From Methyloterricola oryzae (GTDB taxonomy: Bacteria > Pseudomonadota > Gammaproteobacteria > Methylococcales > Methylococcaceae), in assembly GCF_000934725.1 (NCBI RefSeq), contig NZ_JYNS01000005.1, forward strand, positions 186,001-250,000: a stretch of 64,000 nt of DNA, read 5' to 3'. Below, piece by piece: positions 1 through 64,000 of the stretch (its first letter is position 1; every line of letters begins with the position of its first letter). The translations under genes were made by a program, and so were the position numbers. Below the pieces are notes generated by a model that saw only the letters and a list, made by a program, of their open reading frames with translations, did not search any database and had not been told where the DNA came from.

Positions 1-774
1 GCGCGCCGTCAGGTGATGGAATGGGCGGGCCGTTTCGACAGCGTGCTGGCCCAGGAGCGCTTGAGCGCACGGTGTCAGAAAATTGCCCCGATATTCCCGG
101 AGCGCGATCCGCACACCCATTACGAAGTGCTCCTCGGTGTCCAGGACGCCAGTGGCCAGCCCCTCTCGCCATATGAATTCGTGGTGGCGGCGGAGCACTG
201 GAACCGCGCGTCCGAGATCGACCGCTGGCAGGTGCGGACCACGTTTGCCTGGATCCGTGGACATGCCGAGGTTTTTGCGGGGCTGGGCGGGTTTTCCATC
301 AACCTCTCCGGGCAGTCGCTGAACAGCGAGAGCTTTCTGGATTTCCTGCATGAAGAGCTGGCCCGGCGGGATGTGCCGGCGGACAAGATCACCTTCGAGA
401 TCACCGAGACCGCAGCCGTGTCGGAATTCGGCCGCGCCGGCAGGTTCATCCGGCAGATACGCCGGCACGGCTGCCGGTTTTCCCTGGACGATTTCGGCAG
501 CGGGTTCTCCTCCTATTCCTACCTGAAGAACCTGGAAGTGGATTACCTGAAGATCGATGGCTCCTTCGTGCGTGACCTGGCGGAAAGCGCGACGGACTAC
601 GCCCTGGTAAAATCCATGAACGACATCGCCCATTCCCTCGGAATAAAGACCATCGCCGAATACGTCGAGAGCGAGTCTATCTTGTACAAGTTGCGCGAGA
701 TTGGGGTCGATTATGCCCAAGGCTACGCCGTGCAGAAACCGGTGCCCATGGCTGAGTTGGAAACGTGCGTTTGA
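1..774 (+). CDS. EAL-domain cyclic-di-GMP phosphodiesterase, 5' truncated
   Basis: The reading frame is open to the left edge, so this is the C-terminal part of a longer protein; the first internal ATG is at 13. The visible 250 residues form an EAL domain, the family that hydrolyses cyclic-di-GMP. Recognisable elements are ExLL (as EVLLG), INLSGQSL, EITET, LDDFGSGFSS, KIDGSFV, IAEYVES and QGYAVQKP. Most metal- and substrate-binding acidic residues are present, but the arginine that normally ends the EAL signature is a glycine and the usual EGVE is EYVE. Activity may therefore be reduced or the domain may only bind c-di-GMP (inference). Any N-terminal sensory or GGDEF region lies outside the window. 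Confidence 0.85.
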   Translation, partial: ARRQVMEWAGRFDSVLAQERLSARCQKIAPIFPERDPHTHYEVLLGVQDASGQPLSPYEFVVAAEHWNRASEIDRWQVRTTFAWIRGHAEVFAGLGGFSINLSGQSLNSESFLDFLHEELARRDVPADKITFEITETAAVSEFGRAGRFIRQIRRHGCRFSLDDFGSGFSSYSYLKNLEVDYLKIDGSFVRDLAESATDYALVKSMNDIAHSLGIKTIAEYVESESILYKLREIGVDYAQGYAVQKPVPMAELETCV

Positions 775-964
775 GAGAGACGGACGGCGCGCGCGGGGCA
801 GGGCCTCCCTGTCACGGGCGGCTGGCGTTTTTTCAATACCGTGTAAAAATTGGTTAAAACAGATGCTTGGAATCGTCCGCTGGCTTAACATGCCTGCCGG
901 CCATCACGGCTGCTGTAGTAGCCTGGCGTAATACCGCGAAACGATGACCTGAGAGAGCGTTCCC

Positions 965-2722
965 TTGGCCATTCCGTCACAACAGATCGAATCCACCCTG
1001 AGTCCGCCACCCCCACCCGCGGCGCCGCCAGCAGACGGCTATACGCGATTCGCCGAATTCCTGGTGACCAAGGGAAAGGCGCGGGAGGCGGAGATCGGCC
1101 GCACACGGCGCCTGTCCGCGCAAACCGACGACCAACCCTTGCCGGGACTGCTGGTGAAGCTCGGTGTGGTGTCCGAACGCGACGTGGCCGATGCCCTGGT
1201 GGAAACCAGCGGATTACCGCCGGTCGTAGCCGGTGAGTACCCGGACACCTCGCCCTTGCCGGAGACGGTAGCCACGCGTTTTCTGAAGGAAAACCGGGTG
1301 GTGGGGCTGGCGGCCCACGATGACTGGTTCGAGGTCGCGGTGGCCGATCCCTTCGATCAGGCGGTTCTGGATGCGCTGACGCTGGCCTGCGACCGTCCGG
1401 TGAAGGCGCGCGTCGGCCTGCCTTCAGAGATCGAGCGCGCTATCGAACAGCAGATGGGCGCCGGCAAATCCCTGATGGGCCAGCTGGTGGACAACTTCGG
1501 CAGCGACGAGGAGATCGACGAGGCCGATGTGGAGCACCTCAAGGATCTGGCCAGCGAGGCGCCGGTGATCCGCATGGTGAACCTGATCATGCAGCGCGCC
1601 GTGGAGGCGAGGGCCTCGGATATCCATGTGGAGCCCTTCGAGGAGCGCTTGAAGGTGCGCTTTCGCGTGGATGGCGTCCTCAAGGAGGTCGAGGCGCCGC
1701 CGGTGCGCTCCACCGCAGCGGTCATCTCGCGCATCAAGATCATGGCCAAGCTCAACATCGCCGAGCGCCGCCTACCCCAGGATGGGCGCATCAAGCTGCA
1801 GGTGCAGGGCAAGGAACTGGACTTGCGCGTATCCACCGTTCCGACGATGTACGGCGAGAGTGTGGTCATCCGTCTGCTGCACAAGGAAAGCATCAAGTTT
1901 GATTTCAATGCCCTGGGCTTCGAGGGCGAGGCGCTCAACCGTTTCCTGAATGTGCTGGAGACACCCCACGGCATCATCCTGATCACGGGGCCCACAGGCA
2001 GCGGCAAGAGCACCACCCTGTATACCGCGCTGCACAAGATCAATACGCCGGAACGCAAGATCATCACCGTGGAAGACCCGGTGGAATACCAGTTGGAAGG
2101 CGTCAACCAGATCCAGACCAAGCCGCAGATCGGCCTCACCTTCGCCAGCGCCCTGCGATCGATCGTTCGACAGGACCCGGACGTGATCATGATCGGCGAG
2201 ATGCGCGACCTGGAAACCGCGCGCATCGCTGTGCAGTCAGCCCTGACCGGCCATCTGGTGCTATCGACCCTGCACACCAACGACGCCGCCGGCGGCGTGA
2301 CCCGTCTCATGGATATGGGATTGGAGGACTACCTGATCACCTCGACGGTGAATGGCATCCTGGGCCAGCGCCTGGTGCGCAAGCTCTGTCCCCATTGCCG
2401 CGAGACCTATCCGGCGCTGCCCGAGGTGGTGGAGGAGATGCGCCTTCGGCGCTTCACCCGCGAGCGCGAGGTGCTGCTGTACAAGGCGGTGGGCTGTGAC
2501 CAGTGCGATCACCTGGGCTACCGGGGCCGGCTCTGTATCCACGAATTCCTGATCATGAGCGACGATATTCGCCGCCTGGTTATGAGCCATGCCCAGGCCC
2601 GGTTGATCGAGGAGCAGGCTCTCAAGGAGGGCATGTTCACCATGTACGAGGACGGCCTGCGCAAAGCCGTGCTGGGCCAGACCACCATCGAGGAAGTGAT
2701 GCGCGTCACTTCGGACACGTAA
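965..2722 (+). CDS. gspE: Type II secretion ATPase GspE
   Basis: Cytoplasmic hexameric ATPase that powers pseudopilus assembly. The 585-residue product has an N-terminal GspE/MshEN-type domain (about 25-165) that docks on GspL, then the ATPase core. The core shows a Walker A GPTGSGKSTT near 341, the VEDPVEYQ aspartate box, a Walker B-like DVIMIGEMRD and the HTNDA histidine box. A four-cysteine zinc finger follows (CPHC about 474, CDQC about 511). Length fits the family. The start is a TTG at 965 after GAGAGAGCG; no better ATG precedes the conserved N-terminus. First gene of the eleven-gene operon; gspF starts 2 bases after its stop. Confidence 0.95.
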   Translation: MAIPSQQIESTLSPPPPPAAPPADGYTRFAEFLVTKGKAREAEIGRTRRLSAQTDDQPLPGLLVKLGVVSERDVADALVETSGLPPVVAGEYPDTSPLPETVATRFLKENRVVGLAAHDDWFEVAVADPFDQAVLDALTLACDRPVKARVGLPSEIERAIEQQMGAGKSLMGQLVDNFGSDEEIDEADVEHLKDLASEAPVIRMVNLIMQRAVEARASDIHVEPFEERLKVRFRVDGVLKEVEAPPVRSTAAVISRIKIMAKLNIAERRLPQDGRIKLQVQGKELDLRVSTVPTMYGESVVIRLLHKESIKFDFNALGFEGEALNRFLNVLETPHGIILITGPTGSGKSTTLYTALHKINTPERKIITVEDPVEYQLEGVNQIQTKPQIGLTFASALRSIVRQDPDVIMIGEMRDLETARIAVQSALTGHLVLSTLHTNDAAGGVTRLMDMGLEDYLITSTVNGILGQRLVRKLCPHCRETYPALPEVVEEMRLRRFTREREVLLYKAVGCDQCDHLGYRGRLCIHEFLIMSDDIRRLVMSHAQARLIEEQALKEGMFTMYEDGLRKAVLGQTTIEEVMRVTSDT

Positions 2723-2724
2723 AC

Positions 2725-3942
2725 ATGCCCCTTTATTTCTACAAAGCCGTCAACCGCGAGGGCGAATCCGTCGAGGAACAGCGCGAGGCGCCCGACGAGG
2801 GTGCCCTGCTCGCGGCCCTGCAGAGCGAGGGCCTTTTACCCATCCGCATCGCGCCCGCATCCTCCAAGCCGTTTGCCTGGCTGCGCATGGGACGGGGGCG
2901 CAGCGGCATCTCGCGCAAGGACATCGCCCTGTTCACCCACGAATTGCTGACCCTGCTGCAGGCAGGACTGCCCCTGGACCGTGCTTTGACGGTGCTCGTG
3001 GAACTCACCGAGTCCCAGCCGCCGCTCAACGCCATGATCGCGCGGGTGCTCGAACAAGTGAAGGGCGGCAAGCAGCTTTCCGATGCGCTGGGTGCGCAGA
3101 CCGGGGTGTTCACGCGCTTTTATCTCAATCTGATCCGGGCGGGAGAAGCGGGCGGAGCACTGGAGCAGGTGCTGGAACGTCTGGCGGACTATCTGGAGCG
3201 CTCCCGCGAATTGCGCGAGACCGTGACCACGGCCATGGTGTATCCGGCGATCCTGGTCACCATGTCGGCGCTTTCCCTGTTGCTGCTGCTGACTTTCGTG
3301 GTGCCGCAGTTCAACGAGATGTTCGAAAGCGCCGGCAAGGAACTGCCGATACCCACCCAGATCGTCATCGGCGTGGCCGAGGGACTGCGCGATTTCTGGT
3401 GGGCGCTGCCTCTGGTGTTCATGGCGGTGGTCAGCTATTTTCGCTACCAGATGGCCGATCCCGACCGCCGCTATGTCTGGGACCAGCGATTTCTGGCCAT
3501 TCCCCTGGTGGGCGACCTGATCCGCAAGGTCGAGGTGGCCAATTTTGCCCGCACCCTGGCAACCCTGATGGGTAATGGCGTGTCCTTGTTGACGGCGCTG
3601 ACCATAGTCAAGGAAACTCTCAATAACCGCGTGGTGGTGGAAAAGATCGGCCATGCGGCGGAAAGTCTCAAGGAGGGCGGCGGGCTGTCGGCGCCCCTGG
3701 TGGATTCCGGCCTGTTCCCCACCCTGGCGGTGCAGATGGTGAAGCTGGGGGAAGAGTCTGGACACCTGACCGAGATGCTGGAAAAGGTGGCCGTGACCTA
3801 CGACAAGGAGGTGAAAACCGCGGTGCAACGCCTTCTGGCCCTGCTCGAGCCGATACTCATCGTGGGCCTTGGCATCGTCATCGGCGGCATCATCATCTCC
3901 ATCCTGATGGCCATACTCAGCGTCAATGACCTGGCCTTCTAG
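2725..3942 (+). CDS. gspF: Type II secretion inner-membrane platform protein GspF
   Basis: Polytopic platform protein of the secretion motor; it transmits GspE ATPase work to pseudopilin assembly. The 405-residue product begins MPLYFYKAVNREG, the typical GspF/PilC start, and has two T2SSF domains (about 75-195 and 275-395). Three hydrophobic segments are visible, the last being ILIVGLGIVIGGIIISILMA. The reading frame is open further upstream to 2503, but that extension overlaps gspE and lacks GspF similarity, so the ATG at 2725 is chosen. It lies 2 bases after the gspE stop, indicating translational coupling. Confidence 0.95.
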   Translation: MPLYFYKAVNREGESVEEQREAPDEGALLAALQSEGLLPIRIAPASSKPFAWLRMGRGRSGISRKDIALFTHELLTLLQAGLPLDRALTVLVELTESQPPLNAMIARVLEQVKGGKQLSDALGAQTGVFTRFYLNLIRAGEAGGALEQVLERLADYLERSRELRETVTTAMVYPAILVTMSALSLLLLLTFVVPQFNEMFESAGKELPIPTQIVIGVAEGLRDFWWALPLVFMAVVSYFRYQMADPDRRYVWDQRFLAIPLVGDLIRKVEVANFARTLATLMGNGVSLLTALTIVKETLNNRVVVEKIGHAAESLKEGGGLSAPLVDSGLFPTLAVQMVKLGEESGHLTEMLEKVAVTYDKEVKTAVQRLLALLEPILIVGLGIVIGGIIISILMAILSVNDLAF

Positions 3943-3994
3943 CTTACCGTCCGCCTTCCGTTTCAACCGCTTCCATCCTGAAGAAATCCGAGTC

Positions 3995-4429
3995 ATGCAA
4001 ACCGAAAAGCGCACAAACCGTCATTCCCGCGGCTTTACCCTGATCGAACTCCTGGTGGTGCTCGCCATCATCGGCCTTCTGGCAGGCCTGGTGGGGCCAC
4101 AGGTGATGAAGCATCTGGGCGAATCCAAGACCAAGGCAGCCAAGCTGCAGATCGAGGAACTGGCCTCCGCTTTGGACATGTACCGTATCGACGTGGGCCG
4201 CTATCCCGGCAGCGACGAAGGCCTGGACGCCTTGATCGAAGCGCCCAGCAGCGCAAGGACCTGGAATGGGCCTTATCTGCGCAAGAAGAAAGTGCCCACG
4301 GACCCCTGGAACAACCTGTATCACTACACTGCGCCCGGCGAGCATGGCAAATTCGACCTGTTCACCCTGGGCGCCGATAATGCTGAGGGCGGGACCGGCG
4401 AAGACCAGGACGTGGCGAGCTGGGAGTAA
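3995..4429 (+). CDS. gspG: Major pseudopilin GspG
   Basis: Main subunit of the type II secretion pseudopilus. The 144-residue preprotein has a short basic leader and the prepilin peptidase site RGFTLIELLVVLAIIG, with Glu at +5 of the mature protein. The GspG C-terminal region with its calcium-binding aspartates follows (DLFTLGADNAEGGTGEDQD). The ATG at 3995 is chosen over an upstream in-frame ATG at 3926 because the leader then has normal length and the gene no longer overlaps gspF. The processing peptidase GspO/PilD is not in this window. Confidence 0.95.
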   Translation: MQTEKRTNRHSRGFTLIELLVVLAIIGLLAGLVGPQVMKHLGESKTKAAKLQIEELASALDMYRIDVGRYPGSDEGLDALIEAPSSARTWNGPYLRKKKVPTDPWNNLYHYTAPGEHGKFDLFTLGADNAEGGTGEDQDVASWE

Positions 4430-4453
4430 ACCGCACAACGCCTCCGCACCACC

Positions 4454-4963
4454 ATGCCCAGTCCGAGGGCGCTGCGGCGCCCAGATGTTTCCCGCGCCGC
4501 CGGTGTCAGGCGCGCGGGGGGGTTCACACTGGTCGAGCTGATGGTGGTGCTGGTGGTGGCGGCACTGCTGGCGGGCGTGGCGGTTCCCAACATGATGCCG
4601 GCCATTGACGCCATGCGCATGCGAGCCGCCGCCGGCGACATTGCCTCGGCCCTGCGCTATGTGCGTGGCCAGGCTCTCAGCCGGGGGCGGGAAGCGACCT
4701 TCTTTCTGGACGTGGAAAAGCATTACTATCGCGTCAGCGGCCGGCAAAAGAACTTTGGTCTGCCGTCCTCGATCAAGCTGGAGTTGTTCACTGCCGAGCA
4801 TGAACTGCAAGGCGAGGGTGGCGGCAGCATCCGATTCTACCCGGACGGCTCCGCCACCGGGGGGCGCGTGACCCTGGTGGCCGGCAACAAGAAGAATCTG
4901 ATCGACGTGAACTGGCTGACTGGCGCCATCGTTCTGCGCGAAGACGCCGAAGCCTCCGAGTAA
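4454..4963 (+). CDS. gspH: Minor pseudopilin GspH
   Basis: Minor pseudopilin that joins the tip complex of the type II pseudopilus. The 169-residue preprotein has an unusually long basic leader of about 22 residues before the processing site GGFTLVELMVVLVVAALLAG, with Glu at +5, followed by a typical GspH/FimT globular domain. An internal start closer to the cleavage site cannot be excluded, but no clear Shine-Dalgarno sequence decides it. It lies 24 bases downstream of gspG and 3 bases upstream of gspI. Confidence 0.9.
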   Translation: MPSPRALRRPDVSRAAGVRRAGGFTLVELMVVLVVAALLAGVAVPNMMPAIDAMRMRAAAGDIASALRYVRGQALSRGREATFFLDVEKHYYRVSGRQKNFGLPSSIKLELFTAEHELQGEGGGSIRFYPDGSATGGRVTLVAGNKKNLIDVNWLTGAIVLREDAEASE

Positions 4964-4966
4964 CCG

Positions 4967-5440
4967 ATGTACCCTCCCGTGGTTTCCCTCTGCCGCAAGT
5001 CACCCTTGCATACCCATGCCCGAACCGGCGGTGGTGAGCGAGGCTTTTCGCTGCTCGAAATACTGGTCGCCTTCGCTGTGTTGGCGCTGACCCTGGGGGT
5101 GCTGTTGCGCATTTTTGGCGGCGGGGTGCGCTCGGTCGCGCTCGCCGACGAACATGCCCAGGCGGTTTTGTTCGCCCAGTCGCTGCTGGACCAGGTCGGC
5201 CTGGAAACACCGGTCATACCGGGCGAAACCCGCGGCGAACTGGATGAAACCTATCGCTGGGTGCTGCGCATCGAGCCTTTCGTCGGCGAGCAACTGCCCC
5301 TGCCGGACTCCATGCCGGCCAAACCCTACTGGGTGGTGGCCCAGGTGGAGTGGGGCGAGGACCGGGATTATCACGAGTTCAGCCTGGGTACGCTGCGTCT
5401 CGCCAGCGACTCCCATGGTTTGGGCGGGCGCATGCGATGA
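4967..5440 (+). CDS. gspI: Minor pseudopilin GspI
   Basis: Minor pseudopilin that nucleates the GspI-J-K tip complex. The 157-residue preprotein has a leader of about 26 residues, the processing site RGFSLLEILVAFAVLALTLG with Glu at +5, and a short globular domain with the LAQSLLDQ-like segment typical of GspI (here FAQSLLDQVGLE). The stop overlaps the start of gspJ as ATGA, so the two are probably translationally coupled. Confidence 0.92.
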   Translation: MYPPVVSLCRKSPLHTHARTGGGERGFSLLEILVAFAVLALTLGVLLRIFGGGVRSVALADEHAQAVLFAQSLLDQVGLETPVIPGETRGELDETYRWVLRIEPFVGEQLPLPDSMPAKPYWVVAQVEWGEDRDYHEFSLGTLRLASDSHGLGGRMR

Positions 5441-6084
5441 GCGGGAACCGGGCCGCCCAGGCAGGCTTCACCCTCATGGAAGTGTTGATCGCCGCCACCC
5501 TGCTCGCGGTGATGATGACCTTGATCCTGGGGAGCCTGCGTATCGGCGTGGACAGCTGGAGCACGGGGGAGCGGCGTTCGGCGAGCACCAGCCGCATGCT
5601 GGTCACCTCCAACTTTCTGCGCACCCACCTCAGCGCCGTCCTGCCGCTGTTCCTGCCACCCTCGAAGGGCAAGCTCGGCAGCGATGCGACAGGGCTTCGT
5701 CCCCAGTTCCTGTTTCGCGGAGAACAAGGCTGGCTTCAATATGCGGGCACCTTGCCGCCACAGGTCCTGGGTGGCATGTACCGCTTTGACCTGCATTGGG
5801 TGCAGTCGAACGAGCGTTCCGAACTCAGGCTGACCATTTGGCCGCTGTCGCCCAGCGACGCCGGCAAGGTCCAGGATCCCATAGATGATGTCACCATCCT
5901 GGAGAATGTTGAAAGCTTTGCCATCAGCTATTTCAAGCTGAACGAACTCGAAGGCAGGAGTGAGTGGCTCAAGGAATGGAACGAGGAAAACATGCCCGCG
6001 CTGGTCCGCATCGAAATCACGGTGGCGGGCGAGGAAGCCTGGCCGCCCCTGGTGATCGCGCCGCGTCCGGAGGTGCGGCGATGA
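5437..6084 (+). CDS. gspJ: Minor pseudopilin GspJ
   Basis: Minor pseudopilin of the tip complex. The 215-residue preprotein starts at the ATG overlapping the gspI stop and carries the processing site AGFTLMEVLIAATLLAV with Glu at +5. A globular domain follows with FLFRGEQGWLQYAG and a C-terminal strand-rich region. The frame is open further upstream to 5350, but that part overlaps gspI and lacks similarity, so 5437 is preferred. The stop overlaps gspK as ATGA. Confidence 0.92.
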   Translation: MSGNRAAQAGFTLMEVLIAATLLAVMMTLILGSLRIGVDSWSTGERRSASTSRMLVTSNFLRTHLSAVLPLFLPPSKGKLGSDATGLRPQFLFRGEQGWLQYAGTLPPQVLGGMYRFDLHWVQSNERSELRLTIWPLSPSDAGKVQDPIDDVTILENVESFAISYFKLNELEGRSEWLKEWNEENMPALVRIEITVAGEEAWPPLVIAPRPEVRR

Positions 6085-7019
6085 TGGCCGGGCGGCGCAT
6101 GCCGGTTCGGGGCGTGGCGCTGGTGGCTGTGCTGTGGGCAGTCACCCTGTTTTCCATTATGGCTGGCAGTTTCTCCCTGACCTTGCAGCGCGACAGCGGG
6201 CTGCTCACCACGGTGCAGGGGCGCGCACAGGGCATGTCACTGGCCGACGCCGCCGTGCACTACGCGATGCTGATGCAGAGTCTCCCCGATCCGAAGCTGC
6301 GCTGGCGCAGCGACGGCACGCCCTATCAGGTGCATCTTCCGGGGGGCATGGTGCGCGTGCGGCTGTTGGACGAAGGCGGCAAAATCGATATCAATGCCGC
6401 CCAGGAAGCCACCCTGGTGGCGCTGCTCACGCGCTTCACCGGTGGCCCCGACGAAGCCGCCGCGCTGTCGGATGCGATTCTGGACTGGCGCGATCCTGAT
6501 GACCTCACCCGCAATCGCGGTGCCGAGTCCAAGGAGTACGAAGCCGCGGGCAAGGGCTACGGCCCCACCAACCGCAATTTTCAGGCTCTGGAGGAGTTGC
6601 AATTGGTGCGCGGGATGACCCCGGCTCTTTTCCGGCGTCTGGAGCCCTTGTTCACCCTTTATACCGGCCAGGACGGCATCAACCCTGCCAAGGCGAGCCG
6701 CGAGGCGCTCATGGCCCTGCCGGGCCTGGAGCCATCCATCGTGGATCAGTATCTGGAAATGCGGCGCACGACGCCGCCGAACACCCCGTTGCCACCGCTC
6801 CCGGTGCAGCCCAATGGCATTCGCCTGCAGGCAGTTGGCGACATGGCTTATACTGTGCTAGCAGAATCAAGGTTGCCGGAAGGAGAGGTTTTTGGAGTGC
6901 GCGCCGTGATCAAGCGGCAGCGCGGACGGGGCGGAGCGCCTTTTGCCATCATGGCATGGAAACCGCTGAATCTGGAACGGCCAGATCCCAATGCGCCGGG
7001 GATTCAGCCAATCAACTGA
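6081..7019 (+). CDS. gspK: Tip pseudopilin GspK
   Basis: Large minor pseudopilin that caps the pseudopilus. The 312-residue product has the N-terminal helix RGVALVAVLWAVTLFSIMAG. It lacks the +5 glutamate, as is characteristic of GspK. The large alpha-helical domain contains the conserved DEGGKIDINAA and DAILDWRDPDD segments. The start overlaps the gspJ stop; an upstream in-frame ATG at 5964 lies wholly inside gspJ and is rejected. gspL follows after 7 bases. Confidence 0.93.
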   Translation: MMAGRRMPVRGVALVAVLWAVTLFSIMAGSFSLTLQRDSGLLTTVQGRAQGMSLADAAVHYAMLMQSLPDPKLRWRSDGTPYQVHLPGGMVRVRLLDEGGKIDINAAQEATLVALLTRFTGGPDEAAALSDAILDWRDPDDLTRNRGAESKEYEAAGKGYGPTNRNFQALEELQLVRGMTPALFRRLEPLFTLYTGQDGINPAKASREALMALPGLEPSIVDQYLEMRRTTPPNTPLPPLPVQPNGIRLQAVGDMAYTVLAESRLPEGEVFGVRAVIKRQRGRGGAPFAIMAWKPLNLERPDPNAPGIQPIN

Positions 7020-7026
7020 CTCATTC

Positions 7027-8121
7027 ATGCTCAAACTGGATACACAAGTCAACCTGGACGTGGCCAAGTTTTTCCGCTGGTGGGGCGGAGAACTGGCGTT
7101 CCTGATTCCCGAAAGGCTCCGCAAGATCCTCATTCGCCGGCGTCCGCGCCTGTTTCTGCGCATGGCGGGCGAAGGCGTCGCTTGCACCCTGATCGACGAG
7201 ACGGGTGCGCGCGAGATGGGCGAATTCCTGCTGGACGACGCCGGTTCACAGCAGCGGGAAGCCTTGTTCAGCGGGAACGTCGAACTGGAGGACGCCGAGG
7301 TGATTCTGCTGCTGCTGCCGGAGCAATCCCTGCGCAAGTCGATGAAGCTGCCGTTCGCGGCGGAAGAGAACCTCATGCAGGTGCTCGCCTTCGAGATGGA
7401 CAGGCTGACACCGTTCAAGGCGGACCAGGTTTACTATGCGGCACGTGTGGCCGAGCGGCTGAACGACACCCGTCAGATCAAGGTCGAGATGGTACTCACG
7501 CCCCGCGCCAAGCTGGACCCGCTGATGGAGGAACTGACCGCTGCCGGTTGGCGTCCGATCCGTGTCGACGTCGGGCCCGAGCCGCTGGGCTATGACCTGC
7601 TGCCGGAGAAATACAGACCGCCCCGCAATCCCCTGCCGCAGATCCTCAACGGCGTCGCCGCCGGCATCTTTCTGCTGCTGCTGGGGGCCGTGCTGCTGTT
7701 CCCCATCGCCATGAACAAAGGCATGGTCGAGCAACTGCAACGGGAGATGAAGGCCACCAGCAAAGTGGCAGCGGAAGTCGAATCGCTGAAGAACGATGCG
7801 GAAAAGCTGGTTCACGAAAATGGTTTCCTGCAGCGCAAGAAGCAGAACGAGCCGGCCATGGTGGACATGCTGGAGGAGATGACCAAGGTGACGCCAGACC
7901 AGACCTGGCTCAATGGGCTCCAGTACCGCGATCGCAAGGTGGTCATCCAGGGGCAGTCGCCCACCGCCTCCAGTTTGATCGAGCGCTTCGAGGCTTCACC
8001 CTATTTCAAGAACACCAGCTTTGTCTCGCCGGTCACCAAGGACGTGGCGAGCGGGCAGGAGCGGTTTCAGATCGCCACCGAGGTAGTGAATGGAAGAATT
8101 CCTGAAAAGGCGGCCGAGTAA
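7027..8121 (+). CDS. gspL: Type II secretion protein GspL (PilM/PilN-like)
   Basis: Inner-membrane assembly-platform protein that links the GspE ATPase to GspM. The 364-residue product has a cytoplasmic actin-like region (about 35-200), a membrane segment (about 215-235, ILNGVAAGIFLLLLGAVLL), a short coiled coil and a periplasmic PilN-like ferredoxin-fold domain. This is the Xanthomonas/xps type of GspL. The start at 7027 is chosen because the in-frame upstream ATG at 6991 lies inside gspK. The 3' end overlaps gspM by 32 bases. Confidence 0.88.
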   Translation: MLKLDTQVNLDVAKFFRWWGGELAFLIPERLRKILIRRRPRLFLRMAGEGVACTLIDETGAREMGEFLLDDAGSQQREALFSGNVELEDAEVILLLLPEQSLRKSMKLPFAAEENLMQVLAFEMDRLTPFKADQVYYAARVAERLNDTRQIKVEMVLTPRAKLDPLMEELTAAGWRPIRVDVGPEPLGYDLLPEKYRPPRNPLPQILNGVAAGIFLLLLGAVLLFPIAMNKGMVEQLQREMKATSKVAAEVESLKNDAEKLVHENGFLQRKKQNEPAMVDMLEEMTKVTPDQTWLNGLQYRDRKVVIQGQSPTASSLIERFEASPYFKNTSFVSPVTKDVASGQERFQIATEVVNGRIPEKAAE

Positions 8122-8683
8122 CTCGCGCCTGGCGGCGGTCGGGCTGCTGGTGGCGGTGCTGGTCGTGCTGTACCTGGTGGTGTTCATGCCGTTTTTCTCG
8201 GTGGAGTCTGAATACGGCGATACCATCGATGACCTGCAATTCCGTCTGCAGCGCTTCCGCCGTGTCGCCGCAGAGAAGGATTACTGGCTGAATCGGCTGG
8301 ACGAGATCAAGAAGGCGAGTCAGCAGGAGGAGCGCTTTATCTCGAGGGACACTGCCGCGCTGGCTTCCGCCGATCTGCAGTCCATGATCAAGGACGCGGT
8401 GACGGGCGCGGGAGGCGAATTGATCAGTACCCAGGTGATCCCCGAACGCAAGGAAGAGCAGTTCACGCGCATCGCGGTGAAGGTACGCATGACCGGCAGC
8501 ACCCAGGTACTGCGGGATGTGCTGTACGGCTTCGAAACGCGCAAGCCTGTCCTGTTCATCGAGAATCTGAATCTGAGGCCCATCCGCATCATCCAGCCGG
8601 TAGGGCCGGGGCGCAAGCCGGGCCGCGTGGCGGACAAGCTGAGCGTGGATTTCGACGTGGTCGGTTACATGCGGGCGGGCTGA
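8090..8683 (+). CDS. gspM: Type II secretion protein GspM (PilO-like)
   Basis: Bitopic inner-membrane partner of GspL. The 197-residue product has a short cytoplasmic N-terminus (MEEFLKRRPS), one transmembrane segment (about 14-34), a coiled-coil linker and a periplasmic ferredoxin-like domain of the GspMb/PilO type. Position directly after gspL and overlap with it support the call. The next gene starts 3 bases after the stop. Confidence 0.88.
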   Translation: MEEFLKRRPSNSRLAAVGLLVAVLVVLYLVVFMPFFSVESEYGDTIDDLQFRLQRFRRVAAEKDYWLNRLDEIKKASQQEERFISRDTAALASADLQSMIKDAVTGAGGELISTQVIPERKEEQFTRIAVKVRMTGSTQVLRDVLYGFETRKPVLFIENLNLRPIRIIQPVGPGRKPGRVADKLSVDFDVVGYMRAG

Positions 8684-8686
8684 GGC

Positions 8687-9391
8687 ATGGGGAAACTCTA
8701 TCGAGACTACGGTCCTGCCCTCGTGATGCTGGGCGCCAGCCTGGTGCTGGTGCTGGTGCTGCTGGTGGAATGGCTGTATTTCCAGGGACAACGTTCGGAT
8801 CTGAAGGCCCGGCTGGCGGTGAAGGAATCCGTCAATCCCCAGGGCGCAGAGTCTCCCGCCATCGACAATAGCCTCCCCAGCCTCGAGCAATATGCCGAAA
8901 TGATACAGCGGCCTTTGTTCATGGAGGGGCGGCGTCCGCCCCCGGAGGAGGAGCAGCCAGCGGCCGAGGAAGCTCCGGCGGAGCAGCTGCCGCTCAATTT
9001 GAAGCTGATGGGTGTGGTATTCACGCCCAAGGAAAAGACAGCGCTGTTCGTGGACGAGAAGGGTAAATACCGGCGCGTGCGCAAGAACAATCTGGTGGAT
9101 GGCTGGAAGCTCCAGGAAGTGCGTGAGGATCGGGTGGTGATGACCCAGGGCAGCGACCAGAAGGAACTGCCCCTGCTCAAGCCGAAACCCAAGGTTGCGC
9201 CGCCTCCAGGCCAGAAGCCGCCGAGCGGCAAGGCACAGATCAGGGGTCCCGGGCAGCCGCCGCCGGAAGATGCGGACGGTTCCGATCAGACTGGCAATGA
9301 CGAGGCCGATAATTCCGACGACGGTAGCGGCGAAGAGAATACTGACGACAGTAGCGAAGTGGATGAGGGTAGCGATGAGCAAGAAGAATAA
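8687..9391 (+). CDS. gspN: GspN/GspC-like homology-region protein
   Basis: The 234-residue product has one N-terminal transmembrane segment (about 12-31), a proline/glutamate-rich linker and a homology-region (HR)-like domain (about 93-150, LKLMGVVFTPKEKTALFVDEK). In GspC proteins such a domain contacts the secretin. No PDZ domain follows. Instead there is a basic-proline stretch and a strongly acidic tail (about 195-234). It occupies the place of xpsN in Xanthomonas-type operons, which functionally replaces GspC. No separate gspC is present, so it is probably the clamp between inner-membrane platform and GspD (inference). It overlaps gspD by 17 bases. Confidence 0.8.
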   Translation: MGKLYRDYGPALVMLGASLVLVLVLLVEWLYFQGQRSDLKARLAVKESVNPQGAESPAIDNSLPSLEQYAEMIQRPLFMEGRRPPPEEEQPAAEEAPAEQLPLNLKLMGVVFTPKEKTALFVDEKGKYRRVRKNNLVDGWKLQEVREDRVVMTQGSDQKELPLLKPKPKVAPPPGQKPPSGKAQIRGPGQPPPEDADGSDQTGNDEADNSDDGSGEENTDDSSEVDEGSDEQEE

Positions 9392-11885
9392 GCCGGGTTG
9401 GATATCCATGCGCCGGTCCGGGCATGGCGCGATCGCGGCAGCGGTCCTGCTCGCGCTGGGGACCACGGGTTGCGAGTACATGGGGGCCTTCTCCAAGCCT
9501 TACCGGCCACCGGATTCGGTGAAGATTCAACCGGTTAAGGAAGAGCCGAAGTCGGCGGACGAGGATGTCTCCAAAGTCCAGAAGCCAAGGGAAAAGGAAT
9601 ACTATCCCGCTCGGGGGCGCACTTATGGTTCTCCCGGTGAAGCGGAGCGGAGTTACGGATCAGCGGAGAGCGGCGAATCGACTGTCCTGGGCGGCGGCCG
9701 TGGCCGCCCCGAGCGCGAAGGCAAGTACACGCTGAATTTCGATGACGCCGACCTGGGCGAGGTATCCAAGGTCATACTCGGCGATACCTTGAAGGTCAAT
9801 TACGTGCTGAGCCCCAAGGTGGCGGGCAAGGTGAGCCTTCAGACCGCCCGTCCCCTGGCCGACGACGAACTGATCCCCACCCTGGAAATGCTGCTGCGCA
9901 TGAACGGCGCGGTGCTCATCAAGGAAGGTTCGCTGTACAAGATTGAACCCGAGGTGGTCGGCACCATCAACGCGCCGGGGGCGCGGCTGGGGCTTTCCGG
10001 TGATTTGCCGCCCGGCTATCAGTTGCGGGTGGTGCCTCTGCGCTATGTCAGCGTGCAGGAAATGCAGAAGGTGATCGAGCCGCTGATGCCGCCCAAGTCC
10101 GTGATCCGGGCCGATGAGGTGCGCAACCTGCTGCTGCTCGCGGGCAGTTCCGACGAGTTGGCCAGCGTCATGGACACCATCCGCATCTTCGACGTGGACT
10201 TCATGCGCGGCATGTCGGTCGCCATTTTTCCATTGAAGAACGTGGATGCGGCGACGATATCCGGCGAACTGGAGAGTCTGCTGGGCAGCGGCAGTAAGGG
10301 GCCCATGGCGGGCATGCTGCGCCTTTTGCCCATCGAGAGGCTGAACGCAGTGATGGCGGTGAGCCCGCAGCCCCGTTATCTGGATGAAGTGGAAACCTGG
10401 GTGGAGCGCCTGGATCGTTACACTACGGACAAGAGCGGCAATATGCATGTCTACCGGGTGCAGAACGTGGATGCCCTGGAATTGGCCAATACCCTGGGCC
10501 AAATCTTCGGCGCTGGAGGCCGCTCTGGCGGTCCGCGCGCATCGGTGGCCCCGGGCATGAGCGGCGCATCCATTGGCAGCGGATCCTTTGGTTCCGGAAG
10601 CGGCTCCTTCGGTTCAGGTAGCGGAGGGATCGGGAGTGGCAGTGGTTCGTCTTTCGGCGGCAGCAGCAGTTCATTCGGCGGGGGAAGCGGTTCTTTCGGT
10701 GGCAGCGGTGGCGGCTTTTCGGATAGCGGTGACAGCTTCGGCTCCGATGGCGGATCCAGTTCCTCCTTTGGTGGTTCGTCTTCCTCTACCTCGGGTAGCG
10801 GTTTTGGTTCCAGCAGCACCGGTTCCAGCCGGGGCGGCTTCGGCAGCAGCAGTTCCTCCTCCGGCGGGGGATTTGGCGGCGGCGGATTCGGTAGCGGAGG
10901 CGGTAGCGGCAGCGCGGGCCGCCGCGCCGGTGGACGCGGGGGGGCCGCGGCCATGGACCTGGGCAACAACATCCGCGTGGTGGCCGACCCGGCCAATAAT
11001 GCCCTCATCATTTTCGCCAAACCGGCGGATTACAAGGAGATCGAGTCCGTCATCAAAGAACTGGATGTCATGCCCATGCAGGTGCTCATTGACGCGACCG
11101 TGGTGGAAGTGGCGCTGACCGGTGATCTGCAGTACGGCTTGAAATGGTATTTCGAACAGGGCGAATCTGGCTGGGCTCAGGGAAGCGAAATTGGGGCCAT
11201 TGCCACAGCGGCTGCCGGTGGCTTTACCTACTCGCTGGTGAATGCTTCGAAGAATATTAGAGTCCAGCTAAATCTGCTGGCGAAAGACAACAAGATCAAT
11301 ATTCTGTCATCGCCTTCTCTGATGGTGCTCAACAACCAGGAGGCTCAGATCAACGTGGGCGATAAGGTGCCAACGCCTACGGCCACGGCAAGTAACGTAC
11401 TGCCAGGGGCCACGACCACGACATTGACCAGTACTCTTCAATATCAGGAAAGCGGCACATCGTTGCGCATCAAGCCGAGGGTCAATGCCGGCGGACTGGT
11501 GATCATGGACGTGATGCAGGAAATTAGCACGCCGTCCAAGGTGCAGGTCAACGGCGTCGATACGTTTCAGTTTGCGCAACGCAAGATTCACAGTTCCGTG
11601 GCGGTGCCGAACGGCGAGGCGCTCGCATTGGGGGGCCTCATTCAGGACAAGGAGTCCGACGATGTCAGTGGCATTCCGATTTTGTCCAAGATTCCCTATA
11701 TCGGTTGGTTGTTCAGTACGACAGTTAAGCGCAAGGAGCGCACGGAACTGGTGGTTCTGATCACCCCGCGTACCCTGGAGAGGCGCTCCGACGGCACTCG
11801 GGTTACCAACGAATTCAGACGGCGCCTGACCGGCTTCGGCGACTTGGAAGGTAGCAGTCAGCCAGCGCCGGGATACTCGCGCTGA
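9375..11885 (+). CDS. gspD: Type II secretion secretin GspD, lipoprotein form
   Basis: Outer-membrane secretin through which folded substrates leave the periplasm. The 836-residue product has a signal peptide with lipobox LGTTGC, so it is probably lipidated. N0, N1, N2 and N3 domains follow, then the secretin core (VLIDATVVEVALTGDLQYG, INVGDKVPTPT, VPNGEALALGGLIQ, RTELVVLITP). Between residues about 380 and 528 a glycine/serine-rich stretch of about 150 residues separates the N domains from the last N domain and core. The ATG at 9375 gives the lipoprotein signal; upstream in-frame codons overlap the preceding gene. Last gene of the operon. Confidence 0.95.
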   Translation: MSKKNKPGWISMRRSGHGAIAAAVLLALGTTGCEYMGAFSKPYRPPDSVKIQPVKEEPKSADEDVSKVQKPREKEYYPARGRTYGSPGEAERSYGSAESGESTVLGGGRGRPEREGKYTLNFDDADLGEVSKVILGDTLKVNYVLSPKVAGKVSLQTARPLADDELIPTLEMLLRMNGAVLIKEGSLYKIEPEVVGTINAPGARLGLSGDLPPGYQLRVVPLRYVSVQEMQKVIEPLMPPKSVIRADEVRNLLLLAGSSDELASVMDTIRIFDVDFMRGMSVAIFPLKNVDAATISGELESLLGSGSKGPMAGMLRLLPIERLNAVMAVSPQPRYLDEVETWVERLDRYTTDKSGNMHVYRVQNVDALELANTLGQIFGAGGRSGGPRASVAPGMSGASIGSGSFGSGSGSFGSGSGGIGSGSGSSFGGSSSSFGGGSGSFGGSGGGFSDSGDSFGSDGGSSSSFGGSSSSTSGSGFGSSSTGSSRGGFGSSSSSSGGGFGGGGFGSGGGSGSAGRRAGGRGGAAAMDLGNNIRVVADPANNALIIFAKPADYKEIESVIKELDVMPMQVLIDATVVEVALTGDLQYGLKWYFEQGESGWAQGSEIGAIATAAAGGFTYSLVNASKNIRVQLNLLAKDNKINILSSPSLMVLNNQEAQINVGDKVPTPTATASNVLPGATTTTLTSTLQYQESGTSLRIKPRVNAGGLVIMDVMQEISTPSKVQVNGVDTFQFAQRKIHSSVAVPNGEALALGGLIQDKESDDVSGIPILSKIPYIGWLFSTTVKRKERTELVVLITPRTLERRSDGTRVTNEFRRRLTGFGDLEGSSQPAPGYSR
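10513..10956 (+). repeat. Gly/Ser-rich low-complexity stretch in gspD
   Basis: About 150 codons are almost entirely glycine and serine with scattered phenylalanine, in repeated GSGSFGS-like and SSFGG-like units. It forms a flexible, low-complexity linker between two N-domains of the secretin. Short Gly/Ser loops occur in the N3 region of many secretins, but this one is unusually long. The repeats make length variation by slippage likely. Confidence 0.85.
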
Positions 11886-11910
11886 TACCATAGCCCGATA
11901 TAAGGCATTC

Positions 11911-11928
11911 GCCACGGGTCCCCGTGGC
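11911..11928 (+). other. Hairpin between gspD and kup
   Basis: An 8-bp inverted repeat GCCACGGG / CCCGTGGC with a 2-base loop lies between the secretin and potassium-transporter genes. No T-run follows, so it is not a clear intrinsic terminator; it may be a weak terminator or an mRNA 3' stabiliser. Confidence 0.4.
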
Positions 11929-11957
11929 GGCCTTGCCGCTGACGGCACTGGAGTCCG

Positions 11958-13835
11958 ATGGAGCACCGCGAAGGCAAAAAAGCCGGCTTTCTGCCCCTCT
12001 GCGTCGGCGCGGTGGGGGTCGTGTACGGCGACGTCGGCACCAGTCCGCTGTACACGCTCAAGGAGGTCTTCTACGGCCCCCACGCCCTGGCGGTGTCTCC
12101 CGCGAATGTTTACGGCGTCCTGTCCCTGATCTTCTGGGCGCTGATGAGCGTCATCTCCCTCAAGTACATCTCTTTTGTCATGCGTGCCGACAATCGGGGA
12201 GAAGGGGGCATCATGGCCCTCATCGCCCTGGCCCTGCGCCACCGGCACCGCCGCGCGCAGCGTAACTTGATCGGCTTGATCGGCCTGTTCGGGACCGCCC
12301 TGTTCTATGGAGACGGCCTGATCACGCCGGCCATTTCCGTGCTCAGCGCCGTGGAAGGCCTGAATGTGGCTGCTCCCGCGCTGAGTCACTTCGTGGTGCC
12401 CCTGGCTGTGCTGATCCTGTTCGGGCTCTTTTACATCCAGAGCAAGGGGACTGCCAAAGTCGGCGCCTTCTTCGGACCGGTGATGATCGTTTGGTTCCTG
12501 TGTTTGTACCTGCTGGGATGGAACAGCCTGCAGCAGGACGAGCATATCTGGTGGGCGCTGGACCCGCGTTACGGCCTGCATTTTTTCATGGAGAACCAGT
12601 GGCACGGCTTTCTGGCGCTGGGAACGGTGGTGCTGGCGATCACCGGTGCCGAGGCGCTGTATGCCGACATGGGGCACTTCGGGCGCAATCCGATCCGCTT
12701 TTCCTGGTTCGTGCTGGTGTTTCCGGCACTGGTGGTCAATTACATGGGGCAGGGCGCCTTGATTCTGCGCGACCCGGGGGCCATTCAAAATCCCTTTTAC
12801 CTGCTGGTGCCGTCCTGGGGGCTTTATCCCATGATCGGGCTGTCGACGCTGGCCACCGTGATTGCCTCCCAGGCAGTGATTTCCGGTGCCTTTTCCATCA
12901 CGCGGCAGGCCATACAACTGGATTATTTGCCGCGCCAGCGCCTGGTGCATACCTCCACTTCGGAGATCGGGCAGATCTTCGTGCCCTCGGTGAACGGCTT
13001 TCTGATGGTGGGCGTGATCGGGCTGGTGATCGGCTTCGGCAGTTCCTCCAACCTGGCTTCGGCTTATGGCATCGCCGTGACCGGGGCGATGACTATCGAC
13101 ACCCTGCTCGCCTCGGTCATCGCCCTGGATGTCTGGCACTGGAAGCCCCTTGCCGTGGCCTCGTTGATGGGTTCCTTCGCCCTGGTGGACTTGGCCTTTC
13201 TGGCGGCCAATGTGCCCAAGATTCCCCACGGCGGCTGGTTTCCCTTGTTAACGGGAGCCGTGCTCTTTCTTGCCATGCATGCCTGGCGGCGCGGCAGGGA
13301 ACTCCTGATGCAGCACCTGCAGCGCGCCGCGATTTCACTGACGGTGTTTCTCGACACGATACGCAGCATGCCGCCCATCCGTGTGCCGGGAACCGCCGTG
13401 TTCATGACTTCGCGTCATCTGAGCCTGCCCTTTCCGCTGCTGCAGAATTTCTCCAACAACAAGGTGCTGCATGAAACCGTCATCCTGATGACGGTGAATG
13501 TGGAGGACGTGCCGTACCTTTCCTTCGAGTCACGGCTGGACGTGGAGGACCTCGGCCAGGGCTTCTATCGCATAACCGTCAACTACGGTTTCATGCAGCA
13601 TCCGGACATACCCAGGGCGCTCAATCTGGCGGTGCGGCGCGGCCTGCCGGTGGAATTGAGCGAGGCCATCTATTTCATCGGGCGCGAATCCCTGATTCTA
13701 ACCCGCGAGCCGGACATGCATCCCTGGCTGGCGCGGCTGTTCATTTCCATGTTCCGCAATGCCGTCAGCCCAAGGTCTTTCTTCAAGATCCCGACGGCGA
13801 GCGTGATGGAACTGGGGGTGTGGGTCGAGATATGA
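11958..13835 (+). CDS. kup: Low-affinity potassium uptake protein Kup
   Basis: Proton-coupled K+ importer of the KUP/HAK/KT family in the inner membrane. The 625-residue product has about twelve hydrophobic segments followed by a cytoplasmic C-terminal domain (about 450-625). Family signatures include VVYGDVGTSPLYTLKE near the N-terminus, EGGIMALIALA, GDGLITPAISVLSAVEGL and TGAEALYADMGHFG. Length matches the E. coli protein. A good intrinsic terminator follows 56 bases after the stop. Confidence 0.96.
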   Translation: MEHREGKKAGFLPLCVGAVGVVYGDVGTSPLYTLKEVFYGPHALAVSPANVYGVLSLIFWALMSVISLKYISFVMRADNRGEGGIMALIALALRHRHRRAQRNLIGLIGLFGTALFYGDGLITPAISVLSAVEGLNVAAPALSHFVVPLAVLILFGLFYIQSKGTAKVGAFFGPVMIVWFLCLYLLGWNSLQQDEHIWWALDPRYGLHFFMENQWHGFLALGTVVLAITGAEALYADMGHFGRNPIRFSWFVLVFPALVVNYMGQGALILRDPGAIQNPFYLLVPSWGLYPMIGLSTLATVIASQAVISGAFSITRQAIQLDYLPRQRLVHTSTSEIGQIFVPSVNGFLMVGVIGLVIGFGSSSNLASAYGIAVTGAMTIDTLLASVIALDVWHWKPLAVASLMGSFALVDLAFLAANVPKIPHGGWFPLLTGAVLFLAMHAWRRGRELLMQHLQRAAISLTVFLDTIRSMPPIRVPGTAVFMTSRHLSLPFPLLQNFSNNKVLHETVILMTVNVEDVPYLSFESRLDVEDLGQGFYRITVNYGFMQHPDIPRALNLAVRRGLPVELSEAIYFIGRESLILTREPDMHPWLARLFISMFRNAVSPRSFFKIPTASVMELGVWVEI

Positions 13836-13891
13836 CGGGCGCGTCTGCCTCATCAGGCCTGACGCTTCATGTCGGGACAATGTCCACGAGA

Positions 13892-13917
13892 AAAGGCGGC
13901 CTGATGGCCGCCTTTTT
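13892..13917 (+). terminator. Intrinsic terminator downstream of kup
   Basis: A 10-bp perfect stem (AAAGGCGGCC / GGCCGCCTTT) with a TGAT loop, followed by further T residues. It lies between the convergent kup and amidohydrolase genes and can act in both directions because of the A-run on the 5' side. Confidence 0.85.
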
Positions 13918-13943
13918 GCTGGGTTCCCTTCGCGGGGAAGGCG

Positions 13944-15218
13944 TCAGAACAGGTTATGTATCACCCGGCCGCCTGAAATCACCAGGTCCGGATACTCCAT
14001 GGGCTTGAACTGGGTAAAGGCGTTGCCACGCACTGCGATCACATCGGCTGGCGCGCCAGGCGTGAGGGTGCCGAGCTTGTCCAGTCCCCCTTCCGGGCCC
14101 AGTTCCAGTACCTTGCCGGCCTCGGAGGTGGCGGACTGGAACAGCTTTAGCACCAGTTCACCCACATCGGCACTCGGGTTCACGGTCATGTAGACGTGCA
14201 ACAGGCTGTGCAGTTCCTGGGCATCGATGCCCCAGGGTATCTCGGTGTGGGCGATTTCGGCGGCATAGTGCAGCTTGGCGCCCAGGTGGACCAGTCGATG
14301 CAGGTTTTCGTGGGTACCCTGGCAGTGGGAGAAGGTGTCGACCGTGGAGAGGAAGCGGATGTCCTTGTCCACGGCTTCCTGCAACAGGTCGCGGGGTGTC
14401 GTCGGAATGAAGTCGCAAGGCACGTGCGCCAGTTCGTCAACCCCGGCGTCGATGGCCAGTGCCAGGCCCTGGGCCTCGCCGGCGTGGGCGGTCACCTTCT
14501 TGCCCAGGCGATGCGCCTCGTCCACCACCGCTTGCACGACCTCCTGGGAGGGCATCGGCCAGGGGGGCTCGGTGCTGGGCGTATGTCCCGTGGTCCAGGG
14601 CGCGCCCACTTCACCGCCCGGTTCCAGTCCGAGCTTGATGATGTTGGCGCCGCCGGCAACCAGGCTTTGCACCAGGGTCTTGGCCTCGTCGGCGGTGGCG
14701 ATCTCGGCGGATACGTCACCGGTAAAGACCGGGCTGGGATAGCCGCCCTTGCCGGTGATGATGGGGCCCGCGGTCAGCAGGCGCAGGCGGCCGTCCCCGC
14801 CCGTGGGCGCCAACAAAGGGCCTCCTACGTCGCGCGCCGTGGTGACACCGTGGCGCAGGATCACATCCCGGGGGACGTTCTGGTAGGCCACATGCCCGTG
14901 AAGTTCGATGAACCCCGGCATGAGGGTAGCGTCGCCCAGGTCGATGCGCTTCTTGCAACTCTTCTTCAGTTCTTTGAAGGTACCGACTTTGACGACCTTG
15001 TCCTTTTTCAGCAAGACGGTCATTTCGGTTTGCAGGCTGACCCCATCGAACAGACGATCGGCGGCCAGGACCTGGCAAGGGGCCGGCTTCTCCGTCTTTT
15101 GGTTGTCGCTGGCGTGGTCTTCCCCTTCATGAGCGAGCAGGTTGCCGCAGCCGCCTGAAAGCAGCAGGCAGCCGAGCAGGGCTCTGGCCAGGCGGGGCGG
15201 GTTCGTGTTTCTGGTCAT
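13944..15218 (-). CDS. Secreted metal-dependent amidohydrolase, lipoprotein
   Basis: Amidohydrolase-superfamily enzyme of the imidazolonepropionase/prolidase-like type; the substrate is not evident. The 424-residue product has a lipoprotein signal (ALLGCLLLSGGC), so it acts outside the cytoplasm. It shows the usual metal-binding elements: the HGH pair (FIELHGHVAY), a lysine that may be carbamylated (NIIKLG), two further histidines (VTAHAGEA, DELAHVP) and a late aspartate (GIDAQELH). The C-terminal beta-sandwich signature is LTPGAPADVIAV. A stretch just after the signal (HEGEDH) is His/acid-rich. It stands alone, convergent to kup. Confidence 0.82.
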   Translation of the reverse strand: MTRNTNPPRLARALLGCLLLSGGCGNLLAHEGEDHASDNQKTEKPAPCQVLAADRLFDGVSLQTEMTVLLKKDKVVKVGTFKELKKSCKKRIDLGDATLMPGFIELHGHVAYQNVPRDVILRHGVTTARDVGGPLLAPTGGDGRLRLLTAGPIITGKGGYPSPVFTGDVSAEIATADEAKTLVQSLVAGGANIIKLGLEPGGEVGAPWTTGHTPSTEPPWPMPSQEVVQAVVDEAHRLGKKVTAHAGEAQGLALAIDAGVDELAHVPCDFIPTTPRDLLQEAVDKDIRFLSTVDTFSHCQGTHENLHRLVHLGAKLHYAAEIAHTEIPWGIDAQELHSLLHVYMTVNPSADVGELVLKLFQSATSEAGKVLELGPEGGLDKLGTLTPGAPADVIAVRGNAFTQFKPMEYPDLVISGGRVIHNLF

Positions 15219-15391
15219 AATCTCTCCGGACAGGTGCTTTGGATCTTATTGAATACCGATGCGGGACGCCGCGACCCCCGGCTTACGGTAAGGCCACGTC
15301 ATGGCCGGAACCGCGCGCCCCAGGCTGCCAAGTTTCGGCTGCAATCCGTTGGCTCGCCATAGGTGCTTGTATGGAATAGGTATTCCTTTCT

Positions 15392-16404
15392 ATGCTAAAC
15401 GGAGTTTTTGCCTGCAGGTGGCGAGAGAGGTTGCCGTTCGTGAGTCGTCGTTGGTGCATCAGCTCCGAGGATCTGCCGCTGGACCGCGTGGGCCAGACGC
15501 TGCGCCAGTCCCTCATGGAGGGCGTAGGGGAGGGTTCGACAAGCCTGACCCAGCTCGACGCGGGCCTGAGCTTCTTCGAGACGCGCTATGTCCCGGCACG
15601 TGATTTCGCCATCGCCAGCCGTATCGACGAGGGCGAACCGCGCCTGGTCCTGACCCTCGGGCTCGCCGGGCGATCTCGCTTTGCCGGTGCCGCTGGCGAG
15701 AACGTGGATTTCCGTGAAGCCTATGCCACCATCACCGCCTTCAATTCCAGTGTCGGCGAGCGGCAGTACGAGGCGAATCGCGCAGTGACGCAACTGCGGT
15801 TTTCCATGACTCGGCCAGGTTGAGCCGGTATTTTGGCGATGCCGCGCTGGGGCCGTTGTTCTCCGGCGGCAGAGTCAGCGTGCTGGGGTTCAGGCCCTCC
15901 TCGGCCTCAACCGGCTTGGTTGCGCGCCAGATCCTAGCCAGGGATCGGGCCGCTCCCCTCGATCACTTGTTCCTGCACGGGCAGGCGCTCAGCTTGCTGG
16001 CAGCGGAACTGGAGCCTTTGTTGGCGGGGAGGGCCAGTGTCGCGCGCTTCACCGTACGGGACAGGGACATGGCGCGCCAGGCTCGCGCCATTCTTGAGCA
16101 GGAGTTGCAGGCTCCGCCTTCAGTAGGCGATCTGGCGCGGCGCGTGGGCACCAACACCTTCAAATTGAAGCAGTTGTTCCATTATTTCTTCGGTCAGACG
16201 CCCTACGGTCTGCTGCTGCAGTTCCGCATGGAGAGCGCGTATCAAACCCTGGTATCCAGCCGTTGTCCCATACACATCGTCGCGGCGCAGGTGGGCTATG
16301 CCCATGCCAGCAATTTCAGTACTGCGTTCACCCGCTATTTCGGCGTTACGCCCGCGAGAGTCGCCCGCAACCATGGGTCCGGTCCGCCACCTGAAGGGGG
16401 CTGA
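15392..16404 (+). pseudogene. AraC-family regulator interrupted by a frameshift
   Basis: Two adjacent frames together encode one PchR-like AraC regulator of about 337 residues. The first (15392-15823) carries the N-terminal sensor part, ending in QLRFSM and then out-of-frame residues. The second (to 16404) supplies HDSARLSRYFGDAAL and a complete C-terminal double helix-turn-helix domain (SVGDLARRVG, VAAQVGYAHASNFSTAF). The switch is at about 15800-15808, where one extra base in the run GGTTTTCCATG would restore a single frame. Either a true inactivating deletion or a sequencing error. It lies upstream of and in line with the oxidase operon, which it might have controlled (inference). Confidence 0.75.
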
Positions 16405-16436
16405 TACCCGCGCAGTAGGCCAGGCTTGCACGGCTC

Positions 16437-16472
16437 TTGACATCTACGCGGCGACAGGCTGATATGTCGCCG
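16437..16472 (+). promoter_or_regulatory. Sigma-70 promoter with palindrome, oxidase operon
   Basis: TTGACA at 16437-16442 and TGATAT at 16460-16465 are separated by exactly 17 bases, close to the sigma-70 consensus. A perfect 8-bp inverted repeat, CGGCGACA and TGTCGCCG with an 8-base centre (16449-16472), straddles the -10 box. This is where a repressor operator would sit. The first gene of the oxidase operon begins 40 bases downstream at 16512. Confidence 0.7.
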
Positions 16473-16511
16473 GTTTCATCATAAAAATAACGGTCTTTCC
16501 GGAGAGGTCCT

Positions 16512-16658
16512 ATGTCAAATGAACATGCTGACGAGGCAGGGGAGAACACGCCCCCTGTCGGTACGTGGGTCTTGTTGTGTCTGGCCGCCTTGGGTATGAC
16601 GGCGGGCTGGCTGTTCCTCTATTTTGGTGTCTTCCTGCCACGGGGTTCCGTGAGCTGA
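16512..16658 (+). CDS. Small single-span oxidase subunit (IIa-like)
   Basis: A 48-residue protein preceded by a good Shine-Dalgarno sequence (GGAGAGG at 16501-16507). A polar acidic N-terminus is followed by one transmembrane segment (TWVLLCLAALGMTAGWLFLYFG). Small single-helix proteins of this kind precede subunits II and I in many ba3-type oxidase operons and act as subunit IIa. The assignment rests on size, topology and position, not on a diagnostic motif. Confidence 0.65.
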   Translation: MSNEHADEAGENTPPVGTWVLLCLAALGMTAGWLFLYFGVFLPRGSVS

Positions 16659-16773
16659 GGCGGGTTTGCCCGGTTCCGCAACGGTATCTACGAGCCCATG
16701 AATCGGCGGCGCACGGTGGCGCGCCAAGGCTTCGTGGCGCCCATACCCCGAAATCAATGACAGAGAAGACGCC

Positions 16774-17298
16774 ATGCATATAGATATTCTTGAAAGGAAA
16801 TGGTTGTACGTGGCGCTGGGCATGGTGGCCTTGTTCGTCGCCGCGATTTTCTTCACCGCCGTGGTTCGCGGCATCCATCCTCCGAGCCATGTGGAGACCA
16901 TCGATTCCGCATCCCTGCACCTGAGCGAGGAGTTCGCCGAGGACAAGCTGGGCGTGCAGCCGGAATTGCTGGCGGACGGCAGCGTGCAGGTGCGCCTGGT
17001 GGCCGGCCGCTACGGTTTCTACCCGCGTGAATTCGAGATTCCCGCGCAAAAGACGATCCGCTTCCGCCTCGCCAGCATGGACGTGCTGCACGGCGTGCAC
17101 ATCCCCATGACGAACATGAGCACCATGGTGGTTCCGGGTTTCGTCTCCGAGATCACTACCGTGTTCCCCAAGCCCGGCGAGTACCCCTTGCTGTGCAACG
17201 AATATTGCGGCCTGGGTCATGATCACATGTGGAGCAAGATGACCGTCGTTGCCCAGGAGAACTGGCACGCGCCCACCACCGGAGGTAAGCAGCCATGA
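16774..17298 (+). CDS. ba3-type cytochrome c oxidase subunit II
   Basis: Membrane-anchored CuA electron-entry subunit. The 174-residue product has one N-terminal transmembrane helix (about 10-30) and a periplasmic cupredoxin domain. It carries the complete binuclear CuA site: an upstream His in VLHGVHIP and the CNEYCGLGHDHM loop (about 141-152). The short length and single helix fit the ba3/B-type oxidases rather than the aa3 type. The stop overlaps the start of subunit I by 4 bases. Confidence 0.9.
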   Translation: MHIDILERKWLYVALGMVALFVAAIFFTAVVRGIHPPSHVETIDSASLHLSEEFAEDKLGVQPELLADGSVQVRLVAGRYGFYPREFEIPAQKTIRFRLASMDVLHGVHIPMTNMSTMVVPGFVSEITTVFPKPGEYPLLCNEYCGLGHDHMWSKMTVVAQENWHAPTTGGKQP

Positions 17299-18914
17299 TC
17301 GACGCGGCGACCAAGAAACTGAGTTTGTTCAATGCCTGGGTGGCCTTCGGGGCCTTCGCCCTGGCTTGTGTGTTTGGCATGTACCAGGTGCTGGAGCGCA
17401 GCGGCCTGGTCTCGTTCATCCAGTCTCCCGCGGTGTACTTCGCGTCGGTCAGCACCCACGGCGTCCTCATGGGCTTCGTGCTGACCACGTTCTTCATCAT
17501 GGGCTTCGGCTATTACACGGCTTCTGCCAGTCTCAAGGAGCCCATCTGGAACATGCCCCTGGCCTGGGCCGGTTTCGGCATCTCCCTGGGCGGCACCGTG
17601 CTCGCGGCTATTCCGCTGCTGCTGGGCAAGGCTTCGGTGCTGTACACCTTTTATCCGCCGGTACAGGCCAACGCCCTGTTTTACATCGGCGCCACCCTGC
17701 TGGTGGTGGGGTCCTGGTTCTGGTGTGCCATCATGATCGTCATGACCGTGCGCTGGAAGAAGGCGCACCCCGGTGAGTCGGTGCCCTTGCCCATGTTCGC
17801 CACCGCCACCAATGCCATCCTGTGGCTGTGGACCAGCGCCGGTGTCGCCCTGGAAGCGGTGTTCCTGCTCCTGCCCTGGTCGCTGGGGCTGGTGGAGACC
17901 ATCGACGTGGGCCTGGCGCGCACGCTGTTTGCCTGGACGCTGCATCCCATCGTGTACTTCTGGCTGATTCCGGCCTACACCGCCTTGTACTGCTATGTGC
18001 CGCAGGCGGCCGGGAGCAAGCTGTTCAGCGACGAACTGGCGCGGCTGGCCTTCCTCTTGATTCTGGTGTTCGGCCTGCCCATCGGGTTTCACCACCTCTA
18101 CATGGATCCGGAGCAGGCGGCCGGCTGGAAATTCCTGCACATGGTGGGAACCTTCGCCGTGGCCGTGCCGACGCTGCTCACGGGTTTCACCGTGATTGCC
18201 TCGCTGGAGATGGCGGGGCGTAAGGCGGGGGGCAAGGGCCTGTTCGGCTGGATCGGCGCGCTGCCCTGGAAAAACCCCATGGTGCTGGCGGCCATCCTCT
18301 CTTTGCTGATGCTGTTGCTCGGCGGTTTCGGCGGCATCGTCAACGCCAGCTACGCCATGAACGCCATGGTGCACAATACGGCGTGGGTGCCGGGTCACTT
18401 TCACCTGATCTTTGCCGGTACCACGATCATCATGTACCTGGCCCTGGGCTATGCCATCTGGCCCAAGCTCTGCGGCAAGGCGCTGTTCTCCAAGGAACTG
18501 GCTCTGGTGCAGTTGTGGAGCTGGTTCATCGGCATGGTGATCATGACCACGCCCTGGCATGTGCTGGGCTTGCTCGGCCAGCCGCGTCGCATTTCCAGCG
18601 TGCATTACAACAGTGTGCTGACCCTCGCCTGGGATCCCTATGAGTTGGCCATGATCCTGGGTGGACTGGTGCTGCTGGCCTCGGCCTGCCTGTATGTGTA
18701 TATCCTCTACAAGACTCAGGTGGAGGGCGTCGCCGCAGAGGCGACCGATGACAGGGCGGTGGACGCGCCGGATACCGCAGCGGTTCCGCCCTGGCTGAAC
18801 AGCTTTACCGTGTGGAACTATTTGATCCTGGCGTTGATGGTGCTGAGCTACGGCATTCCCATCGCCCAGTTCTTCTTCATGAAAACCTACGACCCGACCG
18901 CCTGGGGGTACTAG
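17295..18914 (+). CDS. ba3-type haem-copper oxidase subunit I
   Basis: Catalytic subunit that reduces O2 to water and pumps protons. The 539-residue product has about 13-14 hydrophobic segments. Visible ligands are STHGVLMGF (low-spin haem histidine), WTLHPIVYFWLIPAY (CuB histidine with the cross-linked tyrosine), GFHHLYMDP (the CuB His-His pair) and WVPGHFHLIFAG (haem histidines). The arrangement and small operon point to a B-family oxidase, usually high-affinity and microaerobic. It is followed after 1 base by the cytochrome c4 gene, the likely electron donor. Confidence 0.92.
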   Translation: MIDAATKKLSLFNAWVAFGAFALACVFGMYQVLERSGLVSFIQSPAVYFASVSTHGVLMGFVLTTFFIMGFGYYTASASLKEPIWNMPLAWAGFGISLGGTVLAAIPLLLGKASVLYTFYPPVQANALFYIGATLLVVGSWFWCAIMIVMTVRWKKAHPGESVPLPMFATATNAILWLWTSAGVALEAVFLLLPWSLGLVETIDVGLARTLFAWTLHPIVYFWLIPAYTALYCYVPQAAGSKLFSDELARLAFLLILVFGLPIGFHHLYMDPEQAAGWKFLHMVGTFAVAVPTLLTGFTVIASLEMAGRKAGGKGLFGWIGALPWKNPMVLAAILSLLMLLLGGFGGIVNASYAMNAMVHNTAWVPGHFHLIFAGTTIIMYLALGYAIWPKLCGKALFSKELALVQLWSWFIGMVIMTTPWHVLGLLGQPRRISSVHYNSVLTLAWDPYELAMILGGLVLLASACLYVYILYKTQVEGVAAEATDDRAVDAPDTAAVPPWLNSFTVWNYLILALMVLSYGIPIAQFFFMKTYDPTAWGY

Positions 18915-18915
18915 C

Positions 18916-19539
18916 ATGAAACGCGTTTTTCTCTTGGGATTGGGGTTGGGAATTTCAGCGGGCCTGCTGGCGGCGCCATCCAGCCGGGTCGCCTGGACAC
19001 CGGAGCAGATCCGCTTCGTCAAGCAAGGCAATGCCGGTCATGGCAAGGAACTGGCCGCCACCTGCGCGGGCTGTCACAACGCGGAAAGCGAGTTTCCCAG
19101 CCTGGAGGGGCAACTGGCCACCTATCTGTACCGTCAGTTGCATGACTACCGCGAGGGCAGCCGCCAGGATGCGGTGATGGGACCCATGGCCCAAGGGCTC
19201 AGCGATCAGGACCTGGCCGACCTGGCGGCCTGGTATGCCGGGCAGTCGCCGCGCAGCGGCAGCGGAGCCGTGGACGATCCGACCGGTATCGTGGCCGAGG
19301 GCGACGGGCGGCGCATGGAGCCGCCCTGCATCAGCTGCCATGGTTCCAGCGGACAGGGCGAACCGGTGGACGTGCCGCGCCTGGCGGGCCAGAAGACCGC
19401 CTATCTGGAAAGAACCCTGCTCGCCTACAAGAGCGGTGCGCGGGCCAATGACATCTACTCCAGGATGCGCTTGATCGCCGGCAAACTGAGTGACACCGAG
19501 ATCAAGCAGTTGGCGGCGTATTACGGAGCGGCGAAGTGA
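18916..19539 (+). CDS. Dihaem cytochrome c4-like protein
   Basis: Periplasmic electron carrier. The 207-residue preprotein has a cleavable signal ending near LLAA/PSS and two class-I cytochrome c domains. Haem-binding motifs are CAGCH at 50-54 and CISCH at about 138-142, each followed by a plausible methionine ligand region (MGPMAQGLSDQ, RMRLIAGKLSD). The tandem arrangement is that of cytochrome c4, which feeds electrons to terminal oxidases. Its place directly after subunit I supports that role. The stop overlaps the next start (GTGA). Confidence 0.9.
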   Translation: MKRVFLLGLGLGISAGLLAAPSSRVAWTPEQIRFVKQGNAGHGKELAATCAGCHNAESEFPSLEGQLATYLYRQLHDYREGSRQDAVMGPMAQGLSDQDLADLAAWYAGQSPRSGSGAVDDPTGIVAEGDGRRMEPPCISCHGSSGQGEPVDVPRLAGQKTAYLERTLLAYKSGARANDIYSRMRLIAGKLSDTEIKQLAAYYGAAK

Positions 19540-19852
19540 GGTGCCTGAGGCCGGTACCGGGTGTATTGCTGGCCGGGCTAGTCTCGGCCTGCGCCGCGCC
19601 TGGCTCCGGCGGCGGGGAAGCGCCACCTATGGCCTTTCACGATACCCGTCTGCAGGCGGCTTTGCTGGCCGACGACCGGGAAACTCTACGCAGGGACTTC
19701 GCCATGGCCGCTCCCCCTGGCCTGGCGGAGCGCTCCGTGGCAGCCTTCGTGCTGCCGTTCACGGCTGCCACCGAGGCGGCATTCTATCCGTTGTGGACAT
19801 CCATGCAGGCGAGCACCGAGCTGGGCGCGCCGGTTCCGGGAAAGCCCTTGGA

Positions 19853-19856
<4 letters not shown>
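19536..19856 (+). CDS. Small lipoprotein at end of oxidase operon
   Basis: A 106-residue protein beginning at a GTG that overlaps the cytochrome c4 stop. It has a basic N-terminus, a hydrophobic stretch and the lipobox LVSAC, so it is probably an outer- or inner-membrane lipoprotein. No family is recognised; a helical segment follows (TRLQAALLADDRETLRRDF). Coupling to the operon suggests an oxidase-related role (inference). Its 3' end overlaps the convergent gpx gene by 4 bases. Confidence 0.55.
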
Positions 19857-20340
<484 letters not shown>

Positions 20341-20344
<4 letters not shown>

Positions 20345-20862
20345 GTCGGTTTCTCGGTTTGATTTCGGCGCACGAGCCAAGGGGGCGTGACTTTCTGCTG
20401 CCGCGACTGGGACTTGTCGTAATCCGCCCATAGCTCGCCGCAGGTTCGGCCCAGCACCGGGTGCACCAGATTTGGTGCGATTTCCGCCAACGGTTCCAGC
20501 ATGAACGCATACTCCGACAGCTCAGGGCGGGGGAGGTTCAGCTTACCTTCCCGCAGGACCAGATCGCCGTAGAGGATTAGGTCGATATCCAGGGTTCGCG
20601 GCGCGAATTTCTTCGCATCGCGGGTGCGGCCGTGACGGTCCTCGATCTCTGACAGCCTGGCCGCAACCTGTTGTACCGGCAACTCGGTGCGAAACCCCAC
20701 CACCAGGTTGTAGAACGGGTCTCCCTCAAATCCGACCGCCTCGCTTTCGTAGACGCCGGAAACGCTCAGCGCGCCGAAGATGTCTTCCAGGTCCGCGAGC
20801 GCGCCGGGGATATGGATGTCCCTATCCACGTTGCTGCCGATGCTGAGGTAAACCTCAACCAT
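20341..20862 (-). CDS. folK: 6-hydroxymethyl-7,8-dihydropterin pyrophosphokinase
   Basis: Folate-pathway enzyme that pyrophosphorylates hydroxymethyl-dihydropterin. The 173-residue product begins MVEVYLSIGSNVD and carries the family signatures GFEGDPFYNLVV, RDAKKFAPRTLDIDLILYG and LPRPELSEYAFMLEPLAEIAP. The start at 20862 overlaps the 3' end of folB by 8 bases. Upstream in-frame codons are inside folB and are not used. Confidence 0.95.
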
Positions 20863-21223
20863 GGCAGGTTCTCTCGCCCCGCTCGATGATGATGCCCACG
20901 TCGCTTGCGCCGCTGATGGCACCCTTCTTGTTCAGGGTCAGCCGCACCCAGGGCACCTTGAAATCCGAGATCAAAATATCGCAGATGCGTTCCGCCAGCG
21001 TTTCCACCAGAAAAAAAGAACTGCCTTCCACGAAGCTGATTATGCTCTTGGAGACGGCCTTGTAGTCCAGGGTGTCCTCGATCGCGTCGGAAGCGGCGGC
21101 CTTGCGGATGTCGCAGGCCATCTCCAGGTCGAGCACGACGGTCTGCCTGATCTTGCGTTCCCAGTCATAGATGCCGATGACTGTCTCGATCTGTAGGCCC
21201 CGCAGAAATATAATGTCCATCAT
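20855..21223 (-). CDS. folB: Dihydroneopterin aldolase
   Basis: Folate-pathway enzyme converting dihydroneopterin to hydroxymethyl-dihydropterin, the substrate of the next gene product FolK. The 122-residue protein has the FolB features IFLRGLQIETVIGIYDWER, DYKAVSKSI, VETLAERICD and the C-terminal VRLTLNKKGAI. Two adjacent ATG codons (21223 and 21220) are possible starts. Divergent from plsY across an 80-base gap. Confidence 0.95.
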   Translation of the reverse strand: MMDIIFLRGLQIETVIGIYDWERKIRQTVVLDLEMACDIRKAAASDAIEDTLDYKAVSKSIISFVEGSSFFLVETLAERICDILISDFKVPWVRLTLNKKGAISGASDVGIIIERGERTCHG

Positions 21224-21303
21224 CTATCCGGTCGGTTTGGTCTGTTTGAAATTGGTATCACAGAACTCCGGCGCACTTCAACTTTACGTAAGAGATTTGA
21301 CGC

Positions 21304-21888
21304 ATGCTGCAGTGGTTTCTGGTCCCGTTCGCCTACCTGCTGGGATCGCTCTCCAGCGCCGTCATCGTGAGCCGCTTGCTGCAGCTTCCGGACCCCCGCG
21401 AGGAGGGTTCGAAAAATCCCGGCGCCACCAACGTGCTGCGACTGGGCGGCAAGAAGGCCGCCGTCATCACCCTCTTGGGAGACATGTTCAAGGGGTTGAT
21501 ACCCTTGCTCGTGGCCAAGGGCCTGGACGCGCCGGTGGAAATTCTGGCGGCGGCGGGCGTCGCGGCCTTCCTCGGGCATTTGTATCCCGTGTTCTTCGGT
21601 TTCCGTGGCGGCAAGGGCGTAGCCACCGCCTTGGGCGTGCTGCTGGGATACTCCTGGGTCACCGGCACTGCCGTGCTCGTCACCTGGCTGGTGGTGGCCT
21701 ACTTCTCCCGGATGTCGTCGCTGTCGGCCCTGATCGCGGCGGCTCTGGCGCCGGTGTATGTGGGCTGGTGGCTGGGGGGCTTGCCGCTGGTTTCGGCGAC
21801 GGTCCTGATGAGCGCCTTGCTGATCTGGCGCCACCGTGAAAACATTGCGCGCATCCGGCGCGGCGAGGAGTCCCGCATCGGCCGCTGA
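21304..21888 (+). CDS. plsY: Acyl-phosphate:glycerol-3-phosphate acyltransferase
   Basis: Inner-membrane enzyme of phospholipid synthesis. The 194-residue product has five or six hydrophobic segments and the three PlsY motifs: GSLSSAVIVSR, GSKNPGATNVLR with LGGKKAA, and GFRGGKGVATALG, plus WRHRENI near the C-terminus. Start and length match the family. It is convergent to tsaD with 5 bases between stops. Confidence 0.96.
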   Translation: MLQWFLVPFAYLLGSLSSAVIVSRLLQLPDPREEGSKNPGATNVLRLGGKKAAVITLLGDMFKGLIPLLVAKGLDAPVEILAAAGVAAFLGHLYPVFFGFRGGKGVATALGVLLGYSWVTGTAVLVTWLVVAYFSRMSSLSALIAAALAPVYVGWWLGGLPLVSATVLMSALLIWRHRENIARIRRGEESRIGR

Positions 21889-21893
21889 ATCGG

Positions 21894-22907
21894 TCAAGGC
21901 GGACTGAGTTCGTCCAACGGCCAACGCGGCCGCACGAAGACATCGGCTTGCGCCGATTGTTCGCCGAGCAGCCGCTGACAGCCGGCGAAGGCGATCATGG
22001 CTCCGTTGTCGGTGCAAAACTCCATGCGCGGGAAGTGGACGGTGAATCCGTCCTGCGCGCCCGCCCGTTCCAGTTTCTCGCGCATCAGCCGGTTCGCGCT
22101 GACTCCGCCGGCCGCCACCAGTCGCTTCAGCCCCGTCTGCTTCAGCGCGCGTCGGCATTTGATCAGCAGTGTGTCCACCACGGCTTCCTGGAAGGCATGG
22201 GCTACATCGGCCTTGTCATGCGCTGTGCCCGGAGACTGCGCCAGGGTGGTGAGGGTGTGGGTCTTGAGGCCGCTGAAGCTGAAGTCCAGCCCCGGCCGGT
22301 CGGTCATTGGGCGAGGAAAAACAAAGCGCCCCGGAGTGCCCCCCTCGGCCAGCCTGGCCAGGGCGGGGCCCCCGGGATAGCCCAGGCCCAGCATTTTCGC
22401 GGTCTTGTCGAAGGCTTCCCCGGCGGCGTCGTCCACCGATTCGCCCAGTGTCTGATAGGCACCGATTCCATCCACCCGTACCAGCAGCGTGTGGCCGCCC
22501 GATACCAGCAGGGCGATGAAGGGAAACGGCGGCGGATCGGGCTCGAGGAGGGGAGCGAGCAAATGCCCTTCCATGTGGTGCACCGGCATGGCGCGAATAC
22601 CCCAGGCCCAGGCGAGGCTGCGCGCCACGGAAGCGCCTACCATCAGCGCGCCGATGAGACCGGGACCCGCCGTGTATGCGATGGCGTCGATCTCCTCGCG
22701 TCGGGTCTGTGAATCGGACAACAAGGATCGCAGGAGCGGGACCAACTTGCGGATATGGTCGCGCGAGGCCAGTTCCGGCACCACCCCTCCGTACTCGGCA
22801 TGGATCGCCACCTGGCTGTAGAGGGTATGTGCCAGGAGGCCTTGTTCGGAGTCGTAGAGGGCGACCCCGGTTTCGTCGCAGGATGTCTCGATGCCCAGCA
22901 CTTTCAT
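21894..22907 (-). CDS. tsaD: tRNA N6-adenosine threonylcarbamoyltransferase TsaD
   Basis: Transfers the threonylcarbamoyl group to A37 of ANN-decoding tRNAs, with TsaB, TsaE and TsaC. The 337-residue product has the ASKHA fold with [11 protein letters not shown] at the N-terminus, the metal-binding H111-M-E-G-H115, LVSGGHT, and [13 protein letters not shown]. Length is standard. Its start faces the rpsU promoter, the common proteobacterial arrangement. Confidence 0.97.
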
Positions 22908-22921
22908 GGTGGTTTCTGCTT

Positions 22922-22949
22922 TTGCTTTATGAATGGAGGCGAGTATAAT
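22922..22949 (+). promoter_or_regulatory. Sigma-70 promoter of rpsU-yqeY-dnaG-rpoD
   Basis: A perfect TATAAT at 22944-22949 with a weak -35 (TTGCTT at 22922-22927, 16-base spacer). The expected transcript starts near 22956 and has a leader of about 68 bases containing the small hairpin CCCCAA/TTGGGG (22973-22985) before rpsU. It lies directly between the divergent tsaD and rpsU starts. Confidence 0.7.
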
Positions 22950-23023
22950 CGCGGGTTTGATTATCAGGGTAGCCCCAAATTGGGGTGCGTAGAAATTTTT
23001 TCAGTTATTTATCGGGAAGTTAC

Positions 23024-23257
23024 ATGCCGTCCATCAGAATCCGTGAGAACGAGCCTTTCGAAATCGCTATTCGCCGCTTCAAACGTGCCTGCGAGAAAGC
23101 CGGGGTTTTGTCCGAGGTTCGCCGCAGAGAGTTTTACGAGAAGCCCACCGAAGAGCGTAAGCGCAAGGCCGCCGCGGCAGTCAAGCGTCACCTGAAGAAA
23201 CTTTCCCGAGAGCGCTTTGCCCTGCAGAACTTGCGCAAGGGCCGTCCTACGCCCTGA
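23024..23257 (+). CDS. rpsU: 30S ribosomal protein S21
   Basis: Small basic ribosomal protein, first gene of the macromolecular synthesis operon. The 77-residue product begins [27 protein letters not shown] and continues with the basic helices typical of bS21. It is a few residues longer than the usual 71 at the C-terminus ([11 protein letters not shown]). The ATG at 23024 gives the conserved start; an upstream in-frame ATG at 22985 would add 13 non-conserved residues. Confidence 0.97.
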
Positions 23258-23284
23258 TTCCCCTGCGTCGAGCGGATGTGAGTC

Positions 23285-23737
23285 ATGAGTGACATGTCGC
23301 TTAAACAACGCATACAGGACGATATGAAGTCCGCCATGAAGGCCGGAGAGAAGGACCGGTTGGGCGTGATCCGCCTGATCATGGCCGCCATCAAGCAACG
23401 CGAGGTGGATGAGCGCATCCAACTGGACGACGCTCAGGTGCTGGCGGTGCTGGACAAGATGGTGAAGCAGCGCCGCGAGTCCATCGCGCAGTACACCAAG
23501 GCAGGCCGAAACGACCTGGCCGATGTGGAAGCCGCCGAAGTGGCCGTGATCCAGGATTATCTGCCTCAAGCACTCAGCGACGCGGAAATCGATGCCCTGA
23601 TCCGATCCGCCGTGGCGGAGACGTGCGCGTCCGCCATCGGCGATATGGGCAAGGTCATGGCGCTGTTGAAACCGCAGATGCAAGGGCGCGCAGATATGGC
23701 AGCGGTCAGTGCGCGTATCAAAGCCATGCTGGGGTGA
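23285..23737 (+). CDS. yqeY: YqeY/GatB-like protein
   Basis: A 150-residue GatB/YqeY-domain protein, similar to the C-terminal helical region of the amidotransferase subunit GatB and thought to bind tRNA; its exact role is not established. Visible features are LKQRIQDDMKSAMKAGEKDRL, VIRLIMAAIKQREVD and the C-terminal DMGKVMALLKPQMQGRADMA. Its position between rpsU and dnaG is common in proteobacteria. Confidence 0.93.
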   Translation: MSDMSLKQRIQDDMKSAMKAGEKDRLGVIRLIMAAIKQREVDERIQLDDAQVLAVLDKMVKQRRESIAQYTKAGRNDLADVEAAEVAVIQDYLPQALSDAEIDALIRSAVAETCASAIGDMGKVMALLKPQMQGRADMAAVSARIKAMLG

Positions 23738-23797
23738 TTCTGTCCTTTTCGGTGACGGCAACGTGCCGTTCTTCTGAGTGCTGCCTGCCTAGGCGCG

Positions 23798-25531
23798 ATG
23801 GCCGGTAAGATCCCGCGCGCCTTTATCGAAGATCTCGTTGCGCGTATCGACTTGGTCGACCTCATCGATGCGCGCATCCCCCTAAAAAGATCTGGCGCCA
23901 ATTACAGCGCCCGTTGCCCATTCCATTCGGAAAAGACACCAAGCTTCAGTGTCAGCCGCGAAAAGCAGTTCTACCACTGCTTTGGTTGCGGCGCCCATGG
24001 CAACGCAATCAATTTCCTGATGGAGTACGACCGGCTTTCCTTCGTCGAGGCGGTGGAGTGGCTGGCGGATTCCGCAGGCCTGTCGGTTCCGGTAGAGAGC
24101 GAGGGGAGGGGAGTCAGGCAAGAAGAGCAAGGGCCGGCGCTGCAGGGGCTTTATGAGGTTCAGGAAAAGGCCGCCCGGTTTTACGCCGCGCAGTTGCGCG
24201 CTCACCCCGGAGGTGAGCGGGCCGTGGCCTATCTGAAAGAGCGTGGACTCGAAGGTGAAACTGCCCGCCGATTTCTGGTTGGTTACGCGCCACCTGGCTG
24301 GCGTAGCCTGCCTGAAAACCTGGGCTCCCCGGAGCAGCTTCTCGCGGCGGGGCTTGCGATACGTAATGAGCAGGGCGGCATCTATGACCGCTTCCGCGAT
24401 CGCATCATGTTTCCCATCCGTGACCGGCGCGGCCGCGTCATTGCCTTCGGCGGGCGCGTTCTGGGCGAGGGTACGCCGAAATATCTCAACTCGCCGGAGA
24501 CCGCTGTGTTCGTCAAGCACCGTGAGCTCTACGGTCTGCACGAGCTGCTGGCCGCGCTGCGCAAGCCCGAACGCATCCTCGTGGCGGAGGGTTACATGGA
24601 CGTGATTTCCCTGGCCCAGGCCGGCGTCATCAACGCGGTCGCGACATTGGGCACCGCCACCTCGGCAGAGCACGTCAAGACTCTGTTTCGTTTCTGCCGT
24701 GAGGTCATCTTTTGCTTTGATGGCGACCGGGCCGGCCACAGCGCCGCCTGGAAGGCGCTGGATGCATCGCTGCCGGCCATGCGTGAGGGCCGCTCGGTAC
24801 GTTTTCTGATGCTGCCGGATGGTCAGGATCCCGATAGTCTGGTTCAGGCGGAGGGCAAGGCGGAGTTTGAGAGACGCATGGATGCCGCGGCACCGCTCTC
24901 GGACTATTTTTTTGCGCAACTGGCGGAGCGCCATGAGCTGGGTGCCATGGAAGGGCGGGCCGCCCTGATCGGGGAGGCCAAGCCCCTGTTGGAGAAGCTG
25001 CCGGAGAGTGTTTATCGCGACATGATGTACGAGCGCCTGGGTGACCTCGCTGGCCGCAGTCAAGTCCCGATCGGTTCAAAATCGACTAAGCTTGAGCGGA
25101 AGCCCGGACTGGGTCGGACTGAGCGGACCCGGCCCTCCGCCCTCCGCGTCTTGGTGGCTCTGCTGTTGCAGCGCCCATCCCTAGTCAGCCAAATCGATGA
25201 CCCTGCCCGAACCAGTTTGGTGCGGCTTGAGAAAGGCGGCACCTTGATTTCCAAATTGCTCGCCCTCATAAATGAAAAGCCGGATATCACCGCCGGCGGC
25301 ATAGTCGAGCGGTTCCGTGGCGACGCGGAGGAAAATCAGGTCAAGGCGCTGCTGGTCTGGGACGCCATGATCCCGCCGGAAGGTGTCGAAGCAGAGTTCG
25401 GTGACGCGCTTCGGAAAGTCTTGAAGCAGGAGCAAAAAGACAGGCTGGATGCGCTATTGAGCAAGGTCGAGCAAACAAAATTGAGCGCCGAGGAACTTGA
25501 GGAAATGAAAGCGCTCCTAGCCGACCGATGA
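23798..25531 (+). CDS. dnaG: DNA primase DnaG
   Basis: Synthesises RNA primers for replication and works with DnaB. The 577-residue product has an N-terminal CHC2-type zinc-binding domain (Cys40, His43, Cys61, Cys64), the catalytic core with FGGRVLGEGTPKYLNSPET, and a TOPRIM fold (VAEGYMDVISL, CFDGDRAG). A C-terminal helicase-binding domain follows. Length and order are standard. It lies between yqeY and rpoD in the macromolecular synthesis operon. Confidence 0.97.
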   Translation: MAGKIPRAFIEDLVARIDLVDLIDARIPLKRSGANYSARCPFHSEKTPSFSVSREKQFYHCFGCGAHGNAINFLMEYDRLSFVEAVEWLADSAGLSVPVESEGRGVRQEEQGPALQGLYEVQEKAARFYAAQLRAHPGGERAVAYLKERGLEGETARRFLVGYAPPGWRSLPENLGSPEQLLAAGLAIRNEQGGIYDRFRDRIMFPIRDRRGRVIAFGGRVLGEGTPKYLNSPETAVFVKHRELYGLHELLAALRKPERILVAEGYMDVISLAQAGVINAVATLGTATSAEHVKTLFRFCREVIFCFDGDRAGHSAAWKALDASLPAMREGRSVRFLMLPDGQDPDSLVQAEGKAEFERRMDAAAPLSDYFFAQLAERHELGAMEGRAALIGEAKPLLEKLPESVYRDMMYERLGDLAGRSQVPIGSKSTKLERKPGLGRTERTRPSALRVLVALLLQRPSLVSQIDDPARTSLVRLEKGGTLISKLLALINEKPDITAGGIVERFRGDAEENQVKALLVWDAMIPPEGVEAEFGDALRKVLKQEQKDRLDALLSKVEQTKLSAEELEEMKALLADR

Positions 25532-25614
25532 TATCAGGGATTGCTGATCGGGATTTATAAGGTATCATATAAGGTTCCGTTTTACGGTAAATCAGTACAG
25601 GCGCGAGTCAGTTG

Positions 25615-27408
<1,794 letters not shown>

Positions 27409-27414
27409 TGTTTC

Positions 27415-27491
<77 letters not shown>

Positions 27492-27510
27492 TTTTATCAA
27501 TTTATAACAA

Positions 27511-27538
27511 GGGGTTACGCGGCGCGTAACTCCTTTTT
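27511..27538 (+). terminator. Intrinsic terminator after the tRNA, overlapping int
   Basis: A 10-bp stem (GGGGTTACGC / GCGTAACTCC, one G-T pair) with a GGC loop and a T-run, ending the rpoD-tRNA transcript 20 bases after the tRNA. The convergent integrase stop codon (27515-27517) lies inside the stem, so the element supplies the terminator for the host operon after insertion. Confidence 0.75.
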
Positions 27539-28594
27539 CTTTCTCGCTTTCTGGGTTGCGTGACCAGATTGTGACAACCCATCCAGCACGGCTACCGCCG
27601 CACGGATGTTTTCGGGAGCAAGGTGAGCATAACGCTCCGTCATTTTTACGGTGCTGTGCCCAAGAAGGTCGCGCACTTCTGTCAGAGGTACGCCGGCGGA
27701 CACTAACCATGCTGCGCACGTATGGCGAAGATCATGGATCCGAAAATCGCTTATCCCTGTTAGCTCACACGCTCGCCAGAATCCCTTTTTCAGGCTCCCA
27801 AGTCTCTCGCCAAAGCGATTGCAGAATACCCACTGACTATCTGGGCAATGTTGAGCACGAAATCTTGCGCGCTCTAAAATAACCCGGAACGCTTCATCGT
27901 TTAGCGGTACTGAACGTCGACGGTTAGATTTCGTATGTTCAGCTTCCAAGACTATAAGACGTGCCCCAAGGTCCACGCGCCGCCATTCAAGCCCGAGTAT
28001 CTCTTGGCTGCGACACCCGGTATTCAGAGCAAGGCGAATAAACGCGCTTAGGTGAGGAGCCTTTCGGAGTTCACTGGCAGCTTGAATGAGGCGTCCAGCA
28101 TCCTCTGGTGTTAACCACCTAACGCGCCCTTCTGGTTCCTTGAGTTTTCGACCCGATACCGGATTGGGAATATCCCACTCACACTCTTTCCTAGCCCAGT
28201 TAATGGCGCTGGACAACAGAGCCAATTCCCTATTGACTGTAGAATTAGACACCAGTGCTTTTCGAGATGCGATATAGCCTCGAACGTCTGTCGGTCCCAG
28301 ATCGTCCATGGTACGTCCACCAAAAAATCCCCTTAGTCTGGTGGTGCGCTGTAGGTCCTTTAGGTGACTCTTTTTGGTGTCCGTCGCCATCAGATAGGCG
28401 AGCATTAGCTCATCAAATGTCCTTGCCGGTTGCTCATTCCACTGCTTAAGTCTGTAGGTCTCCAACTTCCATTTTGCTTCTAAGGCGTCGGCTTCCTTTC
28501 GGTCCGACGTTCCAGTAGAGCGTCTAACTCTCTTGCCGCTCGGGTCGGCGTAGGATGCCCACCAAATCGGACTATCTTTACGTTTGTATGGCAT
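27515..28594 (-). CDS. int: Tyrosine recombinase (element integrase)
   Basis: Site-specific recombinase for integration and excision at the adjacent tRNA gene. The 359-residue product has an N-terminal arm-binding/SAM-like region and a C-terminal catalytic domain. Catalytic residues are Arg in NTGCRSQEI, Lys in the AEHTKSNRRRSVPL hairpin, HDLRH, and GHSTVKMTERYAHL with the nucleophile Tyr. The start MPYKRKDSP at 28594 is chosen because it matches family N-termini; a longer frame to 28627 exists. The 5' end overlaps the excisionase gene. Confidence 0.93.
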   Translation of the reverse strand: MPYKRKDSPIWWASYADPSGKRVRRSTGTSDRKEADALEAKWKLETYRLKQWNEQPARTFDELMLAYLMATDTKKSHLKDLQRTTRLRGFFGGRTMDDLGPTDVRGYIASRKALVSNSTVNRELALLSSAINWARKECEWDIPNPVSGRKLKEPEGRVRWLTPEDAGRLIQAASELRKAPHLSAFIRLALNTGCRSQEILGLEWRRVDLGARLIVLEAEHTKSNRRRSVPLNDEAFRVILERARFRAQHCPDSQWVFCNRFGERLGSLKKGFWRACELTGISDFRIHDLRHTCAAWLVSAGVPLTEVRDLLGHSTVKMTERYAHLAPENIRAAVAVLDGLSQSGHATQKARKKKELRAA

Positions 28595-28827
28595 GTGCTT
28601 TTCTCCTGCCGCACATCCCCCGCGCACTGATTATTATGCCGGGACTGCAGTTGGCTTTCTATCCAAGACCGCACAGAGTGCGCGGGAACACGGACGGTGC
28701 GACCCACCTTAACTGCGGGAATGTCGCCTCGATCAATCATTCTCCGTACCGTTCGGGTCGAAAGTCCTCCCAATTGACGTGCTGTTTCAACGATGCTCCA
28801 AAGCAATGGTTCGGTCGTGGTTTCCAT
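28480..28827 (-). CDS. AlpA/excisionase-type DNA-binding protein
   Basis: A 115-residue protein with an N-terminal winged helix-turn-helix of the MerR/excisionase class (WSIVETARQLGGLSTRTVRRMIDRGDIPAVKVGRTVRVPAHSV), usually a directionality factor for the linked integrase. Its last 115 bases overlap the start of int in another frame, so the two are probably translationally coupled. A Shine-Dalgarno AGGA precedes the ATG. The C-terminal half is basic and unrecognised. Confidence 0.8.
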   Translation of the reverse strand: METTTEPLLWSIVETARQLGGLSTRTVRRMIDRGDIPAVKVGRTVRVPAHSVRSWIESQLQSRHNNQCAGDVRQEKSTCHTNVKIVRFGGHPTPTRAARELDALLERRTERKPTP

Positions 28828-28871
28828 TCTGAATTCCTGTGCCGTTGTTGACGGAACTGGAGGGTCGAACG

Positions 28872-28902
28872 CATTAAAATACCTTAATGGTGTTTATGTC
28901 AA
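28872..28902 (-). promoter_or_regulatory. Promoter and operator of excisionase-integrase operon
   Basis: Reading leftward, TTGACA (28902-28897) and TTTAAT (28878-28873) are separated by 18 bases, placing the transcript start about 40 bases before the excisionase ATG. An inverted repeat CATTAA-N6-TTAATG (28872-28889) covers the -10 and is a candidate operator for an element regulator such as the S24 protein (inference). Confidence 0.65.
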
Positions 28903-29093
28903 CGAGAATAGGCTTTTAATTTCGTTCTATTGGATACCTTTATCCGGTGTGAGCCAAAAAGTGCCCTCCTAGGCGGGCTAGGCGACTTAGCTTGCGCTGA
29001 GGTGATCGTTTGACGCGTAAGACTTTATTGCAATTGGGGTAGTCTGCAGTGGCGTCAACTCGCAGGAGCTTTAAAGTACGTGAGGAGTCGGAT

Positions 29094-29834
29094 TCAAACG
29101 GGCTCCCCTTTGAAAATCACTACGCCAAGTATGCGTGTGTTCTCATCGAGATCGACAAAGGGGGTGGGCCACGTCGGATTGCTGGCTTTCAGATAAAGGC
29201 GTCCTGCTTCAACAATCAGTTGTCGCAGCATGACTTGGCTGTGTTTGCTGGATTTGGCAACCACAAACCTTCCGTGCTCGGGCTTTCTGTCGGGATCGAC
29301 AAATATGTATTCCTGTTCGTTGAACAAGGGTTCCATTGTGACGCCGCGCACTCGCATAGCAAAGGTCTTGGTGCTACACGGCACCGGGCATAGAAGTTTT
29401 TCCTGAGCCAACATGCCTATACCTCCGTTGTTCAGTGTCCATGCCTCCGCCATATCCCAGGGAATAATCGGCACTGGCCGAAGTTGACAATCGAACGGCT
29501 GGACGTTGGAAGAGCCTGCAGCAGGTTTTGGGCCGCGGGCCGCTTGTTTTGGACGTTGATCGGTTGTCGAGTAGTCGACAAAGTCATGAATCAGGTCCAT
29601 CCATCCATCGGGCCTTCCTGTTAGCTCCTCGATGCGCTTCGCCAAGTTTCGGCCCACATTTCGGTGGTTCTTAGGGTTTGAGTTAAAAACCCGAGAAATC
29701 TGCGAAGGCTGAAGATCTAGTGCTTTTGAAAGGTTGACGCTGAGCCCACCAAATTCATGATTAATAATCCAAAATAAGTTCTGACGCCTAATCTCTTCGA
29801 TGCGAATGCCGGCAAGAGGAAGCTTAAGCTCCAT
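29094..29834 (-). CDS. S24/LexA-like phage-type repressor, atypical catalytic site
   Basis: A 246-residue protein with an N-terminal helix-turn-helix (LSVNLSKALDLQPSQISRVFN) and a C-terminal S24 peptidase-like domain (MRVRGVTMEPLFNEQEYIFVDP ... LYLKASNPTWP). Such proteins repress element genes and are cleaved on DNA damage. Here the usual nucleophile Ser of GxSM is Thr and the usual general-base Lys aligns with Arg (MLRQL), so self-cleavage is doubtful. The start at 29834 is chosen because a promoter lies between it and the upstream ATG at 29909, and it has its own AGGAAGAGG. Divergent from parA. Confidence 0.8.
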   Translation of the reverse strand: MELKLPLAGIRIEEIRRQNLFWIINHEFGGLSVNLSKALDLQPSQISRVFNSNPKNHRNVGRNLAKRIEELTGRPDGWMDLIHDFVDYSTTDQRPKQAARGPKPAAGSSNVQPFDCQLRPVPIIPWDMAEAWTLNNGGIGMLAQEKLLCPVPCSTKTFAMRVRGVTMEPLFNEQEYIFVDPDRKPEHGRFVVAKSSKHSQVMLRQLIVEAGRLYLKASNPTWPTPFVDLDENTRILGVVIFKGEPV

Positions 29835-29863
29835 TCCGGATGTGCCTCTTCCTGGTTTTTTTG

Positions 29864-29898
29864 TTGACAATATAAAACCCTCGATGGTATTTTTCAAC
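29864..29898 (-). promoter_or_regulatory. Promoter of the S24 repressor, with opposing box
   Basis: On the minus strand TTGAAA (29897-29892) and TATATT (29874-29869) are 17 bases apart, giving a leader of about 28 bases before the repressor ATG. On the plus strand the same DNA also holds TTGACA (29864-29869) and TATTTT (29888-29893), 18 bases apart, facing parA. The segment begins GTTGA and ends TCAAC, so a dimeric regulator could control both directions. Confidence 0.6.
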
Positions 29899-30128
29899 TG
29901 TGCCCGCATTTCATTTTGCGGCGTCGCTGATGATCACCTCAGTTGTGTCGCCACGTGACAACATTGCTCCGAAGTTAGAGAGTATCGCGCCTAGCCGGGA
30001 TGATTTAAAGGTTTTGGCACGTCAGATCGAAAGGGGCACGGCCTAGGAAAGATCCGTGCCTTGGTGGTATTCACTCAAGGGCCACGAATTCGTCTTGATT
30101 CATAGTCCGCAGCGCAGGGGGAAACGTG

Positions 30129-30968
30129 ATGATCGCTGTCACGATCGCGAGTACCAAAGGAGGGGTAGGGAAGACCACATTGACGGCCAATTTTGCCGCA
30201 TTTCTCGCGGATCTCGGACAAAAGGTGTTGATGATCGACGCCGATCCGCAGCCGACCCTGTCTAGTTATTTCCCGCTACGCCTTACCGCCGAGGGCGGTC
30301 TCGTTCAATTGATGCTCGACGCGACCGCAAACGGTGTGATCAGCCAGACTGAAATCGAAGGTCTCGATCTGATTTACTCAAATGACCCGGAAGGGAAGCT
30401 TTGGGACTGGATTCGGGATGCCGTGGATGGCCGCGTGCGACTGAAGCATCTTCTGCAGCGCCCCGCGTTTGCCAACTACGATTTCATCTTTATCGATACC
30501 CAGGGCGCCGTCGGGCCCTTGCAGGATGCCGCCGTCGCAGCGGCGGATTTGCTGCTTTCACCGATTCCCCCCGAACTACTCTCTGCGCGCGAGTTCGTGC
30601 GCGGAACTGTCGCCATGCTGGACAGGCTCCGGCCCATGGCGTATCTGGGGGCGCCAATTGGTCCTCTGCGTGGCGTGATCTACCGCAAGGACCGCACCAC
30701 TGACGCCCGGCGTATCGTCGAGGAATTACGCAGCGAATCGTACCTTCCCAGCAAAGGTTCCATCACCATCCTGGATACGGTAATTCCAGCATCTGTTGTT
30801 TACCGCGAAGCGGCAACATTTAAGACTCCGGTGCACCGGCTGCAGGTCAAGCGACGCGGCAACGCCCCAAGCGCTCTCGAGATACTGCAGGCGCTAACAG
30901 CAGAATTGTTTCCTCACCTGCGGAAACCTATGGCGGAACGGGCCGCCCTGCGAACGGAGGGCATTTGA
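30129..30968 (+). CDS. parA: ParA-family partition ATPase
   Basis: Walker-type ATPase for segregation and stability of the element when excised. The 279-residue product has the deviant Walker A KGGVGKTTL near residue 12, VLMIDADPQPTLSSYF and the Walker B FIFIDTQGAVG. A Shine-Dalgarno AGGGGG precedes the ATG at 30129; a GTG one codon upstream is also possible. It overlaps the region of the parB start and heads the element backbone, as soj/parA does in PFGI-1-type elements. Confidence 0.92.
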   Translation: MIAVTIASTKGGVGKTTLTANFAAFLADLGQKVLMIDADPQPTLSSYFPLRLTAEGGLVQLMLDATANGVISQTEIEGLDLIYSNDPEGKLWDWIRDAVDGRVRLKHLLQRPAFANYDFIFIDTQGAVGPLQDAAVAAADLLLSPIPPELLSAREFVRGTVAMLDRLRPMAYLGAPIGPLRGVIYRKDRTTDARRIVEELRSESYLPSKGSITILDTVIPASVVYREAATFKTPVHRLQVKRRGNAPSALEILQALTAELFPHLRKPMAERAALRTEGI

Positions 30969-30970
30969 TC

Positions 30971-32725
30971 ATGGCAAAGAAAACTGCCGATATCAAAGGG
31001 CTGCTTTTGGAAGGACATTTCGGTCCGAGCCGGAGCCTGCCAATCTCCGAACCCATCGCGCTGACGTCGATGGTCGTCGATATCGACAAGATTAAACCTT
31101 ACGATCGCAATCCACGGCGTGAACCTAATCATGTCTATGCGCAGATCAAGGCATCCATCCGCTCCCGCGGCATGGACGCACCCTTGCGGATAACGCGGCG
31201 TCCAGGTGAGGAACTTTATATCATCGCAGCGGGCGGTAACACTCGACTGGCCATCCTAAAGGAATTATGGGGCGAAACCGGAAATCCCCAGTTCCGGCAA
31301 GTTCACTGCTTGTTCGCGCCATGGAATTCGGAAAGCGAGGTGCTCAGCGGGCACCTGGTGGAGAATGAACTGCGCGGTGATCTGCTGCTCATCGACAAGG
31401 CCATGGCCTTGCTGGATCTGCGCGAACAGATAGAGACCGAAGAGGGGCATCGCCTTACACGCAGCGAGTTTCTCAGGCGTCTGGATGCAATCGGTTACCA
31501 CGTCTCACGCCGGCAGATGGCGCGCTACGAATATGCCTGCGAGGTGCTGGAGCCGGTCATTCCCATCGCCCTGCGCGGGGAGGAAGGTTCCGGCGGTATG
31601 AGCGGCCGCGATATTGATCGCATTCATGACCTGGAAAATGCCTACCGGGCATTTTTCTCTTCGGTGCCCGAACACAGACGCCCGGCTCTTGAGCCCCTGT
31701 GGGCCGACGCGCTGGCCCAGCGAGACGACCTGCATCTGTCCCTGAACCTGGAGGGAGTGAGGCGCGTACTGGACCAACGTATCGCCACGTTGATCGATGA
31801 AGCAGCCCATGTGATCGCGATGGGTGTAGATGCCTTGCTCTACAACGGATCTGAATGGGGTGAAGCCGAGGAGGCAGCCGCACCGTCTGTGACTGACTCA
31901 CGAGATCAGACAGATGCCCCCACTGTCGCCGCCGCTGGCGTGCCTTCGACTGCGTCTCCGGAAGAATTGTACGAGGTTGAACCAGAATCGGGCGGATCAA
32001 ATGGCTTTCGATCCAACGAGGATCAGGAAGCGGATCACGTACAAGACGACCAGGTAGGAGCTGATGGTAAGCAAAGCGGTAATTTCGCTCAGCCCGACGA
32101 TACCGTACCGATGGCTGAGACATCGGAATTGGCGGCAGCAGCGGAAAGCATAGCTTCCTCATCAGTGTCGGGACCCGATGACGACGACTTCCTCAACTCG
32201 CTTTTCGCAGAGGCCCATGCCCACCTCCCCAAAGAAAACGATCTCAAATCCTTGCGCAGCCGCTGTTTCATCATCGCCCTGCGGATCGGAAACGCCTTTG
32301 GCCTTGATGGTCTGATCCAAGCGGCGCCCGCCGGCCTGGGCTTTTTCGTGGACCTCCCCACAGAAATGCAGGCCAAGGCCATAGAGTGCGATGAAGCCGC
32401 CTGGTGTGCTTGGTGGTGGCTGTTTGGATTGTCAGAACAGACCTTAAGTGTCGAACGTACCAAGCTGGCGCCAGCCGATTTTAGCCTCTGCCGCTTGTTG
32501 GAAGACGGCGAGGATGATGAGAATCGGCTGTTCGAACTTGTCGGCTTGCCTGCGAGCGCCACCTTGCTGCCACACTACCTGCTGTCGTCGCCCAAGCCAT
32601 CCGATTCCACTTTCCGCGATTTGTTGTTGCTCGCAGAGAGCTGTCGGACCTTAAAAAAGGTCTTCTCGGAATCCTTGCTTTGGCACTGCCCCACCCTCGA
32701 GCAACTGCGCGATTGGACGAAATGA
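30971..32725 (+). CDS. parB: ParB-family partition protein, PFGI-1 class
   Basis: Partner of ParA. The 584-residue product has an N-terminal ParB/Srx-like domain (about 35-125) in which the usual GERR box is AAGGNTRLAIL, then a helix-turn-helix region (HVSRRQMARYEYACEVL). A long acidic low-complexity middle (about 285-400) and a helical C-terminal domain specific to this ICE family follow. The size is much larger than plasmid ParB but usual for PFGI-1-class ParB. ATG at 30971 preferred over an overlapping TTG at 30965. Confidence 0.88.
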   Translation: MAKKTADIKGLLLEGHFGPSRSLPISEPIALTSMVVDIDKIKPYDRNPRREPNHVYAQIKASIRSRGMDAPLRITRRPGEELYIIAAGGNTRLAILKELWGETGNPQFRQVHCLFAPWNSESEVLSGHLVENELRGDLLLIDKAMALLDLREQIETEEGHRLTRSEFLRRLDAIGYHVSRRQMARYEYACEVLEPVIPIALRGEEGSGGMSGRDIDRIHDLENAYRAFFSSVPEHRRPALEPLWADALAQRDDLHLSLNLEGVRRVLDQRIATLIDEAAHVIAMGVDALLYNGSEWGEAEEAAAPSVTDSRDQTDAPTVAAAGVPSTASPEELYEVEPESGGSNGFRSNEDQEADHVQDDQVGADGKQSGNFAQPDDTVPMAETSELAAAAESIASSSVSGPDDDDFLNSLFAEAHAHLPKENDLKSLRSRCFIIALRIGNAFGLDGLIQAAPAGLGFFVDLPTEMQAKAIECDEAAWCAWWWLFGLSEQTLSVERTKLAPADFSLCRLLEDGEDDENRLFELVGLPASATLLPHYLLSSPKPSDSTFRDLLLLAESCRTLKKVFSESLLWHCPTLEQLRDWTK

Positions 32726-32741
32726 GTTATTGGAGACGACG

Positions 32742-33338
32742 ATGGAGAGAGTTCAAGCCGATCTTGCCCTTCAAGTTTTGATCTATGCTGCCCGTCTCAC
32801 AGATGGGCTGTCGGATCATGCCGCCCGCTTCGGAATCAAACGCGACCAGTTGGATCGGCTGCGTGCCATTCCCTTCGGCGAATTGCCTGAATTCGTTCAA
32901 TGCCTGCGTAACAACACCATCATGATCCAGTTTGACCCGGCGTCGCTGGATTCCGCATTTATGAGTCATCAGCGGCGCAGCGCGGAACGGGAGCTTCGCG
33001 ATGAGCTGATACGAGCTGGCGCCTCCTACCCGACCATGTCCGAGTTGTTTGGCCTGGACAATCCCACGTTCACCAGTTTGCGCAAGCAATTTGATCTGCC
33101 AGAGAGCATTGGCCGGCCCAAACGGCCGGAGGAGGAGCGCCAGATGGAAATCTGGAAGGCCTGGCAAGCGAGCGGCACGGACAATCCGGCACTGCGCCTT
33201 CTGGAGATGCACCGGATAACGGGCGTTGAAGTCAGAGTCATCGCGTCCCTCATCAAGAGCTGGGAGGATGGCGCGGATGCGCCAGACCTTGGGAAGGCCA
33301 CTGATCGGGAGCAGGGAAAGAACGTAAAAAACCCATGA
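32742..33338 (+). CDS. DUF2857-family ICE protein
   Basis: A 198-residue cytoplasmic protein of the DUF2857 family, found after parB in PFGI-1-like elements; function unknown. It is mostly helical, with segments resembling a STY4526-type transcriptional regulator (HAARFGIKRDQLDRLRAIPFGELPEF; YPTMSELFGLDNPTFTSLRKQF), the latter a possible helix-turn-helix. The ATG at 32742 follows GGAGACGACG; an earlier TTG at 32730 is weaker. Regulation of transfer genes is an inference from the DNA-binding-like segments. Confidence 0.75.
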   Translation: MERVQADLALQVLIYAARLTDGLSDHAARFGIKRDQLDRLRAIPFGELPEFVQCLRNNTIMIQFDPASLDSAFMSHQRRSAERELRDELIRAGASYPTMSELFGLDNPTFTSLRKQFDLPESIGRPKRPEEERQMEIWKAWQASGTDNPALRLLEMHRITGVEVRVIASLIKSWEDGADAPDLGKATDREQGKNVKNP

Positions 33339-33400
33339 ATTCGTTGTGGGTTATGCGCACTGTGCGCACTTTGGGGTCGGATTAAAGCTGGAGGCCTGAC

Positions 33401-34213
33401 ATGAGCACTGCGGAAGTAAAGGGCGTGTCCCAACATCCGGGAGGCCTGCGCAGTCAGGCCAGCATGGTCATTCAGACGCGGCAGGCGCAACGACTGGTGG
33501 AAGGTCGTGAAAAGAATGGTCCAGCCATCATTGGGATGACGGCATTTGGGCGTCGCACGCGCAACTTATGGCTGTCCGCTCAGAATGACGACCCCTACGC
33601 GGATTGGTTTCTAATCCGCATCGAAGACGCAATCGAGACCGCACGCGGTTTTATCCAGGAAAAGACAAAGGCCATGCAGCAATTGCTGAAAGTCATGGAC
33701 GGCGTAAAGATCGAAGTCGCGGTTTCTATGAACCCTGTCGCCATCCCGCTGCAGTTCACAAACCCGTACGGTTACATGGGGGCCTATCTAATCGCGGATT
33801 TTGACGAACTGGTACGCTGGGTGCTGACGGCGCGCCACTTCGGCCTGATCGACCGCGACAAGTCCATGGAGATTCTGAATGGCGCCAGCCGCCCGATCCG
33901 GCGTGCGTTTCACTGTGTCGCCGAGTGGTATTTCACCAGCATCAACCGCGACGATGTGATCAGGCAGACTGCCGCAGCCAAACACGCGGAGGAGATTATG
34001 GGAGCGGTACCGCAGAATGTCCTCGACGGCACGCACCGCGCCCGGTACGCGCCGGACATTCGTAAGCGTAAGGTCTTGGATCCGTTCACTGATTCCCTGG
34101 AAAAGCTGGCGATTGCCAAGAGCAGGGCGCCGCGCTCGGTGTTTGCGGTGATGGCCGAGCAAAGGGGGGTCGCGTCTGCGGCGGTAGCTAACGAGCCTGT
34201 ACCTGACGAGTAG
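33401..34213 (+). CDS. PFL_4669-family ICE protein (TIGR03761)
   Basis: A 270-residue protein of the TIGR03761 family, a conserved but uncharacterised core gene of integrating conjugative elements of the PFGI-1 class. Recognisable parts are FGRRTRNLWLSAQNDDPYADWFL, the central NPYGYMGAYLIADFDELVRWVLTARHFGLID and the basic C-terminal region. No signal peptide or membrane segment, so it is cytoplasmic. It lies between DUF2857 and ssb as in related elements. Confidence 0.82.
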   Translation: MSTAEVKGVSQHPGGLRSQASMVIQTRQAQRLVEGREKNGPAIIGMTAFGRRTRNLWLSAQNDDPYADWFLIRIEDAIETARGFIQEKTKAMQQLLKVMDGVKIEVAVSMNPVAIPLQFTNPYGYMGAYLIADFDELVRWVLTARHFGLIDRDKSMEILNGASRPIRRAFHCVAEWYFTSINRDDVIRQTAAAKHAEEIMGAVPQNVLDGTHRARYAPDIRKRKVLDPFTDSLEKLAIAKSRAPRSVFAVMAEQRGVASAAVANEPVPDE

Positions 34214-34230
34214 ATACGCTCGTGATAACC

Positions 34231-34256
34231 CCTTTTAAAAGGTAGCCCTTTAAGGG
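34231..34256. repeat. Two adjacent T/A-centred palindromes
   Basis: CCTTTTAAAAGG (34231-34242) and CCCTTTAAGGG (34246-34256) are perfect palindromes placed 3 bases apart just after the PFL_4669 gene. They may be a paired operator or a weak terminator; nothing in the sequence decides. Confidence 0.4.
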
Positions 34257-34339
34257 TAAGGGATGCACGCATTGCGTACTGTATCGAAGGGCCCACCCGC
34301 ACCGCGGATTGCGTTTCTGTAAACGACCCATTCTGGGCG

Positions 34340-34798
34340 ATGCCAAATTCATCCAGAGCGCGTACAGAGCTACCTATTCGGAGGGCTCACACCGGTAAGT
34401 CGGCGGCATGGCGAAGGATTAACGCCCTTCAGTTCGAGCTGCAGTTGAACGTCGATGCTATGCATGGCATCGCCTTGGAGTTTAAGCGCGTATTTCTGCC
34501 CCCCTGGCCGGCGCATTTGACGGTCCAATGTCAGTCTACCGGTGCCGTGTACCTGCGCTGGCGCCGAGCGGGGCGCCGTGGTGATCAACCTTATGTTTTG
34601 TTGGAAGGCCCCATCGGTATCGAGCTTTTACGCGGGATTGATCCGTTGGCGTGCCGGGTATACCTGTGTTTCGCGCGCCGTGCCGTCGATCTTAACCTAG
34701 AACACTCTCTGAGATTGAACGAACTGCGCCGACTGGAGCGCTACGTGTCGCAACTGGAGGCCCTGGGGGCACTCAAGCAGGCGCTTGGCTCACCATAA
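34340..34798 (+). CDS. Hypothetical ICE protein
   Basis: A 152-residue basic protein without a recognised family. No signal peptide or transmembrane segment. The C-terminal part is helical and charged (LEHSLRLNELRRLERYVSQLEALGALKQAL), a probable coiled coil. The start is uncertain: the ATG at 34340 lacks a strong Shine-Dalgarno. It sits in the partition/ssb segment and is separated from ssb by about 100 bases holding a putative regulatory motif. Confidence 0.55.
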   Translation: MPNSSRARTELPIRRAHTGKSAAWRRINALQFELQLNVDAMHGIALEFKRVFLPPWPAHLTVQCQSTGAVYLRWRRAGRRGDQPYVLLEGPIGIELLRGIDPLACRVYLCFARRAVDLNLEHSLRLNELRRLERYVSQLEALGALKQALGSP

Positions 34799-34825
34799 AA
34801 ATCACTTTTTTCCAATGATTGATTT
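34799..34825 (+). promoter_or_regulatory. Motif shared by ssb and pilL upstream regions
   Basis: AAATCACTTTTT, 7 bases, then ATTG, one base, TTT. The same string with identical spacing occurs at 52404-52430 upstream of pilL. Both copies lie about 70-105 bases before a start codon that opens an operon, suggesting a binding site for an element-encoded activator or a special promoter. Confidence 0.45.
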
Positions 34826-34902
34826 CCGGTCGACGACGCTTAGTCATTTGTGCTTTTTTAATTCACGGGCGCCAACCGGCGCATTCTGCGGGAGGACGTC
34901 AG

Positions 34903-35322
34903 GTGAGCAATCAGTTTTCGGGTACGGGAAATATTGGGCAGGCACCTGTCCTACGGCAGGTTATGGTTGGCGCGGAATCTCGCTCGGTGGCGGATCTGCG
35001 CGTCTATTTTGATCGCCAGGTGCCTCAAGGGGATGGCAAGTTCGGCGACGAAGGTGGCTTCTGGCTGGGGGTGAGTGTCTGGGGGCCGAGGGCGGAAACC
35101 GCCATGCGCGTGCTGCGCAAAGGTGCTCGAATCCAAGTAGACGGCCAACTGCGCGAAGAGTGTTGGGACGATGAAGGCGGCAATCCGCGCAGCGTCATTC
35201 GTCTCACTGCGCATCGGTTGGCTGTTGATCCGCTGTGCATCGAGTCGGTGACTTATCGCCAGAAAGCCGAGCGGCCGTCGGAAGACAGCGCGGAGGACGA
35301 CGAGTTAAGCATGGACCCCTAA
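34903..35322 (+). CDS. ssb: Single-stranded DNA-binding protein of the element
   Basis: OB-fold protein that would coat single-stranded DNA during conjugal transfer or element replication. The 139-residue product starts at a GTG (34903) with a good Shine-Dalgarno (GGAGG at 34891-34895). It has the fold elements VADLRVYFDRQVPQG, GGFWLGVSVWGPRAETAMRVLRKGARIQVDGQLREECW. The acidic C-terminus ends DDELSMDP, short of the canonical DDIPF tip. The frame is open upstream but without similarity. Confidence 0.8.
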   Translation: MSNQFSGTGNIGQAPVLRQVMVGAESRSVADLRVYFDRQVPQGDGKFGDEGGFWLGVSVWGPRAETAMRVLRKGARIQVDGQLREECWDDEGGNPRSVIRLTAHRLAVDPLCIESVTYRQKAERPSEDSAEDDELSMDP

Positions 35323-35332
35323 CCGAAGTGCG

Positions 35333-36067
35333 GTGGCAGGGGTGAAAATCGGTGACACCATCTACAACCTGGATGGCTTGCCATTCTGCCGCGTGGAGTT
35401 GGCCCGGCGCATGTGCGAGCTACTGTGCCATGAATCGGGACGCCGCTATGCGATCGAGGACTACCCGGAAGGCGGCTATGTGATCCGCCCATTGCTTGCT
35501 TTGGCGGGGGCACAGGGGCTGGGTAACATACCAGATCAGGGACAGTCGAAGGCGCTTCCGGCGCATGCCACACACTCCTATCGACCAGCAGTGGTTCGAG
35601 CAAACCTCGGAATGCTTCCGGTCCTGCTGGTCTGCCTGATGCTGCTCGGCCTGTCTGGGCCCCTGAGTTTATGGGGCGTGGCATTTCTGGCAATTCATCC
35701 AGAGCGTCCCGGCCAAACGCTGGAATGGATTGTGGCCAGCCTGCGCTTGGCCGGAGGTTTTGGCGTGCTGTCTATCGCGGCACTCTGGAGTATCGAATGG
35801 CTGTCGGCTCGCTATACGGTGGCGGGCGCCGGAGTTGAGGCGCGCCGTGGTCTCTTCGCCCGCGAGACGGTAAGCCTGCGCTTTGAGGATATCCGGTCGG
35901 TCACCCTCCGTCAGACCGTAGCCCAGAGGCTTCTGGGCATCGGCACATTGGAACTCACTAGCGCCGGTACCGACGGTGTACCTGTGCAGTTCTACGATAT
36001 TGCTAGCCCGGGTCAGGTTAAGGCGCTTATTGAAGCTCGCATGTCGGGAAAGACTAGCGATGACTGA
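35333..36067 (+). CDS. Membrane protein with bacterial PH domain
   Basis: A 244-residue protein with an N-terminal cytoplasmic part and two transmembrane helices (about 98-125 and 137-162). The C-terminal bPH_2-like domain (about 162-238) has YTVAGAGVEARRGLFARETVSLRFEDIRSVTLRQT. Such domains occur in membrane-associated proteins of unknown role. The start is a GTG at 35333 or 35342. The 5' end follows ssb closely, and the 3' end overlaps the next frame by 8 bases. Confidence 0.65.
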   Translation: MAGVKIGDTIYNLDGLPFCRVELARRMCELLCHESGRRYAIEDYPEGGYVIRPLLALAGAQGLGNIPDQGQSKALPAHATHSYRPAVVRANLGMLPVLLVCLMLLGLSGPLSLWGVAFLAIHPERPGQTLEWIVASLRLAGGFGVLSIAALWSIEWLSARYTVAGAGVEARRGLFARETVSLRFEDIRSVTLRQTVAQRLLGIGTLELTSAGTDGVPVQFYDIASPGQVKALIEARMSGKTSDD

Positions 36068-36449
36068 GGGCCCTAAGTGCCATTATCGGAACTGGTTTCT
36101 GAAGATAACTCGTCGGCATGGATTGAGCCTGCGAACCGTGCCGCGACGGGGTTATCGAGCGAGGACAAACATGATCGATGCGAACAAGCGCAGTGAGACG
36201 ACGAGAGAAGCTCTGCCCCTGCTGGATGTTTTGTCTGAAGTCCTGGAACAGATGCATAGCGGAGCCCTGCCGGCGTACGACGATCCTCGGCCGAGTTATC
36301 TGATTGACAAGCTGCGTACCCGCTATGCCAGCGATGAGGAAGTGCAGCGCCTGTGCGCGTGGACCGAAAATCAAATGGGCGCCCTGGGTGAGATGGTGAG
36401 TGAGGTCATTGGTTTTCTGCGCGAGGAAGTCAGCACCGGCGCGGGCTGA
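36060..36449 (+). CDS. Hypothetical ICE protein
   Basis: A small protein without a recognised family. Two starts are possible: ATG 36060, overlapping the upstream stop, gives 129 residues; ATG 36171 gives 92 residues (MIDANKRSETTREALPLLDV). The first 37 residues of the long form are basic and look non-conserved, so the shorter form is plausible. The C-terminal part is acidic and helical (DEEVQRLCAWTENQMGALGEM). It lies just before the HerA-like ATPase. Confidence 0.5.
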   Translation: MTEGPKCHYRNWFLKITRRHGLSLRTVPRRGYRARTNMIDANKRSETTREALPLLDVLSEVLEQMHSGALPAYDDPRPSYLIDKLRTRYASDEEVQRLCAWTENQMGALGEMVSEVIGFLREEVSTGAG

Positions 36450-36459
36450 GTGCCCTCAC

Positions 36460-37833
36460 ATGCGCGTGATCTTGGGCGCCAACGCCTACATCAAGCGGAC
36501 GCGCAACCGCCAGGAGCCTATCTGGTGGGACAGCCGCACGGCCATCAACGCCCACGTCCTCATCATGGGTGGTTCCGGGGCCGGAAAGACCTACACGATT
36601 CGTCACTGGATTGAGAGCCTTGCGCGGCACAATCGGGAGCTGCGGATCCATGTGTTCGACGTGCACGGCGACATCGACGGCTTGCCAGCTTGCTCCAGTG
36701 TCAAGTTCAGCGAGCAGACGCCCTACGGTTTCAACCCGCTGGCGCTGTCCGCCTGTCGCGATTCAGGTGGCATCCGGCGGCGTATTCAGACGTTCACTGC
36801 CGCACTGAACCGCACGTCACGACGCCTTGGTACGCGGCAGGAGGCGGTTCTAAGAGCCGTTCTGACCGATCTGTACCACGCAAACGGATTCTATGCGGAC
36901 AAGCCGGAAAGCTGGCGACTGGATGATGGCATCGTGCGCAGGTTTCCCAAAAAGTACCCGACACTGCTGGACGCCTCGCGCTTCACCCAGGCCAAACTGA
37001 AGGCTTTGCATCTGGGGGCAGACAGCAAGGCTGTGGCTGCGCTGGAACAGGTCAATCGTAAAGCCGCGGCGCTCAACGCCAGGCTCAAGGCTATGGGGCA
37101 AATCGATCGTTGCCTTGAGCGCGGCGGCGCTGATGCGCCGGCAAACTCCGATCTTGAGAGGCTCAAGGCACAGGCCATCGAGGCCTACACCGCCTTTGTA
37201 AATGCCATTGGCAGTGGCCGCGAGTTGGATGATGGGCTGCGTTACGATTCCCGTGATGTGCTACGTAGCGTTGGTGAGCGCCTCGATAATCTTAATGCCT
37301 TGGGGCTATTCAGGCCCAATCCTCCGCCCTTCGACTGTGATGCCGCCGTGTGGCGCTACGATATCAAGGCGATGCGCGAGGATGAGCAGAAGCTGTTCGT
37401 GACGTTCCGCTTGGAGGATCTGTTTCAGCAAGCCGTGCAGCGTGGAGTTCAGTCTGACGTGCGGGACTTGGTCGTTCTGGACGAGGCCAAGCGCTTCTTT
37501 ACGGAGGACACTGACAACCCGCTCAATACGTGGGTCACTGAAGGGCGCAAGTTTGGACTCTCGCTGATCTGTGCCAGCCAGAGCCCCACCCATTTTTCCG
37601 AGGACTTTCTGAGCAATGTCGCCACCAAACTCATTCTGGGGATCGATGAAATGTATTGGGACGGTTCGGTACGCAAGTTGAAGATCGACTTGCGCACTCT
37701 GCAATACATCGTGCCGCGACGGACGCTGGCTGCGCAGATCAAGACCAGCGGTGAGGTGCGCGCCCGCTTTGTCGGCGTGGATTTGAGCGGCGATACACTA
37801 TCGGCCAATGTGGCGGTTGGTGGGGACCCATGA
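36460..37833 (+). CDS. HerA/TraG-like DNA-translocating ATPase
   Basis: A 457-residue P-loop ATPase of the HerA/FtsK/VirB4 superfamily. It shows Walker A IMGGSGAGKTYTIRHW (about 32-47), a strand-D motif VFDVHGDID, Walker B VVLDEAKRFF (about 343) and a glutamine-containing sensor region (LICASQSPTHFSEDFLSN). It has no transmembrane segment, unlike TraD. A helicase or translocase role in handling element DNA is likely but not established. The ATG at 36460 is chosen over 36400, which overlaps the previous gene. Its stop overlaps the next start. Confidence 0.78.
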   Translation: MRVILGANAYIKRTRNRQEPIWWDSRTAINAHVLIMGGSGAGKTYTIRHWIESLARHNRELRIHVFDVHGDIDGLPACSSVKFSEQTPYGFNPLALSACRDSGGIRRRIQTFTAALNRTSRRLGTRQEAVLRAVLTDLYHANGFYADKPESWRLDDGIVRRFPKKYPTLLDASRFTQAKLKALHLGADSKAVAALEQVNRKAAALNARLKAMGQIDRCLERGGADAPANSDLERLKAQAIEAYTAFVNAIGSGRELDDGLRYDSRDVLRSVGERLDNLNALGLFRPNPPPFDCDAAVWRYDIKAMREDEQKLFVTFRLEDLFQQAVQRGVQSDVRDLVVLDEAKRFFTEDTDNPLNTWVTEGRKFGLSLICASQSPTHFSEDFLSNVATKLILGIDEMYWDGSVRKLKIDLRTLQYIVPRRTLAAQIKTSGEVRARFVGVDLSGDTLSANVAVGGDP

Positions 37834-38186
37834 CGCCCACCGGCTTGCTGTGGAAACTGCGACGCGCCCGTCAGGTGTTGGATCAACTGGAAGCGGGTCT
37901 ACGTGGCCGGCCAGCCTCGGTAGAGGAGGGGACCGGGCGAGTCACTATCGCCTTCGCCGAAAAGCTGGGGCTGAAGCTGGTGTCCTCCCGCGAGGCAGCC
38001 GACTTGGGATATCGGCCCAAGACCCGAGTCTCGCCCATCCTTTACCAGGAGCGTAGCGTCCCGCACGGACGTATGCGCCGGGTCGCACTATTCGAGCTGC
38101 GCAGCCAATGTCGGCGGATCGCGGCAGGGGATGTGGGTATGCTATCGGCTGAAACCGATGCGGCTCTGAGTGATGAGGAAGAATGA
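37830..38186 (+). CDS. Hypothetical ICE protein
   Basis: A 118-residue cytoplasmic protein of unknown family, starting at an ATG that overlaps the stop of the HerA-like gene. It has a basic, helical N-terminus (LLWKLRRARQVLDQLEAGLRGR) and an acidic end. Coupled translation suggests it works with the ATPase (inference). Confidence 0.55.
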   Translation: MTPTGLLWKLRRARQVLDQLEAGLRGRPASVEEGTGRVTIAFAEKLGLKLVSSREAADLGYRPKTRVSPILYQERSVPHGRMRRVALFELRSQCRRIAAGDVGMLSAETDAALSDEEE

Positions 38187-38638
38187 AGCTCGCACGCCCT
38201 TGGCTTCCTTGGGTGCTGCTGAGCGGAGGACTGTTCGCCTCCTCGACACCGGCGGTTCCGCCCCCTATCCCGCTGGACTTTCAGGGGCAATGGACCGATT
38301 CAAGAAATGGCTGCGAGAGCCCTCTGCGCTTGGAAGTGGGCGAGCGATCGGTGACCTTGCGGGGCGGTGGCGATAGCCAAGCTCTCACTCGACTGGACCT
38401 TTGCTATAGCTGCGAGGGTGGTGCAGGTTATGCGGGACGCTCGGTGTGGCTGATGGCTCTGGACACTGACGGCCGCTCCCAACTGGTGGCGCGCTTCAAC
38501 ACCGGGGAGCGTGAGGGCGTCACTGTTGTGGATCTGCAAGATCCTGCGCTGGCGCAACGCTACCCCCTTAACGGCCTGAACTTGCGCCAATGCCCGGACA
38601 GTGTGGTGTTGCCGCACGCGGCGGGCCAGCGGCCGTGA
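38183..38638 (+). CDS. Hypothetical secreted cysteine-containing protein
   Basis: A 151-residue protein with a signal peptide (WLPWVLLSGGLFASSTPA) and a small mature domain containing four cysteines (NGCESP, LCYSCEGG, LRQCPDS), probably disulphide-bonded in the periplasm. No family recognised. It is translationally coupled on both sides (ATGA with the upstream gene, GTGA with the downstream muramidase fusion), so it may assist the transfer apparatus. Confidence 0.55.
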   Translation: MKLARPWLPWVLLSGGLFASSTPAVPPPIPLDFQGQWTDSRNGCESPLRLEVGERSVTLRGGGDSQALTRLDLCYSCEGGAGYAGRSVWLMALDTDGRSQLVARFNTGEREGVTVVDLQDPALAQRYPLNGLNLRQCPDSVVLPHAAGQRP

Positions 38639-39513
38639 GGCGCCGGACTCTGCCTTGGCTGCTGTTGTGGCTGACTGGCCTTGCGTTAGCCGCCGGCACG
38701 TATGGGGACTTTCTGGCAGCACTGGCGCTGCAAGAATCGTCCAGCAACGCGCAATCCCAGAATGCAAGCGGTTACTTGGGACTTTACCAGATGGGCGAAG
38801 CGGCCCTTATTGATGCCGGCTATTACCGGCCTGACGGCAGCGCGCTCAACGACTGGCAGGGAAACTGGACTGGCAAGGACGGCGTCAGCAGCCGGTCGGG
38901 TTTTCTCGCCAACCCGGACGCCCAGACCAATGCGGTTACCGCCTTTAACAGCGTGCAATGGCGCTACATTCAGGGATTGGGCCTGGACCGCTATGTAGGC
39001 CAGACAGTAGGCGGCCTGATGGTGACGGCCTCCGGCCTCCTAGCCGGAGCGCACTTGGTTGGCGTGGGGGGACTTCAGCGCTACCTGATTTCCGGCGGAC
39101 GTGTGCTGCCGCGCGACGGCAATGGCACGAGCATCGCTAGCTACTTGGCAACGTTTGGCGGCTACGACGTGTCTAGAGTCACGGGTTCCAACGTGTTGGG
39201 CGGAACCCGTGATTGGGTCGCAGGCGGCGCCGCTGCGGGTGATGGCCGCAGTGCGGTCGAGGGGGCCGTTGTGGGCCTTCCTGGCACTGATCCTCAAGCG
39301 GCGTTCGCCATGGGGGCGGGCGTGAGTCTGGTGGACTTTCGAACTGCCGCGCTGGGAATTTTATCCAACGCGCTGCTGCTTTGGACCGCCTGGGTGGCTG
39401 GCGCGCAATACCACGGTTGGCGTCAGGGGCGCCTGAGCCTATTGGATCTGCAAATGCGAGCATTGCGTGCCGCGGTGATAACTGCTGCCGTGCTGTTTAT
39501 AACCTTGAGCTGA
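38635..39513 (+). CDS. Muramidase-like/DUF3262 (PFL_4701) fusion protein
   Basis: A 292-residue protein starting at GTG 38635, overlapping the upstream stop. After a signal peptide the N-terminal part (about 25-200) resembles lysozyme-like wall hydrolases: ALQESS with a candidate catalytic Glu, NASGYLGLYQMGEAALIDAGYY, WTGKDGV. The C-terminal 70 residues (AAFAMGAGVSLVDFRTAALGILSNALLLWTAW ... YHGWRQG ... RALRAAVITAAVLF) match the two-helix DUF3262/TIGR03758 ICE membrane protein, normally a separate gene in the secretion cluster. The product may open peptidoglycan while anchored at the channel (inference). Confidence 0.65.
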   Translation: MRRRTLPWLLLWLTGLALAAGTYGDFLAALALQESSSNAQSQNASGYLGLYQMGEAALIDAGYYRPDGSALNDWQGNWTGKDGVSSRSGFLANPDAQTNAVTAFNSVQWRYIQGLGLDRYVGQTVGGLMVTASGLLAGAHLVGVGGLQRYLISGGRVLPRDGNGTSIASYLATFGGYDVSRVTGSNVLGGTRDWVAGGAAAGDGRSAVEGAVVGLPGTDPQAAFAMGAGVSLVDFRTAALGILSNALLLWTAWVAGAQYHGWRQGRLSLLDLQMRALRAAVITAAVLFITLS

Positions 39514-39524
39514 CGCAAATTTTC

Positions 39525-39643
39525 CGAGCGACACCCACGCTCGCCGAGGCGTCCCGTCTCGATAATCCGGGGAATCCCATAGCTGCCGCGAGCCTGCGTT
39601 TCCGGCGGGCGTCCAAGGCCAACAGGCCTCGGGCGCAGCAGGC
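39525..39643 (+). ncRNA. Structured leader element, copy A (before repA)
   Basis: First of six related elements. P1 is GAGCG/CGCTC (39526-39530 with 39538-39542). P2 is GAGGC/GTCTC (39546-39550 with 39556-39560), and its loop CCCG can pair with CGGG at 39568-39571. The branched stem is CCTGCG (39593-39598) with CGCAGCAGG (39634-39642), enclosing AGGCC/GGCCT. It lies between the muramidase-fusion stop and a leader peptide that precedes the RepA-like gene. Confidence 0.65.
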
Positions 39644-39759
39644 CTTCATTACACATTACCTCTGATGTTTCCCCTGGCAGTGGGTCCCGACTGAACTCGG
39701 CGCCCCGCTGCCGTTCATCCCTGAATGTCCCTAGCCGCGCCTGTGTGGAGGAGGTCGTT

Positions 39760-39813
39760 ATGTGTGCTCAGCGTATTGCCATGCTGGATCGAAAATTCAA
39801 TCAGCCTGACTAG
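39760..39813 (+). CDS. 17-codon leader peptide before repA
   Basis: A short frame MCAQRIAMLDRKFNQPD with a very strong Shine-Dalgarno (GGAGGAGG at 39747-39754, 5 bases before the ATG). Its stop is 43 bases before the RepA-like start, which itself has no good ribosome site. In IncFII and IncB plasmids, translation of a short leader peptide plus an RNA pseudoknot controls repA/repZ; the layout here is similar, but this is inference. Confidence 0.5.
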   Translation: MCAQRIAMLDRKFNQPD

Positions 39814-39856
39814 CTCAGGCGTTTAGCGATCGCTTGTATCAAGTTCGGCTTCCGTT

Positions 39857-40573
39857 ATGCATGACGGCAACCGTTGCGGCCATCGTCCGGAGCACCCGCG
39901 CTGGTTTGCTCCTCCGGCGCTACACGCCCGGCGGCCTGGCATTCTGGTTAAGCTTGGGGAAAAGCTCAAGGCCTATTATCCCCACCCTGATGTTCTGCCC
40001 AGCCTCAATGCCGCAAATGGTTCGTCCCGCCAGCAGCGCAGCGAGCGTCGCGAGGCTTGCGTGCAGCTATTGGGGGCGGTCGTGCATTATCTCGACCTGG
40101 TGACTTTGCGGGTTGGAATTCCCGGCGCTGACGGGCTTTTTCAGGGACTCACCCTGGATTTTCTCGCGTCTGTGTCAGGGCTTGGCCTGCGGAGAGCCGA
40201 ACGTGCGGCGTCCGACCTGGCCCGTGCGGGCATGCTCACGACCCATCCCATTGCGGAGCGCCACGAAGGCGGCTACCGAGGCTTTGCGGCTATCCGTACT
40301 CTCCATCCGCGACTGTTTACCGCCCTCGGCCTGGGAGCATGGCTCCGTCACGAGCGCGAAAAGGCCAGCACCCGCCTGCGGAAGAAGCTCCGCAAGCAAG
40401 CGGCCAAGGCTCAGGCAAATTTTGGGCTGATGTTCTGTGGGGCATCATGCAAGCCGAAGGCTTCTGAGCCCAAACAGCCTAACAAGACCCAGATGCTGCG
40501 CGACCTGATGCTGGCCAACCCTGGCCGCCCCATCGAGGAACTGTTCGAGCTCCTTCGCGGCCCACCGCCCTGA
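39857..40573 (+). CDS. RepA-like replication initiator (tentative)
   Basis: A 238-residue basic protein. The central region has the look of plasmid RepA proteins: CVQLLGAVVHYLDLVTLRVGI, LTLDFLASVSGLGLRRAERAASDLARAGMLTTHP (winged helix-turn-helix), and FAAIRTLHPRLFTALGLGAWL. A lysine/arginine-rich helix follows (LRKKLRKQAAKA). The assignment rests on remembered family resemblance and on the adjacent iteron-like repeats and DnaA-box-like site. The start codon lacks a good Shine-Dalgarno, and a leader peptide lies upstream. Alternative: a DNA-binding regulator. Confidence 0.55.
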   Translation: MHDGNRCGHRPEHPRWFAPPALHARRPGILVKLGEKLKAYYPHPDVLPSLNAANGSSRQQRSERREACVQLLGAVVHYLDLVTLRVGIPGADGLFQGLTLDFLASVSGLGLRRAERAASDLARAGMLTTHPIAERHEGGYRGFAAIRTLHPRLFTALGLGAWLRHEREKASTRLRKKLRKQAAKAQANFGLMFCGASCKPKASEPKQPNKTQMLRDLMLANPGRPIEELFELLRGPPP

Positions 40574-40746
40574 CTACCGCGTCTCGGTATTTCCCTATCC
40601 CTTGCATAGGCCAGTCGATACCGGCCATTGGCTGGTTTTGCCTTTACCCAGCCTAATCCCCGTCATGGTGCACGACGCCAACTAGAAACGACCCCAGGAG
40701 CGCTCGAATCGACATTCAATGACGCCATTCCTAAAGGTCGGCATCC

Positions 40747-40854
40747 GGATGTGGCGGGGTATCGGCGGTTAAGTGTCGGGGCCCGTTCGTCCGCTGTGGA
40801 CAACCCACGGAGCAGCGAAGCTTAAGTGCCGGCATTCTGGGCGATAAGTGGCGG
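40747..40854 (+). other. Candidate replication origin: iteron-like repeats and DnaA box
   Basis: Three close copies of an 11-mer, TTAAGTGTCGG (40769-40779), TTAAGTGCCGG (40822-40832) and ATAAGTGGCGG (40844-40854), plus a degenerate one, GGATGTGGCGG (40747-40757). The outer and inner members of each pair are exactly 22 bp apart, about two helical turns. A DnaA-box-like TGTGGACAA (40795-40803, one mismatch to TGTGGATAA) lies between the pairs. An A/T-richer stretch follows at about 40858-40905. Consistent with an iteron-type oriV served by the RepA-like protein. Confidence 0.5.
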
Positions 40855-40914
40855 CGCTTAATCAAATGCTCTTACAGTACATGCAAAAGCAAATAGGAAA
40901 CGTCCTGTTGGACT

Positions 40915-40934
40915 GTGCGGCATCCCTGCCGCAC
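40915..40934 (+). other. Perfect hairpin downstream of iteron-like repeats
   Basis: An 8-bp inverted repeat GTGCGGCA / TGCCGCAC with a TCCC loop. It may be part of the candidate origin or a terminator of leftward or rightward transcription; only GTTTGG follows on the plus strand. Confidence 0.45.
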
Positions 40935-40985
40935 GTTTGGCGCGCTCAAACGCCGCGTGCCTCAGAGGCGGTTTACCCGTAGGCG

Positions 40986-41014
40986 TTGACAGCGGCGCGG
41001 TGTGGTGGTAGGGT
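40986..41014 (+). promoter_or_regulatory. Sigma-70 promoter of the DUF3577 leader
   Basis: TTGACA (40986-40991), 17-base spacer, TAGGGT (41009-41014). The expected transcript starts near 41021, 10 bases before leader element copy B, giving a 5' untranslated region of about 220 bases. This supports the view that the repeated elements act as RNA. Confidence 0.6.
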
Positions 41015-41030
41015 CACCCCCGTTGTAACC

Positions 41031-41110
41031 GTGGCGACTGCGTATTCAGTCGCACCCGTTGCCGCCCGCGCCTGCGCATCGGCGGCCGTCCCTTCGGGGG
41101 CGCAGCAGGC
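41031..41110 (+). ncRNA. Structured leader element, copy B (before DUF3577 gene)
   Basis: P1 is GCGACTG/CAGTCGC (41034-41040 with 41047-41053). The branched stem is CCTGCG (41071-41076) with CGCAGCAGG (41101-41109), enclosing a GTCCC-TTC-GGGG type hairpin. The P2/pseudoknot part seen in the other copies is missing or very short. A terminator-like hairpin follows before the gene. Confidence 0.6.
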
Positions 41111-41172
41111 TCGTACCGGCCCCTGCCGGTTGCTTCACACCAAGCGCTACGCGCTTTGCTCTACTTACCCAT

Positions 41173-41224
41173 CGGGGACGTCTGTTCCTCATGGGGAGTA
41201 ACGTCGATTCTCCGTTGGTTTTTT
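41173..41224 (+). promoter_or_regulatory. Attenuator-like hairpin before DUF3577 gene
   Basis: CGGGGACGT (41173-41181) can pair with ACGTC...TCTCCG (41201-41214), followed by a six-T run at 41219-41224, 20 bases before the start codon. The same CGGGGA/TCTCCG core recurs before radC and the DUF932 gene. Transcription attenuation is the simplest reading. Confidence 0.5.
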
Positions 41225-41243
41225 CGTCTTCAGGAGAACGTCC

Positions 41244-41708
41244 ATGACCCACCTTTCCAAATACTTCGATTTGCACATCACCGGCATCGGCTATCTAAGT
41301 CGTATTCGCTCGGTGCCAGTACGTCGCGGCCAGCCATTTCTGGCGGTGGATATTTCGGCCCTGCACGGGGCAGCCGACCAAGTGGAATACACTCGATTCG
41401 ACTGCAAGGTAAGCGGCGAGGACGCCAAGGGCATCGTCGCTAGCCTAGAACAGGCGGTCAGGGAGAACAGCACGGTTCTGATCGGCTTCAAGCTCGGCGA
41501 TTTGTACGCAGAGACCTTCACCTACGACAAGGGCGAGAAGGCCGGTCAGACAGGTGTCAGTCTCAAGGCTCGTCTGTTGTACGTTGCCTGGGTCAAGATC
41601 GATGGCAAGGATTTCTACCGGGCGCCTCTGAAGCAGGAGGAAATTCCGGCTCAGGATTGCCAATCGAACCACGATGGAGGGTGGATTCCCACCAGCGAGG
41701 CGGCCTGA
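41244..41708 (+). CDS. STY4534-family ICE replication-associated protein (DUF3577)
   Basis: A 154-residue DUF3577 protein, annotated in PFGI-1/SPI-7-type elements as STY4534 family, thought to act in DNA replication of the element. The conserved start is KYFDLHITGIGYLSRIRSVPVRRGQPFLAVDISALHG, then VEYTRFDCKVSGEDA and LIGFKLGDLYAETFTYDKGEKAGQTGVSLKARLL. A Shine-Dalgarno AGGAGA precedes the ATG. It has its own promoter, structured leader and downstream terminator, so it is a single-gene unit. Confidence 0.85.
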   Translation: MTHLSKYFDLHITGIGYLSRIRSVPVRRGQPFLAVDISALHGAADQVEYTRFDCKVSGEDAKGIVASLEQAVRENSTVLIGFKLGDLYAETFTYDKGEKAGQTGVSLKARLLYVAWVKIDGKDFYRAPLKQEEIPAQDCQSNHDGGWIPTSEAA

Positions 41709-41727
41709 CCCGCTCACTTCCAACCCA

Positions 41728-41758
41728 GCTTGGGGCGACGTTTGTCGTCGCCCCAAGC
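41728..41758 (+). terminator. Intrinsic terminator after DUF3577 gene
   Basis: A perfect 13-bp stem GCTTGGGGCGACG / CGTCGCCCCAAGC with a 5-base loop, followed by a pyrimidine-rich CATTTCCTTTTC. Confidence 0.75.
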
Positions 41759-41893
41759 CATTTCCTTTTCGATCAATCAGTCACAATTTGCCAGGCTTAG
41801 ACTCAGGCTGCTGGCAATTTTACCCCTGCGGGGCAGCATGCCCCATCGTCTTGGGAACTGCTCCTGCTGCATTCACTTTTCAGGAGTAACCCC

Positions 41894-42472
41894 ATGATCA
41901 AACTCTCAGGCACGCTATTTATCCGTCAGGTCAATGGCCGCAACGGCGCGTTCTCCGTCGGTCGGCTAGTCACGCCAATTGGCGAGTTCGCCATCAAGGA
42001 CACGTTGTTGGATCAGTACGATGAGGGCCGCTATGAGGGTGAGTTCGGCATAAGCCGAATTTACCACGGCCACTACGTGGCTGGCGGACGTATGGTGATT
42101 GAGGTGCGCGCGACTCTGGAAACCTTGGCGCTGGCTGCCATTGGCGCGTTGCCGATAGCCCAAAGTGGGGACCTGCAGGAGCCTGATCCTTTGGATCAAG
42201 AATCATCCAGGCAGGCCGAGGTGTCAGCGTCAGTGGACAGCTGGATGCAGGTAGACCCGCTACCCGAATCCAGCGAGTCGGCTTCGGCCGTTGCTGCGGA
42301 CGGCGATTTTATCCAGGACGACGCCGATTTGTTCGGTGCTCTGTGGCCGCTGGAGGACACCGTGAAGCTCGATACCACCGTGGACCGTGTTTTGTTCCGA
42401 CGCCAGAAAGAACGGCTTAAGGTTTTGAACTACCGGTTTCAGCCGGTGGGCCAGACTTGGCAGCGTGACTGA
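41894..42472 (+). CDS. DUF3275-family ICE protein
   Basis: A 192-residue DUF3275 protein, a conserved accessory protein of conjugative elements with unknown function. The family part is the N-terminal 90 residues (IKLSGTLFIRQVNGRNGAFSVGRLVTPIGEF, ILDQYDEG-like LLDQYDEGRYEGEF, HYVAGGRMVIEVRA). An acidic, serine-rich linker follows, then a basic C-terminus (RRQKERLKVLNYRFQPV). A Shine-Dalgarno AGGAG precedes the ATG. No structured leader of the repeated type lies directly upstream. Confidence 0.82.
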   Translation: MIKLSGTLFIRQVNGRNGAFSVGRLVTPIGEFAIKDTLLDQYDEGRYEGEFGISRIYHGHYVAGGRMVIEVRATLETLALAAIGALPIAQSGDLQEPDPLDQESSRQAEVSASVDSWMQVDPLPESSESASAVAADGDFIQDDADLFGALWPLEDTVKLDTTVDRVLFRRQKERLKVLNYRFQPVGQTWQRD

Positions 42473-42529
42473 CGACGCCGCAGCAGGGTTAACCGCGGAG
42501 GCATTTCTCATCCGCACCGGCACGCGATT

Positions 42530-42563
42530 CCCGCGATCCCTTGCGATCGCGAGGGATCACGGG
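42530..42563 (+). terminator. Stable hairpin after DUF3275 gene
   Basis: CCCG-C-GATCCCT pairs with AGGGATC-A-CGGG (11 pairs, one mismatch). No T-run follows, so it is a possible factor-dependent terminator or mRNA stabiliser. The surrounding 42473-42834 shows no gene. Confidence 0.4.
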
Positions 42564-42834
42564 AAGGTTGTGCAGCAACCCTCTGTGACCTCACCGGCCG
42601 TTCGTCGCCGGGAAATGACGAAGCCTTTTGTGCGGAAGCGACCGCGCGCGTTGATGGCAAGACCTCATGCTTCAGTTCAGGTCTCGTGGGGGGAATGATC
42701 CTGACGTTCGTACGATGGGAGCGTCGGCATTACCGCGCGATGAAGCGCGTTTATACGAGCCGTTGCACCGCGACACGTTCCGCGGGAGCGGGCGCATGAA
42801 GACCCAGGTCCGTGAGACTCGTCTTCCACTTTCA

Positions 42835-42887
42835 GGTGCCGTTTCGCGGCACCTTTCCCAAGCCATAGTGGCAGGTTTGGGAAAGGT
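42835..42887 (+). promoter_or_regulatory. Mutually exclusive hairpin pair before leader copy C
   Basis: Hairpin 1 is GGTGCCG/CGGCACC (42835-42841 with 42847-42853) followed by TTT. Hairpin 2 is ACCTTTCCCAA/TTGGGAAAGGT (42851-42861 with 42877-42887). They share ACC at 42851-42853 and cannot form together. In the equivalent place before copies D, E and F, a terminator T-tract can pair with a downstream A-tract, so the arrangement is conserved. Confidence 0.5.
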
Positions 42888-42902
42888 TCCGAGTTCGACC
42901 GT

Positions 42903-43010
42903 CGCGACTGCGGATTAGTCGCCGAGGTCTTCACCTCGCCAAATTGAAGCCCCTCTGCCGGCGCGCGCCTGCGCTTCCGTCGGCCGGTCCTTCGTGACCG
43001 CGGCAGGCAC
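42903..43010 (+). ncRNA. Structured leader element, copy C (before DUF6876 gene)
   Basis: P1 GCGACT/AGTCGC (42904-42909 with 42917-42922). P2 GAGGT/ACCTC (42924-42928 with 42933-42937). Loop CTTCA (42929-42933) pairs with TGAAG (42945-42949). Branched stem CCTGC (42968-42972) with GCAGG (43003-43007), enclosing CGGTC/GACCG. Together with copies D-F it shows base changes that keep pairing. Confidence 0.7.
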
Positions 43011-43138
43011 GATTCCTGACAATGGCTCCAACCGCTTGCCTAGAGCCGGCAGCATCGGCCATGGCAATTGTTGTTAACCCTGACGGGGTAGGTCCCCTGG
43101 CATGGGTGACTGCGCCGTCGTAATTTCGGAGAGCACTC

Positions 43139-44188
43139 ATGACGTTTCATGCAAGCAACTTATTCGAAGTCGACGACATGCAAGGTGTTTACGCGGATGG
43201 TTTTGTTACCGACGAAGCGGCGCACCTGCTGTTCGGTTCGTTCTGGGGACGCGATACCGCCATCCAAGGCCTGTTGGCGCGTCTCTCTCTGCCCACGAGC
43301 GAAGGCGGCCTCTATCGCCTGAAGTTGGTGGACTGTGACAGCCAGTCGAGCCGTGTACTGGTCATCGGTGATGCCGAGCGGCTGGCCAAGCTCACCGGGC
43401 GCATGCCCAAGGCGAACCTGTTTGGCGATGTGGTGCAGCTGTGGTTATACGACAACCAGGTATTGTCGCCGGATCTCGGAGCTCGCCGCGCACTGAGGCT
43501 GCTGCCTGCGGAGGTAGATGATTTCAATGCCGCACTGGATGGCACCTTGGCAGGCGTCTCGGTCTGGGACTTGGTCAAGGCAGTTTGTCATTTGCCGCTG
43601 CTGGACGCCTGGCGCCAGGATATGTTGGACCTGGCTCAGGCCCAGGGCTGGCTCAAGTTCTACACTGGGGTTGGTGTCAACGCTCTGGCGGTTGACCTGG
43701 ACAGCGATCAACTGGAAGCACAGATCGAGGAGCGGTTGCTCAGTGGCCGGTTGCCCTTACCCCAGGAACTCGTGGCTGGAGTCCCAAGTGCCGCGCCAGT
43801 GCTAATGGAAGCCCAAGGTGGACGACTCTCGTCTGGCCAATTGGAACAGGCGCTGCGCGGTTTCACCGGCACCGAGCATTGGTTCCGCCATGCCTTTGTG
43901 AGAGCCATGACCTACACCGACGGAGTCCAGTTTTTCGCCGAGCAGGGCGGGGCGCAGGGAGCCTATTGGTTTCTCGATATCGTCGCGACGGAATACTTCC
44001 CCCATCTGCAACGTCATCCGTTTCAGGTTGTCGAGGTGGAGGTTAATGACTCCCGCGCAGCCATTCGGGTCGAAGACGGCAATGGGCAGGCTCTGTTTTC
44101 AAGGGACATCGAGTTCACGGACCTGCAAACGGGAAGGTGGAGGTTTTACCTGACCGACAACGTTCTACTGCTGCCGAGCGAGTATTGA
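43139..44188 (+). CDS. DUF6876-containing ICE protein with novel N-terminal region
   Basis: A 349-residue cytoplasmic protein. The last 125 residues match the DUF6876 pattern: LEQALRGFTGTEHWFRHAFVRAMTYTDGVQFFAEQGGAQGAYWFLDIVAT ... RWRFYLTDNVLLLPSEY. The first 220 residues are not recognised (VTDEAAHLLFGSFWGRDTAIQGLLARL) and look like a separate globular domain. DUF6876 proteins are common in mobile elements, function unknown. Preceded by a 660-base gene-free region carrying leader copy C. Confidence 0.65.
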   Translation: MTFHASNLFEVDDMQGVYADGFVTDEAAHLLFGSFWGRDTAIQGLLARLSLPTSEGGLYRLKLVDCDSQSSRVLVIGDAERLAKLTGRMPKANLFGDVVQLWLYDNQVLSPDLGARRALRLLPAEVDDFNAALDGTLAGVSVWDLVKAVCHLPLLDAWRQDMLDLAQAQGWLKFYTGVGVNALAVDLDSDQLEAQIEERLLSGRLPLPQELVAGVPSAAPVLMEAQGGRLSSGQLEQALRGFTGTEHWFRHAFVRAMTYTDGVQFFAEQGGAQGAYWFLDIVATEYFPHLQRHPFQVVEVEVNDSRAAIRVEDGNGQALFSRDIEFTDLQTGRWRFYLTDNVLLLPSEY

Positions 44189-44282
44189 TCCATCACGAAG
44201 TCGGCGGCCGGTGCAATTGTCGAGTCGGACTCTGGGCTGGCCCGATGGCTGTTCGGGGTCGCCGAGCTGAGCTCGGATCTTT

Positions 44283-44331
44283 CCCCCGCTACGGGGGCTT
44301 TTTCGAGCCGTTTACGGACGGCTGGAAAAAG
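44283..44331 (+). terminator. Terminator plus tract-pairing hairpin (before copy D)
   Basis: CCCCCG/CGGGGG (44283-44288 with 44292-44297) followed by five T. The tract CTTTTTC (44298-44304) can itself pair with GAAAAAG (44325-44331), extended by AGCCG/CGGCT inside. The same layout recurs at 45098 and 47882. It terminates the DUF6876 gene and may allow conditional read-through into the radC leader. Confidence 0.7.
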
Positions 44332-44357
44332 TCTCTAAGGTTCAGTTTCAAACCGTT

Positions 44358-44476
44358 GCGGCGTGCGGCTCACGTCGCCGAGGCCTCCCGCCTCGACAAT
44401 TCGGGAGTGACCCTTTGCCAGTGCGTGCCTGCTTCGCCGCTGGAAGCGCTTTCATTTCGGAGGCGCTGTGCAGGCT
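44358..44476 (+). ncRNA. Structured leader element, copy D (before radC)
   Basis: P1 is CGTG/CACG (44362-44365 with 44371-44374), extended by GGCG-type pairing. P2 GAGGC/GCCTC (44380-44384 with 44390-44394). Loop CTCCCG (44385-44390) pairs with CGGGAG (44402-44407). Branched stem GCCTGC (44427-44432) with GCAGGC (44470-44475), enclosing AGCGC/GCGCT (44445-44449 with 44463-44467). Confidence 0.7.
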
Positions 44477-44515
44477 TTTTCTACTGCGAGCTCTCGGGCT
44501 CTTTTCAACTCACCC

Positions 44516-44557
44516 ACCGGGGAAGTCATTCCCCGTGCTGGGGGGGATTTCTCCGGT
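44516..44557 (+). promoter_or_regulatory. Hairpin before radC start
   Basis: ACCGGGGAAGTC (44516-44527) pairs with GATTTCTCCGGT (44546-44557) with two G-U pairs, enclosing CCCC/GGGG. Only ATTCGTTC follows, so it is less terminator-like than its relatives before the DUF3577 and DUF932 genes. It may act on translation of radC 33 bases downstream. Confidence 0.5.
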
Positions 44558-44589
44558 ATTCGTTCATAGCTTGGATGCGGAGATTGACT

Positions 44590-45072
44590 ATGACTGATTT
44601 ATACGTCCATGATTTGTTAGGCGATTACGTGCCGGCACACGGCGAGCTGATTCTCGCCGAAGCCAGGCGCCGGTTGGCCGCGAAGTACCGCCGGGGCGCC
44701 GCGCTCACTGAGCCCGATGCCGTGCGCGAGGCGCTCCAATGGCGCCTGGCGGAGCGGCCTTACGAAGTGTTTGGCTGCCTCTGGTTGGACAATCGACATC
44801 GTGTGATCGAATTCGCCGAATTATTCAAAGGCACCATCGATGCGGCAGCAGTCTACCCGCGGGAGGTGGTTAAGGCGGCCTTGGCGCACAACAGCGCAGC
44901 TGTCGTGTTCGTTCACAATCATCCTTCAGGCGTCGCCGAGCCCAGCGATGCCGACCGGCTCCTGACAGTCAAGCTCAAGGCCGCTTTGGCCCTCGTGGAC
45001 GTCAAGACGCTGGACCATTTCGTGGTGGCTGCCGAAGGTAGCTACTCGTTCGCAGAACATGGGCTGTTGTGA
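44590..45072 (+). CDS. radC: RadC-like JAB-domain protein
   Basis: A 160-residue RadC/JAB-domain (MPN+) protein. It keeps the metalloprotease-like JAMM pattern: FGCLWLDNRHRVIEFAELFKGT with a catalytic-type Glu, and VFVHNHPSGVAEPSDAD with His-x-His and Asp (about 108-120). Length equals the mobile-element form lacking the N-terminal helix-hairpin-helix part of chromosomal RadC. The role is not established; element RadC proteins are suspected anti-restriction or DNA-repair factors. The ATG at 44590 follows GGAGATTG; the much longer upstream frame covers the structured leader and is not used. Confidence 0.85.
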   Translation: MTDLYVHDLLGDYVPAHGELILAEARRRLAAKYRRGAALTEPDAVREALQWRLAERPYEVFGCLWLDNRHRVIEFAELFKGTIDAAAVYPREVVKAALAHNSAAVVFVHNHPSGVAEPSDADRLLTVKLKAALALVDVKTLDHFVVAAEGSYSFAEHGLL

Positions 45073-45097
45073 ATTGAGCCTTGACCTTGGAGATTCT

Positions 45098-45147
45098 CCC
45101 CCGACTCCGGGGGCTTTTTCGAGTACCGCGTGGGGTGCTGGAGAAAG
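45098..45147 (+). terminator. Terminator plus tract-pairing hairpin (before copy E)
   Basis: CCCCCG/CGGGGG (45098-45103 with 45108-45113) and a T-run end the radC transcript. CTTTTTC (45114-45120) can pair with GAGAAAG (45141-45147), with AG/CT and ACC/GGT pairs inside. Same layout as before copies D and F but with different inner sequence. Confidence 0.7.
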
Positions 45148-45165
45148 CATCCGGTGTTTTACCGT

Positions 45166-45276
45166 GGCACTGTGCGGCTCACAGTGCCGAGGCTTCCCGC
45201 CTCGCTAATCCAGGGAGACCTTTAGCCGCCGCGCGCTTGCGTTTCCGACGGCCATGCCTTCGGGCATGTTGCAGGC
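45166..45276 (+). ncRNA. Structured leader element, copy E (before DUF932 gene)
   Basis: P1 GGCACTGT/ACAGTGCC (45166-45173 with 45181-45188). P2 GAGGC/GCCTC (45189-45193 with 45199-45203). Loop TTCCC (45194-45198) pairs with GGGAG (45213-45217, one U-G). Branched stem CTTGC (45236-45240) with GCAGG (45271-45275, one U-G), enclosing CATGCC/GGCATG (45253-45258 with 45263-45268). Confidence 0.72.
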
Positions 45277-45294
45277 ATGATCGACGCAGCCCTT

Positions 45295-45342
45295 GCCGGG
45301 GAGATTCCTCCCCCGAAGGGGCGGAATGTCTCCGGCTTTTTT
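45295..45342 (+). promoter_or_regulatory. Terminator-like attenuator before DUF932 gene
   Basis: GCCGGGGAGATTCC (45295-45308) pairs with GGAATGTCTCCGGC (45323-45336), enclosing CCCC/GGGG, and is followed by six T (45337-45342). The ribosome site GGAG starts 9 bases later and the gene 20 bases later. An intrinsic terminator placed between leader and gene is the hallmark of transcription attenuation. Confidence 0.65.
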
Positions 45343-45361
45343 ACTTTGCAGGAGACCTACC

Positions 45362-46189
45362 ATGAATCAATTGGCCACCCGGTTCCGGAGTGACGCGCGC
45401 GTCACACGTTCCCATCAATCTTTGACCGACGACGAGATACGGCGCGTAGCGCCATCCATTTACGCCGATACACCCCATTACTCGCGCTCCGCGCGATATG
45501 GGTACATTCCCACCAGCCAGGTTCTCCAGGGCCTGCGCCAGGAGGGCTTCCAGCCCTTCATGGCTTGCCAGGCCAGGGCGCGGGGCGATCGTGGGGACTT
45601 TACCAAACACATGCTCAGGCTACGCCATGTCTCGCAGATCGATGGCGAGCAAGCCAACGAGATTGTGTTGATCAATAGTCACGATGGCTCCAGTGCCTAC
45701 CAGATGCTGGCCGGCGTGTTTCGATTCGTTTGCGAGAACGGCATGGTTTGTGGAGAGACCGTGGAAGACCTGCGTATCCCACATCGTGGCGATGTCGCGG
45801 GGCGAGTCATCGAGGGTGCCTATCGGATTCTGGATGATTTCGAGAACATCGACCGTTGCCGCGAAGGTATGCAAGGCGTTCAGTTGTCCGATGCCGAAGC
45901 CCACTTGCTGGCCCGCTCCGCGTTGACCTTGCGCTTCGAGGACGAATTCCGGGCGCCGGTGGTGCCTGAGCAGGTACTGCAGCCCAAGCGCTTCGCCGAT
46001 ACAGGTCAGGACCTCTGGAGCCGGTTCAACGTGGTTCAGGAGAACCTGGTCCGCGGCGGGTTGCTGGGACGCAACGCCAGTGGACGGATCACCACCACTC
46101 GGGCGGTCAACGGCATAGACGGCAACGTCAAGCTCAACCGCGCCTTGTGGATGCTCGCCGATGGTATGCGCAAGCTAAAGGGGGGATGA
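45362..46189 (+). CDS. DUF932-family ICE protein
   Basis: A 275-residue DUF932 protein, frequent in plasmids and conjugative elements near replication and methylase genes; function unknown. Family features: VAPSIYADTPHYSRSARYGYIPTSQVL, FTKHMLRLRH, NEIVLINSHDGSSAYQMLAGVFRFVCENGMVCG. The ATG at 45362 has GGAG 8 bases upstream. An upstream in-frame ATG at 45293 lies in the attenuator hairpin and is rejected. Confidence 0.85.
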   Translation: MNQLATRFRSDARVTRSHQSLTDDEIRRVAPSIYADTPHYSRSARYGYIPTSQVLQGLRQEGFQPFMACQARARGDRGDFTKHMLRLRHVSQIDGEQANEIVLINSHDGSSAYQMLAGVFRFVCENGMVCGETVEDLRIPHRGDVAGRVIEGAYRILDDFENIDRCREGMQGVQLSDAEAHLLARSALTLRFEDEFRAPVVPEQVLQPKRFADTGQDLWSRFNVVQENLVRGGLLGRNASGRITTTRAVNGIDGNVKLNRALWMLADGMRKLKGG

Positions 46190-46374
46190 GCCATGGCTTT
46201 GTGTCCCCGTCTGTCAGAGCGAATCGGTCTCGACACGGAGCCGTGACTGGAGTTGAAGTCGCAGCGTCGTCGAGGCCGTGCGCTGGCGGCCGCTGGGTAA
46301 CACCGTCGGGTTCCACCAATCAGGCTGCAATCAGCAGTGCTGTTCCTATTGCGTCTGCTCTTGATTGCATCAAT

Positions 46375-46404
46375 GCGTTCCGGCCTTTGGGCCGGAACGC
46401 TTTT
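46375..46404 (+). terminator. Intrinsic terminator after DUF932 gene
   Basis: A perfect 11-bp stem GCGTTCCGGCC / GGCCGGAACGC (46375-46385 with 46390-46400), TTTG loop, then TTTTC. The rest of 46190-46470 shows no gene and no copy of the six-member leader element. Confidence 0.8.
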
Positions 46405-46416
46405 CACCACCCAGGA

Positions 46417-46459
46417 GGGCCGATTGCCCCGCAGGGGTGTCGTGCCGCCCCACTTTTTT
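46417..46459 (+). promoter_or_regulatory. Terminator-like hairpin before methylase start
   Basis: GGGC...GCCC (46417-46420 with 46447-46450) encloses CCCC/GGGG (46427-46430 with 46434-46437). It is followed by six T (46454-46459) and immediately by the ribosome site GGAG. It resembles the attenuator before the DUF932 gene in position but pairs less well. Confidence 0.4.
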
Positions 46460-46470
46460 GGAGATTCACC

Positions 46471-47595
46471 ATGGCTTTGATGTTTCAACGTTTGGCGCGC
46501 AATTTCGTCAAGGAGGGTTACTTTCCAGCCGACGCTGACACCACCGCACGGATTCTGTCCATGCTGGAGCCGGTGCCGAATGGGACCCTCAGGATCATCG
46601 ACCCCTGTGCCGGCGAAGGTGTGGCTTTGGCCGAGTGCAAACAGTACCTGGGCCAGGAACGTACTAAGGCTTACGGCGTGGAGTTCGACGAGGAACGCGC
46701 TTGGCATGCCAAGGGGCTGCTCGACTGCGTGATCCACGGCGACTTTCAGGACACGATAATCTCCTAGCGCAGCTTTGGCTTGCTCTTCCTCAACCCGCCC
46801 TATGGTGACCTGGTGACGGATAAGGCCGTTACAGGCGATGCAGGGAAGGGGCGCCAGAAGCTGGAAAAGCTGTTTTACCAGCGGGGCATCCGCTTGTTGC
46901 AGCCTGGGGGTATTCTCGTCCTGATCGTACCCTACACCAGCCTGGACAAGGAGTTCTGCGCTTGGATCGCTAGCCATTGCGAAGCGGTGGTGGTGTATCG
47001 GGCGCCCGTGGATACCTACCGCCAGGCGGTGGTGGTCGGCCGACGCAGGGCAGGTATCGCCAATGGCGAGGACACGCGGGATGTCCGGGAGCGGCTGCTG
47101 GCGGTCGGCTCTTGCGGGTGCACGGACGTATTGCCGGCGGTCTGGCAAGGTGAGCCGTACGCCGTGCCGGCACTGACAGTGAACGCGCCGGCGCTGCGTT
47201 TCAACCTGGTGCGCATGGACGCCGCGCAATTGCGGGAGGAGATTCGCCGTTACCCTTGCCTGTGGCCGCAATTCGAGTTGCATTTCGGGCAGAAGGCAGG
47301 TCGTGCGCGGCTACCGCTGAGGGCCTTGTCACGCTGGCATCTGGCGCTGTCGCTGGCGGCAGGGCAGGTGTGTGGCGTGGTGCGTTCCAACGACGGTACT
47401 CGGGCCTATCTAATCAAAGGCGACACCTTCAAGCAAAAAAAGGTGGATGTGACCGTGGAACACGCTGAGACCCCGGCGGGACAACGGCGTAGCACCGAGA
47501 CGCGGGTTGCCACCGACGTCTTCGTGCCCGTGATCCGGGCACTGGACTTGACCCAGGGTAGCCCGAGCTTTGGTAAAGCGCTGGTCATTCAGTAA
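46471..47595 (+). pseudogene. DUF6094 N6-adenine methyltransferase with internal amber stop
   Basis: One frame encodes a DUF6094-type adenine methyltransferase of about 374 residues, interrupted by TAG at 46765-46767. The part before holds the SAM-binding motif IIDPCAGEGVAL (about 47-58). The part after begins RSFGLLFLNPPYGDL, the catalytic NPPY motif. Relatives have glutamine at the stop position, so a single CAG-to-TAG change explains it. Unless suppressed, both products would be inactive. Start MALMFQRLARNF with GGAG upstream. Element methylases commonly protect incoming DNA from host restriction. Confidence 0.8.
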
Positions 47596-47609
47596 GTAGG
47601 AGGCTCCAG

Positions 47610-47861
47610 TTGACAGGATTGATTTGCGACCCCATCCGTTCAGGCACAGTGACTCCGGTATGTCGTCGATGCGGCGTCCGGCTGAGCCAGAGCCTCAGCG
47701 TCGAGGCCTACAGGGCCGACCGACTGTTTTGGGATGACTGGATCTGCGATGTCTGCAACGGCGGCCGGGCACTGTCGATGTCGCAATGGCGACAGCAACG
47801 TGCTGGTGGGCTCGACCGGCCGGGATGGAACCGGATATCCGAACTGGGACGTCTGCTCTAA
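47610..47861 (+). CDS. Small putative zinc-ribbon protein
   Basis: An 83-residue protein starting at TTG 47610, with AGGAGG seven bases upstream and 14 bases after the methylase stop. Two Cys pairs, CRRCG (about 18-22) and CDVC (about 46-49), suggest a zinc ribbon. No family recognised. Probably cotranscribed with the methylase. Confidence 0.55.
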   Translation: MTGLICDPIRSGTVTPVCRRCGVRLSQSLSVEAYRADRLFWDDWICDVCNGGRALSMSQWRQQRAGGLDRPGWNRISELGRLL

Positions 47862-47881
47862 CAACCAAGTTACATTCACGT

Positions 47882-47937
47882 CCCCCTGCGCACCAGGGGG
47901 CTTTTTCGAGGGCCGGCGCGGCGGGCTCTGGAAAAAG
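47882..47937 (+). terminator. Terminator plus tract-pairing hairpin (before copy F)
   Basis: CCCCCT/AGGGGG (47882-47887 with 47895-47900) and CTTTTT end the methylase operon. CTTTTTC (47901-47907) can pair with GAAAAAG (47931-47937), with AG-G-GCC against GGGC-T-CT inside. Third instance of this layout. Confidence 0.72.
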
Positions 47938-47959
47938 CTCATTGCATCCGATGTTGTAC

Positions 47960-48070
47960 GTGGCGACTGCGTTCAGTCGCCGAGGTCTCCGACCTCGCTA
48001 AAAAGCGGAGACCCTAAGCCGCCGCGCGCCTGCACCTCCGCCGGCCGGTCCTTCGTGACTGCTGCAGGCA
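47960..48070 (+). ncRNA. Structured leader element, copy F (before helicase)
   Basis: P1 GGCGACTG/CAGTCGCC (47962-47969 with 47974-47981). P2 GAGGTC/GACCTC (47982-47987 with 47991-47996). GGTCTCCG (47984-47991) can pair with CGGAGACC (48006-48013), partly as loop pseudoknot and partly as an alternative to P2. Branched stem CCTGCA (48029-48034) with TGCAGG (48063-48068), enclosing CGGTC/GACTG. Confidence 0.72.
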
Positions 48071-48217
48071 CTTTTACTTTACCTGGCGCGAGCGCGTGGT
48101 CCCTCCGCGGCATTTCTCTGACGTGAAGGCGGGATCACTGTGTTTTGCTGGGGGCGTTGCGGCGCTTGGGTGGCCTTGCAAGAGGCGACGCGGCAATCTC
48201 GTCATTTTCAACCCATA

Positions 48218-48256
48218 AGGGGCATTTCGGCCCCTCGGGAACGGTGTGCCCTTTTT
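48218..48256 (+). promoter_or_regulatory. Alternative hairpins before helicase start
   Basis: AGGGGC/GCCCCT (48218-48223 with 48230-48235) competes with GGGCA/TGCCC (48220-48224 with 48247-48251), the latter followed by five T (48252-48256). This is the layout of an antiterminator and terminator, 17 bases before the helicase ATG. Confidence 0.5.
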
Positions 48257-48272
48257 CTTGAAGGAGTACACC

Positions 48273-50876
48273 ATGAACGAAACTCTAACGGTTGCGCAGG
48301 ACGTCATCGACGTGCTGCGCTCGGCCACCATTGAAGGACAGCAGTTGATTCTGTCGGGTCAATTGGAACGCGATCTCTACGAGCGAACCGACCGCGTTCT
48401 GGAACACATCGGCGGGGCATGGGTGCGTCGGGACCAGGCGCACTGTTTCCCGCATGACGTGGATTTGCCTGAGACAATCGGGCGTATTCTCGAGTCAGCG
48501 GAAGCGGAAGCGGAAGCGGAAGCGGAGGCGTATGCGGGCATGAACCAGCCTCGTTGGAGGCCGCAAGACGTCGCAGCCAACGAGGAGACGGAGGCTGCAC
48601 CAGCACACGTCATTCCACTGGTGCAGTTCGTCGAAGACTTCGGCGACGGGCTGATGCAAGCGGTCTCGCAACAGAACCCGCCGGTGTACGACGGGCGACC
48701 GGATCCGGCCCGTGATGCGGTCATGGATGGCCTCAAACGTCAGCCTTTTCCTGCTCAGAGGGAAGTGGTGCAGGCAGTGACCCGGTTGCTGGTGGAGGCC
48801 GACGAACAGGCCGCTATCGTGAATGCGGAAATGGGAACCGGGAAGACCATCATGGCGATCGCGGCTGCCGCGGTGTTACATAGGGAAGGCTATCGACGGA
48901 CGCTGATCATCAGCCCGCCACATCTTGTGTACAAATGGCGCCGAGAGATCCTTGAAACGGTCAGTGATGCAAACGTGTGGGTGCTGAACGGGCCGGATAC
49001 CTTGCGTCAGTTGCTGAAAATCCGCCGCCTTGGCGCTGAGCCGACTGCCGGCAAAGTACAGGAGTTCTACGTCATCGGCCGGGTGCGCATGCGCATGGGC
49101 TTCGATTGGATGCCGGTGGCGCTGAAGCGGAAGCTACATGTTCGGGTTTTCACCGAGGCCAACAACTCCCGCTCGGCGTCGTACTTGCGGACCGACAGCG
49201 TGGCTGCATGCCCGCGCTGTGGCACGCCGCTCAAGGACGAGGACGGGGCGTTGCTGAACTGGTCGGCATTCATGGCCACAGCTGGGGACCGGCGCCGGGC
49301 GTGTACCGCCGAGTTTGGCAGGCGGTCTTGTGGGGAACGCTTGTGGACGCTCAAGCGTTCGAGCGCAAGTACAAGCCGAGCGGACATCGTCAAGGGCGCA
49401 CTGTGCCAGCTGCCCACCATCGGTCCCAAGACCGCTGACAAGCTCTTGCGGGCATTTGGCCCTGAGACCCTGGCTGCGATGCTGTCTGACAACCCGTTCG
49501 ATTTTATCAACCTGATGGATGAGGACGGCGAGTTGGTATTTGAGGACCGCCAGGCTATGCGCATGGAAAAGCGCATGGCGACGCAGGAGTTCGCGTTTGG
49601 GCAAGGTGGATATCAACCCACCGAGTACATCAAGCGCTATCTTCCGCAGGGCTTCTTCGACCTGCTGATCGTCGACGAAGGGCATGAGTTCAAGAACGAG
49701 GGATCGGCGCAAGGCCAGGCCATGGGGGTCCTGGCGGCCAAGTGCCGCAAGACGATTCTGATGACCGGGACCTTGATGGGAGGCTATGCCGATGATCTGT
49801 TCGTCTTGCTTTGGAGGATACTGACACGCCGCCTGCTGGAGGACGGCTACCGGGTCAACGCCCGCGGCAGCCTGGCGCCGGCGGCCATGGCTTTCATGCG
49901 CGAGCACGGCGTGCTCAAGGACGTGTTCAAAGAAACCGACGAAGGCAGCCACCGCACCGCGCGTGGCAAAAGACTGACGGTGCATACCAAGAAGGCCCCG
50001 GGATTCGGTCCGAAGGGAATCGCTCGCTACGTTCTGCCGTACACCGTGTTCCTTAAGCTCAAGGACATCGGCGGCAATGTGCTGCCATCCTTCGACGAGC
50101 GTCTCATTGAAGTCGCTATGAGTGAGGAGCAGGCAGAGTACTACGGCACACTGCGCCGGAATCTGGTGGATGCCTTGAAAGATGCGCTGCGCAAGGGGGA
50201 CAAGACCTTGTTGGGCGTGGTGCTCAACGCATTGCTGGCATGGCCGGAGTGTTGCTTTCGGATGGAAGCGATCAAGCACCCGCGGACGGGGGCCTTGCTT
50301 GCCTCCGCACCGCCGTTGTTTGAGGCGGAGCCGACCCCTAAGGAGCGGGAGTTGATTAAGCTGTGCCGGGAGCAGAAGGCGCGTGGCAGGCGCGTGCTGG
50401 CGTACACCATTTACACCGGGACGCGCGATACCACTCTGCGTTTGAGGCTGTTGCTGCAGAAGGAAGGCTTTGCTGTGTCGGTGCTGCGCTCCAGCGTGCC
50501 CACAGAGAAGCGCGAGGACTGGATTCTTGATCAGGTGGATCGGGGTGTGGACGTGCTGATCTGCAACCCGGAGCTGGTCAAGACCGGGCTCGACTTGCTG
50601 GATTTTCCAGCGATCGTGTTCCTGCAGTCCGGCTTCAACGTCTACACCGTCCAGCAGGCCTCGCGCCGGTCTTGGCGCATTGGGCAGAAGCAGCCGGTTG
50701 AGGTGTTCTATCTGGGCTACGCGGAAACGGCACAATCCGATTGTCTGCGGCTGATGGCGAAGAAAATCGCCGTTAGCCAGTCGACCTCCGGAGACACGCC
50801 GGAAACCGGCCTGGATGCGCTGAACCAGGAGGAGGACAGCCTCGAGGTGGCCTTGGCCAAGCGGCTAATCCAGTGA
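48273..50876 (+). CDS. SNF2-type DEAD/H helicase of the element
   Basis: An 867-residue superfamily 2 helicase. Motif I is NAEMGTGKTIMAIA (about 186-199), motif II VDEGHEFKNEG (about 466), motif III TGTLMGGYADDLF. The C-terminal helicase domain has VLICNPELVKTGLDLLDFPAIVFLQSGFNVYTVQQASRRSWRIGQ with the SNF2-type motif VI. A four-cysteine element (CPRCG, later CGERLW) and a helix-hairpin-helix-like LPTIGPKTADKLLRAFG are inserted between motifs I and II. It probably remodels or unwinds DNA during transfer or defence evasion. ATG 48273 follows AAGGAG. Confidence 0.85.
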   Translation: MNETLTVAQDVIDVLRSATIEGQQLILSGQLERDLYERTDRVLEHIGGAWVRRDQAHCFPHDVDLPETIGRILESAEAEAEAEAEAYAGMNQPRWRPQDVAANEETEAAPAHVIPLVQFVEDFGDGLMQAVSQQNPPVYDGRPDPARDAVMDGLKRQPFPAQREVVQAVTRLLVEADEQAAIVNAEMGTGKTIMAIAAAAVLHREGYRRTLIISPPHLVYKWRREILETVSDANVWVLNGPDTLRQLLKIRRLGAEPTAGKVQEFYVIGRVRMRMGFDWMPVALKRKLHVRVFTEANNSRSASYLRTDSVAACPRCGTPLKDEDGALLNWSAFMATAGDRRRACTAEFGRRSCGERLWTLKRSSASTSRADIVKGALCQLPTIGPKTADKLLRAFGPETLAAMLSDNPFDFINLMDEDGELVFEDRQAMRMEKRMATQEFAFGQGGYQPTEYIKRYLPQGFFDLLIVDEGHEFKNEGSAQGQAMGVLAAKCRKTILMTGTLMGGYADDLFVLLWRILTRRLLEDGYRVNARGSLAPAAMAFMREHGVLKDVFKETDEGSHRTARGKRLTVHTKKAPGFGPKGIARYVLPYTVFLKLKDIGGNVLPSFDERLIEVAMSEEQAEYYGTLRRNLVDALKDALRKGDKTLLGVVLNALLAWPECCFRMEAIKHPRTGALLASAPPLFEAEPTPKERELIKLCREQKARGRRVLAYTIYTGTRDTTLRLRLLLQKEGFAVSVLRSSVPTEKREDWILDQVDRGVDVLICNPELVKTGLDLLDFPAIVFLQSGFNVYTVQQASRRSWRIGQKQPVEVFYLGYAETAQSDCLRLMAKKIAVSQSTSGDTPETGLDALNQEEDSLEVALAKRLIQ
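48498..48528 (+). repeat. Hexanucleotide tandem repeat in helicase gene
   Basis: About five copies of a GCGGAA unit encode an alternating Ala-Glu run near residue 80. Copy-number changes would keep the frame and only alter linker length. Confidence 0.8.
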
Positions 50877-50886
50877 CTGAACGGAT

Positions 50887-50909
50887 GGGGGCTTCGGCCC
50901 CCTTTTTTT
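50887..50909 (+). terminator. Intrinsic terminator after helicase
   Basis: A 6-bp all-GC stem GGGGGC/GCCCCC closed by a stable TTCG tetraloop and followed by seven T. It ends the DNA-processing module; the next gene is on the opposite strand. Confidence 0.9.
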
Positions 50910-50978
50910 CGATTGAGGCAGGGCCATGCCGAGCTATCGCATGAAACGCCGGATTCGCCGGCGACCGGCGCGCGCGTG

Positions 50979-52124
50979 TCATTTCTGAATTACGGTCCAA
51001 TTCTCAGCCGAGCCCGTGCTGGCAATGGCCGGATCCCCGAATTGCCCGAAGCTGTTGTCGCCGGCTCCCCATAGGGATCCATCGCTTTCTAGGGCCAGCG
51101 CGTGGGAGTCGCCGATGCACAGCGACGTCACTTCGTTCAGGACGGGAACCCAAGCCCAGGTCACCCCGCCGAAGCCGTTGTCGACTTGCTTCCGCAGCGA
51201 CAGGGTGCCGTCGAAAGCAATGGTGTAGGTGCCGTAGACGCCGGATTGGACGGAAGCCACATTGCTGGCGGTAGGCGTGATCTCGATCGGCTCCTTGCCG
51301 CTGCTACTGTCCAATTGATTCAATGCCCCGTCTGAATTCGCGTCAGACATTTGGTACAGCGTGCCATCGCTGCTGACGAGAAAATAGTTGTTCCCGTCAC
51401 TCGACATGGATACGACGTTGGCGATGGCCGGCATCGGCGTCCAACTGTTCAGCGCCAGCCCTGTGGGCGCATAGGTGATCGACCACACGCTTCCGTCGTA
51501 TCGGCTGGCAATGGCGCCAATTCCATTGGACGTGAACCGGGTGACCTGGTCCAGGGTCGCCTTCCAGGTGATGCTGTAGGCCATCGAGATGGAGCCTGAC
51601 ACTGGATAGACCAAGTCACCGAGATCACTGACACCTGTGACCCAGAGCGTTCCATCCCTGCCTAGCACGTAGGTGTCGAAACCACCCGCATCCACAGAGG
51701 AGGCGGACCGGAACACCTTTTTCCAGGTCCGGCGCTTCTTGTGCTTCTTGTCTGCCTTGCCCTCGCCAGTCTGACCCAGTTCGTTGCTTCCGGTAGTCCA
51801 CACCGAGCCATTCTTGCGGAGTAGGATCGATGTGCTTCCATCCGTGGCAATGTCAATGACCCGATTCAGCACCCGCTTCCAAGTGGTCTGCACGAATGGA
51901 AAGTCCCCGCGCCCATCGCCCAGTTGGCCATCAGTGCGTAATCCAGTGCCAAACAGGGTGCCCCGTGAGGACAGCACAAAACTTGTTTTGCCGGCGCACT
52001 CGAGCTGGGACCAGGGTGACGCCTGAGTGCCAGAGGCTGCCATAAGAGCCGCCCAAGCTGCTGTTGCCATGAATCTCCTGCGCGGCTGGATTGCTCCACC
52101 CAAGGTCCTGATCCAAGTGCTCAT
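50979..52124 (-). CDS. Exported RCC1-repeat beta-propeller protein
   Basis: A 381-residue protein with an N-terminal export signal (RRRFMATAAWAALMAASGTQA) and about seven RCC1-like repeats, seen as recurring LxxDGSLWxxGxNxxGQ patterns (ILLRKNGSVWTTGSNELGQTG, LGRDGTLWVTGVSDLGD, LALESDGSLWGAGDNSFGQFG). It should fold as a seven-bladed propeller outside the cytoplasm; the ligand is unknown. The ATG at 52124 gives a normal signal. It is a cargo gene on the opposite strand between the helicase and the pil/tra modules. Confidence 0.75.
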   Translation of the reverse strand: MSTWIRTLGGAIQPRRRFMATAAWAALMAASGTQASPWSQLECAGKTSFVLSSRGTLFGTGLRTDGQLGDGRGDFPFVQTTWKRVLNRVIDIATDGSTSILLRKNGSVWTTGSNELGQTGEGKADKKHKKRRTWKKVFRSASSVDAGGFDTYVLGRDGTLWVTGVSDLGDLVYPVSGSISMAYSITWKATLDQVTRFTSNGIGAIASRYDGSVWSITYAPTGLALNSWTPMPAIANVVSMSSDGNNYFLVSSDGTLYQMSDANSDGALNQLDSSSGKEPIEITPTASNVASVQSGVYGTYTIAFDGTLSLRKQVDNGFGGVTWAWVPVLNEVTSLCIGDSHALALESDGSLWGAGDNSFGQFGDPAIASTGSAENWTVIQK

Positions 52125-52302
52125 ACGTCCCTCACATGTGTCCGTGGATCGACAACGACCGCAGTGTCGCACCCCTGGTGCGGCAAATACCAGTCGAAAC
52201 CCCAGTAATCCAATACTTGATTTCTGCTTGCAAGTGGATGCGTGCGCGGCTAGAGCCAGTCCCAACAGCGTTTGCCAGCGCCTGCTGCAGGCAGTCGGGT
52301 TC

Positions 52303-52376
52303 GAAAAAAGGGAAAAGGAAAAGGCTGAAATGGGGTGGAAGGGAAGGAGGGATGAACGGAAAAGGGCCTATCCCCA
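52303..52376 (+). other. Polypurine tract upstream of pilL
   Basis: About 74 bases with only six pyrimidines, rich in GGAA and GGGAAGG. It lies in the 375-base gap between the divergent RCC1 and pilL genes. Otherwise this gap holds only the shared AAATCACTTTTT motif. Confidence 0.6.
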
Positions 52377-52403
52377 AAGGCTAGGGCGAAAAGGTATCGA
52401 TAG

Positions 52404-52430
52404 AAATCACTTTTTCTGAGTAATTGGTTT
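52404..52430 (+). promoter_or_regulatory. Second copy of the ssb/pilL upstream motif
   Basis: AAATCACTTTTT, 7 bases, ATTG, one base, TTT: identical in string and spacing to 34799-34825. It ends 69 bases before the pilL start, in front of the whole transfer operon. Confidence 0.45.
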
Positions 52431-52499
52431 TTCTTTGATTTTCGCGGCGCCGCTTTGTCACCATGATGCCCGTGCCAATCCATCGCGACCGGTTCCCCC

Positions 52500-53045
52500 A
52501 TGCCGTACCCCACTCGTCTGTTAGGCACCGCCTGCATCTCGTTTGTCCTTCTCGCAGGCGGCTGCACGCCTCGTAACCAGAGGCAGGCTTCCGAGCCGGT
52601 GCACGCCGGGTTCAGCGTGCCCGGCGTTCTGCAGTTCGAAAGTCGCCTGATGGATACGCCGCAGGAACCGATTGCTATGCAAACCGGGCGCTACAGCTAC
52701 GTGGCGGCCGTGCCGACCCCAGAGCAGGTCAATCCGTTATTGGTGGTCATCGACGTGCACCTGCCGGCGGGCGTGGACACCATATCCAACGCGGCGGAAT
52801 ACCTGCTTGTCCGCTCGGGTTACCACCTGGCCGATTATCCGTCGCACTCGGCCAAGGCGCGCGGCCTATTCGAGAAGCACATTCCTGATGTCCAGCGGCA
52901 CCTTGGCCCCATGACGCTTCGGGACGCGCTGCTGACACTGGGCGGCCCAGCTTTCCGCCTGTTGGTGGATCCCGTCAACCGCCTAGTGGCCTATGACGTG
53001 AGCCCGAAATTCGAAGCGCCCATTCAAGGAGTCGTCATCCGATGA
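52500..53045 (+). CDS. pilL: PilL-like ICE lipoprotein (TIGR03748 type)
   Basis: A 181-residue lipoprotein (lipobox LLAGGC) of the PFGI-1-class PilL family, associated with the mating type IV pilus or channel. Family features: GRYSYVAAVPTPEQVNPLLVVIDVHLPAGVDTISNAAEYLLVRSGY and HLGPMTLRDALLTLGGPAFRLLVDPVNRLVAYD, the latter a secretin N0-like fold. First gene of the transfer operon; its stop overlaps the next start. Confidence 0.8.
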   Translation: MPYPTRLLGTACISFVLLAGGCTPRNQRQASEPVHAGFSVPGVLQFESRLMDTPQEPIAMQTGRYSYVAAVPTPEQVNPLLVVIDVHLPAGVDTISNAAEYLLVRSGYHLADYPSHSAKARGLFEKHIPDVQRHLGPMTLRDALLTLGGPAFRLLVDPVNRLVAYDVSPKFEAPIQGVVIR

Positions 53046-53713
53046 AAGTCGTAGCGCCTTGTGCGACTGTGCTCGTCCTGTTGTCGACACTTTCAGCCTG
53101 CGGCGATAAGGAGCCGGACAAGACTCCCGCGCTGGATGCCGAGATTCAGCCGGTGCCTGCGGCTACTGTGGCGCCTAGTGCATCGCCGGAGACAAGCCCG
53201 CAAGTGCTGGCCAGTGAGCCGGCGCCAGAGCGACCTGTCGCCGAACCTCCGGCTGCTCTGCTACAGAACGCGCCAGAGCACGGCGTTATCGCTCCGGCCG
53301 ATGGCATCGAAAACCAGCAGCTGCAACAGACTATGCTGGCGCAGATCCAGGACGCGTTGACGCAGAACCAGGTGGCCTTGGACGGACTCAACGTCAAATT
53401 GGATCAGCTCATTCAACGTCAGGATCGCCCCGCTGCCGCGCCGGCGGCCCGCACCCGAGGGAAGGTCAAGCCAGAGCCTGAAAAATCGTCTGCACCACGG
53501 CCGAATGGACCCAAGGTTCCACCTTTCGCAATTGAAGCGGTGGACCTCTGGGGCGGGGATCAGCGCATCGTGATCAACGACGGAAACAGCCGTCGTGATC
53601 TCAAGCCGGGAGATAGTTACGCAGGCTGGACTCTGGTGGGTGCCCAAGACGGGCGAGTGACCGTTCGCGGCGAGCAGGGACAGAAGGTGATGCTGGATGT
53701 GCAATGGAAGTGA
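53042..53713 (+). CDS. ICE lipoprotein with coiled coil and PilP-like C-terminus
   Basis: A 223-residue lipoprotein (lipobox LSAC). A proline/alanine-rich region (about 30-95) is followed by a coiled coil (NQQLQQTMLAQIQDALTQNQVALDGL). The C-terminal beta domain (about 160-223, AVDLWGGDQRIVINDGNSRRDLKPGDSYAGWTLVGA) resembles the PilP/GspC homology-region fold. Probably a periplasmic connector working with PilL (inference). Confidence 0.6.
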   Translation: MKVVAPCATVLVLLSTLSACGDKEPDKTPALDAEIQPVPAATVAPSASPETSPQVLASEPAPERPVAEPPAALLQNAPEHGVIAPADGIENQQLQQTMLAQIQDALTQNQVALDGLNVKLDQLIQRQDRPAAAPAARTRGKVKPEPEKSSAPRPNGPKVPPFAIEAVDLWGGDQRIVINDGNSRRDLKPGDSYAGWTLVGAQDGRVTVRGEQGQKVMLDVQWK

Positions 53714-53880
53714 TCGTCACGGTCCTGCTGGGTTTGTGGATGGGCCTAGGACTGCCGGTGGTGGAGCGTGGCGAGACGGCGAACTGCCGCCCGCCGGAGG
53801 AGGCCCGTATCGTCTACAAGGACCTCACCCGGCCCTATGCCGAGGAGGCCTACTACCCAGTCATGGGGTGCCGACCGTAA
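53704..53880 (+). CDS. Small secreted ICE protein
   Basis: A 58-residue protein (MEVIVTVLLGLWMGLGLPVV start) with a signal peptide and a short mature part containing two cysteines (NCRPPEE, MGCRP). It overlaps the upstream gene by 10 bases and the downstream one by 13. Short, but the overlaps and the signal make it credible; function unknown. Confidence 0.55.
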   Translation: MEVIVTVLLGLWMGLGLPVVERGETANCRPPEEARIVYKDLTRPYAEEAYYPVMGCRP

Positions 53881-54680
53881 GCCGATGGACCAGAGGAGTC
53901 TTGGTGGTCTACCTAACATTGGCGCAGATGCAGGCCATCGCGGTTGAAATCGGCGACACCCTGGCGCGCTCGGTTCAGCCCAGGAACAGCCGACCGGCCG
54001 AATCCGGGGAACTTCCGACGCTGACTCGCTTTAGCCGGGAACACTGGGGTTTGAGCGAATCCGAGTGGACGCGCTATCTGGGCCTCATGCGCGGAATCCG
54101 CGGCAGTATGAGTCCAGCCACGCTCTCGCCCATCGAGGCCTTGGGCATCCACGCCGAGACCGAGGCGGAGCGGCGCGAATACGCCAAGCGCTTCGCCCGA
54201 ATCATGAAAGAAGACGCCGAGAGGGTACTCGCGTTTCAGCACGCCTACGATACCGCTTGGCAGGAACTGTACCCCGGCATGCCGGTGGTGGATGCCAGCG
54301 TGCTCTCGCTTCAGGCCCAGAGTCAGGTGCCGGCCGATCCGGTACTGGCAGCTGGCGACCGCCTTATGTTCTTTACTCGCTTGAAGGAGTGCGCCGAGTG
54401 CGAGCGTAATCTGCCGGTGGTACGCCGCGCCGCCGAGAAACAGGGGATCCAGTTGGACTTGTATTTCGTCGATGCCACATCCGACGACGATATCCGGCAC
54501 TGGGCTGCGCGCTACGCAGGCCAGTTCAACAAGCAGATGGGGAAGGCTGGGCGCATCACCTTTAACCACAATCGCGGCGAACTCGAACGCGCCGCGGGGC
54601 CGGCCGCCTCGGTGCCCAAGATCGTCAGAGTGCGGGGCAAGGCGCTGACGGCCATCGAACTCCACCAACTCATGCAGTAG
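53868..54680 (+). CDS. PFL_4693-family ICE protein (TIGR03759)
   Basis: A 270-residue exported protein of the TIGR03759 family, a core gene of PFGI-1-class transfer regions. A GTG at 53868 gives an N-terminal signal (RWTRGVLVVYLTLAQMQAIA). Family features: LSESEWTRYLGLMRGIRGSMSPATLSPIEALGIHAETEAERREYA and a C-terminal thioredoxin-like part (LMFFTRLKECAECERNLPVVR). The cysteine pair CAEC in a thioredoxin-like context suggests a periplasmic disulphide or assembly role (inference). Confidence 0.8.
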   Translation: MPTVSRWTRGVLVVYLTLAQMQAIAVEIGDTLARSVQPRNSRPAESGELPTLTRFSREHWGLSESEWTRYLGLMRGIRGSMSPATLSPIEALGIHAETEAERREYAKRFARIMKEDAERVLAFQHAYDTAWQELYPGMPVVDASVLSLQAQSQVPADPVLAAGDRLMFFTRLKECAECERNLPVVRRAAEKQGIQLDLYFVDATSDDDIRHWAARYAGQFNKQMGKAGRITFNHNRGELERAAGPAASVPKIVRVRGKALTAIELHQLMQ

Positions 54681-54706
54681 CCAGCGCGGTGGAAGAGCAG
54701 CATAGG

Positions 54707-55237
54707 ATGATCGCAAGTCTGGACGAACATGCCCTCTTTCGGTGGCGGACGAAACTTAAGTCCAAGCTGGATGTTCCCCAGGCTGTCCTGAGGGAATACG
54801 GCCTGATCCAGTCAGAGCAGTTCCCGCCTTTCCACGGGCCGCCGCACGCCCAATACCTGAGGTCACAAGGCTACGCATTCAGTTGGGGCCACATCCTGGA
54901 GCGCTCCGTGGAGCGCCTCGTCGTCTGGGACTTCGTGCTTGATCGCCTGCTGCAGCGCTATCAGAACGCGGGCCTCGGAATGCGCCAGCTGCAAGCTGTC
55001 GCGTACGGGGCCCTGGAGGCGCGTTGCGATTGCACGGAACGCGACACCATCTTGTCCGCCGCATACCACGAGGCGTGGAGAGTGTTTCCCGGCGGCGCGG
55101 TGAGCGCATTCGTGGTGGCCGCCCACTTCACCAGGGATGCCGAAGCGCGTGCCTGGGTGGCCGAATCCTTGATTCCTCATCTGCTGCCGGAGGCCATCGA
55201 GGCCGCAATCGCATATGTGGAAAGCGCTCCGTGTTAG
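54707..55237 (+). CDS. Hypothetical ICE protein
   Basis: A 176-residue protein without a recognised family, signal or membrane segment; mostly helical (RSVERLVVWDFVLDRLLQRYQNAGLGMRQLQAVAYGALEARCDCT). ATG 54707 is preferred over GTG 54689. It overlaps the transglycosylase gene by 23 bases, so it belongs to the transfer operon. Confidence 0.55.
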   Translation: MIASLDEHALFRWRTKLKSKLDVPQAVLREYGLIQSEQFPPFHGPPHAQYLRSQGYAFSWGHILERSVERLVVWDFVLDRLLQRYQNAGLGMRQLQAVAYGALEARCDCTERDTILSAAYHEAWRVFPGGAVSAFVVAAHFTRDAEARAWVAESLIPHLLPEAIEAAIAYVESAPC

Positions 55238-56171
55238 TCTGCTCCTGTGCGTGTCGGCTCTGTGCGAATCGCACGAGCGAGCAGTGCCATGGGGCTACGC
55301 CGAAGTGGCTCGCGCCCATGGCATCCCGGCCGAGGTGTTATTTGCCACCGCCCTGGCCGAAAGCGGCGCCCTGCTCAGCAATGGCTGCCTGAGGCCATGG
55401 CCTTGGACACTCACCGTGCGCGGCCGCACCGAACGCTTCTCCAGTCGTGATGCGGCTCATAGCGCGCTGCTGCGCTATCTGGAACGGGGGCACTCGACGA
55501 TCCGGGTGGGACTGATGCAGGTCGAGTGGCCGCTCTATAGCGACCGTCTCGGCAGCCCCGCTGAGGCATTGGAGCCTTACCATAATCTGCGCGAAGGCTC
55601 GAAGCTGCTGCTGGAGCGGTATGTAAAAGAGCGTAACTGGCGGGGCGCCATTCGTGGCTATCATACTCGCAAGCTACATCGCGCTTGGCACTTGTTGGCC
55701 AAGCTCAACCGGGCAGGGGAGCTTGCCTGCGGTTTCGACGCTCCCGAGGGAACGGTTTCGCCGCAGCGCGAGCGCATTGCGTCCTGGGTCCAGCACATCG
55801 CCGCGAGCTATGCCATCGACCCGGCCCTGGTCATGGCCGTGATCGAGGTGGAATCCGGGTTCGACAGCCTGGCCCGCTCCAACAAGCGCGCGCAAGGGCT
55901 GATGCAACTGATCCCGGCCACCGCCAGACGATTCGGTGTCAGCGACCCTTGGAATCCGGTGGAGAACATTCGCGGCGGCACCGCCTATCTGCATTGGCTG
56001 TTGCGGCATTTCAACGGCGATGTGCCCTTGTCCCTGGCGGCCTATAACGCCGGAGAAAAAGCGGTGGAGCAGTACCGGGGCATTCCTCCCTACGCTGAAA
56101 CCCAGGCATATGTGAACAAAATCCTGGCGCGCTACCCAAGAACCCAGCATCCGGTCCCGTTCGCGCGCTAG
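55215..56171 (+). CDS. Lytic transglycosylase with degenerate plus complete SLT domain
   Basis: A 318-residue exported protein that would open peptidoglycan for the conjugation channel. After the signal (MWKALRVSLLLCVSALC) an N-terminal SLT-like region (about 20-150) keeps FATALAESG and RVGLMQVEW but is otherwise degenerate. The C-terminal domain (about 185-310) is a canonical soluble-lytic-transglycosylase fold: MAVIEVESGF with catalytic Glu, AQGLMQLIPATARRFGV and LAAYNAGEKAV. Usual ICE transglycosylases carry one domain. Confidence 0.88.
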   Translation: MWKALRVSLLLCVSALCESHERAVPWGYAEVARAHGIPAEVLFATALAESGALLSNGCLRPWPWTLTVRGRTERFSSRDAAHSALLRYLERGHSTIRVGLMQVEWPLYSDRLGSPAEALEPYHNLREGSKLLLERYVKERNWRGAIRGYHTRKLHRAWHLLAKLNRAGELACGFDAPEGTVSPQRERIASWVQHIAASYAIDPALVMAVIEVESGFDSLARSNKRAQGLMQLIPATARRFGVSDPWNPVENIRGGTAYLHWLLRHFNGDVPLSLAAYNAGEKAVEQYRGIPPYAETQAYVNKILARYPRTQHPVPFAR

Positions 56172-56219
56172 TGGGAGGCCATTGCGTCCAGTGAACATAG
56201 CGCATGGAGAAACCGGCCA

Positions 56220-56744
56220 ATGACGCATGAGATCAAAGCGGCGCTGGCCGCGCTATTGATGATTGCGGGCGCCGTGGCTTGGGCTGAGCCGGTTGTGATC
56301 TACGACAGTGGTCGCAGCGAATCCATCGAGGCTTACGTGCCTCGGCCCAAACCGCAGCCTAAAGCTTTCAAACCGAAGCCGGATGCCTTGATAGCCAGCT
56401 TGCTGGACCGACGCTTTCCGGTGCACACGCCGGAACTGACGCCGGGAATAGTGGCGCCCATGGCCAGCGCGTTCTCCGGATTGACGCAACCCGTATTCCT
56501 GGTGGGGAGCGATGATCTGTCTCGCCGCTGGCTGCGGCAATTTGGCGGCAAGCTGCGCGCGGTCGGCGCGGTGGGCCTGGTTATAGAAGCTCAGAGTCTG
56601 GCGGAATTCCAGGAATTGGCGGCCCTCGCGCCAGCCCTGCGCCTGGTGCCTGTATCCGGCTCGGATCTGGTGCGGCAACTTGCGCCGACCCTGCGTCTGG
56701 AGCATTACCCGCTCCTGATTTCCGCCCGGCGGATCGAGCAGTGA
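56220..56744 (+). CDS. PFL_4695-family ICE protein (TIGR03765)
   Basis: A 174-residue exported protein (signal AALAALLMIAGAVAWA) of the TIGR03765 family that precedes TraD in PFGI-1-class elements. Conserved parts: VVIYDSGRSESIEAYV, LIASLLDRRFPVHTPELTPGIV, PVFLVGSDDLSRRWLRQ and LRLEHYPLLISARRIEQ. The C-terminal part resembles the TraN/TrbC-type periplasmic domain. Its stop overlaps the traD start (GTGA). Confidence 0.83.
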   Translation: MTHEIKAALAALLMIAGAVAWAEPVVIYDSGRSESIEAYVPRPKPQPKAFKPKPDALIASLLDRRFPVHTPELTPGIVAPMASAFSGLTQPVFLVGSDDLSRRWLRQFGGKLRAVGAVGLVIEAQSLAEFQELAALAPALRLVPVSGSDLVRQLAPTLRLEHYPLLISARRIEQ

Positions 56745-58831
56745 GTCTGCACCCGATTGAGGCACTGCTGCGCCCACCGGTGGAACTGTGGTCCGCGTTG
56801 ACCGCTGGCGCTGCGGTCGGCGTGGTCGCACTGGAGCCCGATGCCTTGATGATGCCAACCGATTTGGCGCGGGCCGCTGCGGCCGCTCTGGGTTTCCTGA
56901 CCTGGCTGCGCGCCTCTCAGGGATATCGCATCGTGCGTTATCAGCGCAACTTGAAGAGGCTATCGCTGTACCGTCTCAAGGCGGGTGAGATCCCGGTCAG
57001 CCGGAACAAGTTATTCCTGGGCAAGGGTTTTCGCTGGACTCAGCGCCACACGCAGCGGCTGAAGGACACGCAGAAGCCCATGGGACGCCCGTATGTCGAA
57101 CCTGGCGCTTGGTATCTGTGGGCACGCAAGGTGGAGACTGCCTGGGAGGACCATCCCCGACTGCAATGGGTGAGCCGGCTGTTGACGCGGGATGCCTGGT
57201 GGAATCCGCTGGCACCGCTGCCCCCGGTGGGTGGCAAGGCGGCGCTACACGGCGTGGAACTGGATGAGCGCGACGTGTGGATGCCGTTATACGAACGGGT
57301 GGGGCACACGCTGGTGCTGGGAACGACGCGCGTTGGCAAGACCCGTCTCGCTGAAATCCTCATCACCCAGGACATCCGCCGGGGCGATGTGACCATCGTA
57401 TTTGATCCCAAGGGCGATGCCGACCTCATGAAGCGGGTGGTGGCCGAGGCGCATCGGGCCGGGAGGCAGAATGCGCTGTTCGTGTTCCATCTGGGCTACC
57501 CCGAGATATCCGCCCGCTACAACCCGATCGCTAGTTTCTCGCGCATCACGGAGGTGGCCACGCGCATCGCCAATCAGCTACCGAGCCAGGGCAATGCCGC
57601 AGCGTTCCGCGAGTTCGCCTGGCATTTCACCAATATCGTGGCGCGAACCTTGGTGGCGCTGGGCCAACGGCCCGATTACACCTTGATCACTCGGTACGTG
57701 CGTTACATCGAGCCGCTGCTCCTGGAATATTACCGGCATTGGCTGCCTCAGGTGGCGCCACCCGACTGGCAGCAGGCGGTGGTCGATCGGGCCGCCAACA
57801 TCGATGAACGGCAACTGCCTTTCGAGCTGAAGGGACGTTCCCACGAAGTCATTGCCTTGGTCCAGTATGCCAAGGAGGCCGGACTGTACGATCCGGTGGC
57901 GGACGGCTTGCGCACGGTGTTCGAGTACGACAAGAAGTATTTTGACAAGCTGGTGGTGGGTCTGCAGCCACTGATGGAAAAACTCATCTCGGGCAAGACA
58001 CGTGAACTGATCGCACCCGACTACAGCGACATCGATGACCCACGCCCGATCTTCGACTGGATGCAAATCATAAGGCGCAAGGGCATCGTCTACGTCGGGT
58101 TGGACGCGCTCAGCGATATGGCGGTGTCGCAGGCGGTGGGCAACTCCATGTTCGCTGACCTGGTGTCGGTAGCAGGGCATGTCTATAAACACGGGGTGGA
58201 CGGCGCGCTGCCGGAAGCGTCACGCTCACGTGCGCTACCAGTCATCAATCTACATTGCGACGAGTTCAACGAACTGATCGGCGATGAGTTCATTCCCATG
58301 GTCAACAAGGGGGGCGGTGCAGGCTTTCAGGTCACCGCCTACACGCAGACCGCCCCGGACATCGAGGCGCGCCTGGGCAATGCCGCCAAAACCAAACAGG
58401 TCATCGGCAACTTCAACACCACCCTCATGTTGCGTGTAAAGGATTTTGCCACCGCGGAACTGATGACCAATCAACTGGATCAGGTGGAGGTTTACACCCG
58501 AACCCCGGTTTCGGGCGCCATCGATTCCTCGGATCCGACTTCGGAGGTGGATTACATCTCCCGCAATGAGGACAGTCTGGGCGTGTCGGAAGTGCCTTTG
58601 ATCACCCCGGCGGACATCATGTCCTTGCCCAAGGGACAAGCATTCGCGCTGCTGGAGGGCGGGCAGTTGTGGAAGATTCGCATGGCGTTGCCAGACCCTG
58701 CAGAGGATTTGCACATGCCCCAGGATCTGCAAGCGGTAGCCGAACTCATGGCCCGTAAGTACAGCACGGGCGACCACTGGTGGGGCACTGCCGCCGCCAC
58801 GCCGCTAATCACGGTCGCGAAGAATGGCTGA
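56741..58831 (+). CDS. traD: Conjugative coupling protein TraD (TIGR03743)
   Basis: Inner-membrane ATPase that delivers the relaxosome to the type IV channel. The 696-residue product starts at GTG 56741. It has two N-terminal membrane segments (about 17-55), Walker A LVLGTTRVGKTRLAEIL (about 188-204), Walker B-like VYVGLDALSD, and VFDPKGDAD. The C-terminal all-alpha domain has VINLHCDEFNELIGDEFIPMVNKGGGAGFQVTAYTQT. This is the SXT/TOL-type TraD. The relaxase gene is not in the window. Confidence 0.93.
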   Translation: MSLHPIEALLRPPVELWSALTAGAAVGVVALEPDALMMPTDLARAAAAALGFLTWLRASQGYRIVRYQRNLKRLSLYRLKAGEIPVSRNKLFLGKGFRWTQRHTQRLKDTQKPMGRPYVEPGAWYLWARKVETAWEDHPRLQWVSRLLTRDAWWNPLAPLPPVGGKAALHGVELDERDVWMPLYERVGHTLVLGTTRVGKTRLAEILITQDIRRGDVTIVFDPKGDADLMKRVVAEAHRAGRQNALFVFHLGYPEISARYNPIASFSRITEVATRIANQLPSQGNAAAFREFAWHFTNIVARTLVALGQRPDYTLITRYVRYIEPLLLEYYRHWLPQVAPPDWQQAVVDRAANIDERQLPFELKGRSHEVIALVQYAKEAGLYDPVADGLRTVFEYDKKYFDKLVVGLQPLMEKLISGKTRELIAPDYSDIDDPRPIFDWMQIIRRKGIVYVGLDALSDMAVSQAVGNSMFADLVSVAGHVYKHGVDGALPEASRSRALPVINLHCDEFNELIGDEFIPMVNKGGGAGFQVTAYTQTAPDIEARLGNAAKTKQVIGNFNTTLMLRVKDFATAELMTNQLDQVEVYTRTPVSGAIDSSDPTSEVDYISRNEDSLGVSEVPLITPADIMSLPKGQAFALLEGGQLWKIRMALPDPAEDLHMPQDLQAVAELMARKYSTGDHWWGTAAATPLITVAKNG

Positions 58832-59573
58832 CGCCATCCCGGTACAGAGCCGCGCCTCAGGCGTTGCACCCCATCGTGGCCCGCTTGGTCGTTTATTGGG
58901 CTGGGTGCTGAGCATCGCCGTCTGGCTGGTCCTGGGCCTGTTTGGCAACATCCTATTCGAGTGCGTGTGCGTCGGACTGCTCTGGCCGGACCAGGGCCCC
59001 AGACGGAGCCAGGCCATGCTGGAGGCGGAACTGGCATACCTGGGTAACGATATAAAAGCGAGTCTGTTGGTGGAACATCCAACGGACTTTGCTACGGGTA
59101 TGGCGGCTGACCTGCATCGCCGCCTGTATGTGGACACTGGCCTGACAAGCTTGCTGCGGCGGGCGGAAACCGCAGCGTCCCGGATCGAGGAAAATCCCTT
59201 CTTTCGTCAACGGCTGGATGACACGCTTGTAGGTCTTCGCAAATACCTGGCGGCCGCCATGATCGCCACCCAGGTGTATGCGGTGCGGGTCGCCGTGCTG
59301 GTACTGGCAATGCCTGTGTTTTGCCTGTTCGGCCTGGTGGCGCTGGTCGACGGCATCGTAAGCAGGGATTTGCGCCGCTTTGGTGTTGGACGTGAACATG
59401 GCCAGGTGTATCACCTCGCCAAGCGCGCCATTGGGCCTACACTCACGCTGCCTTGGGCAATCTATCTGGCCTGGCCAACCACCGTGCACCCCAATTACGT
59501 CATCCTGCCTTTCGCGCTGCTGTTCGCCGTCGCAGTGGCCGTCAGTGCGGCCACATTCAAAAAGTATCTGTAG
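58824..59573 (+). CDS. ICE membrane protein (TIGR03747)
   Basis: A 249-residue inner-membrane protein of the TIGR03747 family, always next to traD in this ICE class. Four hydrophobic segments: near 24-50, 150-175, 205-220 and 225-243. Conserved SIAVWLVLGLFGNILFE, LLWPDQG and LVALVDGIVSRDLRRFGVGREHG. It overlaps traD by 8 bases. It is the last transfer gene before the metal-resistance cargo. Confidence 0.85.
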   Translation: MADAIPVQSRASGVAPHRGPLGRLLGWVLSIAVWLVLGLFGNILFECVCVGLLWPDQGPRRSQAMLEAELAYLGNDIKASLLVEHPTDFATGMAADLHRRLYVDTGLTSLLRRAETAASRIEENPFFRQRLDDTLVGLRKYLAAAMIATQVYAVRVAVLVLAMPVFCLFGLVALVDGIVSRDLRRFGVGREHGQVYHLAKRAIGPTLTLPWAIYLAWPTTVHPNYVILPFALLFAVAVAVSAATFKKYL

Positions 59574-60079
59574 TTCCGAGTAATAGCACTGCGGGAATTG
59601 AGCCTGCCGCCAGAAGCGGCGGATCTTCGGCGCGCCATGTTCTACCATTCGGTGATCGGAAACCGAATCGACTCCCGATGGCGGGTATCATAAGCATTAC
59701 AGTCATCAGCCCGATACCGCGGACAGCCTCCATTTCGGCCATAACCGCCGTTTGATCAGTCCGCATTCCTGTCATTTGCGAAGGTCAGCTCTGATTTATT
59801 TCATCAGAATGCCAATTGCCCATTGCTGTCGTCAAGATTACAACACGCTGATTGCGGAGGCAGTTTCAATTTCCTCTCGCACCACCACGCTCTCTGGGAC
59901 CAACCCTTCTCAGTTGGGCCTTTCGTACCCGGAAGCCCAACAACGGTGTGAGTTTCGCAGTTTGGATTTTTGCTCTTGATCATGCCTCGTGAGTCTGTGT
60001 TCTGGCCTTTGCGGAAGTTTTCGCGGTTGAACTCGACGGTTGCGGTCGTGCGAACCACAATTGACTCAGGCTTTCGTGC
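59574..60079. other. Gene-poor junction between transfer module and metal cargo
   Basis: No convincing gene in 506 bases. A short minus-strand frame (59804-60058, 84 codons) follows the tolC stop but has no recognised family or Shine-Dalgarno. Base composition is lower in GC than the flanks. This looks like the seam of a cargo insertion: the transfer operon stops at 59573 and everything beyond is on the other strand. Confidence 0.5.
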
Positions 60080-61297
60080 TCAAGGCGTCTCCCCGACGAT
60101 GCCTTCTAACCGGGCGAGGGCCTTCTCGTGCTCGGCGAGCTCGCTGTGGAATTCCAGTTCGTTTTCCTGCAGGGTCAACAGACTATTGAGCAGGGTCAAG
60201 AAGTCAATTTTACCCACTGCGTAACTAGCCTGGGCCGAAGTTAAGGTTAGGCGCGATTGGGGAATGATGGCGTCGCGCAGAAGTTTCACCAGTTTCTCCG
60301 CTCGCTCGGCCTGGGCCAAGTTGTCCTTGATTCGAGACAATAGTTCCTGCCGCAGTGCCTGCAAGTCCTGGAACGAGGCCTCTCTCCCGGCCACCGCCTC
60401 GTTCACGCCTTGCCGTTGCTTTGTGGCGAAGTACAGCGGTACCTTCACGTTGAGCATCACCTGATAGCCATCAGTGTTCATGGCATTATCGTGAAGTCCG
60501 CGCGCGTCCAATTCGAAGTCCGGGTAATACTCTCGCTTGGCCAGAGCGATGGACTGATCGCCCCGTTCCAGGGTCTTTTGTTGACCATGAAGCAGAGGCG
60601 AGGACTGATCTACCAGTGCGTTCAGTTCTGCGGGTGAATGGTGCAGAGGGGTGAACTCGATCTCGCCGGGCGGGGCGAGCGGGTCGTTGGGAAGACGGTT
60701 GAGGATGCGATTGATGACGGCATGGAGGGACTGCCGTTTCTGCTCCAGGGACGCCAGCCGAGCCAGGAGCCGGGAAATCTCGGTCTGCGCGCGAAACACA
60801 TCCTGCTGGGCAGCCTGTCCGACCGAGTAGCGCGACTCAGCGGTGTCCTCGAACTCCTCCAGCAACAGCTTGGTCTTTCCCAACACGTCGATGGAATCAT
60901 GGACGAAATGCAGGTCGTAAAAGGACTCCTTGAGCTGAGCGATCACCGCCAACTGCATGGCCCTATAATCCTGTTCCATCCGTTCCGCATCGCGGGTGGC
61001 GATTTCGCCCTTGAGCCGGAGCTTCCCCGGAAACGGGACTTCTTGACTCATACCATACATCACTTCCCGGTTCGGATTCATGTCCTTATATCCGAGAATA
61101 ACCTTGGGATCAGGCAAGGTCTGCACCTGGGGGATTACCGCCTTGCCGGACTCCCACCGCTGACGAGCTGCCTGAATATCGGGATTGCGTTCCTGGGCTT
61201 CTCGAATCAACGCTGTCAACGCCGACCTTGGCTCACTCTCCTGAGCCAATCCCAGCACAGACCAAACCAAACTAGCCCACAACAGTACCAATTTCAT
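60080..61297 (-). CDS. TolC-family outer-membrane efflux protein (CusC/CzcC type)
   Basis: Outer-membrane channel of a tripartite metal-efflux pump. The 405-residue product has a signal (MKLVLLWASLVWSVLGLA) and two outer-membrane-efflux repeats (about 30-215 and 240-400). It shows the typical NPDIQAARQRWESGKAVIPQ, LPDPKV and GKLRLKGEIATRDAER features. The start at 61297 is preferred because CGGAGA lies 7 bases upstream; a longer frame to 61369 exists. It follows the ATPase fragment by 25 bases. Confidence 0.88.
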   Translation of the reverse strand: MKLVLLWASLVWSVLGLAQESEPRSALTALIREAQERNPDIQAARQRWESGKAVIPQVQTLPDPKVILGYKDMNPNREVMYGMSQEVPFPGKLRLKGEIATRDAERMEQDYRAMQLAVIAQLKESFYDLHFVHDSIDVLGKTKLLLEEFEDTAESRYSVGQAAQQDVFRAQTEISRLLARLASLEQKRQSLHAVINRILNRLPNDPLAPPGEIEFTPLHHSPAELNALVDQSSPLLHGQQKTLERGDQSIALAKREYYPDFELDARGLHDNAMNTDGYQVMLNVKVPLYFATKQRQGVNEAVAGREASFQDLQALRQELLSRIKDNLAQAERAEKLVKLLRDAIIPQSRLTLTSAQASYAVGKIDFLTLLNSLLTLQENELEFHSELAEHEKALARLEGIVGETP

Positions 61298-61322
61298 GAG
61301 GATTCTCCGGCTCATCACAATC

Positions 61323-62183
61323 TCAGCGGGGTATTTCGAATCTTTCTTTGGATGAGTCCTGCAGTCCAATCAGCCCCAGAAACACCAGGTTTCGTTCAAG
61401 TTCACTCGGGTCGATTGACGTCAGTGCATGATCCGGAACGTGGTCCAGCACCTTTTCAGCGATGGCTAGGACATCGTTGACTTCGGCAGCCATTTCAATG
61501 TTGGCCAGAATCAGAGCGCTCAGGTGATCGCTGGTCATCGGTTGACTTCCGTTCTGCGTCCGGATGAAGGTGCATTGTGGGACAACGGCCAGCGGCAGTC
61601 CTGTTACGAACAGTCGAACTTCATCTTCCCAGTGACGCGCGACGGATTTCCTCGTCGAGTCCACACGAGAAGAAAATGTGGCTAACCTGGGCATCTCCAA
61701 ATCGATGGTCGCGCGCCGGATGCCCCATTTGGCCGCAGCGACCAAGAGTGCGCCTTCAACGGGGTCCCCAATCAAATCGACATATTTGCGCCCTTCAACG
61801 AGTTCGGCGTCGTTGCAGGCTGCGGCTGCCCAAAGCACCGCGAACAGAACTGGATCGTCCCGCTGGTCGCGCCCGTCACGTAAAAACCCCCCAATCGGCC
61901 GACGAGCTTCGCCTGTGACCTCAAAGGAATGTTCAAAGGTAACTATTTTCCTAACTGTCAAAACTTTGGCTATGCCGGGATCTCCGGTCTGACGGCTATT
62001 CAAATCATCCTCTGGTACAAACGCGTTATCCGATCTCTCGCCATTGATCAACCAATTGAGGCCCCAAAGCAGCATGAGGCATGTCACAGCGAGCACGCCT
62101 CGTTTCATAGAAGCCGGTTCCGACAAGACGGCGATTGAAACGGGCTCGAAAAGCAGGCTCAGCCAATCGTCAATCCAGTTCAT
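61323..62183 (-). pseudogene. P-type cation ATPase remnant (nucleotide-binding domain only)
   Basis: A 286-residue frame. Residues about 75-285 match the N domain of calcium/cation P-type ATPases (LTVRKIVTFEHSFEVTGEARRPIGGFL, LIGDPVEGALLVAAAKWG, ELERNLVFLGLIGLQDS). The phosphorylation motif DKTGTLT, hinge and most membrane helices are missing. The N-terminal 70 residues have one hydrophobic segment. It cannot be a working pump; either a decayed gene or a reused ATP-binding fragment. Confidence 0.72.
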
Positions 62184-62393
62184 GAAACCCTCAGGACTCG
62201 AAATTCAATGGTGACTTAGCACGAGCGACCGATGGGACATGAGCACGGGGGCGTAACCCTGAGTAACGTTTTGGCCATCCCAGAGCCTGGGCGGCGTCGG
62301 GTTGCCTTGGATCATCGACAAGGGGAGAGCGGCGAAGAAGCCGCTTTTATCGATGCCACAACCCTTCATAACGCCGCCGGTCCGTGCTTTAGA

Positions 62394-62753
62394 TTACTTG
62401 GCCATTGCCGCCATTTGTCGATGCATCTTCGCCATTTCCTGGTTTGCCTTAGCCACCTTTTCATAGGAGTTGATGAGCGCCTCGCAGTGTTCCTCGAATG
62501 TCTCAGCCGATTTTCCGTACAAGTAGCTATGCTGCTTATACTGCTCCAGGGTCTTCTTGTGCTCATCCACCTTGGCCTCGGCAGCCTTCGCGGCCTCCTC
62601 GTAATGTTCAGCCAGCGCCTTGTGGTCCGTTGCCGTTTTGGCATTCTGAATGGCCGCCGTCATGTCCATGGGATGGGGATTCGGCTGAGCGCAGCCTGCC
62701 AGTAGCCCCAAGGATAAGGAAGCGATCAGTAATACTTTGGTGACGTCGTTCAT
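62394..62753 (-). CDS. Small coiled-coil lipoprotein of the metal-efflux cluster
   Basis: A 119-residue lipoprotein (lipobox LLAGC) whose mature part is almost entirely helical and charged (EHYEEAAKAAEAKVDEHKKTLEQYKQHSYLYGKSAETFEEHCEALINSYEKVAKANQEMAKMH). It is rich in Lys, Glu and His, with several Met near the end. A periplasmic metal-binding or structural role is possible (inference). GAGGTG precedes the ATG at 62753. It lies directly downstream of cusA. The 210 bases after its stop hold no gene. Confidence 0.65.
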   Translation of the reverse strand: MNDVTKVLLIASLSLGLLAGCAQPNPHPMDMTAAIQNAKTATDHKALAEHYEEAAKAAEAKVDEHKKTLEQYKQHSYLYGKSAETFEEHCEALINSYEKVAKANQEMAKMHRQMAAMAK

Positions 62754-62835
62754 GGCACACCTCGATGATGTAGGTTGAATGGCCGATGGATCTTGCGACT
62801 GCAGTGTTTTCCGTCGATAGCCTCCTACGGTTGGT

Positions 62836-64000
62836 TTAGCGTTGAGTTGGTTGAATGGCATAACCCTTGACCAGGGCATAGATCGCCGGAATCACGATCA
62901 GCGTGAGCAGGGTCGACGAGACCATGCCGCCCACCATGGGCGCGGCGATGCGGCGCATCACCTCGGATCCCGTCCCCGTACCCCACATAATGGGCAGCAG
63001 GCCCGCCATGATGGCCACCACGGTCATCATCTTGGGCCTAACCCGCTCAACCGCCCCTTCCTGTATGGCGGCGTAGAGGTCGGCCATGGTCAACTCGCAT
63101 CCTTCCGCTTGCGCGAGCGAACGGGATTTTTCCAGGGCATGGTCCAAATAGATCAGCATGACCACGCCCGTCTCCGCCGCCACGCCGGCCAGGGCGATGA
63201 ACCCAATAATGACCGCCACACTCAGGTTGTAACCCAGCCACACCATCAACCAGATACCTCCCACCAAGGCAAAGGGCAGCGAGAGCATGACGATCAGGGT
63301 TTCAGCGATGCGCTGGAAGTTCAGGTAAAGCAACAGAAAGATGGTTACCAGAGTCATCGGCACCACGATCTTCAGCTTGGCCTTGGCCCGTTCCATGTAC
63401 TCGAACTGGCCGCTCCAGGTGGCGTAGTAGCCGGGAGGAAATTTCACCTGGTCCTGCACGGCCTGGCGGGCATCGTCCACATATCCACCGATGTCGCGGC
63501 CGCGGATGTCGATGAAGATGTAGGCGGACAGCAAGGCGTTCTCGGTGCGGATGACGGGCGGCCCCTTGCCCAGTCCGACGCTGGCCAACTGCCCGATGGG
63601 GATCATGGCGCCGGAGGGAACAGGCACCAGCACCTGGGTGGCAATGGCATCGGGCGAGTCGCGCAGTTCACGGGGATAGCGCACAATGACGCCGTAGCGC
63701 TCCCGCCCTTCCACGGTGGTTGTGACGGTCTCGCCGCCCAAGGCGGTTCCGATGACGTCCTGCAGATCGCCCACGCTCAGGCCATAGCGCGCCAGGGCCA
63801 GCCGGTCCGGCTCGATGGTGAGGTAGTAGCCTCCCGTAATCCGTTCCGCATAGGCGCTGCTAGTGCCGGGGACGCTCTTGACCGTCGCTTCGACCTCTTT
63901 CGCCAGCCGCTCGATCTCGTCCAGATCCTTGCCGAACACCTTGACACCAATGGGTGTGCGAATGCCGGTGGAAAGCATGTCGATGCGGGCCTTGATGGGC
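62836..64000 (-). CDS. cusA: CusA/CzcA-type RND metal efflux transporter, 5' part outside window
   Basis: C-terminal 388 residues of a heavy-metal RND permease; the frame runs off the right edge (gene start lies beyond). Visible: periplasmic porter part (GIRTPIGVKVFGKDLDEIERLAKEV, ERITGGYYLTIEPDRLALARYGLSVGDLQDVIGTALGGETV), then transmembrane helices with VVPMTLVTIFLLLYLNF and the proton-relay helix region. TEGTG-type pieces follow (RVRPKMMTVVAIMAGLLPIMWGTGTGSEVMRRIAAPMVGG). The sequence type is that of Cu/Ag (Cus) pumps rather than Co/Zn/Cd, but substrate is not provable here. Confidence 0.92.
   Translation of the reverse strand, partial: PIKARIDMLSTGIRTPIGVKVFGKDLDEIERLAKEVEATVKSVPGTSSAYAERITGGYYLTIEPDRLALARYGLSVGDLQDVIGTALGGETVTTTVEGRERYGVIVRYPRELRDSPDAIATQVLVPVPSGAMIPIGQLASVGLGKGPPVIRTENALLSAYIFIDIRGRDIGGYVDDARQAVQDQVKFPPGYYATWSGQFEYMERAKAKLKIVVPMTLVTIFLLLYLNFQRIAETLIVMLSLPFALVGGIWLMVWLGYNLSVAVIIGFIALAGVAAETGVVMLIYLDHALEKSRSLAQAEGCELTMADLYAAIQEGAVERVRPKMMTVVAIMAGLLPIMWGTGTGSEVMRRIAAPMVGGMVSSTLLTLIVIPAIYALVKGYAIQPTQR

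Follow-up and report, generated by a model that had tools for sequence, protein, structure and literature searches.

Putative pseudoknotted leader RNAs 5' of DNA-handling genes in an integrated conjugative element of Methyloterricola oryzae look like a distant sister class of radC RNA

Six copies of a structured leader lie 5' of genes in the window, the whole stretch of 64,000 nucleotides of M. oryzae DNA analyzed here, and sequence comparison suggests that they probably serve establishment genes as a common cis-regulatory signal. The leader family is new and resembles radC RNA as a distant sister class would, without being a member of it. The DNA that carries the six copies is an integrated conjugative element, with an integrase beside a tRNA gene and transfer genes downstream.

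Six leader copies and their fold

The initial annotation placed a copy in front of each of six genes, and reading of the sequence together with the alignments bears out these places. The copies and the surrounding genes are as follows.

39525..39645, + strand: leader copy A, with a P1 of 5 bp, P2, PK1, the S1/S2 pseudoknot and a long P4
39857..40573, + strand: gene that follows copy A, called 'repA' in the initial annotation, a PHROG of unknown function, no Pfam match
41029..41112, + strand: leader copy B, short form, 5' of DUF3577, with P1, the S1/S2 pseudoknot and a C(UUCG)G P4, no P2 or PK1
41244..41708, + strand: DUF3577 / STY4534-family ICE replication protein gene (Pfam)
41894..42472, + strand: DUF3275 gene (Pfam), without its own leader, anti-SD:SD hairpin p 0.023
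42902..43010, + strand: leader copy C, full form, 5' of DUF6876
43139..44188, + strand: DUF6876 gene (Pfam)
44356..44477, + strand: leader copy D, full form, 5' of radC
44590..45072, + strand: RadC JAB-domain gene (Pfam)
45165..45280, + strand: leader copy E, full form, 5' of DUF932, S1 with one mismatch
45362..46189, + strand: DUF932 gene (Pfam)
47961..48072, + strand: leader copy F, full form, 5' of the SNF2-type helicase, S1 with one mismatch
48273..50876, + strand: SNF2-type helicase gene (Pfam)

Pfam matches agree with the names first given to the DUF3577, DUF6876, RadC, DUF932 and SNF2-type helicase genes, but not with 'repA'. For DUF3577, a sequence search finds no relative with a solved structure and the structure model is poor (pLDDT 49), so a nucleic-acid-binding fold is unsupported. 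Copy A starts 11 nt after the upstream stop codon and lies ~211 nt from its own gene; with these distances, a promoter of its own would sit within the upstream gene.

The P1 and P2 strands are legible in copies A and C to F, and P1 also in B. Minimum-energy folds of the single sequences contain both helices in A, C, E, and F, while the fold of D has P2 and lacks P1, and P1 of B is seen in the centroid only. A pseudoknot between the P2 loop and a downstream strand (PK1) had been proposed for all six copies; it is found in A and C to F but not in B, where P1 leads directly into the 3' domain, a short form that is found again elsewhere. The strand pairs named for C (CTTCA/TGAAG, p 0.014), D (CTCCCG/CGGGAG, p 0.006), E (TTCCC/GGGAG, p 0.122), and F (TCTCCG/CGGAGA, p 0.022) are present, and copy A has TCCCG/CGGGG (p 0.07). 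The partner strand begins about 6-9 nt 3' of P2. A PK1 duplex with four or more pairs occurs in all 18 copies with a parsed P2, in several compensating versions, and p<0.05 is reached in nine of these copies.

In the 3' domain, the P3 and P4 pairs quoted in the initial annotation are present, but the CCTGC/GCAGG 'branched stem' is instead one arm (S2) of a second pseudoknot, crossed by S1. S1 (for example GCCATCG/CGATGGC) and S2 (CCTGC/GCAGG) form an H-type pseudoknot that encloses the hairpin P4, and the S1 strands are GCCGCC/GGCGGC in B, GCCGGCG/CGTCGGC in C, and CCAGTG/CGCTGG in D. A strict S1/S2/P4 descriptor recovers only B, C, and D in the window, because S1 of E and F has a mismatch and A has a 6-bp S1 and a longer P4. 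A sequence-blind descriptor finds the topology in 33 of 42 stretches, which were selected and not random, and 29 of these 33 beat all 60 shuffles. The crossing stems brought HDV-like ribozymes into consideration, in which P3 lies between the P2 5' and P1 3' strands, and the active-site C is in J4/2. The spacing speaks against such a ribozyme here, as about 4-10 nt separate the S2 5' and S1 3' strands in 36 aligned copies and a P3 does not fit in most of them.

The case for the fold comes from covariation among relatives and not from the stability of single copies, the folding energies of which are weakly unusual against shuffles (z +0.17 to -2.26). When 18 B-form copies are aligned, the 27 pairs comprise 481 cells, of which 96.3% are paired in the true register, compared to 32.7-46.0% in slid controls. 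Both sides change in 21 of the 27 pairs, which none of 500 shuffles equals, and the earlier argument from compensatory change to a functional RNA is thereby upheld by the relatives.

Of 201 genomes from the order, 24 contain relatives (E<=0.1), and 82 matches at this threshold were found across 67 searched loci, many of which were picked for already matching. The relatives repeat, with several copies each, before DUF3577, RadC, DUF932, DUF6876, SSB, and helicase genes, a recurring set of DNA-handling genes. The exact P1 pattern is present in 6 of 369 genomes of the class, and the reversed pattern in none. All six belong to the 20 class genomes with DUF3577, just 6 of which carry the pattern, and three genomes (G029, G046, and G057) have leaders and no DUF3577.

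Relation to radC RNA and STAXI RNA

The initial annotation suspected that the leaders belong to the radC RNA class. The same two-pseudoknot architecture and the neighborhood agree with this, but all window copies score below the cut-off and the two classes do not co-occur in the loci searched for both. Genes that follow radC RNA include radC, integrase, methyltransferase, and antirestriction-type genes, and the leader class matches this type of location (radC, DUF6094 methyltransferase, DUF932, SSB, and others). Both have a P1 hairpin followed by a P2 hairpin with a pseudoknot from its loop to a downstream strand (in A and C to F, not B; the radC RNA P2-loop pairings, by eye, are GATC/GATC, GGTC/GACC, and GAACC/GGTTC). 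In both, S1 crosses S2 with P4 inside, the radC topology being read here from radC sequences; the descriptor finds it in 11 of 13 radC stretches, all 11 of which beat 60 shuffles. In addition, some radC leaders show, by eye, a similar hairpin before the SD with the same GTGTTTCTCCG anti-SD strand. In contrast, P2 and the PK1 partner strand of radC RNA are separated by an additional hairpin, where the leaders have a short linker only, its P1 and P2 sequences differ, and the short form without P2 and PK1 is a feature of the leader class.

The Rfam library search does not recognize the leaders; it gives no radC RNA match in the window, and 38000-50000 is free of radC RNA matches even up to E 10. 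Searched with RF01754, copy F alone scores 9.3 bits against a gathering cut-off of 40, a score that no window copy reaches in the Rfam check proposed at the outset; the best score in the same genome is 16.2 bits, outside the window. No radC RNA match was found in the loci of the leader class (0/8 and 0/6 in two sets). Reciprocally, the leader-class model R2 does not hit the radC RNA places of four radC loci, with one 7.5-bit chance match elsewhere, and finds nothing at E<=0.1 in five named radC plasmids. In these five plasmids, which include pKLC102, radC RNA lies around DUF3577 in two to four copies per plasmid, and directly 5' of it in four of the five. The listing of radC RNA dates from 2010 (Weinberg et al. 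2010), and we found no report of its function in the literature searched, whose reach left most subscription journals outside.

STAXI RNA (RF01728) is described in PMC2864571 as a pseudoknot RNA with UUCG loops, found as tandem repeats near ssb, topoisomerase, antirestriction, and integrase genes. A STAXI-like setting occurs at locus L101, where the ~0.8 kb 5' of an SSB gene holds three leader-class matches, two of which are weak (E 0.001-0.002). RF01728 itself has no match in the window, and 38000-50000 also lacks one at E<=10.

A predicted start-codon switch and possible modes of action

A three-strand pairing pattern of SD-mimic, anti-SD, and SD recurs before start codons, and its two predicted helices are mutually exclusive. 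The anti-SD:SD hairpin reaches p<0.05 in 29 of 58 segments and the mimic:anti-SD pairing in 39 of 56. In the window, E and F show both pairings, D the mimic pairing only, and B and C neither. The hairpin is clear in F (p 0.010 and 0.003 in two tests) and borderline in E (p 0.035 and 0.070), and it does not reach p<0.05 in B, C, and D; at radC, the mimic pairing has p 0.000 and the SD hairpin p 0.31. The hairpin is also found at leaderless genes (DUF3275 in the window and, by eye, several pKLC102 genes), and thus leader and switch can be separate. The predicted switches and nearby terminator-like elements are as follows.

44516..44583, + strand: predicted SD switch, radC; mimic 44516-44525, anti-SD 44548-44557, SD arm 44578-44583
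45295..45356, + strand: predicted SD switch, DUF932; mimic 45295-45305, anti-SD 45328-45336 followed by TTTTTT, SD arm 45348-45356
48217..48272, + strand: predicted SD switch, helicase; mimic 48217-48229, anti-SD 48243-48255, SD arm 48260-48272
44283..44297, + strand: intrinsic-terminator-like hairpin with T-run, 5' of copy D; T-run able to pair with GGAAAAAG further downstream
45098..45113, + strand: intrinsic-terminator-like hairpin with T-run, 5' of copy E
47882..47900, + strand: intrinsic-terminator-like hairpin with T-run, 5' of copy F

Copies before different known genes of one genome are 80% alike on average, compared to 69% for copies that precede the same gene but come from different genomes, and none of 2000 permutations is as extreme. 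By nearest neighbor, only 15 of 33 copies have their closest match within their own genome, and for 11 it is before the same gene elsewhere. The higher likeness within genomes is what a genome- or element-specific reader would give; gene conversion, recent duplication, or base composition could also cause it.

We give about an even chance to the reading that the leaders are sense-strand 5' leader RNAs whose pseudoknot is read by a trans-acting factor that sets the three-strand start-codon switch of establishment genes. Sequence comparison provides the architecture, covariation, RNA polarity, gene set, switch pairing potential, and average within-genome likeness on which this reading builds, and we infer the factor and the direction in which it acts, as well as the timing and the link from leader to switch. 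The leaders would mark the genes that an incoming element needs at once, for ssDNA-binding and replication proteins, RadC, DUF932, methyltransferase, and helicase. A shared factor, probably element-encoded, would bind the pseudoknot domain and thereby set the switch: with the anti-SD paired to the SD, translation would be off, and with the anti-SD paired to the upstream SD-mimic, the SD would be free, or a terminator would form where a U-run follows. A candidate loop resembles that of T4 gp32, in which an ssDNA-binding protein would be titrated by incoming ssDNA and the genes expressed; later, when the DNA is duplex, the freed protein would bind the leaders and shut the genes off. More tentatively, and rather improbably in our judgment, there may be one superfamily of at least three sequence classes (the leader class, the GGATCG/CGATCC class of L055, L061, and L169, and radC RNA) that serves as the shared on/off signal of an establishment regulon in a large conjugative-element family. 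Its sequence would turn over per element around a fixed double-pseudoknot topology and SD-mimic switch, because each element would have its own RNA-reading factor, possibly an ssDNA-sensing ssDNA-binding protein such as T4 gp32.

The leaders could instead act by transcription antitermination, as do Bacillus EAR and the put RNA of phage HK022, by loading on RNA polymerase so that terminators before genes and between cassettes are read through; we consider this unlikely, though it is the most serious rival. The EAR structure is pseudoknotted, and EAR/epsC and HK022 put are structured leader RNAs too, which, likened to ours by description only, possibly share a mode of action. That a leader RNA can have antitermination activity is shown by EAR (PMC2864571), which has no Rfam match in the window. 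The terminator-like hairpins before D, E, and F, and the lack of intergenic space for a promoter at copy A, would suit antitermination. So would the run of at least four T that follows the mimic:anti-SD helix within 7 nt in 19 of 56 copies, when such a run is present in 5.3% of all 7-nt windows in the same segments, but 37 of 56 copies are without it. An inverted repeat past the terminator, with the terminator T-run as its 5' arm, occurs in 37 of 77 upstream regions, and its sense-strand wobbles (G.U 133 vs A.C 29) suggest that read-through RNA exists. However, a single site per operon would suffice whereas most cassettes here carry one, and contact with RNA polymerase is unsupported by any result here.

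Structured 5' ends slow mRNA decay, and the leaders stand at cassette starts, as expected of a mere stabilization or processing site with a 5' pseudoknot against decay; this improbable reading leaves the switch pairing potential and the within-genome likeness unexplained. Still more doubtful is a metabolite-binding riboswitch. Several riboswitches consist of a compact H-type pseudoknot with a downstream SD switch, a layout that the leaders fit, and P1 and the linkers are conserved in parts, but the genes that follow are DNA-handling genes of a mobile element and not a metabolic pathway, the S1, S2, and P4 sequences vary freely between elements, and average likeness is higher among the copies of one genome than between hosts.

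F-plasmid Frpo and ColIb-P9 ssi are ssDNA promoters before establishment genes, of the type that host RNA polymerase transcribes from a single-stranded template, and plasmid leading-region promoters share the gene kind and multi-copy layout of the leaders. The leaders could be a fold of the transferred ssDNA, acting as a Frpo/ssi-like promoter or as an initiation site for early expression in the recipient, which we regard as very unlikely. The template of Frpo is the transferred strand, complementary to mRNA, whereas the wobbles of the leaders lie on the mRNA-sense strand, with G.U 16 vs A.C 7 in P1/S1/S2 (p 0.09, alone not significant) and 24 vs 1 in P4; ssDNA of the sense strand is compatible with them as well. 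The P4 loops are UUCG and UGCG with a C-G closing pair, which are RNA-stabilizing, and polarity and loops together favor sense-strand RNA over ssDNA. Neither oriT nor a relaxase was identified. For STAXI, Weinberg et al. considered ssDNA (PMC2864571). Chance structure in GC-rich DNA, which the near-shuffle energies of single copies would allow, is hardly credible given the both-sided changes and a fold kept in members with 48-58% GC.

Implications for conjugative elements

The leaders indicate which mutants to make and what partner to seek, being a sister class that combines a sequence of its own and a common architecture with a predicted start-codon switch and, on average, likeness among the copies of a genome. 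They probably switch DNA-handling genes on together, and the leader class could explain the joint expression of such dispersed genes in integrative and conjugative elements after transfer.

Six leaders in a conjugative element

The window leaders are located in a conjugative element whose tyrosine integrase gene adjoins a tRNA gene at 27415. In order, the integrase is followed by an S24-type repressor, ParA, a PFL_4669/AcaB-type protein, SSB, the leader region and then transfer genes (DUF2859, a TraD-type coupling protein and DUF4400). The initial annotation had placed six structured leader copies between 39525 and 48070, and sequence and alignments confirm all six, all on the + strand.

Features of the element (window coordinates)
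27515-28627: tyrosine integrase
39525 (+): copy A, before an ORF without Pfam match
41029 (+): copy B, before DUF3577
42902 (+): copy C, before DUF6876
44283-44340: T-run/A-run inverted repeat directly before copy D
44356 (+): copy D, before RadC
45098-45150: the same type of repeat before copy E
45165 (+): copy E, before DUF932
47882-47930: the same type of repeat before copy F
47961 (+): copy F, before an SNF2-type helicase

DUF3577 has no solved relative, and its predicted structure (window protein and two relatives) has a pLDDT of 49. In the window DUF6094 methyltransferase gene, an in-frame TAG splits 46471-46767 from 46780-47595 (+), and a relative at locus L013 (4284-5393) is open throughout, with no stop. 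Between the helicase gene and the transfer genes, the opposite strand of the element encodes a 428-aa RCC1-repeat protein (50979-52265, -).

Fold, covariation and strand

The full form (copies A and C-F) comprises hairpin P1, hairpin P2 of the CGAGGC/GCCTCG type, the pseudoknot PK1, in which the P2 loop pairs with a strand beginning ~6-9 nt past P2, and a 3' domain. P2 and PK1 had been ascribed to all six copies; copy B has neither, and this short form is common among relatives, with 36 distinct copies aligned (identical sequences left out) vs 21 full-form candidates. The proposed CCTGC/GCAGG branched stem was not borne out. The 3' domain is a stem S1 crossing a stem S2, in the order S1 5' strand, short linker, S2 5' strand, S1 3' strand, hairpin P4 and S2 3' strand, where S1 has about seven bases (e.g., GCCATCG with CGATGGC) and S2 pairs GCCTGC with GCAGGC. 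The S2 5' and S1 3' strands are mostly 4-10 nt apart, which in most copies leaves no room for the P3 of an HDV-like ribozyme, a reading that was rejected. A search with a typed DNA pattern of the leader P3/P4 found no match. In single-sequence folds, copies A, C, E and F form both P1 and P2, copy D forms P2 but not P1, and the P1 of copy B appears in the centroid only. At locus L099 (~10306-10430, -), P1 is apparently replaced by a second P2/PK1 unit, seemingly giving two tandem loop pseudoknots, one of which was parsed by our script.

To evaluate covariation, window B and 17 other short-form copies, 18 in all, were aligned with MAFFT on sequence only. The results support the claimed compensatory change: 21 of 27 pairs are altered on both sides, a value reached in 0/500 shuffles, which do not preserve relatedness, and the count of further pair types was reached in 5/500. 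Across 481 cells, 96.3% are paired vs 32.7-46.0% for slid partners; S1 is 98.4% paired, with 5/7 pairs altered on both sides, and S2 is 100% paired. Of 42 stretches of our choosing, 33 fit a sequence-blind descriptor of the S1/S2 crossing with P4, and 29 of these matches scored above all of their 60 shuffles (three at 1/60, one at 4/60). The descriptor fits none of window copies A (longer P4), E and F (one S1 mismatch each), and also misses three divergent copies, two radC copies and a Shewanella stretch. A PK1 duplex of at least 4 pairs is present in 18/18 copies with a parsed P2, three further full-form candidates being unparsed, and reaches p<0.05 in 9/18 against shuffles that preserve composition only.

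A G.U pair formed by the sense strand appears as an A.C mismatch in its complement, so the ratio of the two indicates which strand folds. P1, S1 and S2 of 36 copies hold 16 G.U vs 7 A.C (p 0.09), and 30 distinct P4 hairpins hold 24 vs 1, with loops including C(UUCG)G and C(UGCG)G. This bias favours the sense RNA as the folded strand. It also speaks against a template-strand ssDNA hairpin, and a Frpo-like ssDNA promoter was rejected.

Recurrence, gene set and relation to radC RNA

At E<=1, model R1, built from five window copies and one of genome G021, matched 21/101 relatives, in several cases weakly. With a threshold of E<=0.1, model R2, built on the short form, matched 24/201 genomes from the order (e.g., seven times in G426, seven in G471 and nine in G529). 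R2 places number 82 in the 67 loci searched, which is no frequency, since many loci were fetched because they matched. Class-wide, R1 found only its own genome and three weak matches among 369 genomes; this is a weak negative, since at most 11 candidates were scored per genome and the P1-pattern search found genomes that R1 missed. The exact P1 pattern occurs in 6/369 class genomes and the reversed pattern in none. All six are among the 20/369 genomes with DUF3577, 14 of which are without the exact pattern; leaders occur without any DUF3577 match in G029, G046 and G057, and G052 is the reverse case. The coincidence of DUF3577 and leader is not strict. Divergent copies (L053, L055, L056, L057, L061, L169) have a different 3'-domain sequence, e.g., GCGCCTC/GAGGCGC crossing GGATCG/CGATCC, and the crossing topology was recovered in 8/11 divergent copies tested. 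DUF3577 relatives were found at two loci only in the genome contig collection and at none in viral contigs, where the P1 pattern gave four stretches, only L143 being P1-like by eye. Two leaders used as blastn queries against plasmids gave no match.

A same-strand ORF lies within ~520 nt of 72 of the 81 R2 places examined (all 82 except L143); in 48 of the 72, its distance from the end of the match is 69-136 nt. By blastp clusters, with Pfam on representatives only, these genes encode DUF3577/DUF3275 (14), DUF6876 (8), RadC (7), DUF932 (7), an unnamed 150-aa family (4), helicase (3) and SSB (2 places, one gene), as well as DUF6094, DUF6573, a HATPase and singletons. At L101 (2647-3462, -), three leader matches, two of them weak, lie up to ~0.8 kb upstream of an SSB gene, reminiscent of the tandem pseudoknots of STAXI RNA.

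The 3' domains are on average 80% identical before different known genes of one genome (32 pairs) vs 69% before the same gene in different genomes (91 pairs), and 0/2000 label permutations were as extreme (57 distinct copies, 15 genomes). The test treats a genome as one element, leaves out divergent classes and identical sequences, and is uncorrected for base composition and relatedness. The nearest-neighbour view is milder: for 33 known-gene copies, the closest copy is in the same genome in 15 cases, before the same gene of another genome in 11 and before a different gene of another genome in 7. Such likeness would be expected from element- or host-specific reading; it could also stem from gene conversion, recent duplication or base composition.

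The leaders had been suggested to belong to the radC RNA class (RF01754). They share its architecture (P1, P2 with loop pseudoknot, crossing S1/S2 with P4), neighbourhood and genes, but are not members: Rfam searches of the whole window at gathering score, and of 38000-50000 at E<=10, found nothing beyond a tRNA and chance matches, copy F by itself reaches 9.3 bits vs a cut-off of 40, and a direct radC search of the own genome gave three weak matches, all outside the window. True radC RNA occurs in 66/119 genomes of one genus and 2/200 of a phylum sample. Its S1/S2 are GTTCGC/GCGAAC with GCATCC/GGATGC, and variants, and it has an extra hairpin. Sixteen radC matches surround DUF3577 in the fetched region of five plasmids (pKLC102, pY89 and those of Stutzerimonas zhaodongensis, Pseudomonas veronii and Enterobacter ludwigii), directly upstream of the gene in four and one gene earlier in P. 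veronii; R2 has no match in these plasmids, and radC matches were found in 0/6 and 0/8 window-class loci tested. Several radC leaders show, by eye, a pre-start-codon arrangement like that of the window class. Given the common architecture, neighbourhood and genes, the different sequence and one hairpin fewer, we place the window leaders as a sister class of radC RNA. The literature drawn on comprised parts of PMC2864571, PMC4710047 and PMC12370729. On Shewanella plasmid pSBAL11703 (L177, ~13842-13931, +), a structured-looking stretch upstream of DUF3577, which the descriptor did not fit, is possibly a further class.

Upstream terminators and a predicted start-codon switch

Copies D, E and F are each preceded by an intrinsic-terminator-like hairpin, and the T-run/A-run inverted repeat also occurs in many relatives. 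In 37/77 upstream regions, the arms of the repeat are the terminator T-run and, downstream of it, GGAAAAAG, although the rule missed visible cases (e.g., L100 and window copy E) and some of the 37 look spurious by eye. Wobbles in the repeat favour the sense strand 133 vs 29, a ratio that leaves out 79 further mismatches and may be composition-biased, since the arms were not aligned as homologues; it suggests that RNA may read through the upstream terminators. Sigma-70-like promoters (1 found vs 2.4 expected) are not beyond chance, so none is proposed.

The stretch between leader RNA and ATG contains a GGG-rich hairpin as well as an anti-SD strand predicted to pair either with the SD arm or with an upstream SD-mimic. 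Segments >260 nt, duplicates, L170, L171 and L103_15396 were left out, and we reset the start codon in eight segments (five window genes, L159_8540, L164_11094 and L013_7523). Predicted anti-SD:SD-arm pairing reaches p<0.05 in 29/58 segments against dinucleotide-preserving shuffles, and mimic:anti-SD pairing reaches p<0.05 in 39/56 and p<0.01 in 23/56 against composition-only shuffles. The three strands vary together, e.g., CCGGGGACACACCTC / GAGGGGTGTCTCCGG / GGAGACACGCC at L055. In the window, both tests are convincing for E and F, D has a mimic p of 0.000, and neither test is convincing for B and C. In a separate leader/non-leader comparison with composition-only shuffles, copy E gave an anti-SD:SD p of 0.070 and DUF3275, which has no leader, 0.023; no other leaderless element gene or chromosomal gene with an SD core reached p<0.05, in a small control (SD core in 13/22 element and 4/14 chromosomal starts). 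In pKLC102 (L174), before 14862, 15164 and others, a hairpin with anti-SD/SD is seen by eye without a pseudoknot leader.

The main rival of the translational reading is antitermination of the kind found in the antitermination RNAs EAR and put, and it accounts better for the terminators and the read-through polarity. A run of at least 4 T follows the mimic:anti-SD helix within 7 nt in 19/56 segments vs 5.3% of same-segment windows, so a third could also terminate; the translational reading accounts better for copies without a U-run. Comparison among relatives shows selection on an RNA fold, most likely formed by the sense strand, before a defined gene set and beside the predicted start-codon switch. 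Under the translational reading, a shared factor would read the pseudoknots, and the same factor would set the switch.
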